Origin: Deltaproteobacteria bacterium
GTDB taxonomy: Bacteria > Desulfobacterota > Syntrophobacteria > Syntrophobacterales > Syntrophobacteraceae
Assembly: GCA_012517315.1 (NCBI GenBank)
Contig: JAAYVE010000022.1
Location: 88,689 to 133,780, forward strand
DNA: 45,092 bases
Direction of reading: 5' to 3'
Position 1 is the first letter of the stretch, and the number at the start of each line of letters is the position of its first letter. The notes beneath the pieces were generated by a model that was not told the DNA's origin, ran no database searches, and saw nothing but the letters and a program-made list of their open reading frames with translations. Made by a program: the position numbers and the translations under genes. Positions 1-45,092 of the stretch are shown one piece after another.

Positions 1-620
1 GCACCCGTGATGAAACCCTCGCAGGTGAAAATGACCCGGGGATTTCTCCTTCGGATTTCCGCCGGCTCGCACACCATGTAGGGGAGGCGGCCGTCTGCCA
101 GGAGGTTGATTCCTCCCGCCCTCTCTATCACATCGTGCTGAAAGGATCCGGGCCCTGCCGAGATAAGAGGTTCCCAGTTCATGATCCTGAAAACGGTGGG
201 GCGATTGACCGGGTCGATTTCTTCGATTTTTCGCGCCACGTTCGCGAGGCGAGCCTTGAGCCCTGCCACAAGCCTCCCTCCCGCCTCGGGGCAACCTAGT
301 ATTGCGGACAGTTTTTCCATGGTTTCCAGGGAATCGGCTACGGAGGGGGGATCGGAGTGAAAGACGTGGAGTCCCTCTTCACGGAGGGCTTCCGCCATGT
401 CCTCCTGATGCTTGCCGAAAGTGCAAACGAGATCCGGCTCCGCCTGCACAACCCTTCTCAAGTCCGGGGAATACCAGGACCCGTAACGGGCAATACCGCG
501 CACGGACTCGGGAAAATCGCAGTTTTCGGAGACGCCTGCGAGGTTGTCGACCCAGCCGAGGGCGGCGATGATCTCCGTTTGGGTCGGGGCAAGTGAGATG
601 ACTTTCAGTTTTTCGTTCAT
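1..620 (-). CDS. BtuF-like periplasmic-binding-fold corrinoid-binding protein, C-terminus beyond the window
   Basis: The frame read leftward from ATG 620 stays open for 206 codons to the window edge, so the gene is partial at its 3' end. The product begins [20 protein letters not shown], followed by GWVDNLAGVSENCDFPESV and RYGSWYSPDLRRVVQAEPDL. This is the start typical of the helical-backbone (BtuF/FecB) substrate-binding fold, with the conserved 'SLAPTQTEI' strand-loop and the 'PDLV' strand. No signal peptide is visible, so it may be cytoplasmic, as some corrinoid-binding paralogues of BtuF are. The start codon overlaps the stop of the upstream DUF3786 gene (ATGA), indicating translational coupling. 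The ligand (cobalamin versus another chelate) cannot be decided from the visible part. Family assignment is confident; ligand is inference. Confidence 0.8.
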   Translation of the reverse strand, partial: MNEKLKVISLAPTQTEIIAALGWVDNLAGVSENCDFPESVRGIARYGSWYSPDLRRVVQAEPDLVCTFGKHQEDMAEALREEGLHVFHSDPPSVADSLETMEKLSAILGCPEAGGRLVAGLKARLANVARKIEEIDPVNRPTVFRIMNWEPLISAGPGSFQHDVIERAGGINLLADGRLPYMVCEPAEIRRRNPRVIFTCEGFITG

Positions 621-1516
621 TTGCCGGCCGGTGTATCGTCTGCGGCGGACCCCCCTTTGCCGATGCGCCTCAAAAAGCTGCACACCGCGCCCACGAACGC
701 CCATACGGTATCCAGGCTGTGGAGATGCAAGGAGACGGTTTCGTCAAAAAGGACTTTGAGTTCCGCCCCAAATTCTTCATCACCCTTCCACAGGATGAAC
801 ACCATGGGGATCCGAGGCAGAACCTGGAAACGGTAAGCCAGGTCCCCCATGTTCATGGACACGGCACCGGTCCGCCGTGAGACCTCCTCGAAGAGTTCCG
901 GCCTCGTTCCGAAAAGGTCCTTGAGAGGATCCAGAGGGAGCCTGTGGTGACCGCGGAAAAAAAGTTCCCCTCCCGGTATCTCCTTTTCGCCGATCCAATT
1001 TCCCTTCAAGGGAAGGGATCGCGCCTCCAGAAGATAGTGAAGGATTGCCAGGTAAAAGTTGAAGCTGTCGGCGGGCGGGGAGAGGCTTTCTTCCGGTTCG
1101 ATGATTTCCCGCCCGGGTGAGCAGAAATAGCGGCAGCCCAGAAATGGGAACCGGTAAGCCGATCTTTTCGGGTCATACTCAACCAGGGCCCGCATGCACA
1201 CGTCCTGGGGATCCCTTTGTCGCAACGTTTCCCACAAGAGCGGGTCGATTTCCGAGGGATCCGTGAAGATGCCCCTGGAGCGGATGTTTTCCAGGAGCAG
1301 CTTGATGATCTGTTTTCCCCTTTCGGCCATGTCCTCGGGAACCATGATCCGTCCCCATCCCCTCTGGGTGATGAAAAGACCGTCGTAGGGAGTTTCTTCG
1401 AAGGTCCTCAGGATCGCGGGGATACTCTCCTTTTCGAGGGCATCCATGAGGAGATCCCCCTCGAATCGATTGGCAAGGGTGTGAATGGACACAAATTGGG
1501 AGGTGGGGTCTGTCAT
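617..1516 (-). CDS. DUF2007-DUF3786 two-domain protein of unknown function
   Basis: A 299-residue soluble protein. Residues about 8-75 resemble the DUF2007 'putative signal-transducing' domain: they begin [20 protein letters not shown] and end with the [19 protein letters not shown] helix. Residues about 95-290 look like DUF3786, with a [20 protein letters not shown] core, a following [11 protein letters not shown] segment, and a C-terminal [19 protein letters not shown] segment. Neither domain has an established activity. DUF3786 proteins are common in anaerobes, and here the gene overlaps by 4 bp both the upstream J-domain gene and the downstream corrinoid-binding-protein gene. The three are therefore very probably one transcript and may share a pathway. 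The corrinoid link is inference from that coupling only. Confidence 0.75.
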
Positions 1517-1968
1517 AGGGGAGGCTTTCTCTCCTTGAGAATCGTCTCGTAGGCGCCCTGGATTTCCTGGAACTTGCGGTTGGCCAAGGTCTGAAATTCT
1601 TCTCCCAGATGGGCCACCTTATCCGGGTGATACCGTGACGCCTGGGTCCGGTAGGCATGCTTGATCTCATCCATCGTGGCTGAGCGGCTCACACCCAGGA
1701 TGGCATAAGGGTCCTTCGGTTCACGGGAGTTCCCGTCGTCTGGCCTCTGCCGGGAGGCGGATTCGCTGTAACCACCGCCTTTGTGGTGTCCATGGGGATT
1801 GGAGGTTCCCGGCGCGTCTCCCGTGCCCTTTTTCATAAACGAGTAGATGAGAAGGAACAGCAGGATGAGATCGTCCATTCTCCCCACTCCGGGGATGAAG
1901 TCCGGAATGAGATCCAGCGGTGACAGAAAGTAGATCAGCCAAGCGATTACAGCAAGAATCCGCCCCAT
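1513..1968 (-). CDS. DUF1232 membrane segment fused to a C-terminal J domain
   Basis: 151 residues. The first ~45 residues form a YkvA/DUF1232-like hydrophobic unit ([20 protein letters not shown], then [13 protein letters not shown]). A polar linker follows, and residues about 88-145 are a J domain: [22 protein letters not shown], then the HPD tripeptide in [12 protein letters not shown] and the closing helix. HPD is the motif that stimulates DnaK ATPase, so this is a membrane-tethered DnaK co-chaperone. It lacks the Gly/Phe and zinc regions of true DnaJ. It is the first gene of the leftward overlapping trio. Client proteins are unknown. Confidence 0.85.
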
Positions 1969-2325
1969 GGGTATTGGCGCCTCGTCGGTTCAGAATCGGC
2001 GGGCGGCGGCCGGGAGGATGCCCAAAACCACCGCCGCAGTGGGCAGTGTTCGGCGGGGGAGAATTCAATGGGAAAAAGAGCGTGTGGCGGGACACTGAGG
2101 GGCCTCCCCCGCCGCAGCGAATCATTATCGCGCAGTGGAACCCAAAGGCAAGGCTTTTTGCTGTCTCATTGCTGCAAGGGACGGTTGTGGTGCGAAGGGC
2201 TCGAGGAGTGTGGAGCCGTTCAATTTGCAGGAGCACTCGTCGGTTTTCTGTGATAAGGATGCTCCTGTTCCATCTGCATAGTCCGGCGACAGCCGGCGGG
2301 GAAATCTTGCGAGGAGGAGGTGCGC
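1969..2325. other. Divergent intergenic region between the J-domain gene and lemA
   Basis: About 357 bp between two divergently transcribed genes, so promoters for both directions should lie here. I see no convincing sigma-70 box. The best rightward candidate, TTGCAG at 2225-2230 with TGTGAT 18 bp further on, is weak. A small perfect hairpin (CCGGC-gaca-GCCGG, near 2283-2296) sits just upstream of the lemA ribosome-binding site. No small gene or RNA family is recognisable. Confidence 0.4.
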
Positions 2326-2883
2326 ATGTCCTTATTCGCCATGGGGTTCTTGGTCGTTGCGGCACTACTGGTGATTTGGTTTGTTGCCATCTATAATCGT
2401 TTCATCCGGGCGAAGAACCTGGCACAGGAGGGGTGGAGCGGAATCGATGTCCAGCTCAAAAGGCGTCACGACTTGATTCCCAACCTTATCGAGTCCGTCA
2501 AGGGATATATGCAGTACGAAGAGAAGATTCTGTCGAAAGTGGTGGAACTCCGGAGCAGGGGAATGTCCGCGGAGGGTATCAGGGAAAAGGCTGCCGTGGA
2601 GGGGGAGCTGACCCAGGCGTTGAAATCGGTGTTCGCCCTTGCGGAAGCATACCCTGATCTCAAGGCCAATCAGAGTTTTCTGGACCTACAGAGCAATCTT
2701 GCATCCGTTGAAGACCAGATCCAGTTGGCCAGAAGGTATTACAACGGTGCCGTTCGGGACTTCAACATCCTCGTGGAATCCTTTCCCAGCGTGCTGGTGG
2801 CGCGGATATTCAACTTTCAACTGATGGAGTTCTTCGAACTGGAGTCGGCGACGGAACGGGAAGTCCCGCCGGTCAAGTTCTGA
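2326..2883 (+). CDS. lemA: LemA family protein
   Basis: 185 residues starting at ATG 2326, which lies 5-6 bp after a GAGGAGGAGG Shine-Dalgarno. A GTG at 2320 in the same frame is too close to that site. One N-terminal transmembrane helix (residues ~4-24) is followed by the LemA coiled helical domain: NRFIRAKNLAQEGWSGIDVQ, the highly conserved RRHDLIPNLIESVKGY, and the later ARRYYNGAVRDFNILVESFP. LemA proteins sit in the inner membrane with the helical domain outside; their biochemical role is unsettled. The downstream gene, 40 bp away, encodes a DUF2207 membrane protein, the usual partner of LemA in bacteria, so the two probably act together in the envelope. Confidence 0.92.
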   Translation: MSLFAMGFLVVAALLVIWFVAIYNRFIRAKNLAQEGWSGIDVQLKRRHDLIPNLIESVKGYMQYEEKILSKVVELRSRGMSAEGIREKAAVEGELTQALKSVFALAEAYPDLKANQSFLDLQSNLASVEDQIQLARRYYNGAVRDFNILVESFPSVLVARIFNFQLMEFFELESATEREVPPVKF

Positions 2884-2923
2884 AACTCCGTTGAGATGAG
2901 AAATCCTGACGATTGAGGGCAAC

Positions 2924-4867
2924 ATGACGAAGAGAGGACCCGTTTTGCTGCTGCGGGTAACGGCCGTGCTCTTGCTGGTTCTGTGCCTCCGGACCCCTGC
3001 AAGTGGGGCGGAAACCGAGCGGATCCTCCGATTCCACAGCCACATCGTTGTGCATGCCGACGCCTCCATGACCGTGAAGGAACAGATCCGCGTAAACTGC
3101 GCCGGCCAGGAAATCAGAAGGGGCATCTACCGAGATTTCCCGACGGATTACCGGGACCGCTACGGAAACAGGGTGCGCGTGGATTTCCATGTCCTACAGG
3201 TGCTGCGAAACGGCCGGCAGGAGCCCTACCACATGGAACGGCAGGGCAATGGCTGGCGTGTTTACGCTGGGCAAAAAGACGTCTTGATCCCCCACGGGAT
3301 CCATGAGTACACCTTTGAGTACAAGACGAACCGGCAGTTGGGGTTTTTCCCTGATCACGACGAGCTTTATTGGAACGTCACGGGCAATGGGTGGAGTTTC
3401 CCCATCGATTTCGCCTCTGCCACGGTGGAACTGCCCGGGGGTGCGGTTGATCGCCTGATTATGCGGGACGGATTTACAGGCCCTTCGGGGTCTAAGGAGA
3501 AGAACTTCAGGATTGCGGCGGATTCGGCGGGCAATGTGATGTTCATCACCACGAGACCGCTCCTCCCTCAGGAGGGCTTGACAATCGTCGTGGGATGGCC
3601 AAAGGGCTATGTGGCGGAACCCACGCCCTCTGAGCGAATACACCTGTTCCTCCGGGACAACGGGGGGATCTTCGCGGGATTGGCCGGGGCGCTGTTCCTC
3701 TTTTTCTACTATATGGGCGTGTGGGTCAGGGTGGGAAAAGACCCCGAGGGGGGAACCATCGTGCCCCTGTTCACCCCACCCGAAGGGTTTTCACCCGCTC
3801 AGGTGCGGTTCATCTCGGAAATGGGTTACGATGACCAAGTGTTTGCTTCCGCCGTCATCGACATGGCGGTGAAGGGATACCTCAAAATCTCGGATGAGAA
3901 CGGCACTTACAAGCTCACAAAGACGGGTTCGAACGTGTCCGCTCTGTTGTCCCCCGAGGAGAAAAAGCTTGCGGAGAAGCTTTTCGGGGGAAGGGATACC
4001 ATCCTCCTCCAAAACAGCAATCATTCCATCATCGGGGATGCGGTATCCAGTGTGAAGAGCGTCCTTAAGACGAATTACGAAAAGTCTTATTTCCTCAGAA
4101 ATACACGCTACTTCCTTCCAGGGCTGATTTTCTCCCTTGTGGCCCTTTTTGGTTCCCTCCTGCTGGGCTCTACACAAAGCGGTGTCGAGGGGCCTCTCAT
4201 TGGGGTTTGGCTCTCGGGATGGACCGCCGCCGTGGTGCTGCTTTTCATGCGAGTGGCGAATGCGTGGAAACAAGCCCTCACGGCGACGGGGGGCCGAATC
4301 GGCGCTTACGGAGGGGCCATTTTCACCACTCTATTTTTCATTCCTTTTGCAGCCTTCGAAATTGTCGGGCTCTACGTTCTGGCCAGGGTCACCTCTCCGT
4401 GGATGATCCTCGTGCTCCTGCTCATCGTCTTCCTCAACGGACTTTTCTACCGCTTGTTGAAAGCTCCCACCAGGGCCGGGAGGCAGATACTGGACAAAAT
4501 CGAGGGATTCAAAATGTATCTCGCCATAGCGGAGAAGGAACGCTTGAACCTGTTGAATCCACCTGAGCGGACTCCCCAGTTGTTTGAGAAATACCTTCCC
4601 TATGCCCTGGCACTTGGGGTGGAGCAGGAGTGGTCGGAGCAGTTTGCGGACATCCTTGCGCAGGCTGCACAGAGGGGGGCGGAGTATTCACCCGCCTGGT
4701 ATTCGGGAAGCAGTTGGAATCGTCTGGGTGTGAGCGGATTCGGCAGTGCGGTGGGCAGTTCACTGTCCAGCGCCATTGCATCCTCCTCCACAGCACCGGG
4801 TTCCAGTTCCGGCGGCGGCGGGTCTTCCGGCGGAGGGGGCGGCGGTGGTGGGGGAGGAGGCTGGTAG
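2924..4867 (+). CDS. DUF2207 membrane protein with glycine-rich C-terminus
   Basis: 647 residues. A signal peptide (residues ~1-28, ending TPASGA) leads into an extracytoplasmic DUF2207 beta domain (residues ~30-230; it contains RRGIYRDFPTDYRDRYGNRV, and FPDHDELYWNVTGNGWSFPI further on). A first transmembrane helix lies near residues 245-265, then a soluble winged-helix-like stretch with FISEMGYDDQVFASAVIDMA. Four further helices lie between about 395 and 515. The C-terminus is serine- and glycine-rich and ends in an uninterrupted run of 11 glycines followed by tryptophan. This tail is typical of the family and may be a flexible surface or interaction tail. It pairs with lemA immediately upstream. 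Function unknown. Confidence 0.88.
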   Translation: MTKRGPVLLLRVTAVLLLVLCLRTPASGAETERILRFHSHIVVHADASMTVKEQIRVNCAGQEIRRGIYRDFPTDYRDRYGNRVRVDFHVLQVLRNGRQEPYHMERQGNGWRVYAGQKDVLIPHGIHEYTFEYKTNRQLGFFPDHDELYWNVTGNGWSFPIDFASATVELPGGAVDRLIMRDGFTGPSGSKEKNFRIAADSAGNVMFITTRPLLPQEGLTIVVGWPKGYVAEPTPSERIHLFLRDNGGIFAGLAGALFLFFYYMGVWVRVGKDPEGGTIVPLFTPPEGFSPAQVRFISEMGYDDQVFASAVIDMAVKGYLKISDENGTYKLTKTGSNVSALLSPEEKKLAEKLFGGRDTILLQNSNHSIIGDAVSSVKSVLKTNYEKSYFLRNTRYFLPGLIFSLVALFGSLLLGSTQSGVEGPLIGVWLSGWTAAVVLLFMRVANAWKQALTATGGRIGAYGGAIFTTLFFIPFAAFEIVGLYVLARVTSPWMILVLLLIVFLNGLFYRLLKAPTRAGRQILDKIEGFKMYLAIAEKERLNLLNPPERTPQLFEKYLPYALALGVEQEWSEQFADILAQAAQRGAEYSPAWYSGSSWNRLGVSGFGSAVGSSLSSAIASSSTAPGSSSGGGGSSGGGGGGGGGGGW

Positions 4868-5154
4868 CCTCGCCAGGCGAATTTCCCGGGTATGGGACCG
4901 TCACGGCCATGGAGGGCGTGTGCTCCATGCCCACAGGACGACGGGCACAAAGACCCGGAGTATTCAGTCCCTGGGGAGGATCCGCTGCCACGACACCTCG
5001 CGGCGGGATCCTACGGCGGCTGCTTTCAGGGGCTGAGATTGGGGACTGTTTCGGTTCAGACTCCGAAAAGGACCTGTTGGCGTGATTTCCTGGGCTGTAT
5101 TCTGAGTCTTGGGTTTCTTTCTGATTTTGTGAGACACCCCGAGGGGAGGTTCCA

Positions 5155-6111
5155 GTGAAGATACTTGTGACCGGCGGAGCCGGCTACATCGGTTCCCACA
5201 CATCAAAACTTTTGAAAAGGGCGGGCCACACCCCCATCGCTTTCGACAACCTGTCCAACGGATGGGCCGAGTGGGTCAAGTTTGGTCCCTTTGTGTTCGG
5301 GGATATCCGCCACGAGGAAGCCCTCTTCCAGGCCCTTTCCGCTTTTCAGGCGGACGCGGTCATCCACTTCGCGGCGAAGGCGTACGTGGAGGAGTCCACC
5401 AGGCTGCCCGAAGAGTACTTCGACAACAACGTGAGCGGAACCGTTGCGTTGCTCAAGGCCATGAGGCGCGCCGGAACGAGCCTTCTTGTCTTCTCCAGTT
5501 CCTGCGCCACATATGGAAATGCCAGGACTCCGACCATCGCCGAGGACCATCCTCAGGAACCGACGAATCCTTACGGCCTGTCCAAGCTCATGTGCGAGGA
5601 GGTGATCCGGACGGCAGCCCCCGTCCTTGGGATTCGCTTTGCGGCGCTTCGGTATTTCAACGTCATCGGCAACGATCCGGAAGGGGAGATCTACGAGAGG
5701 CACGAACCGGAAACACACGTGCTTCCGAATCTCATGAAGGCCGCCCAGACGGGGGGGACTTTTTCTCTGTATGGAACGGATCATCCCACCCCCGACGGAA
5801 CGGCGGTGCGGGATTACGTGTATGTCATGGACCTGGCCGAGGCTCACATGAAGGCCCTGGATGTCATCGCTTCACAGGAAAGGCTCATTTCCAACGTGGG
5901 GCTGGGAAAGGGGGTCTCAGTGCGGGAACTCCTGAAAACCGTGGAGGACGCCCTCGGCGTAAAGGTGAACGTCGTGGAGAAGCCGATTCGGCCTGGAGAT
6001 CCGCCTCAGTTGGTTGCCGACAACGCGTTCCTCAAGACTTGGTTTCCCCACGAATTCAGGACGGCGGCGATGGTCGTGCGGGACTTGGCCCAAAAGGTCA
6101 AGCGCGCCTGA
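5155..6111 (+). CDS. galE: UDP-glucose 4-epimerase (GalE-type extended SDR)
   Basis: 318 residues beginning at GTG 5155, which is preceded by a GAGGGGAGG ribosome-binding site 5 bp upstream. The Rossmann NAD-binding motif TGGAGYIGSH is at residues 6-15, the serine-rich active-site strand FSSSCATYG lies near 112-120, and the catalytic YxxxK is Tyr140-Gly-Leu-Ser-Lys144. The AALRYFNVIGNDPEGEIYER and GTAVRDYVYVMDLAEAH segments are signatures of UDP-hexose 4-epimerases. It would interconvert UDP-glucose and UDP-galactose (or the N-acetyl forms) for envelope polysaccharide. The 287-bp upstream gap holds no clear promoter; TTGGCG then TATTCT at 15-bp spacing is the nearest match. Substrate range cannot be read from sequence. 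Confidence 0.93.
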   Translation: MKILVTGGAGYIGSHTSKLLKRAGHTPIAFDNLSNGWAEWVKFGPFVFGDIRHEEALFQALSAFQADAVIHFAAKAYVEESTRLPEEYFDNNVSGTVALLKAMRRAGTSLLVFSSSCATYGNARTPTIAEDHPQEPTNPYGLSKLMCEEVIRTAAPVLGIRFAALRYFNVIGNDPEGEIYERHEPETHVLPNLMKAAQTGGTFSLYGTDHPTPDGTAVRDYVYVMDLAEAHMKALDVIASQERLISNVGLGKGVSVRELLKTVEDALGVKVNVVEKPIRPGDPPQLVADNAFLKTWFPHEFRTAAMVVRDLAQKVKRA

Positions 6112-6157
6112 ACGAAGCGGGCCCGTGGGTCCTTGGAAGGGAGAAGCGATCACAATC

Positions 6158-6490
6158 ATGAAGCAGTACGTCATCGATCAGTTGCGGCCTGCAGACTACT
6201 GGCAGCTTGTGGACTACCTCAATGCCAATGCAGCGAGTTCAGCACTGGAGGGAATCTACCGGGTGGACCTTCCCGACGACCTTTGCACTGTGATGCAGCG
6301 AGAACACACGGCATGCGGACCTCACTATTTCGCCGTCAACCTGGACGTGAACCAGGTGGCGTTCGAATTGCTCATCAGGAGCAGTCAGGTGCTCCGCTGC
6401 CAGTGCATTGCCTATGCCACCAGGGAGCAGCGGGATTTCATCATCGGCTTCGCCGACAGGATGCTGGAGGATCTGAAAATCAAGATTTGA
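6158..6490 (+). CDS. Conserved-looking small protein of unknown function
   Basis: 110 residues. ATG 6158 is chosen because the frame upstream of it overlaps galE and reads as non-protein-like sequence, and because GGAAGGGAG lies upstream. It begins MKQYVIDQLRPADYWQLVDY and ends RDFIIGFADRMLEDLKIKI. It is an alpha/beta-type soluble composition with two cysteines in a C-x-C pair (LRCQC) and one more in each of DDLCTV and TACGP. No signal peptide or membrane segment. I do not recognise the family. It is 46 bp after galE and probably co-transcribed, but that does not indicate a function. Confidence 0.7.
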   Translation: MKQYVIDQLRPADYWQLVDYLNANAASSALEGIYRVDLPDDLCTVMQREHTACGPHYFAVNLDVNQVAFELLIRSSQVLRCQCIAYATREQRDFIIGFADRMLEDLKIKI

Positions 6491-6509
6491 CGGCAAAAGC
6501 CTCGTGGAC

Positions 6510-6555
6510 GGCCACAGGACGGCGGTCATCCCCTGTGGCCCCGGCGCGGCCGTTT
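6510..6555. terminator. Hairpin between two converging genes, probable terminator
   Basis: A perfect 9-bp stem GGCCACAGG (6510-6518) / CCTGTGGCC (6532-6540) with a 13-base loop. It is followed by a second small GC hairpin and TTTT at 6552-6555. It lies between the stop of the rightward small gene (6490) and the stop of leftward aroC (6594), where a terminator is expected. The T tract is short, so intrinsic activity may be modest. Confidence 0.5.
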
Positions 6556-6593
6556 TCACGAACCGCTCCCCTGCACCGAAGGGGCGGGTCTTC

Positions 6594-7733
6594 TCAACGG
6601 GGGTGAAAGCCGGCTTTCTCCCCGGTTTTGCTTCCCATCGCACGACAGCCTGCTCTCACCCAAGCCGGACGCGATGCCCGACGCTGACTGCAGGGGAAAG
6701 GGTGGAGCATGAAGTCGGCCAAGGTGAGGAGCACCATCGCTTCACAAACGGGAACAATACGGGGGATGGCTGATATGTCATGCCTGCCCTTGATCTCGAG
6801 GGTGGCGGGGGTGCCCTCCCGGGTGACGGTCTGTTGAGGTTTGGAGATGGATGGAATGGGCTTTACGGCGACCCGGACGATGATGTCCTGTCCCGTTGAG
6901 AGGCCTCCCAGTATGCCTCCGGCGTGGTTGCTGCCGTAGCCTTCAGGGGTCAACGGGTCGTTGTTTTCGCTCCCCAGGAGATGGGCGGCTGCAAACCCTT
7001 CTCCGATCTCGACCCCTTTTACCGCGCCGATGGACATGAGGGCCCCCGCGAGGCGTGCATCCAGTTTATCAAAAACCGGTTCTCCCAGGCCGGGTGGGCA
7101 GCCCTTGGCGACCAACTCCACGATTCCTCCCACGGAATCCCCCGCCTCCCGGATTTCCTTGATCCTCTGTTCCATGGCAACCGCCGCTTCTGGGTCGGGG
7201 CACAACAGGGGATTGCTGTCGATGGCTTCCCAGTGGAAATTTCTTGCCCGAATGCCTCCGAGGGCGATGGTATACCCTCTCACGCTCATTCCCCCGGCTG
7301 CAAGGAATGTTCGGGCGATGGCGCCGGCAGCGACGCGGGCGGCGGTTTCCCTGGCCGAACTCCTCCCGCCTCCCCTCCAATCTCGGATGCCGTATTTCTG
7401 TTCGTAAGTCCTGTCCGCGTGACCGGGCCGATAGACTTGTGCAAGGTGCGTGTAGTCCTTGCTTCTCACGTCCCGGTTTCTGATGAGCAGGCTGATGGGT
7501 GTCCCGGTTGTTTTGCCTTCGAAGACCCCGGAGAGGATTTCCACCTGGTCCGTTTCCCGGCGGGGAGTGGTGAGGGCCCTGCCCGGCCGTCTTCGATCGA
7601 GGTCTCGCTGGATGTCTGACTCGTCGAGGGGTATCCCCGGCGGACAGCCTTCCACAACGGCCCCCAATGCGGGCCCGTGGGATTCACCCCAGGTGGTGAC
7701 TCGGAAAACACGGCCAAAGTGACTTCCAGGCAT
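6594..7733 (-). CDS. aroC: Chorismate synthase
   Basis: 379 residues from ATG 7733, preceded by CAGGGAGGT. It makes chorismate from 5-enolpyruvylshikimate 3-phosphate using reduced FMN, the last shared step to aromatic amino acids and folate precursors. Signature segments present are [20 protein letters not shown] at the N-terminus, [39 protein letters not shown] with the [15 protein letters not shown] loop, and [20 protein letters not shown] near the C-terminus. The length is normal for the bacterial enzyme, with a ~20-residue Arg/Lys-rich tail after the conserved end. It stands alone, convergent to the small gene at 6158 and divergent from clpS. A 14-bp palindrome (6605-6618) lies within its last codons. 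Confidence 0.97.
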
Positions 7734-7855
7734 GACGACCTCCCTGCGGGACAGGGCAGAGGCCTCCCCGGGAGCCCAACCGGCGGGGCAGGTGCCATCT
7801 GCCGGCTCGGAAGGCCGGGGAGTCTCCGCGCAAGGGCTTCAGCGCCGTCCCGTGC

Positions 7856-7883
7856 TTGACTCACTTCTTGAAAAAGTTATCCT
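7856..7883 (+). promoter_or_regulatory. Candidate promoter for clpS-clpA
   Basis: TTGACT at 7856-7861 and TATCCT at 7878-7883 are separated by 16 bp, about 70 bp before the clpS start. The surrounding 7862-7900 stretch is AT-rich compared with its flanks. Overlapping alternatives (TTGAAA at 7868, TATTAT at 7888) are too closely spaced for a standard promoter. Confidence 0.35.
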
Positions 7884-7951
7884 TCATTATTATGAGTAGG
7901 TGAGTGACCATAAAGGAACGCGGGGTTTTTTGCAATGCGGAGGAGAGGGGG

Positions 7952-8266
7952 ATGAGTGATCACCGTCCCGATCACAGGGAATTTATCGAGAGCGGGATCG
8001 AGGAAGACCTCCAGGAGCCGCGGCTTTACAAAGTCCTGCTTCACAACGACGACTACACGACAATGGAATTTGTGGTAGAGATTTTGCAAAGGGTTTTTCA
8101 CAAGTCTCCGGTGGAAGCGACCCAAATCATGTTGAATGTGCACAAGAGCGGAATCGGCGTATGCGGAATATTCCCCGCGGAGGTGGCGGAAACCAAGGTG
8201 GAAATGGTCCACCATCTGGCCAAGAAAAACGGTTTTCCCTTACAGTGCAGCATGGAAGAAGCATAA
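7952..8266 (+). CDS. clpS: ClpS, N-degron adaptor for ClpAP
   Basis: 104 residues from ATG 7952, preceded by a strong GGAGGAGAGGGG site; an upstream in-frame ATG at 7904 lacks one. The ClpS core is clear: LYKVLLHNDDYTTMEFVVEI carries the Asn-Asp-Asp residues that bind a destabilising N-terminal residue, and the VHKSGIGVCGIFPAEVAETK stretch is typical of the family. ClpS hands N-degron substrates to ClpA. The stop TAA is followed directly by the clpA ATG without a gap, so the two genes are translationally coupled. Confidence 0.96.
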   Translation: MSDHRPDHREFIESGIEEDLQEPRLYKVLLHNDDYTTMEFVVEILQRVFHKSPVEATQIMLNVHKSGIGVCGIFPAEVAETKVEMVHHLAKKNGFPLQCSMEEA

Positions 8267-10600
<2,334 letters not shown>

Positions 10601-10617
10601 ATGATGTCTGTCATGAC

Positions 10618-11319
10618 ATGCCCGTCTTTCGTCTGACCCGGTCTCTCATTTTTCCCCCCGTCGACCGCGCGGAAGCCGACGGGCTTCTGGCGGTCGGCGG
10701 GGACCTTTCCCCGGAACGACTGTTACTCGCTTACAGCCTTGGTATATTCCCGTGGTATGCACGAGACCTGCCCATACTCTGGTGGTCCCCTGACCCAAGG
10801 CTCGTGCTTTTCCCCAATGAACTGAAAATCTCCAGGAGTCTCCTTCGCGTTTTGCGCAAGAGGGTTTTTCACGTGACCCTCGACGTGGCGTTTCGAGAGG
10901 TGATGGAGCGATGCGCATCGGTGCCCAGGAAACAGAATGAGGGGACATGGATCGTTCCGGAGATGATCGAGGCCTACTGCAGGCTGCATCGGCTGGGCTA
11001 TGCACATTCGGTGGAAGTTTGGTATGAAGGGGATCTTGTGGGAGGACTGTACGGGATTGCCCTGGGGAGGGTGTTTTTCGGCGAATCCATGTTTTCAATG
11101 CGCAGCGACGCCTCCAAAGTGGCCCTTGTTTACCTGGTGGATCTTTTGAGGCGGTGGGACTTCCGTCTCATCGACTGTCAGGTGACCACAGGGCACCTCA
11201 TGCGAATGGGGGCGAGGGAGATTTCCAGGCGGGAGTTCCTGACCCGGCTCTCCGAAGGCCTGGAAACGCCCTTTCCCAGGAGACTCTGGTCCCCGACCGA
11301 TCTTGTCGATCCCTCCTGA
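10618..11319 (+). CDS. aat: Leucyl/phenylalanyl-tRNA-protein transferase
   Basis: 233 residues. Aat adds Leu or Phe from aminoacyl-tRNA to N-terminal Lys/Arg, creating N-degrons read by ClpS. Conserved segments are LLAYSLGIFPWYARDLPILW with WWSPDPRLVLFP, GTWIVPEMIEAYCRLHRLGY, and GGLYGIALGRVFFGESMFS, plus SKVALVYLV and LIDCQVTTGHLMRMGA. The start at 10618 is 17 bp after the clpA stop and has no good Shine-Dalgarno, so reinitiation after clpA is likely. Length matches the bacterial family. Confidence 0.96.
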   Translation: MPVFRLTRSLIFPPVDRAEADGLLAVGGDLSPERLLLAYSLGIFPWYARDLPILWWSPDPRLVLFPNELKISRSLLRVLRKRVFHVTLDVAFREVMERCASVPRKQNEGTWIVPEMIEAYCRLHRLGYAHSVEVWYEGDLVGGLYGIALGRVFFGESMFSMRSDASKVALVYLVDLLRRWDFRLIDCQVTTGHLMRMGAREISRREFLTRLSEGLETPFPRRLWSPTDLVDPS

Positions 11320-11437
11320 TCTCCCCGTTTCCCGTGTCTTCATCCCTTGTCTTTCCGCAGGGGAGACAACCATCGCTTGTGTGGAAGCGGGCCGTTCGCC
11401 CGGCGGAATTTTGAGGAACCCTTGCCAGGGAGGCGCC

Positions 11438-12784
11438 ATGGTCGAGAAGGTGATCATCGTGGGTGCGGCAGGCCGGGATTTTCACAATTTCAATGTTTAC
11501 TTCAAGGACAACCGCCGGTACCGGGTCATCGCCTTCACGGCGGCTCAGATTCCCCGGATCGAAGGGCGCCTTTTCCCCCCCGAATTGGCCGGTGAACTCT
11601 ATCCCGTAGGGATTCCCATTGTTCCCGAAGAGGAAATGGATCATTGGATCAGGGAACACCGGGTGGACTTGGTGGCGTTTTCCTACAGCGACATTTCCCA
11701 CGTGGAAGTCATGCACAGGGCGTCCATTGCCATGGCCGGCGGTGCGGATTTCATCCTTCTGGGGGCCACGTATACCATGTTGAGGGCTCGGAAGCCGGTC
11801 ATCGCCGTGTGTGCCGTGAGGACCGGTTGCGGCAAAAGCCAGACCACCCGAAAGATCAGCAGGATCATTGGTGAGACGGGCAGGCGGGTGGTCGTGGTGC
11901 GGCATCCCATGCCCTATGGGGATCTCAAGCAACAGGTGGTGCAGCGTTTTGCGGGTTATGAGGATCTGGATCGCCAGCATTGCACCATCGAAGAGCGGGA
12001 AGAATATGAGCCCCTCATCGACGGGGGGATCGTGGTGTACGCGGGGATCGACTATGGGAAGATTCTTGCGGCGGCCGAACAGGAGGCGGATGTCATCATC
12101 TGGGACGGAGGCAACAACGACACTCCTTTCTACCACCCCGACGTCCACGTTGTGCTCTTCGATCCTCATCGGCCCGGCCATGAGCTTCTCTACTATCCCG
12201 GTGAGACCAACCTGCTCATGGCGGATATCGCCGTCATCAACAAGGTGGACACGGCTTCCGCGGAGAACGTGTCCACCGTGAGGCAAAACATTCGGCGGTT
12301 CGCCCCGCAAGCCCGTATCGTCCTTGCTGCATCGCCTCCCATCGTGGAGCGTCCCGAAGCCATCCGAGGCAAGAGAGTGCTCGTGGTTGAAGACGGCCCC
12401 ACCCTGACCCACGGGGGGATGCCCTACGGGGCGGCCACCCTCGCGGCGAGGCGTCACGGGGCATCGGAAATCGTGGACCCGCGTCCTTGCGCCGTCGGCT
12501 CCATCCGGGAGACGTACTCCCGTTATCCCCACATGGGAGCGAAACTGCCCGCAATGGGTTACGGAGAAGAGCAGATCAGAGACCTGGAACGGACGGTGAA
12601 CGCGGTGGACTGCGACCTCATTCTCTTTGCGACGCCGGTGAGTCTCGACCGCATCATCCGCATGGAAAAGCCCGCCATGAGGGTTCGCTACGAATACCAG
12701 GATCACGGTTCCCCGCTGCTGGAAGAAGTCCTGCTGGAAAAGATGGACAAGAAGTGGGGGCGCCCGTCTCCAAAATACACGTGA
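11438..12784 (+). CDS. COG2403-type GTPase, cyclic 2,3-diphosphoglycerate synthetase family
   Basis: 448 residues from ATG 11438, preceded by CAGGGAGG. The frame upstream to 11303 is open but overlaps aat and lacks a ribosome site. An N-terminal Rossmann-like half (MVEKVIIVGAAGRDFHNFNV) is followed by a P-loop (VRTGCGKSQTT, residues ~128-137), a Walker-B-like VIIWDGGNND (~219-228) and a GTPase-type NKVD at 268-271. This matches the family of archaeal cyclic 2,3-diphosphoglycerate synthetase. The carbamate kinase starts 6 bp downstream, which suggests a carbamoyl-phosphate or amino-acid role rather than osmolyte synthesis. The family call is confident; substrate and reaction here are unknown. 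Confidence 0.82.
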   Translation: MVEKVIIVGAAGRDFHNFNVYFKDNRRYRVIAFTAAQIPRIEGRLFPPELAGELYPVGIPIVPEEEMDHWIREHRVDLVAFSYSDISHVEVMHRASIAMAGGADFILLGATYTMLRARKPVIAVCAVRTGCGKSQTTRKISRIIGETGRRVVVVRHPMPYGDLKQQVVQRFAGYEDLDRQHCTIEEREEYEPLIDGGIVVYAGIDYGKILAAAEQEADVIIWDGGNNDTPFYHPDVHVVLFDPHRPGHELLYYPGETNLLMADIAVINKVDTASAENVSTVRQNIRRFAPQARIVLAASPPIVERPEAIRGKRVLVVEDGPTLTHGGMPYGAATLAARRHGASEIVDPRPCAVGSIRETYSRYPHMGAKLPAMGYGEEQIRDLERTVNAVDCDLILFATPVSLDRIIRMEKPAMRVRYEYQDHGSPLLEEVLLEKMDKKWGRPSPKYT

Positions 12785-12790
12785 GGTGCC

Positions 12791-13738
12791 ATGACCGCAA
12801 CGGAGAGGCCATCACGCGAAGAGGTACTTCTGGTCGCCCTGGGCGGCAACGCCCTCATTCGGAAGGGACAGGCGGGCCTCATTGAGGAGCAGTTTCAGAA
12901 TCTGCGGGCGCCCCTCGGGCAAGTCGCCAGACTGTCCAGGGAATACCGGATTATCGTCACTCACGGCAACGGTCCCCAGGTGGGAAACCTCCTCCTTCAG
13001 CAGGAGTGTTGTGACGCTGTCCCTAGGCTGCCCCTGGAAATCCTGGTAGCTCAGACGCAGGGTCAGATCGGGTACATGATCGAATCGACCCTTGACAATG
13101 AGCTGATGGCCCTCGGACTCGACGGTCAGCAGCTCCTGGTGACCCTTCTGAGCTACGTGGTGGTGGACCATCAGGATCCGGCTTTCCTTAACCCATCCAA
13201 GCCCATCGGGCCGGTTTTCCCCGAGGAGGTGGCCAAGAGGCTCCCATACCCCACCGTTTGGACTCCCAAGGGGTTCAGGAGAGTGGTGGCTTCTCCAAGG
13301 CCCCTCACCATCGTGGAAAAAAAGGAAATCAAGAAGCTCATCGAGGCGGGCTTCCTCGTCATTGCGTGCGGCGGAGGCGGGATTCCAGTCATCAAGGAGA
13401 GCCGGGCCTTCCACGGGGTGGACGCCGTCATCGATAAGGACCTCGCCAGTGCGAAGCTGGCCGAGGAAGTGGGGGTTGATGTCTTTGTCATAGCGACGGA
13501 CGTGGAGGGAGTGGCCATCGGCTACGGCACTGAAAAAGAGCATTATGTGGGCATGTTGCAGATCGACGAGGCGAGAAGATACCTCAAGGCGGGGGAATTT
13601 CCTGCCGGCTCCATGGGACCGAAGGTGGAAGCGGCCGTCCTCTTCGTGGAACGCTGTGGAAAGCGGGCGGTCATCGCCTCCATCGACGCCATCGAGGCGG
13701 CGGTGAAAGGAAAAGCCGGCACACAGTTTGTCCCGTGA
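12791..13738 (+). CDS. arcC: Carbamate kinase
   Basis: 315 residues of the amino-acid-kinase fold: LLVALGGNALIRKGQAG at the N-terminus, then REYRIIVTHGNGPQVGNLLL, FLVIACGGGGIPVI and GVDAVIDKDLASAKLAEEVG, and a C-terminal GSMGPKVEAAVLFVE segment. These are the carbamate-kinase signatures that separate it from glutamate or aspartate kinases. It makes ATP from carbamoyl phosphate and ADP, releasing carbamate. It lies 6 bp after the COG2403 gene and ends exactly adjacent to the stop of the convergent ornithine-cyclodeaminase gene. No arginine deiminase is present; argF, a possible ornithine carbamoyltransferase partner, is 26 kb away. Confidence 0.95.
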   Translation: MTATERPSREEVLLVALGGNALIRKGQAGLIEEQFQNLRAPLGQVARLSREYRIIVTHGNGPQVGNLLLQQECCDAVPRLPLEILVAQTQGQIGYMIESTLDNELMALGLDGQQLLVTLLSYVVVDHQDPAFLNPSKPIGPVFPEEVAKRLPYPTVWTPKGFRRVVASPRPLTIVEKKEIKKLIEAGFLVIACGGGGIPVIKESRAFHGVDAVIDKDLASAKLAEEVGVDVFVIATDVEGVAIGYGTEKEHYVGMLQIDEARRYLKAGEFPAGSMGPKVEAAVLFVERCGKRAVIASIDAIEAAVKGKAGTQFVP

Positions 13739-14878
13739 TCAAGATGTCTGTCTGCCCTTTTTTCTCAGTCCCCGCTCAAGGGTCACCACGAAGTCCTGCA
13801 CATTGGTCAGGATGGACCTTGCGGTGAGGGAGCCCCGGTTGGCGAGCTTCTGACCTGCAAATTCCGACATGTCCACCGTGTAAAAATAGACCGGCCTGAC
13901 GGTGTCATCGGGCATCACCCGGTAAGACGCAAGGAGGTTCCCCATGGCGATGGAATGGAGCTGCGTGGCCATGGCGATGACGGTGGTGGCCCGCGCCGCC
14001 AACCGCCGCATCTGGTCCTGTGCCTCGTAGGCATCGGCCGTTACTTCAGGCAGGGGCCCGTCGTCCCTGATGGAACCGGCCAGGACGTAGGGGATTCCCT
14101 GTTCTACGACGGCTCTCATGATGCCGTCCCCGACGACGCCCTCCCGCACGGCTTTCTCGATGGAGCCGAGGGCGCGAATGCGGTTGATGGTGTCCAAATG
14201 CTTGTAGTGGCCTAAGGGAGCGTATCGCTTGGAATAGATCTCCTGCCCCAGCGCTGTTCCCCAGAGACTGGCCTCCAGATCGTGCACCGCCAAGGCGTTA
14301 CCTGCCGCCAGCCCGTGAACGAAACCCTCCCGAACGATATTGCCGAAGGCCTCTCTCGCATCATGGTCGAAAGCGACGGCGGGGCCCAGCACCCAAAGCA
14401 CGAAACCGTGCTTGCGCTCATGTGTCAGTAGTTCGTACAGTTGATCGTAGTCGATGCTGAAAGAGGTCTCCCGGGAGACGACCGTGCGGAAGGCGAATTT
14501 CTCCGCCGTTTCCTCCCGTGTCATTTGGAATGGAGCCGTATGGACATAGATCCCGTCTTCCCCGTTTTCCCTTCGCCCCACGGCAACCAAGTCGCCTCGT
14601 CGGAGATGGCGAAATTCCCTGACACTCAACCGACCGCCGGGTTCGAGGACCACCGTGCAGTCCATACGGGAATCGCGCACCAGGCGCCAGTCGCCTTTGC
14701 CCACTTGCACGTATTCAGGGAAAATGGACGTTGCATGAAAGTCCTCCGGAGCCACCCCGGCGGATGTCACTGACTCAAAGCGCGCCGGGGGGGCGTCCAC
14801 AAGGGGCGGCACGGAAAAATCCGGGGGCTGGTAGCGTGGAAGTGAAAACGCGGCAGTCCGTTCTCTTGCTGGTTCCAC
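13739..14878 (-). CDS. Ornithine cyclodeaminase of the TIGR00300 / ArgZ C-terminal type
   Basis: 379 residues. It starts at GTG 14878, which has AGGAGG 9 bp upstream. The N-terminal half carries the LOR/SDH conserved region (FHATSIFPEYVQVGKGDWRL and DCTVVLEPGGRLSVREFRHL). The C-terminal half is strongly diagnostic: GFVHGLAAGNALAVHDLEAS, then LAGSIRDDGPLPEVTADAYE with TQLHSIAMGNLLASYRVMP. Relatives are the archaeal ornithine cyclodeaminase/ammonia-lyase family and the C-terminal domain of cyanobacterial arginine dihydrolase ArgZ, which convert ornithine to proline or pyrroline with loss of ammonia. It is unrelated to the mu-crystallin type. Function by family; not provable here. Its stop abuts that of arcC. 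Confidence 0.8.
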   Translation of the reverse strand: MEPARERTAAFSLPRYQPPDFSVPPLVDAPPARFESVTSAGVAPEDFHATSIFPEYVQVGKGDWRLVRDSRMDCTVVLEPGGRLSVREFRHLRRGDLVAVGRRENGEDGIYVHTAPFQMTREETAEKFAFRTVVSRETSFSIDYDQLYELLTHERKHGFVLWVLGPAVAFDHDAREAFGNIVREGFVHGLAAGNALAVHDLEASLWGTALGQEIYSKRYAPLGHYKHLDTINRIRALGSIEKAVREGVVGDGIMRAVVEQGIPYVLAGSIRDDGPLPEVTADAYEAQDQMRRLAARATTVIAMATQLHSIAMGNLLASYRVMPDDTVRPVYFYTVDMSEFAGQKLANRGSLTARSILTNVQDFVVTLERGLRKKGRQTS

Positions 14879-15458
14879 CCTGTCTTTCCTCCTATTTTGT
14901 TTACCGGCTCGTCGGTTTCAAGTGATTCAGGCGAACCACCACGGGCGTGCCCACCATTGCCTGCTTCCATGATTCGAAAAGACGGCGGGACCATCGAAGC
15001 CCTGCCTTCGATGTTTTCCTCCCGCCACCGGCTTCTCCATGAGACTGCACAGAATCATCATAGCTCATGGGGAGGGATTTTCGGAAGCCCCGGAAGGAGA
15101 ATGGCTTCTAAACGGCATCAGCCCGGACAAAGAGGCGTTCCAAGGAATCAGGTGCCTTTTCCAGGAGGCAGGACTCGGTGCCGGACTGAAGCGGAAGGAA
15201 GGGTGTGGATGCTCTCTTTTCAATGTTGTAAAAGTTCTGGCCTCAATGTTTCCAATTTCTTATCATGTCATCGCAAACGTTTGTCCCATATGCTTCTTCC
15301 ACTTGACCGTGAAAGTCATGGATCAACCAAGGTGGAGGCAAATAGGTCGACACACCCATCGGTCCAATTGCCTCAGAGAAGATGGATCGATGAGCGGGTC
15401 CGCTCCCCGGGGGTGGCATTCCCCTGGACAGGGCCGGTGCCGACTGGAGGGCCAGTCC
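14879..15458. other. 580-bp gap upstream of the cNMP-PP2C gene
   Basis: This region separates two divergent genes. The frame of the downstream PP2C gene stays open back to an ATG at 15039, but the residues read (many Arg, Gly, Ser and His) do not resemble a domain, so I treat it as non-coding. No tRNA or riboswitch is recognisable. The stretch 15225-15310 is AT-richer and contains TATCAT near 15262, a possible -10 without a good -35 partner. Confidence 0.4.
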
Positions 15459-16697
15459 ATGAAGGTGGGTCTCATTTCCAGAATGCCCCTTTTCGCCTCA
15501 TTGATGCACCACGAGGTGGAGCTCTTGGCAACGGAACTGCACGAGCGTGTGCTCGATCCCGGTGAAATGCTTTTCCACGAAGGGGAACGTGGGGATACCT
15601 TCTACATCGTGGCGGAAGGGGAGGTGGAGATCATCAAGGCATTGGGAACCCCTGATGAGCGTTTCCTGGGGACGAGGGCTTCGGGCGAGTGCTTCGGGGA
15701 GATATGCCTTCTCCATCCGGACAGGACCAGAACCGCAAGCGTGCGCGCCCGCACGGCGGTCATACTGCTTGAAATGGCCCAGGAACGTTTCCGGAAGCTT
15801 CTCGAATGGCAGCCCGCAGTGGCCTTTGAAATGGCCAGGTCCCTTTCCAATTACTTGCGTGAGTCGGACAACGCCGTCATCAGGGACCTTCACGAAAAAA
15901 ACGAGCAACTGGCCAGGGCTTACGAAGAGCTGAAGGCGGCGCAGGCACAGATCCTCGAAAAGGAGAGGCTAGAACACGAACTCCTCTTGGCCAGGGAAAT
16001 CCAAGAAAGCATGCTGCCCCGGACGCTGCCCACCGTGCCGGGTTATGAATTCGGAGCCCGGATGGTGGCCGCCAAGGCCGTGGGTGGTGACCTGTACGAC
16101 TTTATGCTCCTGGATGATGCGACGGTCGGCATCGCCATAGGAGACGTGTCCGGCAAAGGCGTTCCGGCAGCCCTCTTCATGGCCATGACCCGCAGCCTTT
16201 TGCGTGCGGAGGCTGCTGCGGCCCGTTCTCCCCGCGAGGTCCTCCTCGGTGTTAACAGGCACCTTTTGAGCATGAACGATGCTGGGATGTTCGTCACGAT
16301 CCTCTACGGTGTGTTAGACCCTGCGAGTCGCCGGTTCCATTACGCCCGTGCGGGACATCCTCTGCCCATCCTATGCGATGCACTCGGCACGATTCAAACC
16401 CCTTGCGTCAAAACGGGCCAGCCCGTCGGCCTTCTCTCCGAGCCCGAGTTGGACCAGCAGTTCCTGGAAATCCCTGCCGGGAGCACCTTGATCCTCCATA
16501 CGGACGGCATGACCGATGCTGGCAGCGATGCGGGAGAGCTTTTCGGGGGTTCACGCCTTCACCGGGAAATCGGCCTGCACTTCCGGCTGCCCCCGCAGGC
16601 TCTGTGCGACCAACTGATCAAGGTGGTGCTGGATTACTCCGGTGAGAGCCGCGTGCAGGACGACATGGCCCTGGTGGCGCTGCGCGCCGCGTTGTGA
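15459..16697 (+). CDS. Cyclic-nucleotide-binding PP2C (SpoIIE/RsbU-type) phosphatase
   Basis: 412 residues from ATG 15459, with GGAGG 8 bp upstream. Residues ~8-125 are a cNMP-binding domain whose phosphate-binding cassette reads GECFGEICLLHPDRTRTASV, including the Glu and Arg that contact ribose and phosphate. A coiled linker (LARAYEELKAAQAQILEKER) leads to a PP2C/SpoIIE domain with VGGDLYDFMLLDD, GDVSGKGVPAALFMA, HTDGMTDAGSD and DDMALVAL, which supply the metal-binding aspartates. Such enzymes dephosphorylate STAS antagonists in partner-switching circuits. The gene converges on the STAS gene at 16847-17218, its likely substrate. The bound nucleotide is unknown; the cassette fits cAMP or cGMP. 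Confidence 0.92.
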   Translation: MKVGLISRMPLFASLMHHEVELLATELHERVLDPGEMLFHEGERGDTFYIVAEGEVEIIKALGTPDERFLGTRASGECFGEICLLHPDRTRTASVRARTAVILLEMAQERFRKLLEWQPAVAFEMARSLSNYLRESDNAVIRDLHEKNEQLARAYEELKAAQAQILEKERLEHELLLAREIQESMLPRTLPTVPGYEFGARMVAAKAVGGDLYDFMLLDDATVGIAIGDVSGKGVPAALFMAMTRSLLRAEAAAARSPREVLLGVNRHLLSMNDAGMFVTILYGVLDPASRRFHYARAGHPLPILCDALGTIQTPCVKTGQPVGLLSEPELDQQFLEIPAGSTLILHTDGMTDAGSDAGELFGGSRLHREIGLHFRLPPQALCDQLIKVVLDYSGESRVQDDMALVALRAAL

Positions 16698-16846
16698 CCT
16701 TTCGAGTGACGGAGTCGGAAGGTTTTCACCTTGTCGCCTTTCTTGCCAGAGGTCCGGAGTGTACGCCTTTGAAAGGGGACATGCCGAAAGTGACGTTGAA
16801 AGGCCGAAAGGGTGTGAACGGACACAATCGGGTCCACACAGAGAAA

Positions 16847-17218
16847 TCAGGAAGTGGCCAAATCTCTCAGGGCATTGTCGGCGTCATCACACATCGTGGC
16901 GAATTTCGTGATTCCCAGCATGTTGAAGATCTTTCGGTAGTGTCGGGAAAGGCCGGCGATGGCCACTTTTTGACCTCTCCGCCTGGATTCGGCCATCAGT
17001 TGGATGAGTAGAGCGATACCTCCACTGTTGATGTACGCGCTTTCTTCAAATACCAACAAAAGACAGGGGGCGTCGAGTGCGTTGGCCTCGCTGTAGGCCT
17101 GTTTTAGGCAAGTCTCGGAGCCAACCGTGACGTTGCCCTTGACATGCAAAACGATGACGGTACCCTGTTTTTTCAGCTGGATCACATTCTGAGACTGCAT
17201 GATCGGAGTCTTCACCAC
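16847..17218 (-). CDS. STAS-domain anti-sigma factor antagonist (RsbV/SpoIIAA-like)
   Basis: 123 residues, a single STAS domain: IQLKKQGTVIVLHVKGNVTV, then LLLVFEESAYINSGGIALLI, in which the serine of INSGG is at the position phosphorylated by RsbW-type kinases. It ends with KVAIAGLSRHYRKIFNMLGI. When unphosphorylated it would bind the kinase and release the kinase's other partner. The start is uncertain: GTG 17218, GTG 17215 or ATG 17200, with GGGGAG overlapping the GTG pair. It lies 56 bp after the RsbW-like gene in the same direction. No sigma factor gene is adjacent. Confidence 0.88.
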   Translation of the reverse strand: MVKTPIMQSQNVIQLKKQGTVIVLHVKGNVTVGSETCLKQAYSEANALDAPCLLLVFEESAYINSGGIALLIQLMAESRRRGQKVAIAGLSRHYRKIFNMLGITKFATMCDDADNALRDLATS

Positions 17219-17274
17219 TCCCCGCCGCCTGCGGTGCGATGTTTTATCCAGAGGATCCCCTGACTCTCGGGAGG

Positions 17275-17748
17275 TCAGGAGCGCGCTCCGGCCATTGTGA
17301 TGACCATTTTCACTGCGTGCCCTTGGTCTGTCAACCTGTTGAACTCCACATGGTCCACCAGACGCCTGATTAGAAAGATGCCAAGGCCCCTCGTTGGCTG
17401 TAACTGGGCGATCTTTTCCCTGACCTGCCGTTCATCGGGAAGCTGTGCCATTCCGCGCCCTTCATCGACAACGAAGACCGTTAGGCTCTCCTCGTCGTAA
17501 TTGATGGTGACCACGACCCGCCTGTTGCTGTCCCACCGATTGCCATGTTCCATGGCATTGAGGCTGGCCTCGGAAACCGCCGTTCTCAAATCCTCGATGC
17601 GTTCCGGGTCAAACCCCAGGATCCTGGCGAAACAGGCGGAGAAATCCATGGCAATGCGCTCGTAACCCATCTTGCTCGGCAGGTTGACCTCGATGGTGCG
17701 ATCATCCAGCATTCGCGCGGTGCTGCCTGAACTGATCTTTACGGTCAA
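17275..17748 (-). CDS. RsbW-like anti-sigma serine kinase (HATPase_c_2)
   Basis: 157 residues from TTG 17748, which has a perfect GAGGAG 6 bp upstream and begins exactly where homology should start (TTG ACC GTA AAG). The frame is open to an ATG at 17850, but that start and ATG 17796 lack ribosome sites and would add a cysteine- and arginine-rich leader. GHKL motifs are present: N-box EASLNAMEHGN (Glu60, Asn64), DEGRGM, and TRGLGIFLIRRLVDHVEF. It would phosphorylate the STAS protein encoded next and sequester a target such as a sigma factor or effector. It sits between the membrane PP2C phosphatase and the STAS gene, a complete kinase/phosphatase/antagonist set. Confidence 0.88.
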   Translation of the reverse strand: MTVKISSGSTARMLDDRTIEVNLPSKMGYERIAMDFSACFARILGFDPERIEDLRTAVSEASLNAMEHGNRWDSNRRVVVTINYDEESLTVFVVDEGRGMAQLPDERQVREKIAQLQPTRGLGIFLIRRLVDHVEFNRLTDQGHAVKMVITMAGARS

Positions 17749-17901
17749 TTCCTTCTCCTCAATGCAGGTGCAGGGTGAGGCATCGGGTTCGTCCATTCTA
17801 TTCGGTCGTGCTCGCAACATCCTTGCTTGAGTGTACCCCTTCTGCACCATGGGCTCGGGTCAAACCATGGAGAATGCTCCTCGGGCAGTTGACATGGCGT
17901 T

Positions 17902-20493
17902 TCACCGCTCCGCGACGCCCAGGACGATCATGGTCAGATCATCGTGTTCCCGTGATCCACCGCAGAAGGTCGACACGGCTTGCAGCGTGTGGACAAGAAG
18001 GTTTCGACAGTCCAGGGAACCCGCAGCACGGACCGTTTGCAGCAGACGATCGAACCCGAACAACTCTCCCTTTTCATTGAAGGATTCCACGACCCCGTCC
18101 GTGTAAAACACCATTCGGTCGCCCGGATGGAGATCGATTCGGACTTCCTCATAATTTGCATCCTCCACGATTCCCAGAGGGACAGTGTCTCCAGGGTTCT
18201 CCACAAGCCTGGCCTCCCCTGATTCACCCGAATAGCAGACGGGTTGGGGCTGCCCTGCGTTGGTCAGGGAGATGCTGCAGGACTTCTCGTCAACGACGGC
18301 GTATACGAGAGCGACGGACAAACCTTTCTTGATGTCCGATCGGACGCGGCGGTTGGCTTGCCGCATGAGTTGTTCCCTGGAAAGCCCCTGCTCGGAGAGC
18401 ATGCGGAAGATGCTGCGGCATGCGGCCGTGACGAGTGCCCCGGAGACACTTTTTCCCATCACGTCCCCCAGAACGATACCCCACTTCCCATCCTCGATTT
18501 CGATGAAGTCGTAGAAGTCTCCTCCTACTTCCCGCGCCGGGATGGACACGGCGGCAATGTCGAAGCCTTGGAGACGGGGAGTCACAGCAGGCAGCATGCT
18601 CACCTGGAGATCGCGGGCGATGGCCAATTCTTCCTCCATTCGCTCCTTTTCGATCACCTGATCCAATCTCCTGGCGTTTTCAATGGCGACGGCCCCTTGA
18701 TTGGCGATGGTTCTGAGGAGATTGACGTCCTCCCTGCGGTAGGGTTTTCCAGACTTCTTCCTTCCCAGGGCGATGATTCCCGTCAGTCTTTTCTCATAAA
18801 TAAAAGGGACGAGGATCGCTGCGCCCAGACGCGTGAAAACCGCTTTGCAGACCTCCCTTTCTTCCGCGAAAAGGGGGTTTTCCTCCAGGTCGTGGAGGAT
18901 GATCTCCTTGCGGGTTTGGGCGAGTATCCTCACCAGGGGATCCTCCACCGAGAGCTTCGGGAATTTACCGGCCTTCCGGTCCGCATTGCCGTTGCAGTGA
19001 ACGGCAGGGAGAACTCTCTCCATGCCCCCGGCCTGAACTGTTTCGGAGGTCTCCCCGTCTACGCAGGGGCGCCCTAAACCTTCCACCGCAACGCACTCGT
19101 ATGCATGGCCCCCTTCATCGAGCAGCATCACGCATCCACATTCGATGAACATGGTCCCCAGGGCGAAGTCCATCACCGTCCTCACCACTTCGTCCAGCCT
19201 GAGAAGGGAGCGCAGGGATTCGCCAACTTTTTGGACGGTTTCCTGGTAGTCATAGTCCAGCCTGTAGAAGACACGGTCGATGAACCTCTGGAAGCGGCTG
19301 CGAATAGGGTTGAAAAGGCAGAGGACCGCCAGGAAGAATGCAAGGGGGATGAGAGGGGAATCCGCGAACTGGAAATGGCCCAATGCAAGATTCGCCAATA
19401 CGACAAAGAGGCCGTAGGCCGCCGAAACCGCCCCCGTTGCGAGGATGTAGCCGTAAGTCCGCTTGATGAAGGTATCGATTTCGAACAGATCGTGTCTCAC
19501 GATTCCGTACCCGAGGAAAATGGGGAAAACGATGAAGAATGCGAGATAGGAGTTGAACCCTGGAAGAATGACCACATTGAAGAGGGCAGTGCTGAGGAGG
19601 TCAAGGACGGGGACCGACGCAGAAATGGCAAATCCCGTCAGAAGCAGCTTCGCACGAACCTTGGCGATTTCGGAAGTGGATCGCAGCCACGTCTGCAGGC
19701 AGGAACCCAACAAAACGACGACACCGCAGGCCAGGAACAGTGCGCTCCCAATGCGGCAGCTTCCCGGGGATTCGCTGAGAGTGTGGGCCGCGCCGCAGGT
19801 ATAGAAAAACAGGATCAGGGAAACAGCATACGGAAGTCCCACGAAGTGGGTTCTCTTCAAAAGCCATGATCGCTCGTGGGGAAACGACAGTGCCAGGTGG
19901 ATCAGAACTGCCGGAGTGATGGTATATGCAAAGATGTGGAAGCTCTCCAGCCAGGGGGGCGTCAGTTCACTCACCCTGTAAAGGAACATGATAAAAATGC
20001 AAAGCGTGGTGCAGAAGACAAACAGAACCCAACTGGGTCTTGTGTGAGGTTTCATGAGAAAAACGATGGATCCCGTCAGGGCGTAGGCGAGGCCGAGGAG
20101 AAAAAGGAACCCGCTCCTCCTGAAGGATTCCGCAAGTCCCACGGGTGCGTTGCGGATGCGGATCGTCATTTCTTTCCCGCCTCTGTCGAGGCGGTATCGA
20201 TTCTCCCCTCCGATTTCTTTGACGAGGGAGGAACGCAGTTCTTCCATACTCTTGAAGGTCCTGTCGTTCACGGAGAGGATGCGATCGCCGACTCTCATGC
20301 CGGCCTGCTGAGCTCGTTCGGACACGATCCCCACCACGTGGATGCCCGATGCGGTGCGGAAACCGTAGCCGAAATCGGGGCACTCGGCCCAATGAAAGAT
20401 ATTGAGAAGATATAGGCCGGCGATGCTCAGCGCAAAAACCTGAACCAAGGCAAAAGCGATCCAGGAAAGGGCTTTTGTGAACTGCCGGTGCAT
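17902..20493 (-). CDS. Membrane PDZ-GAF-PP2C phosphatase (RsbU/SpoIIE type)
   Basis: 863 residues from ATG 20493, which has GGGGAGGGGG about 8 bp upstream; ATG 20514 and 20535 are in frame but poorer. Order: transmembrane helix (~8-30); a PDZ-like domain (~45-110; GIHVVGIVSERAQQAGMRVG, DRILSVNDRTFKSMEEL); seven or eight hydrophobic helices (~120-385); a GAF domain (~415-630; ILVPFIYEKRLTGIIALGRK near its end); a short coil; and a PP2C domain with VGGDFYDFIEIED, GDVMGKSVSGALV, YTDGVVESFNEKGELFGFD and HDDLTMIVL. It should sense an envelope or small-molecule signal and dephosphorylate the STAS antagonist encoded two genes downstream. It starts 38 bp after lnt. Confidence 0.9.
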   Translation of the reverse strand: MHRQFTKALSWIAFALVQVFALSIAGLYLLNIFHWAECPDFGYGFRTASGIHVVGIVSERAQQAGMRVGDRILSVNDRTFKSMEELRSSLVKEIGGENRYRLDRGGKEMTIRIRNAPVGLAESFRRSGFLFLLGLAYALTGSIVFLMKPHTRPSWVLFVFCTTLCIFIMFLYRVSELTPPWLESFHIFAYTITPAVLIHLALSFPHERSWLLKRTHFVGLPYAVSLILFFYTCGAAHTLSESPGSCRIGSALFLACGVVVLLGSCLQTWLRSTSEIAKVRAKLLLTGFAISASVPVLDLLSTALFNVVILPGFNSYLAFFIVFPIFLGYGIVRHDLFEIDTFIKRTYGYILATGAVSAAYGLFVVLANLALGHFQFADSPLIPLAFFLAVLCLFNPIRSRFQRFIDRVFYRLDYDYQETVQKVGESLRSLLRLDEVVRTVMDFALGTMFIECGCVMLLDEGGHAYECVAVEGLGRPCVDGETSETVQAGGMERVLPAVHCNGNADRKAGKFPKLSVEDPLVRILAQTRKEIILHDLEENPLFAEEREVCKAVFTRLGAAILVPFIYEKRLTGIIALGRKKSGKPYRREDVNLLRTIANQGAVAIENARRLDQVIEKERMEEELAIARDLQVSMLPAVTPRLQGFDIAAVSIPAREVGGDFYDFIEIEDGKWGIVLGDVMGKSVSGALVTAACRSIFRMLSEQGLSREQLMRQANRRVRSDIKKGLSVALVYAVVDEKSCSISLTNAGQPQPVCYSGESGEARLVENPGDTVPLGIVEDANYEEVRIDLHPGDRMVFYTDGVVESFNEKGELFGFDRLLQTVRAAGSLDCRNLLVHTLQAVSTFCGGSREHDDLTMIVLGVAER

Positions 20494-20531
20494 CGTGACA
20501 TCCCCCCTCCCCATGGCGATCAAGAGCGGTT

Positions 20532-22211
20532 TCAATGGGCATGAAAAGCGTGCCGGCCGGATGCTGAGTTGCAGGAAGGGTGAACATTGCTTGGAGGTTC
20601 AAACGGAGCGGAAGCCCCATCGGGGAAACTCTTTCCCTTTCTTCCGGCTGAGAAGAGAATCAGGTATGCTGAAACCAGAACGCTCATCACGGCAAACCAG
20701 TCACCCATCCGAGAATAAAGGCTTTCTGCCGGTTCCGTTGCGATCACGTCTGTGAGGACTCCCCGCACAAAGACGTCTCGACCGCTTGCATCCGCCAGCC
20801 GGCGCTGGATTCTGCCCTCCGGATCAATGATGCAGGAGACTCCGGTATTGGCGCACCGGATCACATGCACGCGATTCTCCACGGCGCGGAAAACGCTCAT
20901 GGCCAGGAACTGATACGGCGCAGCCGTCTCCCCAAACCAAGCCTCATTGGTGATGTTCACGATACATCGGGCTCCCTTTCCCACAAGATGCCGCGCCATT
21001 TCCGGAAAGATGTTTTCCCAGCAGATGGTGGTCCCGAAGCGGAAACCGCCTGCATCGAAGACAAGGGGTTCCCTGCCCGGCGCGTAGCCCTGCACGTCGG
21101 GCACATGGATCCATGCCCAGGGGATGATGCCCTTCAACGGGAGGTACTCCCCGAAAGGGAGGAGTCGCATTTTGTCGTACCGCTGCAAGTGCGGCGTCTT
21201 GAACTCCGGGTCAATGAGAAAGGCGGAGTTGGTGTGATGGAGCCCTTTCACTTCCCTGCCTTGGAATTTTTGCTCCTGGGAACTTCCCAGCAGGATCCAG
21301 GCACCCGTCTCTTTCGCCAGGTACTGGACTTGGCGGAAAAGGTCGGGGTCTTGAGTGACGGACCTGGGTGTAGCCGTTTCCGGCCAGACAATGATATGGG
21401 GCTTCTCCAAACCGGCACTCCTCGTCAGTTCCGAATACACTTCCATGATGGATGCGGCATGAGCAGGGTCCCACTTGGATTCCTGGGGAATGTTTGCTTG
21501 TATCAGTGACACCTTGATGTTCCTTGATCCTTCGATTCCCGACGGCTCCATGTGTGCAGGAAGGAGAAGGAGGAGCATTGCAAGCACTGCAACCCCCGTC
21601 AATTGAAAGACGGAGCGCATTGATCCTCCGTCAATCTCTCGAGAATGCCGCCAAAGGCCGCTGTTCAGAATACCGGCAAGGACCGCCGCCACCGCCGCAT
21701 TGACCAGGCAGATGAGAAAAGTGATGCCCCATGCCCCGGTCATGGACGCCCATTGGATCACAGCAGGGTGCCTGTACTGAGTGTGAGCCAGCAGCGCCCA
21801 AGGGAGTGAGAGAAAGGAGAGGTTCGAGCGGAGGTATTCCACGGAGACCCAGAAAAACGGGACCGATGCAAGCGCAGGAACCATGCCCCAGTTGCGGTTT
21901 GCGATGGTGAAAGCGAGACCCAAGAACCCGAAGGGCAGGCTGAAACACAGGATCAGAAGTGCATGATGGAGCCAGGAGTATGCGGGAACATGCGTGATCC
22001 AGTGAAAGACACCTGAGATGAACCCCATTCCCCAGACCGTGGCGATGACAAAACCCATCCCTGGCGGCTTCCGTCGGATGACCAGCAGCAAGGGCACGAG
22101 AGCCCCCCAGGCAAGGAGGCTCCAGTCATGATCCGGAAAAGACAGGACCGTGGCGGCGGATGAGAGGAGCACCAGAAGCATGTCTTTCGCACAGCGTAGA
22201 ATGCCCATCAT
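20532..22211 (-). CDS. lnt: Apolipoprotein N-acyltransferase
   Basis: 559 residues from ATG 22211 (ATG 22208 is equally possible; neither has a good ribosome site, and the open frame continues to 22433 with non-protein-like sequence). About seven membrane helices precede a carbon-nitrogen hydrolase domain with the Glu-Lys-Cys triad: IIVWPETATP, RYDKMRLLPFGEYLPLKG and FGTTICWENIFPEMARHLVG. A final helix follows. The C-terminus carries about 35 polar residues beyond the last helix, longer than usual. Lnt N-acylates lipoproteins in the inner membrane; two lipoproteins are encoded in this window. The downstream membrane PP2C gene starts 38 bp on, so Lnt may be co-transcribed with the partner-switching genes. 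Confidence 0.93.
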   Translation of the reverse strand: MMGILRCAKDMLLVLLSSAATVLSFPDHDWSLLAWGALVPLLLVIRRKPPGMGFVIATVWGMGFISGVFHWITHVPAYSWLHHALLILCFSLPFGFLGLAFTIANRNWGMVPALASVPFFWVSVEYLRSNLSFLSLPWALLAHTQYRHPAVIQWASMTGAWGITFLICLVNAAVAAVLAGILNSGLWRHSREIDGGSMRSVFQLTGVAVLAMLLLLLPAHMEPSGIEGSRNIKVSLIQANIPQESKWDPAHAASIMEVYSELTRSAGLEKPHIIVWPETATPRSVTQDPDLFRQVQYLAKETGAWILLGSSQEQKFQGREVKGLHHTNSAFLIDPEFKTPHLQRYDKMRLLPFGEYLPLKGIIPWAWIHVPDVQGYAPGREPLVFDAGGFRFGTTICWENIFPEMARHLVGKGARCIVNITNEAWFGETAAPYQFLAMSVFRAVENRVHVIRCANTGVSCIIDPEGRIQRRLADASGRDVFVRGVLTDVIATEPAESLYSRMGDWFAVMSVLVSAYLILFSAGRKGKSFPDGASAPFEPPSNVHPSCNSASGRHAFHAH

Positions 22212-22398
22212 TGAGAACTGCAACGCACACCAGGCCCTACGCCCGTTGAGCGAGTCATGATCACAAACGGAGGAGAAAGTCTCTTCCTGACATGAGCCAA
22301 CCCCAAAGACCTTTTCCCCACACCGCAATCCTGGACGCCGGGCGACCTGAAATCGCACGGTAATCTTCCATGTGTTTTGCCGGCGGTCGCCACCTCTC

Positions 22399-22881
22399 TT
22401 AATCAGACGACGGCGGTACGACCCGTATGACAATGTCCCCCTTGATCATCTGCTTTGAGGTGTCTCCGCAAAAGTCCATCTTTTTGATGGTCAGTGTTTC
22501 GATGACCGGTACGCCCGGAATACCGAAATCCTGCCCCACCCTCTGATTGCAGGGCTCCGGAGCGTATTCCCTTTTCAAATAGCCGCTATCGAGGGCGCAA
22601 AGATCCCCATCACCCAGGGGCGTTGCGAACGAGTACAGATGCACCTTGGATCCCCTCGTCAGGACAGCATGGACGTTGAAATGCCTGCACTGTTCCTGCT
22701 GGCTGCACTGGCTCTTGTCGTAGGCGATGGTGAAGGTCCCCTTGACCACCTTTCCCCCAATGGGAAGCGGAAGATTCATGCATGCGGGATCCTCCGGTCC
22801 TCGCCCCCCTCCACAGGCAACAGAAGATAGCCCCAAAAAGGTCGCCATCATCACCGCTGCCACCGATAGACACTTTTTCAT
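22399..22881 (-). CDS. Cysteine-containing lipoprotein of unknown function
   Basis: 160 residues from ATG 22881, preceded by AAAGGAGAG. The frame is open upstream to 23430 but without protein-like content. The signal peptide MKKCLSVAAVMMATFLGLSS ends in the lipobox SVAC, with Cys23 as the acylated residue. The mature part has six further cysteines (in DPACMN, KSQCSQ, EQCRHF, GDLCAL, PEPCNQ and DFCGDT), so three disulfides are possible. It has a beta-rich composition ending DIVIRVVPPSSD. I do not recognise a family. It is the last gene of the leftward exported-protein cluster. Confidence 0.75.
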   Translation of the reverse strand: MKKCLSVAAVMMATFLGLSSVACGGGRGPEDPACMNLPLPIGGKVVKGTFTIAYDKSQCSQQEQCRHFNVHAVLTRGSKVHLYSFATPLGDGDLCALDSGYLKREYAPEPCNQRVGQDFGIPGVPVIETLTIKKMDFCGDTSKQMIKGDIVIRVVPPSSD

Positions 22882-23129
22882 GGCACTCTCCTTTCTCCAT
22901 ACCACTTTCAATCCTTCTGTCTTCTTTGCTTCGTCTTTCCCTGTCATGTCTTGATCTGGTGAATCCTTGTCTTGTGATGGAATCCTGCGCACCCTCGAGT
23001 CCCGCTCCGCGGTCGGTGTCCGATGCCTCGAATTCGTCGCAGCGATGACGCCCGAATTCTGGAAACATCGCATTGGCGCGGATACATGGGGCCTGGAGAC
23101 AACAATTCGCACCCGGCCGGTTGCATCAT

Positions 23130-24032
23130 TCATCGAAGGAGCACAATCTGCCGTGATCCACCGAAAGGCTCGCCGCTTTTGAGCCTCCCCGTAATGGTAG
23201 CCGGCTGCCAGTGGTTCGGCTGCATCGAAGGAAGCCCCCCGGCTGCTCTCTCGGCGTCGAATGTGACCACCAGACAATGCTGCTTGCGCTCCGGGGAGTC
23301 TTCCACACGGATGCTTGTGGGAGCGGCGCCATTGAGTCGGATACTCTCCCGATGGTATGCGTCGACGGTTCCACCCTCCGGAGGCCAGATGACCACCTTC
23401 AACTCGGACGGCAGTTTCTTCACGTCCCACCAGGGGGGGATCTCCACCTCGGTTTTTCCCTCATAGTAGAAATGAACCGTCTCGGAATGGATCACCCCCA
23501 GCCACTGCCGGTCGTTCACATCGCACGGAGCCTTCCCATCCCCCTTGAAAGTCATGGCGGAAACCTGCACCTGGGCGCTGTAATGGCCGGGCAGGACCAA
23601 GTCATAGAGTTGACGCAGATCAGCCGTTTCCTGAACCTCGTTTCTTCCCCCTTCGAAGATTTCACACGGAGCGGTCTGCACCGGTTTGTCCCGGTAGAAA
23701 GTCCACGGGAGGGGTGGAGCGTCGGGAATCTCCAGGGGAACGTCCCTTTGATCCTGCCGTTTCGGGTGGAGCAGTCGCCCGGCCGGATCGACCACACGCA
23801 TCCTCAGCAAGTAAGGGTAAGCGCTGAAACTCCTTGTCACGACAATATCCTCCCTCGACGTGTTAGAGGCCGTGACCCTCGCGCCGACAGGATCGTCGAA
23901 ACCATAGAAAGCCTTGTTGAATTCAAGAGAAATGGTGATCGGCGGCGCTTTGGACGATTCCGTTCCCTGGCCGCTCGAGAGGCCGACACCGGAGAGCAGG
24001 ATGATGAAAGCCAGTAGAGCCTGCTTCTTCAT
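23130..24032 (-). CDS. Secreted beta-rich protein of unknown function
   Basis: 300 residues from ATG 24032, with AGGAGGGATTTGACC directly upstream. A signal peptide (MKKQALLAFIILLSGVGLSS) is cleaved near residue 22. The mature N-terminus (ITISLEFNKAFYGFDDPVGA, then RVTASNTSREDIVVTRSF) looks like an immunoglobulin-like domain, as in BsuPI-like and alpha-2-macroglobulin-like modules. The C-terminal half contains a second apparent beta domain (SIRVEDSPERKQHCLVVTFD, then GRLKSGEPFGGSRQIVLL). No catalytic motif is visible. The gene begins 42 bp after the protease gene end and reads in the same direction, so the two may be co-expressed. The domain guess is by eye only. Confidence 0.72.
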   Translation of the reverse strand: MKKQALLAFIILLSGVGLSSGQGTESSKAPPITISLEFNKAFYGFDDPVGARVTASNTSREDIVVTRSFSAYPYLLRMRVVDPAGRLLHPKRQDQRDVPLEIPDAPPLPWTFYRDKPVQTAPCEIFEGGRNEVQETADLRQLYDLVLPGHYSAQVQVSAMTFKGDGKAPCDVNDRQWLGVIHSETVHFYYEGKTEVEIPPWWDVKKLPSELKVVIWPPEGGTVDAYHRESIRLNGAAPTSIRVEDSPERKQHCLVVTFDAERAAGGLPSMQPNHWQPATITGRLKSGEPFGGSRQIVLLR

Positions 24033-24074
24033 GGTCAAATCCCTCCTTGCCCGGTCACATCCCCACAACACTGT

Positions 24075-25577
24075 CTAGGGGCCGAAGTGAGGGCTGTTGT
24101 GTATCTTCTCCCGGATATCGTGAGACCCTCCCACCGAATGGGTGCAGGGGCATTGGGCAAGGGCCGTGCATGGGTATCCGAAATCATTCAACTTCCAGTC
24201 CACTACTCCTTCATACATGATGCAGCCGGGGTTTGCGCAGTGGTCGAGGATTGATGCCCCCAAGAGGGCGTGCCCCATCTCATGGACCAGAGTGCGACGC
24301 AGGACCTCATCCTCCAAGTATTCTTGGGCGCCTCCCAAGCCTGAGGGCAATTGCGCGATGGATGCCTGCCCGTTGAAGACGATGGGGTTGAACTCCACCG
24401 TGTCGTCGGGCGGACCTGTCCGGGGTGCGGATTGATTCAGGTTGAGAGGGCTCGTGGTGCCGCTGTATTCCCTGCAGGAGCTTCCGGTAAGAGGGACTGA
24501 CAAAGGAACCTGCTGAAGGTCGATTTGTTGGTAGGCCGCTTCCTTGAAATAGTTTTTTAGGGGAAATGCGTAGAGTTGAGGTGTGAAATAGCGGTGCGTC
24601 CTGTACTGCATGGTGGTGGAGTCGTTGGGTGTGAACCCTTTGGTGTCCCAGTACCATGTCGCTTTTAGGGTGTCGAAGTAGGTATGCCCGCAGTTGTGAT
24701 GGTAAGACGCGACAAAGGAGCCAGGGTCCATGTAGGCGACGTTCAAAATGTCGCAGGGGGGATGTGTGGCGTCCTTCGCAGGATCGTAGTCAACATGCTG
24801 CATGGGTGCGTATGGGGTTGCGTTGTCGCCGATGACGACGATTTCGATCTTGGCGTTTTCGAAGGGAGGAAGGGGAAGCAATTTCTTGAAACCTTCCCAG
24901 TAAATGAATTGGGGGCCGCTGCATGGCCAGATGCAGGGCCTCACGAAGAGAGTTTTCCTTTGCGGATCGGTGTTGAGAACTTTGAGTTCCATGTCATCGG
25001 GGATCCCGTCTTCGTCTTTGTCCGGCGCTGACACCGCCTCAGGGGGAGAGGCGGTTGTGAAGGTGAAAGTCTGGGTGGTCATAGAGTTCCCCTTGTAATC
25101 TGCTGCATTGACCTTGACAATCAGGGTCGTGTCGTACGGGAAAAAGGCTGCTGGAGAATAGGTGAGGGCATAATCCGACGGACCGCCGCTCATGATGGCC
25201 TGGGAAGTGACGTCCACCCCGCCGACTTTCATCCTGATGGTATTCTTATCGACCCCTGAACCGGTGTCTTTCACGTGGATTTCCATCGACTGGTCCACGG
25301 GAACACCGGTTGCACCGTTCTGTGGGGCGGCCATGACGGCGGTGGGCGGGACGGTATCCTTCTTCAGCGAACCGCCTTTCCCCGTGGCTCCCATGGCGAG
25401 CATGACGCCTTGGCGCCGGCAGGAAGGGCTCAGCTGGGCATTGACCGTCTTCTCACTCTGAGCGTGGGTTGGTGGCAGAATGAAGATGGCGACCAATATT
25501 GCCCAGGAGGCAAGGGTTCTTCGCGCCGCGCCGCGGTCACAAGCCTTGTGTGCATCCGTTGCGTCCGCATTTGTCAC
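24075..25577 (-). CDS. Secreted archaemetzincin-like zinc metalloprotease with Ig-like and calcium-binding modules
   Basis: 500 residues from GTG 25577, which has GGAGGG 8 bp upstream. Residues ~20-40 are a signal sequence (LASWAILVAIFILPPTHAQ). Residues ~75-180 look like an SbsA/Big_5 Ig-like domain (AAPQNGATGVPVDQSMEIHV). Residues ~187-207 form a thrombospondin-3-like calcium loop (DKDEDGIPDDMELKVLNTDP). The protease core lies near residues 435-485: HEMGHALLGASILDHCANPG continuing CIMYE, then CTALAQCPC. This follows the archaemetzincin layout (HExxH, third His followed by Cys, C-x4-C-x-M, a later cysteine cluster), but nine rather than five residues separate the second and third histidines. 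Peptidase activity is inferred; the substrate is unknown. Confidence 0.75.
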   Translation of the reverse strand: MTNADATDAHKACDRGAARRTLASWAILVAIFILPPTHAQSEKTVNAQLSPSCRRQGVMLAMGATGKGGSLKKDTVPPTAVMAAPQNGATGVPVDQSMEIHVKDTGSGVDKNTIRMKVGGVDVTSQAIMSGGPSDYALTYSPAAFFPYDTTLIVKVNAADYKGNSMTTQTFTFTTASPPEAVSAPDKDEDGIPDDMELKVLNTDPQRKTLFVRPCIWPCSGPQFIYWEGFKKLLPLPPFENAKIEIVVIGDNATPYAPMQHVDYDPAKDATHPPCDILNVAYMDPGSFVASYHHNCGHTYFDTLKATWYWDTKGFTPNDSTTMQYRTHRYFTPQLYAFPLKNYFKEAAYQQIDLQQVPLSVPLTGSSCREYSGTTSPLNLNQSAPRTGPPDDTVEFNPIVFNGQASIAQLPSGLGGAQEYLEDEVLRRTLVHEMGHALLGASILDHCANPGCIMYEGVVDWKLNDFGYPCTALAQCPCTHSVGGSHDIREKIHNSPHFGP

Positions 25578-25648
25578 TGAGGGTGCCCTCCGGATCTTCC
25601 AAAGTTTGCGTGAATGACGGCTGACTGTATTCTCAGGCGGACCACTGG

Positions 25649-25668
25649 AAAAAGCCGGGCCCGCTTTT
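25649..25668 (-). terminator. Rho-independent terminator after the beta-barrel gene
   Basis: AAAAGC (25650-25655) pairs with GCTTTT (25663-25668) around a GC-rich 7-base loop. Read leftward, the stem ends in TTTTT (25653-25649), just 7 bp after the stop of the outer-membrane protein gene. The A/T symmetry would let it work rightward too. It implies that the protease gene beginning at 25577 has its own promoter or depends on read-through. Confidence 0.6.
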
Positions 25669-25674
25669 AAACCC

Positions 25675-26958
25675 TCAGAAATACACTCCCAGGATGAAGC
25701 CGATGTATTGGGATTTGAGCACGTTGTTTAAGCCCGCAAAGCGGTTCCGATACGTAATGGAGGCGGTGAGAGGAACGGGGAACTTTTTTGCCTGGTAGAG
25801 AGGGACGGTGGAGTAGGTGAGTCCTGTAACGGCAATGTGCTCGGTATACGCTGTTTCCTCTTCGAGAGAGGTGACCCTGCGGCCGTTTGGGCCTGTGACC
25901 GCGTCTTCCAGACTGAACCCGTAACGGTACATAAGGGATACGGAAAAGCCGCAGGGCAGAGTGTAGGTTCCGGAAGTCTCCAGTTCGAAAACGTCTCCCA
26001 GATCGATATCCAATTCGGCCTTGACGGGGGAGAGGGGTTCGTTCACCGAGCGAAGGATCCTCAGTGTCTGGCTGTGGGGGAGATACGGTTCGTAGCGGAA
26101 GGTGAAATTGAGCAGCAGATTCTTGATACCGACGAAGTCGTTGTTGAGATGGAACATGAGCCCCCATGCGCCGGTTCCGAAAGGTCGGTCCGCCAGGTCG
26201 TCCGGAGAATCCACCTCGCCCGTTGGGAAGCGGACGCCCCCCGTGACGGCCAGCCTCCAGTTGGGAGTGTTCAGGTATTGCAACCTCAGGCCGGCTTCAA
26301 TGTCAGAAAGTCCGCTGTCATGCCACGAGCGCACCGGTTTGAAGCCGAACCCCGTGATATCCGTCCTTCCGTCCCCGTCGATGTCCAGTCCCTTGCCAAT
26401 GAGATTCTGTGCGTCCCGGGTGCTGAGGGGTACCGTGTCCAGGAATCCGAGTGGTGCCAATGAGCCTAGAAGGGCACTTTTGCCAACGGTGGCTCCCGAT
26501 GTGTCCAGTCGTGCCTGGACTTCGTTGCGGATGAACCAGTACGGGAGCATGATCCCTGCGGAAAGCCGCCCGGTGATGCCGTACTGGAAGGAAAGCTCCG
26601 TGACGGTGTAACGGTACTCGAAGGAGACTTCGCTTCGGCCGATGTTGGCGAAGCCCGCCGGAAGAGCGAAAAATGCTTCCAGAAGCCTCAGGTCTGGGAA
26701 AACAGTGGAGTCCAGGCGTGCGTTGAGGTCTGTCGCCACGTCTTCCACATCGCCGTTCTGGTTGAAGCGCTGGGTGATGGGGAAATAGAAGTTGGATTCC
26801 ACGCCGAATCTCGCCACACCCTTGGGCAGCACCTCAGCGCTGTCGCCGCGACACAGTCTTGTCTCAGCCAGCAGGAAGAAGGCCGTGAGCAATCCAAGCC
26901 CCACCAGACAGTTGGCGCGGCAAGTTCTCTGCGAATCTGACGGACTGCTTCCGACCAT
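25675..26958 (-). CDS. Outer-membrane beta-barrel protein, porin/transporter-like
   Basis: 427 residues from ATG 26958; GGGGAGG lies 8 bp upstream, and a second ATG at 26964 is too close to that site. Signal peptide: CLVGLGLLTAFFLLAETRLC, then RGDSAEVL. The mature part alternates hydrophobic and polar residues in amphipathic strands (VSFEYRYTVTELSFQYGITG, WRLAVTGGVRFPTGEVDSPD) and ends in aromatic Phe (IGFILGVYF), the usual sorting signal of outer-membrane barrels. A DIDGDGRTDI loop resembles a calcium site. The pattern recalls the Phenol_MetA_deg-like transporter barrels, but that is a weak assignment. It opens the exported-protein cluster and ends in an intrinsic terminator. Confidence 0.75.
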   Translation of the reverse strand: MVGSSPSDSQRTCRANCLVGLGLLTAFFLLAETRLCRGDSAEVLPKGVARFGVESNFYFPITQRFNQNGDVEDVATDLNARLDSTVFPDLRLLEAFFALPAGFANIGRSEVSFEYRYTVTELSFQYGITGRLSAGIMLPYWFIRNEVQARLDTSGATVGKSALLGSLAPLGFLDTVPLSTRDAQNLIGKGLDIDGDGRTDITGFGFKPVRSWHDSGLSDIEAGLRLQYLNTPNWRLAVTGGVRFPTGEVDSPDDLADRPFGTGAWGLMFHLNNDFVGIKNLLLNFTFRYEPYLPHSQTLRILRSVNEPLSPVKAELDIDLGDVFELETSGTYTLPCGFSVSLMYRYGFSLEDAVTGPNGRRVTSLEEETAYTEHIAVTGLTYSTVPLYQAKKFPVPLTASITYRNRFAGLNNVLKSQYIGFILGVYF

Positions 26959-27410
26959 GGCCATTTCCTCCCCTCGCCCGCTTTTATGCTTCCCCCCTGC
27001 AAGTCTCCTTGCCGTCTTGTTGAAAAACACGTTGGAGCATGTTGCCCTCCAGGCTGCAGATCTGGGTTTGGGGCCCGCCGCGGGACCGGGAGTCGGGAGT
27101 GAAACCTCACGAACCCTCATGCCCGTCAGCCGATGCCATGGAATCAACGCAGGAAGAAGGAGAAAAACAGCGCCCTTGGGAAATGAGCGGATCATCCTTC
27201 ACCGCAATTGCGGCGAGAGAGCGAGTGGGTCGCGGTGCATTGGAGGTGGCTGGATTGCCGCTGGTGACAGGTACCCCGCAAATGAGGAATATAATTTACC
27301 ATATGCTATCACTCAATTCCCCCATATGCAATCAGGATTATCCAGAGGTGAAAAATTCTTCCCCTAATGCAGGGATCAGCAATGATGGGGCTCGGGAAAG
27401 TGAGGTGGAA
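26959..27410. other. 452-bp intergenic region upstream of the beta-barrel gene
   Basis: The left part is GC-rich and lies in an extended open frame (to 27195) that I judge non-coding. The right part (27285-27350) is markedly AT-rich and contains a good leftward promoter. It also receives transcription from pgsA (stop at 27411). A weak CCCT-gcatt-AGGG hairpin before a T run (around 27350-27376, leftward) could end that transcript. Confidence 0.45.
27288..27316 (-). promoter_or_regulatory. Sigma-70-type promoter, probably for the beta-barrel gene
   Basis: On the minus strand TTGAGT (27316-27311) and TATATT (27293-27288) are separated by exactly 17 bp within an AT-rich island. They match the -35 and -10 consensus at four and five of six bases. 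Transcription would start near 27281, giving a ~320-nt leader before the start at 26958. The target is inferred from direction and position. Confidence 0.5.
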
Positions 27411-28073
27411 TCAAAAGGGGAGTTTCTGTTTGACGGGGGGGATATCGCCGTGTTGTTCCTGGCGCTTGGCTTCCCGGACGAAATGGACGAAGTAGTCTTG
27501 AGCCGACCAGAAACCCAGAATGACGGAAACCCAGAGAAAGAGTGTTCCGAGGATGTCCAGGATTCGCTGCAGGGAGGGAACGGCAAGGAGGAGAAAAATG
27601 ATGGCCACCGTCTGGGAGATCATCTTGTTTTTTCCCATTCGGCTGGCGTCCAGGACAAGCCCCTGGCTGGCCGCAATGGAACGGAGCCCCGTGATGGAAA
27701 TTTCTCGCCCAATGATGAGGAAAACCAGCCATGCCTGAACCTTTTCCAAGGGAATGAGCATGATTAAAACGGCGGAGGTCAGCAGTTTGTCGGCCAGAGG
27801 ATCGAGCAACTTGCCGATGGATGTCACCTGATTGTGCCGGCGAGCCAGAATGCCGTCGAGATAATCGGTGATGGAAGCAAACACGAAAAGGCCGAAAGCC
27901 ATGTTGAAGGAATCCGCTGACGCCGGTGGGATGAGAAGGATGACGATGAGAGGTATGGTGGCCATCCTCAAGTAAGTCAGTATGTTGGGGAGATTGATGA
28001 GATTCTGTCGCGTGAGGCCGCTTCGCGTCATTAGGATAGTGGAACCTTCCGAGTGGGGCGGGGGGTGTGCCAT
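27411..28073 (-). CDS. pgsA: CDP-diacylglycerol-glycerol-3-phosphate 3-phosphatidyltransferase
   Basis: 220 residues from ATG 28073, with GGGAAGGGTCGGAG upstream; ATG 28031, which skips 14 polar residues, is a reasonable alternative. The CDP-alcohol phosphotransferase motif D-G-x2-A-R-x8-G-x3-D-x3-D is intact at Asp73, Gly74, Ala77, Arg78, Gly87, Asp91 and Asp95. Five or six membrane helices surround it. PgsA makes phosphatidylglycerol phosphate in the inner membrane, the first committed step to phosphatidylglycerol and cardiolipin. The N-terminus (LINLPNILTYLRMATIPLIV) is typical of PgsA rather than PssA. Last gene of the long leftward array, 21 bp after the transglycosylase gene. Confidence 0.93.
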   Translation of the reverse strand: MAHPPPHSEGSTILMTRSGLTRQNLINLPNILTYLRMATIPLIVILLIPPASADSFNMAFGLFVFASITDYLDGILARRHNQVTSIGKLLDPLADKLLTSAVLIMLIPLEKVQAWLVFLIIGREISITGLRSIAASQGLVLDASRMGKNKMISQTVAIIFLLLAVPSLQRILDILGTLFLWVSVILGFWSAQDYFVHFVREAKRQEQHGDIPPVKQKLPF

Positions 28074-28094
28074 CGCTCCGACCCTTCCCGGACC

Positions 28095-28763
28095 CTATTG
28101 CCTGTAACGCCAATAGTAATCCAGGACCCTTTGCACATAGGTCTGAGTTTCGTCAATAGGGGGAATCCCCCCGTGCCTGCTGACCTTCTCCGGCCCCGCG
28201 TTATAAGCGGCGAGGGCCAGAAGAATGTCGTTATTGAATCGGTTCAGAAGGGATCTGAGGTACCGCACTCCCCCATCGATATTTTGAAAGGGATCGAAAG
28301 GATTGAGGACTCCAAGGTCCCTGGACGTGTCCGGCATGAGTTGCATGAGGCCCATGGCCCCTTTGGGGGAGATGGCTTCGGGATCGAAGCCGGATTCGGC
28401 GCGGATCACCGCCTTGACGAGGTTCGGCTCAAGGCCGTAGCGCATGCAGGTCAGAGCGATGTGGGGGTCGTAGAAATTCTGATGGAGCAGATTACACGCA
28501 GACGTGAAGGAACGGACCGGAAGAAAATTCCTGGAATCGGCCAGCTTGATGTAGCCGGCCTTATACGTTTTCATGGTCACCGCTGGCAGTGCGGTGATTT
28601 TCTTGTATTCGGACTGAGCGGGAACGTTGGTGAAGTGAACCACTCCGTCCTTGTCCACGTACTTGTAGATGTCGGCCGTGCCGGCAAAAGGGAATGCCAG
28701 CATGCAAAAGAGAATCCATCCAGCCCGGAAAAACCCGAAGGACCCATTTGCCAGAGCTCCCAT
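28095..28763 (-). CDS. Lytic transglycosylase (SLT/LysM-less, DUF4124 N-terminus)
   Basis: 222 residues from ATG 28763, preceded by GAGAGG. A hydrophobic export segment (residues ~11-30) is followed by a DUF4124 module (DIYKYVDKDGVVHFTNVPAQ) and a Slt-type lysozyme fold. The catalytic glutamate is Glu123 in RAESGFDPEAISPKGAMGLM, followed by QLMPDTSRDLGV, then GGVRYLRSLLNRFNNDILLA and LAAYNAGPEKVSRHGGIPP. It cleaves peptidoglycan to 1,6-anhydromuropeptides in the periplasm. Complete by comparison with similar short soluble transglycosylases. Neighbours in the array do not indicate a dedicated partner. Confidence 0.93.
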   Translation of the reverse strand: MGALANGSFGFFRAGWILFCMLAFPFAGTADIYKYVDKDGVVHFTNVPAQSEYKKITALPAVTMKTYKAGYIKLADSRNFLPVRSFTSACNLLHQNFYDPHIALTCMRYGLEPNLVKAVIRAESGFDPEAISPKGAMGLMQLMPDTSRDLGVLNPFDPFQNIDGGVRYLRSLLNRFNNDILLALAAYNAGPEKVSRHGGIPPIDETQTYVQRVLDYYWRYRQ

Positions 28764-28806
28764 AGCATATCCTCTCGAAGGGTTTCCAACTGAAGTCTCT
28801 CAGCCG

Positions 28807-29466
28807 CTATATTTTTTCCACTTTTTGCCAATCTTGCAAGAATTTCTTGATACCGATATCCGTCAGGGGATGTCTCGCCAATTGCTCGATGACCGAAAAG
28901 GGTATGGTGGCGATGTCCGCTCCCATTTTCGCCGCAGCGAGCACGTGAAGAGGATTGCGGATGCTGGCCACGATGACCTCCGTTTCGAAAAGATAGTTGG
29001 AGAAGATCTCGATGATTTCCTCAGCCAGTGCCATGCCGTTGTGGGAGATATCGTCGAGCCTTCCCACAAACGGGCTCACATATGCCGCCCCTGCCTTGGC
29101 CGCCATGAGGGCCTGCAACGCTGAAAAGATAAGGGTGACATTGGTCTTGACCCCTTCTTCCGAGAGTTGCCGAACGGCCTTGAGACCCTCCCGTGTCATT
29201 GGAATCTTCACTACCACGTAAGAATCTATGTTCGCAAGAGATTTTGCTTCGGCAACCATCTCTTCCCCTGTTGTCCCCACCACTTCCGCGCTGACGGGGG
29301 CCTGGACGATTTCAAGGATCTGCTTGATATGCTTCTCAAATGCTTCTCTGGTGGAAATCCCTTCCCGGGCCACCAGGGACGGGTTGGTGGTCACTCCGTC
29401 CAGGATTCCCAGGCTGTGGGCTTCCTCGATCTCACGTAAGTTCGCTGTATCAATGAAAAACTTCAT
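28807..29466 (-). CDS. Fructose-6-phosphate aldolase / transaldolase-family protein
   Basis: 219 residues from ATG 29466, preceded by GGAGGAG. Small TalC/Fsa-type transaldolase: [32 protein letters not shown], the Schiff-base Lys87 in [36 protein letters not shown], and [10 protein letters not shown]. The length (~215-220) fits the short subfamily, whose members act either as sedoheptulose-forming transaldolases or as fructose-6-phosphate aldolases. I cannot separate the two with confidence; in a genome of this kind, transaldolase duty in the pentose phosphate path is plausible. Confidence 0.92.
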
Positions 29467-29535
29467 GCTCTCCTCCGGACGGGTTTTGATTCCCTGGCCC
29501 TCGGCTTTTCGGGGCGCGTCTTCCTGAAAACATCT

Positions 29536-29793
29536 TCAACGGCTCTCGAGGAACTTATCCCTGCAGGCTTCGCTGCAAAAATGAAGGGTTTTCCCACCCA
29601 CACGGGCCGGGACGCCTCTCCGTTTCATGAAGTATGTACCACACTGGGGATCCTTGACCATTTCAGGTTCGTCCGGCTCGGACTCCTCCATCTCCGTGGA
29701 TTGGGTCTTTCCCTTGAGGAGTGAGGCGAGAGGTCCCCGGATGAGCCGGTAACAGAAATAAAAGAAGAGGGCATAGAGAATCAGGCGGATCAT
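29536..29793 (-). CDS. Small membrane-anchored protein with a YHS/TRASH-like cysteine motif
   Basis: 85 residues from ATG 29793, whose start overlaps the folK stop (ATGA). A longer frame to 29979 lies inside folK and is rejected. An N-terminal membrane helix (MIRLILYALFFYFCYRLIRG) is followed by an acidic linker and a metal-binding-like module: MVKDPQCGTYFMKRRGVPA with Cys51, then LHFCSEACRDKFLE with Cys73 and Cys77. This resembles YHS/TRASH or PP0621-type proteins that may bind a metal. Function unknown; coupling to folK is probably historical rather than functional. Confidence 0.78.
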   Translation of the reverse strand: MIRLILYALFFYFCYRLIRGPLASLLKGKTQSTEMEESEPDEPEMVKDPQCGTYFMKRRGVPARVGGKTLHFCSEACRDKFLESR

Positions 29794-30299
29794 TTGGTTT
29801 CCGTTTCCAGAGGCTGGACTGCTTCCTCGATTTCCCGGGGCGAAAAACGCTGGAGCATTTCTGCGGGGGTGACCCCGAGCTTTGGATGGACCCAGAACGG
29901 GGCGATCTCTGCCAGGGGAGCCAGGACGAAGAGCCTCTCCTGGAGTCGTGGATGGGGAATGTGCAACTGGGGCATGCACACCGCTTCATCCCCGTACGCA
30001 AGGATGTCGAGATCGATGGTTCTTGGTCCCCATGAGACGGTGCGGACCCTGCCCAGCTCACTTTCAATCCGACGAGACACCGCCAAAAGATCCAGCGGAT
30101 CGAGGGAGGTCTCCCCGTGAAGCGCGCCGTTGACGAACCAGTCCTGCTCCACGGGGCCGACAGGCTTGGTCCGGTACAAAGAGGAGACCCGGGTGACCAC
30201 GATGGCAGGGAAACACCCCCGCAGTTTTTCAATGGCCAGGAGGCAATTCTTCACGGGATCTCCCATGTTGCTTCCGAATCCCATGAGAAAAAGCTTCAT
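29790..30299 (-). CDS. folK: 6-hydroxymethyl-7,8-dihydropterin pyrophosphokinase
   Basis: 169 residues from ATG 30299, with TGGAGA upstream; an ATG at 30344 overlaps dapL and is less likely. HPPK signatures are LMGFGSNMGDPVKNCLLAIE, SSLYRTKPVGPVEQDWFVNG, and GPRTIDLDILAYGDE with its magnesium-binding aspartates, then IPHPRLQERLFVLAPLAEI. It pyrophosphorylates the pterin before condensation with p-aminobenzoate in folate synthesis. No folP or folB is adjacent. It is 41 bp after dapL and overlaps the next gene by 4 bp. Confidence 0.95.
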   Translation of the reverse strand: MKLFLMGFGSNMGDPVKNCLLAIEKLRGCFPAIVVTRVSSLYRTKPVGPVEQDWFVNGALHGETSLDPLDLLAVSRRIESELGRVRTVSWGPRTIDLDILAYGDEAVCMPQLHIPHPRLQERLFVLAPLAEIAPFWVHPKLGVTPAEMLQRFSPREIEEAVQPLETETK

Positions 30300-30340
30300 C
30301 GCGGATCTCCAGGCGGCGGTAAAGTTTTGGAGGGCGTATG

Positions 30341-31507
30341 TCAAAAGGAGAGTTTTTCCATGCGCTTCACCGCCTCCTCGATGCGTCCCTTGTCGACTGT
30401 CAGGGCCATCCGCACGTACCCTTCACCCGGAGGTCCGAAGCCGCTTCCCGGAGTTGTGACGATGCCCGCTTCCCGCAGGAGCAGGGAAGTGAACTGAATG
30501 GAGCTGTATCCCGGAGGCGTGGGGCACCAAACGTAGAAGGTCGCCTTGGGAAGGTCTGGGGTCAAACCCACCTTACGCAGACCCTCAATAAGAGTGTCCC
30601 GCCGCTCCCGGTAGACGCGCTGCATCTCCGTCACACAGCTCTGGTCCCCCTCCAGAGCGGCGATGCCCGCCATCTGGACAGCGTTGAAAGCGCCTGAATC
30701 GATGTTGCTCTTGATCTGTCCCAGTCCGTCGAGAATGTCGGCGTTTCCCACCGCGAATCCAAGACGCCATCCGGTCATGTTGTAGGTCTTGGAGAGGGAA
30801 TGAAACTCGATTCCCACATCCTTGGCCCCCGGGATCTCCAGGAAGCTCATGGGCCGGTATCCGTCAAAGGCCATTTCCGTGTAGGCGGCGTCATGGCAGA
30901 CAATGATCCCGTTGGTGCAGGCAAAGTCCAGCACTTTTTCGAAGAAAGCCCGTTCCGCCGTGGCGCCCGTGGGATTGTTGGGGTAGTTGATGAACATGAG
31001 GACCGCCTTGCGGGCGACTTCCGCCGGGATGGCGTCGAGGTCGGGGAGAAAGCGGTTTTCACGGACGAGGGGCATAAAATGGGATTCACCGCCGGCGAAC
31101 ATGATGGTTGTGTGGTAAACGGGATAAGCGGGGGTCGGCACGAGGGCGACATCTCCCGGATTGATGAAAGCGAAGGGAAAATGGGCGATTCCCTCCTTAG
31201 AGCCGATGAGCGTCAGGACCTCCCGCACGGGATCCAGTTCGACCCCAAACCGCCGCCGATACCACCGGGCGACACTCACCCGGAAGTCGTTCATCCCCGA
31301 GTACGAAGGGTACTGATGGGTGGCCGGATCTTCCACGGCTTCCTGCAGCCTTTCGATGATGTGCTTGGGGGTGGGGAGATCGGGATCGCCCACTCCCAGG
31401 TTGATCACGTCTATGCCACGGGCCATGAGTTCCGCTTTCAAGCGGTCGATTTCCTGGAAGAGATAAGGGGGGAGCCGCTTGAGTCTTTCCGCTTTCTCAA
31501 ATGCCAT
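30341..31507 (-). CDS. dapL: LL-diaminopimelate aminotransferase
   Basis: 388 residues from ATG 31507, with GGAGGG upstream. A fold-type-I PLP enzyme: [40 protein letters not shown], and the PLP lysine Lys240 in [19 protein letters not shown]. Together with the neighbouring dapF, dapA and dapB this fits the DapL route, which converts tetrahydrodipicolinate to LL-diaminopimelate in one step, bypassing the succinylase/acetylase enzymes. No dapD or dapE is present here. Related class-I aminotransferases are similar in sequence, so the DapL call rests partly on the operon. Confidence 0.9.
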
Positions 31508-31545
31508 TCAACCCTCCGAACCGTTGAGACTGATCGATTTCGTGA

Positions 31546-32349
31546 TCACTTGATTCCCAGAACATGCTGCATGTCATAAAGACCGGGGGACTGCTGGACC
31601 ACCCAAAACGCCGCACGCAGTGCTCCCCGGGCGAAGTTGTCCCGGCTGTGGGCCCGGTGAACGATTTCGATGCGTTCCCCGAGGCCTGCAAAAAGGACCG
31701 TGTGGTCCCCTACGATGTCCCCTCCCCTCAGGGTTTGCACGCCGATTTCCTGTGTCGTCCGCTCGCCGATGATGCCGTGCCGGGCGTAGACGCCCACCTG
31801 CTGTAGATTCCTTCCCAGGGCTTCGGCTACCGCCTCCGCCAGTCTGACGGCGGTGCCGCTCGGGGCGTCCTTCTTGAACCTGTGGTGGGCCTCCACGATT
31901 TCCACATCGAAGTCATCACCCAGGATACGGGCCACATCCGCCACCACCTTGAAGAGCACATTCACGCCCATGCTCATGTTGGGAGCCAGGACGCAAGGGA
32001 TTTCCGTCACCAGCTTCCGTGCCTGGGAGAGGAGTTCCGGAGTGAAACCGGTGGAGCCGATGACCATCGGTTTCCTCTGGGCGGCCGCCTCCCGAAGATG
32101 GTTCAGGGAAACGGTCGCGGCGGTGAAGTCAATGACCACGTCGGCCTTGCCCAGGACTTCCCCGATGCTGCCGGCCACCCGCATGCCCGTCACCGCTCCT
32201 CCGATCAGCTCCGCCACTTCCCGGCCGACGGCGGGGTGATCGGGTCGCTCAAATCCGCCCACCAATTCGATTCCATCTGTTTCGGTGATGATCTGCCCGA
32301 TGCGTGAACCCATTCTGCCGGCAATCCCGGCCACTGCTGCACGGAGCAT
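31546..32349 (-). CDS. dapB: 4-hydroxy-tetrahydrodipicolinate reductase
   Basis: 267 residues from ATG 32349, with GGAGGT 5 bp upstream. N-terminal Rossmann motif MLRAAVAGIAGRMGSRIGQI (GxxGxxG). The catalytic region VEAHHRFKKDAPSGTAVRLA contains the conserved His-His and Lys; VIDFTAATVSLNHL and VLAPNMSMGVNVLFKV are also typical. It reduces the DapA product with NAD(P)H. Middle of the lysA-dapF-dapA-dapB-dapL run. Confidence 0.97.
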   Translation of the reverse strand: MLRAAVAGIAGRMGSRIGQIITETDGIELVGGFERPDHPAVGREVAELIGGAVTGMRVAGSIGEVLGKADVVIDFTAATVSLNHLREAAAQRKPMVIGSTGFTPELLSQARKLVTEIPCVLAPNMSMGVNVLFKVVADVARILGDDFDVEIVEAHHRFKKDAPSGTAVRLAEAVAEALGRNLQQVGVYARHGIIGERTTQEIGVQTLRGGDIVGDHTVLFAGLGERIEIVHRAHSRDNFARGALRAAFWVVQQSPGLYDMQHVLGIK

Positions 32350-32379
32350 GGAAACCTCCAATCGGTTGGGTGATCCGTG

Positions 32380-33261
32380 TCAATCTTGCAACAGCCCGTA
32401 AGCTTCCATTTCACTCTTCAAACGGAGTCTGTTGGCCGGGGCCATGGGGGCAAGGGGAAGGCGCACCTCCTCGCTCTCGATTTTTTTCATGTACGCCAGA
32501 GCCAGCTTGACAGGAGCCGGGTTGGTCTCGCAGAAAAGGACGTGGCACAAAGGAAGAAGGCGGTAGTAGAGCTTGAGAGATTCCTCATACTTCCCCTGGA
32601 AGAACAGGTTGCACAAGTCCGCCATGTCTCTGGGGGCGATATTGGAAACAACGGAGATGACACCTTTTCCGCCGACGCACAGGAGGGGAAACGTGAGGTA
32701 GTCCTCACCCGAAACCACTGCGAAGTCGTCGTCACAGCGGGCGATGATGTCGGTGATCTGCTTCATGCTCCCCGAGGCCTCCTTGATGCCTACGATATTG
32801 TCGATCTTGGAGAGGCGGGCGACCGTGTCCGGTTCCATGTTCACCGCCGTGCGTCCCGGAATGTTGTAAAGGATGATGGGGATGTCCACCTCCAGGGCCA
32901 CCGCCTTGAAATGCTGATACAGCCCTTCCTGTGTGGGTTTGTTGTAGTAGGGACTGATCATGAGAACCCCGTTGGCGCCTGCACGCTTGGCGTGCCGGGT
33001 GAGCAGGATTGCTTCCCTGGTGTTGTTGGAACCCGTCCCGGCGATGACGGGAACCCGCCCGTTCACCTGCTCGACGGCAATCTCCACCACCCGCTCGTGT
33101 TCTTCGAAGGAGAGCGTGGCCGATTCTCCCGTCGTCCCACAGGGGACGATGCCATGGGTCCCGTTGGCGATCTGGAACTCGATGAGTTCCCGCAAGGCCT
33201 TTTCGTCCACTTCACCGTTCTTGAACGGTGTAACAATGGCCACCATTGCGCCTCGAAACAT
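32380..33261 (-). CDS. dapA: 4-hydroxy-tetrahydrodipicolinate synthase
   Basis: 293 residues from ATG 33261 (AGGGAGA upstream); this start removes an overlap with dapF that an ATG at 33291 would create. A (beta/alpha)8 aldolase-type enzyme: MFRGAMVAIVTPFKNGEVDE, CGTTGESATLSFEEHE with Thr43-Thr44, the catalytic Tyr132 in ILYNIPGRTAVNM, Arg137, and the Schiff-base Lys160 in IVGIKEASG. It condenses pyruvate with aspartate semialdehyde to commit carbon to lysine and diaminopimelate. Length is standard. The dapF stop lies 10 bp upstream. Confidence 0.97.
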   Translation of the reverse strand: MFRGAMVAIVTPFKNGEVDEKALRELIEFQIANGTHGIVPCGTTGESATLSFEEHERVVEIAVEQVNGRVPVIAGTGSNNTREAILLTRHAKRAGANGVLMISPYYNKPTQEGLYQHFKAVALEVDIPIILYNIPGRTAVNMEPDTVARLSKIDNIVGIKEASGSMKQITDIIARCDDDFAVVSGEDYLTFPLLCVGGKGVISVVSNIAPRDMADLCNLFFQGKYEESLKLYYRLLPLCHVLFCETNPAPVKLALAYMKKIESEEVRLPLAPMAPANRLRLKSEMEAYGLLQD

Positions 33262-33271
33262 GGCTTTCTCC

Positions 33272-34132
33272 CTATGTTTCCAATGTTTCATCCCAGAGTT
33301 CCGCCTCGTATGCCACTCGGGCCTCTCCCTCCATGAAGACGGAGGTGGATGCCGCCTGACCCAAGGGAGGCGGGTCTTTAAAATGAATGGTCAGCGTCTC
33401 GCCGCTTCGCGTGAGAACTTCAACGGGTGAAGTGACGAGTTTTCTGGCCGCAGCGACAAGTGCGGCGGCGATGGAGCCGGTTCCACAGGCAAGCGTTTCC
33501 GCTTCCACCCCCCGCTCATAGGTGCGTATAGCCATGTGATGGGAGTCGAACACGTGGGCGAAGTTGACATTGGTGCCGGCCGGATGGAAACGGGGATGAT
33601 GCCGCAGCCACCGTCCCCATTCAAACACGTTTGCCGCTTCCAGTGCAAGCTTGTCTTCCAGGAGTTGCACCACGTGGGGCACTCCCGTGTTGATGAAGTC
33701 CAGTGAAAAGGGCCGACCGTCTCGATCCAAACGGATATCGGTCTCCAGACCGTGTGGGGGGGGCATGCGGACTTTGACCCTGCGTCCCCGCACCTCGGCC
33801 TGCACGATTCCGGCCAGGGTCCGGAAGGACAGACGCGGACCGGTCGCTATTCCCTTGAGGATGGCGAAACGCGCTGCGCAGCGGGACCCGTTTCCGCACA
33901 TTTCCGCTTCGCTGCCGTCGGCGTTGTAAAAACGCCAGGAGAAATCCACCTCGGGATCATCCTCAATGAGGATAAATCCGTCCGCTCCCGCCGAGAGCTT
34001 TCTGCGACAGGCCATGGGAACGATTCTTCCGACAGATTCCAGATCCAGAAGGCCGTTGCGGTTGTCCACCAGAATGAAGTCATTGCCGCTACCGGTCATT
34101 TTCATGAAAGGGATGCGATGGGGAAGGCCCAT
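33272..34132 (-). CDS. dapF: Diaminopimelate epimerase
   Basis: 286 residues from ATG 34132; ATG 34156 and 34105 are alternatives, and none has a strong ribosome site. N-terminus FMKMTGSGNDFILVDNRNGL. The two catalytic cysteines lie in EMCGNGSRCAARFAI and LACGTGSIAAALVA. It interconverts LL- and meso-diaminopimelate, giving the peptidoglycan cross-link residue and the substrate of LysA. It follows lysA after a ~130-bp gap that holds a perfect 8-bp inverted repeat. Confidence 0.96.
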   Translation of the reverse strand: MGLPHRIPFMKMTGSGNDFILVDNRNGLLDLESVGRIVPMACRRKLSAGADGFILIEDDPEVDFSWRFYNADGSEAEMCGNGSRCAARFAILKGIATGPRLSFRTLAGIVQAEVRGRRVKVRMPPPHGLETDIRLDRDGRPFSLDFINTGVPHVVQLLEDKLALEAANVFEWGRWLRHHPRFHPAGTNVNFAHVFDSHHMAIRTYERGVEAETLACGTGSIAAALVAAARKLVTSPVEVLTRSGETLTIHFKDPPPLGQAASTSVFMEGEARVAYEAELWDETLET

Positions 34133-34159
34133 GATTGCTGAAAGCTCCGTGATCATTAG

Positions 34160-34187
34160 GAAGCCCCGGAGTTCGCCAAGGGGCTTC
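34160..34187. repeat. Inverted repeat in the lysA-dapF gap
   Basis: GAAGCCCC (34160-34167) and GGGGCTTC (34180-34187) form a perfect 8-bp stem with a 12-base loop. Read leftward it precedes the dapF start by under 30 bp (ATG 34132) or abuts ATG 34156. There is no T tract after it, so it is not a plain terminator. It could be an attenuator, an mRNA-processing hairpin, or a palindromic operator. Confidence 0.5.
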
Positions 34188-34260
34188 GCGGCTGCGTGGT
34201 AAAAAGGATTGTTATCGCCAGAGAGTCGCCCATGTCGTTAGGGGACGGGTGCCGCAAACC

Positions 34261-35553
34261 TCACCGCCCGGTGGGGTCCGGCGCGCTCTCCGGAGGCGCG
34301 GTCAAGAACACCGGGATCGATTCGAGGCTCACCAAATCCTCCCAGGTTTCCCTACGGCGGATCACATGCGCCTCGCTGCCTCTCACGAGGATTTCCGGAC
34401 AACGGGGTCTCGTATTGTAGTTGGATGACATGGAGAACCCATAGGCACCTGCACTCATCACCGCCACAAGATCGCCCGGTTGCATCATGGGCAGGCTGCG
34501 GTCCCTCGCGAGGAAGTCTCCCGATTCACAAATGGGTCCCACGATATCCACCATCTCCATTTCCCTCTCCCGCCGGAAGACGGGCTGAATGTGATGGTAG
34601 GACCCGTACAGGCTCGGGCGGACAAGGTCGTTCATGGCAGCATCGAGAATGACGAAATTCTTGCTGAGGGTCCGCTTGGTGTACAGCACCTTCCCCATGA
34701 GAATTCCCGCATTGCCCACGATGACGCGCCCCGGTTCGAAGATGAGAGTGCAGGAGAGCCCCGAAAGCTCCTCCTTAATGGCCGACGCATATTCATGGGG
34801 ATGAGGCGGGGTTTCCTGGTCGTAGACGATGCCCAATCCACCTCCTAGATCCAGGAACCGGATGTTGACACCGATTCCGCTCAGTCTCTCGATCAAAAGC
34901 CGCAAGCGTTTCAAGGCATCCACAAACGGGGAGATTTCAGTGAGCTGGCTTCCAATGTGACAGTCGAGACCGAGAATCTCGATGTGGTCGAGGTTCTTGG
35001 CGCGTTCGTAAGCCTTGACGGCACTCTCGATGTCGATGCCGAACTTGTTCTTTTTCAACCCCGTGGAAATGTAAGGGTGAGTCTTGGGGTCCACATCAGG
35101 GTTCACACGGAGGGCGATGCTGGCCCGGATGCCCATGCCGGCGGCGCTGGAATTGATCGCCTCCAGTTCCTGAGTGGACTCGATGTTGAACATGAGAATG
35201 CCTTCCCGCAAAGCAAACTCAATTTCCTCCTTCGTCTTACCCACTCCCGAATAGACGATCTTCCGAGGAGGGACACCGGCCCGCCGTGCCCTGTAGAGTT
35301 CGCCCCCTGAGACGATATCGACGCCGCCCCCGAGGGAGGCGAAAAGCCGCAGGATCGCGAGGTTGGAATTGGATTTCACCGAAAAGCAGGTGATGTGGGG
35401 AACATCGTCAAAGGCCTGCTCGAAAACGGTGAAATGATGATGCAAAGTGGCATGACTGTAGACGTAACACGGTGTTCCAAACTCATCGGCCAATTGGGAG
35501 AGGGGGACGTCTTCACAGAAAAGCTCATTGTCTCTGTAGTGGAAGTGATGCAT
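34261..35553 (-). CDS. lysA: Diaminopimelate decarboxylase
   Basis: 430 residues from ATG 35553 (GGGAGA upstream); an ATG at 35607 overlaps the lipoprotein gene. A fold-type-III PLP enzyme: PLP Lys60 in [63 protein letters not shown], and [11 protein letters not shown]. It converts meso-diaminopimelate to lysine. It starts 20 bp after the fibronectin-III-like lipoprotein gene. Confidence 0.96.
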
Positions 35554-35573
35554 CGTCGAATTGTTCTCCCATC

Positions 35574-36668
35574 CTATTCCGTCATGAGGCTTCTGATCTC
35601 CGCCCACGTGGACAGGAGGCCCTCCTGTTGTCCGGCTTGGGTGTCCACCGCCGAAACGGCGTAATGATAGACGACATCACGCTTGATGGCTTTGTCCACA
35701 TAAGGGGGACGCTGAATGGGGCTGGCGGTCAGTCGAATGATGTCCTTTCCTTCTTTGCGGTACACATGGTAGCCGCCGGCACGCCCCTCGCTCTCGATCC
35801 AGTGGACTTCCAGCGCTCCTTTGGACGGAATCACCCAGACCTTGCCGGGGGGGGGTGGAGGGAGAGCCTGGGGTGCCTTCGCCTGCTGAAAGGTTGACGG
35901 TTCACCGAGAATCGTCGTCTCCTCGAAAATCAAGTATGGAGTGACCCGATAGTTGTAGGTCTGGCCGGAGGCGACCCCGGAGTCAAGGAAACTGTCCCCT
36001 CGCAAGTGTACGCTGGAGACCCTCTGCCAAGGCTTGTCCTGTGCCTTCCGCTCGATGAGGAAAAAGAGGTCCCCTTGGAAGGCATTTCCCTGGTCGTCCT
36101 TATTGGGGGGCTTCCATTTGAGAAGGATGCCACGGGTCTGCGTGAAGGCCATGAGGTTCTTGAGGGGGCCCGGTGGAGGCACCACCTTCACCAAGGCGGG
36201 GTTGGAAACGGAAAGGGTCCGTTTCTTGCCGTCCTGTATGGCGACCCTGTAACGGTAGACGCGCTGCGGAGCGACAGACCTGTCCGACCAGACCAGGCGG
36301 TCTCCTTCCAGGCGGGCCGGTTCCGGCATGGTGGGATTGATGAACTGGACCTCCTCCTCGGATGGGGTGGGGCAGTCGAGGCAGTTTCGGTTTTCCCAGC
36401 GAGGTTCCGTCTTGAGCACGACGAACAGGTAGCCGGGGTCTTTACCCTTGGCCGAGTTCCTGAGTTCTTCGGGAAAAGACCAGCTGATTTCAACCGTTCT
36501 GGAGCGGACGTGAGCCTCAAGGTCTTTCACCTGTGGCGGCGGTGACCCCTTGAAGGGCGAAGGGAACGTTTTGCTTCCACACCCCCAGAGGAGGAAAGGG
36601 ACGAGGAAAATGACCGGCAGCTCTCTCAGCCGCACGGGAAGATTCATTCGCGCAAATTTGGGCATCAT
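35574..36668 (-). CDS. Lipoprotein with fibronectin type III-like domains
   Basis: 364 residues from ATG 36668. The signal peptide ([17 protein letters not shown]) ends at Cys30, with LWG before it; tryptophan at the -2 position is unusual for a lipobox. The mature protein has about three beta-sandwich repeats: [20 protein letters not shown], then [20 protein letters not shown], and [20 protein letters not shown]. Each carries the Trp/Tyr pattern of fibronectin type III ([27 protein letters not shown]). It lies between argH (24 bp) and lysA (20 bp), with no evident metabolic link. Probably an envelope protein of unknown binding role. Confidence 0.82.
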
Positions 36669-36692
36669 GGCTTTCGATCCGATGGGTGGGAT

Positions 36693-38093
36693 TCATTCCT
36701 TCCGAGCGGTCGCCTCGTGACCCATTTCCCGGCGAGCCCGCCCGATGGCCTCTCGCACCCGGGACACGGCGGTGCCCCCGGTGGAAATCCTCTGGTTGAT
36801 GGCGCTTTTCATGTCCAACAATAGGAAGACGTCTTGGTCGAATGCCTTGTGGAAGGAGCGGAGTTCATCGATCCCGCAGTCCGATAGATCTTTCCGGTGT
36901 TGAATGCAATGTTGAACGATCTGCCCCACCACGTGATGGGCTTTGCGGAAAGGGACGCCTTTGCGGACCAGGAAATCGGCGAGATCGGTGGCCAGGGTGA
37001 AACCTTCCCCGGCCATGCGTTCCATCCGCTCCCGCTTAAACGTGATCTGAGGGATGAGTCGGGCCAGGAGACGCAAAGTGCCGATGACCGTGTCCGCCGT
37101 GTCGAAGACCGGCGCCTTGTCTTCCTGGAGGTCCCGGTTATAGGCCAGAGGCAAGGACTTGGTGAGAGCGAGAAGACTCATGAGATTGCCGAAAACCCTT
37201 GCGGTCTTCCCTCGCATGAGTTCTGGAACATCCGGGTTTTTCTTCTGGGGCATGATGCTGGAACCCGTGCAGAAGGCATCGCTCATTTCGATGAAAGCGA
37301 ATTCGGTGGTGGACCACAGGATGAGTTCTTCCGCCATGCGGCTGATATGCATCATCAATATGGCCGATGCGGCGTTGAACTCGATCAGATAATCCCTGTC
37401 ACTCACTGCGTCTATGCTGTTGCCGGTGACCCTCGGAAATCCCAGATACCTGGCCGTCCACTCCATGTCGATTGGAAACGTCGTGCCCGCGAGGGCCGCA
37501 CTTCCCAGAGGGAGCACTTCCGTGCGCCGGAGGCAGTCGCGAAAACGCTCGTCGTCCCTGCAGAACATTTCATGGTAAGCCATGAGGTGATGTGAGAGCA
37601 AGACGGGCTGGGCATGCTGAAGGTGGGTGTAGCCGGGCATGACCACATCCAGATTCCCATCCGCCGCATCCACAAGCACCTTCCGCACTTCGTTCAAAAG
37701 CTCCCTGACCTGGTGAAGGATATCCCTCAGGTAGAGGCGCATGTCGAGACAAACTTGGTCGTTCCGGCTCCTTGCCGTGTGCAGCTTCCCGCCCACCTCT
37801 CCGATTTTCTGAATCAACCTTTGTTCGATCGCCATGTGGATGTCTTCCTGAGAAAGATCGAAAGCGAACTGGCCTCGTTCGATTTCCCTCAGGATTTCCC
37901 CGAGCCCCTCCACAATCCGGGAGGCCTCCTCGTGGCTGATGATCCCGCATTCCGCCAGCATCCGACAATGAGCCACACTGCCCTCGATGTCGTATCGGTA
38001 CAGGCGCTTGTCCACCTGGATGGAGGCGGTGTATTCTTCCACGTGTTTGTTGGTGGGCTGGTCGAATCGCCCCTGCCAAAGCTTTTCGTTCAT
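36693..38093 (-). CDS. argH: Argininosuccinate lyase
   Basis: 466 residues from ATG 38093. A fumarase/aspartase-superfamily enzyme: MNEKLWQGRFDQPTNKHVEE, LHTARSRNDQVCLDMRLYLR, MPGYTHLQHAQPVLLSHHLM, and the superfamily signature GSSIMPQKKNPDVPELMRGK containing the catalytic serine. It splits argininosuccinate to arginine and fumarate. Length is standard. It follows argG after 76 bp; that gap contains an imperfect GACCTT/AAGGTC hairpin ahead of an A-rich run, and no T-tract terminator. Confidence 0.97.
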   Translation of the reverse strand: MNEKLWQGRFDQPTNKHVEEYTASIQVDKRLYRYDIEGSVAHCRMLAECGIISHEEASRIVEGLGEILREIERGQFAFDLSQEDIHMAIEQRLIQKIGEVGGKLHTARSRNDQVCLDMRLYLRDILHQVRELLNEVRKVLVDAADGNLDVVMPGYTHLQHAQPVLLSHHLMAYHEMFCRDDERFRDCLRRTEVLPLGSAALAGTTFPIDMEWTARYLGFPRVTGNSIDAVSDRDYLIEFNAASAILMMHISRMAEELILWSTTEFAFIEMSDAFCTGSSIMPQKKNPDVPELMRGKTARVFGNLMSLLALTKSLPLAYNRDLQEDKAPVFDTADTVIGTLRLLARLIPQITFKRERMERMAGEGFTLATDLADFLVRKGVPFRKAHHVVGQIVQHCIQHRKDLSDCGIDELRSFHKAFDQDVFLLLDMKSAINQRISTGGTAVSRVREAIGRARREMGHEATARKE

Positions 38094-38169
38094 TCAAAAA
38101 GACCTTTTTTCCTCTCCTTGACGACCTTCACCATGGGAAAGGTCAAAGGGAACTCCCGTTCCTCTCCCC

Positions 38170-39378
38170 TCATGCCCCACGGCGCCCTTTCACGAGGGAT
38201 TCGATACGAAGCCTCAGTCCTTGGAGGCGGATGAAGCCGGTGGCGTCGTTCTGCTCGTAAACCTCGTCCTCCTCGAAGGTGGCAAAGCTCGGCTGGTAGA
38301 GGGATGCATCGGATTTTCTGCCGACGGTCCGGCAGCTTCCCTTGTAGAGCTTCAGTCGAGCCGTCCCGTGGACGTTTTCCTGGGTTAGATCCATCAATCC
38401 CTGAAGCAGGCGCATTTCCGGCGAGTACCAGAAGCCGTTGTAGATGAGCCTGGAATATTGGGGTACGAGGGAGTCGCGGATGTGCATGACCTCGCGGTCC
38501 ATGGTGATGGACTCCACGGCCTTATGCGCCTCCCGCAGGAGGGTCCCGCCGGGCGTTTCGTAAACCCCCCTGGATTTCATGCCCACGAAACGGCTCTCCA
38601 CCATGTCCAGACGGCCGATTCCGTGTCTTCCCCCCAGGTCGTTCAACCGGGCCAGAAGGTTGGCGGGACTGAGCCTTTGGCCGTTCACCGCCACAGGGTT
38701 TCCCCGCTGGAAATCGATTTCCACCACCTCGGGGGTGTCGGGGGCGTTCCGCGGGTCCACCGTGAGAGTGAACATGTCCTCGTCGGGTTCCCGCCAAGGA
38801 TCTTCGAGGATGCCTCCCTCGTAGCTGATGTGCAGCAGGTTGCGGTCGGAGCTGTATGGCTTTTCGGGTGTGACGGGGATGGGGATCCCACGGGACCTGG
38901 CAAATTCCACCAGCGCCGTGCGCGACCGGAGGTCCCATTCACGCCACGGGGCAATGACCTTGAGCTTCGGGTTGAGGGCCGTGTAGGTCAGTTCGAACCG
39001 GACCTGATCGTTCCCTTTCCCCGTCGCTCCGTGGCTCACGGCATCTGCACCTTCCTCCTCGGCGATCTTTACCTGGTGCTTGGCGATGAGCGGTCGGGCA
39101 ATGGACGTGCCCAGCAGATACTGGCCTTCGTAGATGGCATTGGCACGAAATGCAGGAAAGACGAAATCCCTCACGAACTCCTCCCGCAAATCCTCGACCC
39201 GCGCCTTGACGGCACCGGTGGCAAGGGCCTTTGCCTCGATTCCACTCAGTTCGTCCCCTTGGCCGAGATCTGCCGCAAAGGCGATCACCTCGCACCCATA
39301 GGTTTCCACAAGCCACTTGAGAATGATGGAGGTGTCCAGACCTCCCGAATATGCCAAGACAACTTTCTCTATCTTCAT
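38170..39378 (-). CDS. argG: Argininosuccinate synthase
   Basis: 402 residues from ATG 39378 (GAGGAA upstream); an ATG at 39405 adds nine residues without a ribosome site. An N-type ATP pyrophosphatase: [59 protein letters not shown], and [20 protein letters not shown]. It joins citrulline and aspartate using ATP. It follows argF by 87 bp in the order F, G, H. Confidence 0.97.
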
Positions 39379-39465
39379 GGAATTCCTCAGCCGAAACAGG
39401 ATCATTTCCCGGCGGGTCGGGTCTCCGCTGCCTCAAGCCTTTCCGGGATCGCTGACCGAATGCCC

Positions 39466-40386
39466 TCAGCCCTTCTGGGTGATGACCCACTCGAGCAGCG
39501 CCATTTGAAAATGGAGGCGGTTTTCAGCCTGGTCGAAAACGGCGGAACGAGGTCCTTCAAGGACATCCGCGGTGATTTCCTCCCCCCTGTGAGCCGGCAG
39601 GCAGTGAAGGACCATGGCGCTGGCAGGGGCGGCATTCATCAGGGAGGCGTTGATCTGGTATTCGCGAAAAACCTTCCGCCGGTTTTCCGCTTCATCCTCC
39701 TGTCCCATGCTGGCCCAGACGTCGGTGTACAAAACGTCGGCTTCGAGAACGGCCTTGTGGGGATCGCGGGTGAGCTGAATCGTTCCCGTGCCGTGTTCCT
39801 TCGCCCACTCCAGGACTTCACTCGACGGTTCGTAGCCCGGAGGGCATGCAAGGGACAGGGTGAAGCCCAAGCGTGCCGCAGCATTGATCCAGGAATGGGC
39901 GACGTTGTTTCCATCACCGACCCACGCCACGTGAAGGCCGTCGAGACTGCCCCGCTTTTCCTGGATGGTGAGCAGGTCGCTCAATACCTGGCATGGATGG
40001 AACTGGTCCGTGAGAGCATTGATCACGGGGATGGAGGAGAACCGGGCGAGTTCCTCCACGTCCGACTGGGCGAAGGTGCGCACGGCGATGGCGTCCGTAT
40101 AACGGGACAGGACCCGTGCCGTGTCGGCAAGGGGTTCGCTGCGGGAAATTTGGGAGTCCTTCTCCGTGAGAAAAACGCAGTCACCCCCCAGGCGATACAT
40201 GGCGGCCTCGAAAGACACCCGGGTTCGGGTGGACGGTTTGGAAAAAATAAGTCCAAGGACTCGCCTGGAAAGGATCGGCTGGAGGGAGCCTTCCGCCCAC
40301 TCCCGCTTCATGACCTGGGCCCGGGCTATGAGACGCCTGATCTCGTCGGCCGTCAGATCTCTTATGGTCAGCAGATCGCGCTTCAT
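39466..40386 (-). CDS. argF: Ornithine carbamoyltransferase
   Basis: 306 residues from ATG 40386 with GAGGAA upstream, its start overlapping the argD stop (ATGA). The carbamoyl-phosphate loop is FSKPSTRTRVSFEAAMYRLG. FHPCQVLSDLLTIQEKRG and WVGDGNNVAHSWINAA are typical, and the ornithine-binding VLHCLPAHRGEEI is present. It forms citrulline from ornithine and carbamoyl phosphate. Its position in the biosynthetic run favours the anabolic role, though the same enzyme could in principle run in reverse with the carbamate kinase encoded at 12.8 kb. Confidence 0.97.
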   Translation of the reverse strand: MKRDLLTIRDLTADEIRRLIARAQVMKREWAEGSLQPILSRRVLGLIFSKPSTRTRVSFEAAMYRLGGDCVFLTEKDSQISRSEPLADTARVLSRYTDAIAVRTFAQSDVEELARFSSIPVINALTDQFHPCQVLSDLLTIQEKRGSLDGLHVAWVGDGNNVAHSWINAAARLGFTLSLACPPGYEPSSEVLEWAKEHGTGTIQLTRDPHKAVLEADVLYTDVWASMGQEDEAENRRKVFREYQINASLMNAAPASAMVLHCLPAHRGEEITADVLEGPRSAVFDQAENRLHFQMALLEWVITQKG

Positions 40387-41573
40387 TGGATTTCCTCGCT
40401 GAGAATCCCGTCCAAAGCCAGGATCAATTGGTCAATGTCACGCTCTTCCACGATAAGCGGGGGGACGAAGCGCAGCACGTTGTCGTGGGTGCAGTTGATG
40501 ACGAACCCTTTTTCCATGCAGCGCTCCACGACCTTGGCTCCGGGAACTTGCAGCTCCATGCCGAGCATCAGACCCCGACCCCTCACTTGCCGAACCACGG
40601 GATGCTTTTCCTGCAGGTTCCTGAGCTGCTTCAGGAAATGGTCTCCTTTCCTTCGGACGTTTTCCAGGAAATCCGGCTTGGAAATGATTCGAAGCACCTT
40701 CAGTGCGGCGGAAGTGACGAGCGGTGTTCCCCCGAACGTGGTGGCATGGCTGCCCGGCACGAAAGATGCAGCGACCTCCTCCGTCGCCAGCATGGCTCCC
40801 ACGGGAAGCCCGTTGCCCAGGGCCTTGGCCAGGGTCATGATGTCGGGGGTGACCCCATCGTGCTCGTGGGCGAACAGAGTGCCCGTGCGGCCCATGCCGG
40901 ATTGCACTTCATCGAATATGAGCAGCAGGTCGTGCTTGCGGCAGAGGTCCTTGAGATCCGCAAGGTAGCCAGGGTCGGGGAAGCGAATGCCCCCCTCGCC
41001 CTGGACCGGTTCCACCATGACGGCGCAGGTCTGTTTGGTGACCGCTTGTTCCACCGCCGCAACGGAGTTGAAGTCCACGAAAGTGAACCCTTCCACAAGG
41101 GGTTCGAAGCCCTTGTGAACCTTTTCCTGCCCCGTGGCGGACAATGTGGCCAGAGTTCGACCATGAAAAGAGTCTCTCATGGTGATGATGTGGAAGCGGC
41201 CTTCCCCGTGTCGATCCCTGCTGTACTTCCTGGAAAGCTTGATAGCCGCCTCGTTGGCTTCCGCCCCGCTGTTGGCGAAAAACACCTTATCTGCAAAAGA
41301 AAGCCGTGTCAATTCCGCCGCCAGATCCACCTGGGGAACGGTGTGGAAAAGGTTGGAAACATGGACGAGGGTGTCGGCCTGCTCACAAAGGACCTCGGTC
41401 ACTTCCGGAGGGCAGTGACCGAGGTTGCACACGGCAATGCCCGCAAGAAAGTCGACGTATTCCTTTCCCGTGTCGTCCCACAGCCTGCATCCTCGCCCGC
41501 GCACGAACACCACGGGCATCCGTGCGTAGGTGCTGCAGATCACCTCTCGGCACACTGCCTGCACGTTTTCCAT
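40383..41573 (-). CDS. argD: Acetylornithine aminotransferase
   Basis: 396 residues from ATG 41573 with AGGAG 9 bp upstream; the open frame reaches 41627. A class-III PLP aminotransferase: RGRGCRLWDDTGKEYVDFLA, VFFANSGAEANEAAIKLSRK, MRDSFHGRTLATLSATGQEK, LLIFDEVQSGMGRTGTLFAH, and the PLP lysine in TLAKALGNGLPVGAMLA. It makes N-acetylornithine. It may also serve as N-succinyl-diaminopimelate aminotransferase in some bacteria, but the DapL route makes that unnecessary here. Confidence 0.96.
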   Translation of the reverse strand: MENVQAVCREVICSTYARMPVVFVRGRGCRLWDDTGKEYVDFLAGIAVCNLGHCPPEVTEVLCEQADTLVHVSNLFHTVPQVDLAAELTRLSFADKVFFANSGAEANEAAIKLSRKYSRDRHGEGRFHIITMRDSFHGRTLATLSATGQEKVHKGFEPLVEGFTFVDFNSVAAVEQAVTKQTCAVMVEPVQGEGGIRFPDPGYLADLKDLCRKHDLLLIFDEVQSGMGRTGTLFAHEHDGVTPDIMTLAKALGNGLPVGAMLATEEVAASFVPGSHATTFGGTPLVTSAALKVLRIISKPDFLENVRRKGDHFLKQLRNLQEKHPVVRQVRGRGLMLGMELQVPGAKVVERCMEKGFVINCTHDNVLRFVPPLIVEERDIDQLILALDGILSEEIQ

Positions 41574-41629
41574 CCAAATGGCTCCTGTTATTGTTTCCGT
41601 CACCCGATCACACAAGCGCGACCCCACCG

Positions 41630-43938
<2,309 letters not shown>

Positions 43939-43942
43939 GGAA

Positions 43943-44482
43943 TCAAAGCTCCTCGATGGTGAATTCCCTGTTAGTGTAAATGCAGATGCCGGCTGCTATT
44001 TTCATGGATTCCTCCGCAATCTCGCGCAGGGAAAGAGAGGAATGGAGCATGAGCGCTCTGGCTGCGGCCAGGGCGTAAGGGGCCCCGGAGCCCACCGCGG
44101 CAAGGCCGTCATCCGGCTCAATGACATCGCCCGTGCCACTCAAGATGAAGCAGTCGTTCCCGTCTGCAGCAATGAGAAGCGCTTCCAGGCGCCGGAGGGC
44201 CCGGTCCATGCGCCAGTCTTTCGCCAGTTCAACCGCGGCCCGCTTGAGGTTTCCGCTGTACTGCTCGAGTTTTGCTTCCAGCCGTTCGAAAAGCGTGAAG
44301 GCATCGGCGGTCGAACCGGCAAAACCCGTCAGGATCTTGTTCTGATATATTTTCCTGACTTTTTTCGCCTGGTGCTTCACCACTGTGTCCCCGAGTGTCA
44401 CCTGGCCATCGCTCGCCATGACCAGCCGCCCATCCTTGTGCAGTGCAAGGACCGTCGTCCCGTGGATGCTCCGTTCCGTCAT
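43943..44482 (-). CDS. hslV: HslV, peptidase subunit of the HslVU protease
   Basis: 179 residues from ATG 44482, with AGGAGAG upstream; an ATG at 44542 adds 20 residues without support. The N-terminus is [21 protein letters not shown] short propeptide would be removed after Gly8 to expose Thr9 as the N-terminal nucleophile, as in other proteobacterial HslV with a leader. [20 protein letters not shown] and [20 protein letters not shown] are family signatures. The proteasome-like chamber pairs with HslU encoded next. Confidence 0.97.
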
Positions 44483-44633
44483 GGTCGGTTTCTCTCCTGC
44501 CCGCATGCTTCCATGAAAATCTCTCTCGTCGGTTTTTGCCAAGGCATGGGGAAAAGCCCGTTGGAAGACTGTTGTCCCCTCCCCAACGGTCGCCTTCTCC
44601 CGTCCCGGCCGTTACGCACCTGTGAAAGCCGCA

Positions 44634-44658
44634 AGGGCGGACAACGCACACCCGCCCT
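44634..44658. repeat. GC-rich inverted repeat after xerC
   Basis: AGGGCGG (44634-44640) and CCGCCCT (44652-44658) form a perfect 7-bp stem with an 11-base loop, 8 bp after the xerC stop. There is no T tract on either side, so intrinsic termination is doubtful. It may be a processing hairpin or a Rho-linked structure between xerC and hslV. Confidence 0.4.
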
Positions 44659-44666
44659 CCGTCCTA

Positions 44667-45092
44667 TCAGGAACCCTTGTCCCTCCTGCGGCCCCTGGGA
44701 TGCGCCAGGTCATAGACGCGGGTCAACTGATCCATATGAACATGGGTGTACCGCTGTGTTGTGGACAGGGTACTGTGTCCCAGCATCTCCTGAATCGCTC
44801 TCAAGTCGGCGCCAGCGTTAAGCAGGTGGGTTGCGAACGAGTGGCGGAGGCTGTGGGGGGTCCAATGTTGCCAGAGTCCGCACTTGTGCAATTCCGACAG
44901 AAGAATGGTCTGGACGGAACGGGAAGACAGACGGCCACCTCTGGAATTGCGAAACAGCGCAGGGGATCGCTCTCGCGCACCGGGTGCTTGCGTATCCAAT
45001 TGATTCAAATAAGCCAAGAGCGCATCCAAAGCTCTTCTTCCCACCGGGACCAGTCGTTCCTTTCTCCCCTTGCCCCGGGCACGCATCATTCC
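44667..45092 (-). CDS. xerC: Tyrosine recombinase XerC, N-terminus beyond the window
   Basis: The visible 141 codons run from the window edge to the stop at 44667; the frame is open beyond 45092, so the true start is outside. The catalytic domain has [20 protein letters not shown], the box-[21 protein letters not shown] (His-x-x-Arg), [15 protein letters not shown] (second His/Arg group and the nucleophile Tyr), and an arginine-rich tail. XerC resolves chromosome dimers at dif with XerD. The order xerC-hslV-hslU is conserved in many bacteria and supports XerC over a phage integrase. The first catalytic arginine lies off the edge. Confidence 0.9.

What the first reader, a model, noticed from the sequence alone, without database searches (positions are those of the whole stretch)
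11438..14878. COG2403 GTPase, carbamate kinase and TIGR00300 ornithine cyclodeaminase as a possible new ornithine/carbamoyl-phosphate module
Seen: a P-loop protein of the cyclic-2,3-diphosphoglycerate-synthetase family lies 6 bp before a carbamate kinase, and an ArgZ/TIGR00300-type ornithine cyclodeaminase gene ends on the adjoining base. Known: carbamate kinase makes ATP from carbamoyl phosphate, and the TIGR00300 family deaminates ornithine. Inference: ornithine and carbamoyl phosphate are the products of citrulline phosphorolysis, so two genes consume both products. The COG2403 protein may be an unrecognised enzyme or regulator in that pathway rather than an osmolyte synthase.
Basis: partly seen in the sequence, partly recalled or inferred. 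Interest (0 to 1): 0.65.

Follow-up and report, generated by a model that had tools for sequence, protein, structure and literature searches.

The report
Unknown GTPase-like enzyme beside carbamate kinase
A highly conserved protein of unknown function, whose nearest named relative makes an osmolyte, sits next to the genes for carbamate kinase or ornithine carbamoyltransferase in bacteria from several distant groups, so it probably takes part in handling arginine, citrulline and carbamoyl phosphate.

Summary
The three genes are real and placed as described. The P-loop protein (448 aa) and carbamate kinase form a tight same-strand pair (6 bp gap). The cyclodeaminase gene is convergent and matches NCBIfam's 'ODC_var' model, not TIGR00300 itself.

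The link to carbamate kinase is not local. In the loci read, the kinase is next door in delta-proteobacteria, in all 30 Aminicenantia loci, and in some KSB1, Zixibacteria and Neomarinimicrobiota records. Ornithine carbamoyltransferase (OTC) is next door in Aminicenantia, Bacillota, Caldisericaceae and a few deltas. Gene order differs between groups. The cyclodeaminase link was seen only in delta-type records and one titled Proteobacteria.

The fold is that of cyclic-2,3-diphosphoglycerate synthetase, but that enzyme's catalytic Lys-Arg pair is Thr-Gly in 52 of 52 relatives and a guanine-type NKxD motif is present, so it is probably not an osmolyte synthase. Of 42 chosen genomes with it, none has an arginine deiminase over cut-off (three have long divergent matches), 39 have OTC, 35 carbamate kinase and only 18 argininosuccinate synthase. 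This fits a deiminase-less arc-like module. The reaction itself is unknown.

The parts
11438..12784 (+).
12791..13738 (+). arcC, carbamate kinase, 315 aa, 6 bp after P0001 on the same strand
13739..14878 (-). ODC_var (NF052526), putative nickel-pincer-nucleotide-dependent ornithine cyclodeaminase, 379 aa, tail to tail with arcC; its link to the pair is clade-limited
39466..40386 (-). argF, the genome's only ornithine carbamoyltransferase over the family cut-off; inside the arginine-synthesis cluster, about 26 kb from arcC

Best explanation
P0001 belongs to an unnamed, slowly evolving family of two-domain P-loop enzymes (Rossmann domain plus cDPGS/LpxK-type P-loop domain, probably GTP-using) that act at the arginine/citrulline/ornithine/carbamoyl-phosphate node together with carbamate kinase and ornithine carbamoyltransferase. 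In many anaerobes these genes form an 'arc-like' catabolic module without arginine deiminase: citrulline is split by ornithine carbamoyltransferase run in reverse, carbamoyl phosphate is cashed for ATP by carbamate kinase, and in the window's clade ornithine can be drained by the neighbouring cyclodeaminase. P0001 would do an NTP-dependent step that feeds or drives this route. Shown: the genes, the recurrent co-localisation, the predicted fold, the loss of cDPGS catalytic residues, the pattern of present and absent pathway genes. Inferred: catabolic direction, GTP use, enzymatic rather than regulatory role, anaerobic lifestyle of the carriers (recalled from the group names). Unknown: the reaction.
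For: Kinase within 1.4 kb: 27 of 39 relatives' loci, 12 of 21 delta-type and 10 of 59 other wide-set loci, 30 of 30 Aminicenantia, 4 of 30 Bacillota; same strand in every one of these. OTC within 1.4 kb: 1 of 39, 3 of 21, 4 of 59, 25 of 30 and 8 of 30. Control markers ClpA, AroC, HslU, ArgG and ArgH within 5 kb in 0 of the 59, a GalE-type one in 4 (the controls were searched with one window query each, kinase and OTC with several queries partly taken from these loci, so the comparison is not fully even).

Pfam tally of adjacent same-strand genes (gap under 250 bp; 110 loci gave 53 upstream and 57 downstream): OTC 9 of 53 and arginyl-tRNA synthetase 9 of 53 share the top upstream, amino-acid kinase 16 of 57 the top downstream.

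Different gene orders in different phyla; at least 17 changes of kinase adjacency on a 154-row tree with many weak forks.

42 genomes with the protein: deiminase over cut-off 0, OTC over cut-off 39, kinase over 300 bits 35 (22 over cut-off), CPS large chain over cut-off 22, argG 18; of 24 without argG, 21 have OTC and 16 OTC plus kinase, 9 of these with no deiminase-superfamily hit.

Bacillota: kinase in 25 of 40 genomes with the protein, 11 of 40 without, p 0.003 with no correction for relatedness.

Fold and motifs.
Against: No reaction was shown. In the loci read, most Chloroflexota and archaeal copies have neither kinase nor OTC beside the gene, 22 of 30 Bacillota loci have no OTC within their 1.5 kb flanks, and the same-class family f5 has the gene beside a transporter and a sigma factor instead. 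A P-loop NTPase is not an obvious substitute for arginine deiminase. In the window's own genome the arginine-synthesis cluster is complete and two full-length CPS large chains exist, so a purely catabolic reading is not forced there. Deiminase-superfamily matches at E 0.001 occur in 14 of the 42 genomes: long divergent ones in G077 (263 bits, full length, cut-off 489), G076 and G079, and short proteins of about 270-330 aa in others; any of these could do the first step. Many genomes are incomplete drafts, so absences are uncertain, and gene sharing within a phylum is not independent.
Confidence: 0.5

Rival explanations
1. Anabolic reading: P0001 activates bicarbonate with GTP (carboxyphosphate) and ammonia to give carbamate, which carbamate kinase phosphorylates; the pair would be a split carbamoyl-phosphate synthetase supplying ornithine carbamoyltransferase or pyrimidine synthesis.
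For: CPS large chain missing over cut-off in 20 of 42 genomes with the protein; 17 of these have OTC, 13 the kinase, and 6 have OTC but neither CPS nor kinase. In Bacillota CPS is present in 25 of 40 genomes with the protein but 36 of 40 without, p 0.008. Foldseek lists P-loop enzymes that activate carboxylates, carbamates or UTP (dethiobiotin synthetase, CTP synthase, cobyrinate diamide synthase) among weak matches.
Against: 24 of 42 genomes have no argG match at E 1e-30, so citrulline made by OTC would go nowhere. The window's genome has two CPS large chains. Kinase presence does not depend clearly on CPS absence among Bacillota with the protein (12 of 15 against 13 of 25, p 0.10). Two adjacent Bacillota OTCs score highest with the roughly 330-aa NF003286 subfamily (533 and 507 bits, cut-off 515), which I recall as catabolic ArcB-type.
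Confidence: 0.15
2. Regulatory or channelling GTPase: P0001 binds GTP and, through its Rossmann domain, a dinucleotide or amino acid, and controls or scaffolds carbamate kinase and ornithine carbamoyltransferase.
For: Closest folds include GTPase helpers HypB, UreG and MeaB (Z 17.4, 14.9, about 13-14); NKx[DE] in nearly all relatives; N-terminal domain matches the NAD-binding domain of the redox sensor Rex, Z 12.9 over 96 residues. Channelling of labile carbamoyl phosphate between kinase and OTC is reported for Pyrococcus furiosus (passages of PMC6022934).
Against: 83 of 448 positions are invariant in 52 relatives whose record titles span more than ten phyla, many of them charged and spread over both domains, which looks more like a substrate pocket than a switch. 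cDPGS and LpxK, which are enzymes, are the best matches.
Confidence: 0.2
3. It is a true cyclic-2,3-diphosphoglycerate synthetase making an osmolyte.
For: Best sequence match in the PDB (E 6.4e-5; 6.9e-6 with a profile) and best fold match over the whole length (Foldseek E 5.0e-17; Z 23.1, 353 residues, rmsd 11.3).
Against: 15-16% identity. cDPGS K145 and R146 correspond to T129 and G130, invariant in 52 of 52 (the P-loop alignment is itself below significance, so the register rests on the GK[ST] anchor; residues from PMC10690619). The two cDPGS sequences shown lack the NKxD motif at the aligned place. No family that I recognise as 2,3-diphosphoglycerate metabolism is among the 25 families shown in each Pfam tally. 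The abstract of PMC10690619 says the compound is found only in hyperthermophilic methanogens.
Confidence: 0.03
4. Nickel metallochaperone GTPase for the neighbouring nickel-pincer cyclodeaminase.
For: HypB and UreG among closest folds; NCBIfam calls the neighbour NPN-dependent; nickel-insertion protein family PF01969 in 28 of 28 genomes searched.
Against: The cyclodeaminase was not found within 5 kb in any of the 59 non-delta wide-set loci, nor in the 1.5 kb flanks of 60 Bacillota and Aminicenantia loci, although many of these have kinase or OTC links. PF01969 is equally present in the tested genomes without P0001 (G002, G004, G005, G027, G029, G031, G033).
Confidence: 0.05

Closest known systems
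Cyclic 2,3-diphosphoglycerate synthetase of Methanothermus fervidus (8ORK, 8ORU)
   Same: Two-domain architecture and fold over the full length of the predicted model; P-loop and Walker B in place
   Different: 15-16% identity; catalytic K145/R146 replaced by invariant Thr-Gly; NKx[DE] instead of its ATP-site sequence; recurrent neighbours are arginine and carbamoyl-phosphate genes
Tetraacyldisaccharide 4'-kinase LpxK
   Same: P-loop domain fold, Z 19.1 over 281 residues, rmsd 3.3
   Different: The aligned part starts at model residue 87, so the N-terminal Rossmann domain is not matched; no lipid A family among those shown in the neighbour tallies
HypB / UreG / MeaB GTPases
   Same: P-loop core fold, Z about 13-17; NKx[DE] motif
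   Different: Match covers about 165-185 residues only; no hydrogenase, urease or mutase family among those shown in the neighbour tallies
arc (arginine deiminase) operon arcA-arcB-arcC (recalled)
   Same: Ornithine carbamoyltransferase and carbamate kinase side by side on one strand in some groups
   Different: No arginine deiminase over cut-off in any of 42 genomes; a P0001 family member takes a place in the cluster
Carbamate-kinase-like carbamoyl-phosphate synthesis of Pyrococcus (PMC6022934, passages)
   Same: Carbamate kinase whose closest solved structure is 1e19 (that 1e19 is from Pyrococcus is recalled)
   Different: The window's genome has two CPS large chains
ArgZ / TIGR00300 ornithine cyclodeaminase
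   Same: Neighbouring protein shares the ArgZ C-terminal domains
   Different: Below the TIGR00300 and ArgZ cut-offs, over that of the sister model NF052526

Membership tests
Cyclic 2,3-diphosphoglycerate synthetase | Full-length two-domain fold | tested here: met
   Predicted model: Z 23.1, 353 residues aligned, model 1-442; N-terminal domain alone Z 10.2
Cyclic 2,3-diphosphoglycerate synthetase | Lys-Arg pair (K145, R146) in the P-loop that binds 2,3-DPG | tested here: not met
   T129 and G130 in 52 of 52 rows; register from the GK[ST] anchor and the weak P-loop alignment; residues from PMC10690619
Cyclic 2,3-diphosphoglycerate synthetase | E45 from the partner subunit contacting 2,3-DPG | not tested
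   No residue-level structural alignment available
Cyclic 2,3-diphosphoglycerate synthetase | Makes cDPG from 2,3-DPG and ATP | not testable with these tools
   needs an assay
P-loop GTPase (NKxD class) | Walker A, Walker B and NKxD motifs | tested here: met
   G132-K133-S134 in 52 of 52, D223 in 52 of 52, N268 in 50, K269 in 52, D or E271 in 48 of 52
P-loop GTPase (NKxD class) | GTP binding and hydrolysis | not testable with these tools
   needs an assay
arc (arginine deiminase) operon | Carbamate kinase and ornithine carbamoyltransferase clustered on one strand | tested here: met
   Aminicenantia 25 of 30 with both, Bacillota 4 of 30 with both; in the window only the kinase is adjacent, argF is about 26 kb away
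arc (arginine deiminase) operon | Arginine deiminase arcA | tested here: not met
   0 of 42 genomes over cut-off; 14 of 42 with some match at E 0.001, one of them full length at 263 bits; none in the window's genome
Carbamate kinase | Family model over cut-off and full-length match | tested here: met
   NF009007 306.9 over 266, residues 10-314; TIGR00746 355.6, just under 358.25
TIGR00300 ornithine cyclodeaminase | Score over the TIGR00300 cut-off | tested here: not met
   236.4 against 410.8
NF052526 ODC_var | Score over the model cut-off | tested here: met
   567.8 against 440
NF052526 ODC_var | Nickel-pincer cofactor available | tested here: inconclusive
   PF01969 (Ni_insertion; LarC by recall) present in the window's genome and in 28 of 28; LarB and LarE not tested; not discriminating

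The most novel reading that the evidence does not exclude
The family is an unrecognised GTP-dependent enzyme that replaces arginine deiminase, or couples NTP to citrulline/carbamoyl-phosphate turnover, in a widespread deiminase-less arc pathway of anaerobic bacteria and archaea, so that a class of proteins named after cyclic-2,3-diphosphoglycerate synthetase hides a new step of arginine energy metabolism.
Probability: 0.25. Interest if true: 0.85.

Novelty: new variant of a known kind. Interest (0 to 1): 0.62.

Why it matters
The protein is about as conserved as a core enzyme: 54-84% identity to the window's copy among the 52 aligned relatives, 59-64% for the archaeal rows (the wide-set rows are the best 80, so the closer relatives). 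It matches 100 of 299 sampled Bacillota genomes, 12 of these only weakly (E 1e-17 or worse), and 76 of 80 Aminicenantia, some partial. The window's copy hits no Pfam or NCBIfam model, and its best-matching named relative is an osmolyte enzyme whose catalytic residues it lacks. If it works at the carbamoyl-phosphate node, it fills a gap in the energy metabolism of many uncultured anaerobes. It would also call for a second look at claims of heat adaptation that rest on a cDPG synthetase gene, such as that for Nitrosocaldaceae in PMC7819960 (passages seen; I did not examine that gene). The prediction is cheap to test with purified proteins.

Tried and rejected
Considered and set aside: osmolyte synthase (motif test); nickel chaperone for the cyclodeaminase; split carbamoyl-phosphate synthetase kept as a rival. 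Arginyl-tRNA synthetase next door (12 of 59 non-delta loci within 1.4 kb) is confined to one Chloroflexota clade on the tree and is counted as one event; two archaeal loci have it 3-4 kb away on the other strand (L100, L146). The conserved clpA and aroC upstream are shared synteny of the window's family, not part of the module. The promoter/terminator scan gave nothing above shuffles. Literature: nothing found for COG2403, nickel-pincer nucleotide with ornithine cyclodeaminase, diphosphoglycerate synthetase with carbamate kinase, predicted GTPase with the two enzymes, or cyclic 2 3-diphosphoglycerate with arginine. Searches gave listings, from which four papers were opened: PMC10690619 (abstract, results section, passages), PMC6022934, PMC9007349 and PMC7819960 (passages). 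Subscription papers are mostly not in that library.

Counting limits: sets overlap (L036/L070, L041/L071, L054/L079 by equal contig lengths; L102/L176, L126/L182, L105/L194, L137/L204, L139/L190 by genome handle or contig), so counts from different sets must not be added. The relatives' 39 loci include the window's own and two from one genome (G023). The 80 wide-set loci are the best of at least 586, so biased to closer relatives. In Bacillota and Aminicenantia only the best 30 loci each were read, with 1.5 kb flanks. Several contigs end near the gene, so counts are lower bounds. The 42 genomes of the pathway tests were picked by me. For the tree, 154 of 179 rows were used: four loci named in the script, two thirds of L190-L214 and near-identical rows (over 97%) were dropped. 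In the 40 against 40 Bacillota test I took handles in order; the negatives after G122 are inferred from not being listed as matches. No correction for relatedness. P-value sets were entered by hand from the listings.


Full report
WHAT IS THERE. The window holds, on the + strand, a 448-aa protein gene (11438-12784) and, six bases later, a carbamate kinase gene (12791-13738); a 379-aa gene on the - strand (13739-14878) ends on the adjoining base, the two stops sharing TGATCA. Upstream lie, by their sequences (naming recalled), clpS, clpA and aat. The kinase is over the NF009007 cut-off and just under the TIGR00746 one. The third protein belongs to NF052526 'ODC_var, putative NPN-dependent ornithine cyclodeaminase' and not to TIGR00300, and it has the ArgZ C-terminal Rossmann domain. 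The first protein matches no Pfam or NCBIfam model at E 0.001.

THE WINDOW'S GENOME. The genome is a 4.43 Mb draft in 61 contigs, 99.4% complete. It looks delta-proteobacterial: three relatives of its family have contigs of the same length as named delta records (inference). It has one copy of the protein, no arginine deiminase match, one ornithine carbamoyltransferase over cut-off, one full-length carbamate kinase and two full-length carbamoyl-phosphate synthase large chains. The same window carries, on the - strand, what reads as argH, argG, argF, argD, argB, hslU and hslV between 36693 and 44542 (OTC and argG confirmed, the others named by eye).

RECURRENCE. A relative of the protein is found in 39 of 59 genomes of the relatives search, own genome included, in at least 586 stretches of the species-level genome collection, of which the best 80 were read, in 100 of 299 Bacillota, 12 of these only weak matches, and in 76 of 80 Aminicenantia, some partial. 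Named records include Chloroflexota, Bathyarchaeota, Thermoplasmata, KSB1, Aminicenantes, WOR-3, Caldisericaceae and Hermodarchaeota.

Kinase within 1.4 kb: 27 of 39 relatives' loci, 12 of 21 delta-type loci, 10 of 59 other wide-set loci, 4 of 30 Bacillota, 30 of 30 Aminicenantia. Within that distance it is on the same strand every time, downstream in all sets except Bacillota, where it is upstream in all four. Ornithine carbamoyltransferase within 1.4 kb: 1 of 39, 3 of 21, 4 of 59, 8 of 30 and 25 of 30. As controls ClpA, AroC, HslU, ArgG and ArgH occurred within 5 kb in 0 of the 59 non-delta loci and a GalE-type protein in 4. These controls were searched with one window query each, the kinase and OTC with several, some taken from the loci themselves. 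ClpA and AroC do recur within the relatives (18 and 16 of 39 within 5 kb), which shows shared synteny there.

GENE ORDER. Orders read: protein-kinase (deltas, KSB1, Zixibacteria, one of two Neomarinimicrobiota); protein-kinase-OTC (Aminicenantia); OTC-protein and kinase-OTC-protein (Bacillota); protein-OTC (Caldisericaceae); class-III aminotransferase-OTC-protein-kinase (delta L080). An untargeted Pfam tally of adjacent same-strand genes (53 upstream, 57 downstream, from 110 loci) put OTC (9 of 53) and arginyl-tRNA synthetase (9 of 53) first upstream and the amino-acid kinase fold (16 of 57) first downstream (Aminicenantia loci from the class search and the relatives not included). On a FastTree of 154 rows the label 'kinase adjacent' needs at least 17 changes and 'OTC adjacent' 8; the tree has many weak forks. 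In Bacillota, 6 of the 25 tested genomes with both protein and kinase have them within 1.2 kb. A flat-chance estimate with a 3 kb margin gives p about 1e-10, without correction for relatedness.

Against a simple picture: most Chloroflexota and archaeal loci read have neither kinase nor OTC next door, 22 of 30 Bacillota loci have no OTC in their flanks, and the same-class family f5 shows a transporter and a sigma factor instead (named by eye).

THE CYCLODEAMINASE. It is within 5 kb in 13 of 39 relatives' loci, all on the opposite strand, and in 9 of 80 wide-set loci, 8 on the opposite strand; all 9 lie among the 21 delta-type loci. None was seen in the 60 Bacillota and Aminicenantia loci, where only 1.5 kb flanks were read. 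L142 (Geoalkalibacter by title) has the same tail-to-tail set although its copy of the protein, a long branch with unusual make-up, lies far away on the tree. L091 has a relative of the cyclodeaminase, 36% identical, directly upstream on the same strand; its family model was not checked because one search failed. It is an occasional neighbour, not a core partner.

STRUCTURE. The predicted model is confident (mean pLDDT 92.1, pTM 0.91). Best match is cyclic 2,3-diphosphoglycerate synthetase (Foldseek E 5.0e-17; Z 23.1 over 353 residues, rmsd 11.3, which suggests different domain closure), then LpxK (Z 19.1), HypB (Z 17.4) and UreG (Z 14.9). Folded alone, residues 1-116 match the NAD-binding domain of Rex repressors and a UDP-quinovosamine dehydrogenase (Z 12.9) and the cDPGS N-terminal domain (Z 10.2). 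The cDPGS authors reported no known relatives for that domain (PMC10690619, results section read).

MOTIFS. PMC10690619 assigns substrate phosphate binding and catalysis to K145 and R146 in the P-loop. At these places the 52 aligned relatives have Thr and Gly without exception (register by the GK[ST] anchor, the P-loop alignment being too weak by itself). At the aligned place of the guanine motif, N268-K269-x-[DE]271 is nearly universal (50, 52 and 48 of 52), while the two cDPGS sequences shown have none. Invariant charged residues span both domains (R13, D14, H16, R128, R155, H156, E185, E186, E188, E189, D205, D223, D228, R245, E318, D319, H325), which favours an enzyme.

PATHWAY CONTEXT. 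In 42 genomes that hold the protein (4 near relatives and 38 behind wide-set loci, chosen by me to span phyla and to include linked and unlinked cases): arginine deiminase over cut-off 0, any deiminase-superfamily match at E 0.001 in 14, three of them long (G077 full length at 263 bits, G076, G079); OTC over cut-off 39; CPS large chain over cut-off 22; carbamate kinase over 300 bits 35, 22 of them over cut-off; argG over cut-off 18. Of 24 genomes without argG, 21 have OTC, 16 OTC plus kinase, and 9 of these no deiminase-superfamily match. OTC without argG fits a catabolic use; draft incompleteness will explain some absences. Against it, 20 of 42 lack the CPS large chain, and in Bacillota CPS is rarer with the protein (25 of 40) than without (36 of 40), which keeps a carbamoyl-phosphate-supplying role open. 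Kinase is commoner with the protein (25 of 40 against 11 of 40, p 0.003). Two of the OTCs beside Bacillota copies score highest with NF003286 (533 and 507 bits, cut-off 515), a subfamily I recall as catabolic. PMC9007349 (passages read) notes that OTC in reverse is thermodynamically very unfavourable, so a step that pulls or pushes it would make sense.

MECHANISM. Most likely the protein is an NTP-using enzyme of this node in a deiminase-less arc-like route. That it acts on arginine, citrulline or carbamoyl phosphate is inference from neighbours; the direction is inference from missing genes; the nucleotide is inference from NKxD. Rivals and refuting tests are listed in their sections.

NOVELTY. 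The three genes are individually of known kinds or annotated as such. The recurrent link and the mismatch with the catalytic residues of the named relative were not found in print by the searches made (in a library that lacks most subscription papers). I rate it a new variant of a known kind: an arc-like carbamoyl-phosphate module with an uncharacterised P-loop enzyme.

Noticed in passing
window 36693-44542, - strand: Apparent arginine-synthesis cluster argB-argD-argF-argG-argH next to hslU and hslV, about 22 kb from the finding; OTC and argG lie on the same contig as the P-loop gene in the relatives G003 and G014 too.
   Followed up: partly
window 7904-11319: clpS, clpA and aat (N-degron genes, naming recalled) lie just upstream of the finding, and clpA is within 5 kb of the P-loop gene in 18 of 39 relatives' loci.
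   Followed up: partly
window 15039-20535: A run of genes that read by eye like a phosphatase/anti-sigma partner-switching module (PP2C-type phosphatases, anti-sigma antagonist, histidine-kinase-like ATPase); not analysed.
   Followed up: no
L062-L068 (same-class family f5): Here the P-loop gene stands, in most of the loci, beside a branched-chain-type ABC transporter and an RpoH-like sigma factor instead of carbamate kinase (named by eye).
   Followed up: partly
L117 5686-10397: Two copies of the P-loop protein in one locus, about 1.9 kb apart, with OTC just upstream of the first.
   Followed up: no
L153 1282-2262 and L154 1240-2112, - strand: Proteins of 326 and 290 aa distantly related to arginine deiminase and dimethylargininase, with a shared C-terminal GGPTCLTRPL, in genomes without arcA over cut-off; candidates for the missing deiminase step.
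   Followed up: partly
cDPGS N-terminal domain (8ORU 3-122): Reported without known structural relatives, but it aligns with this family's Rossmann domain, which in turn matches Rex NAD-binding domains.
   Followed up: partly
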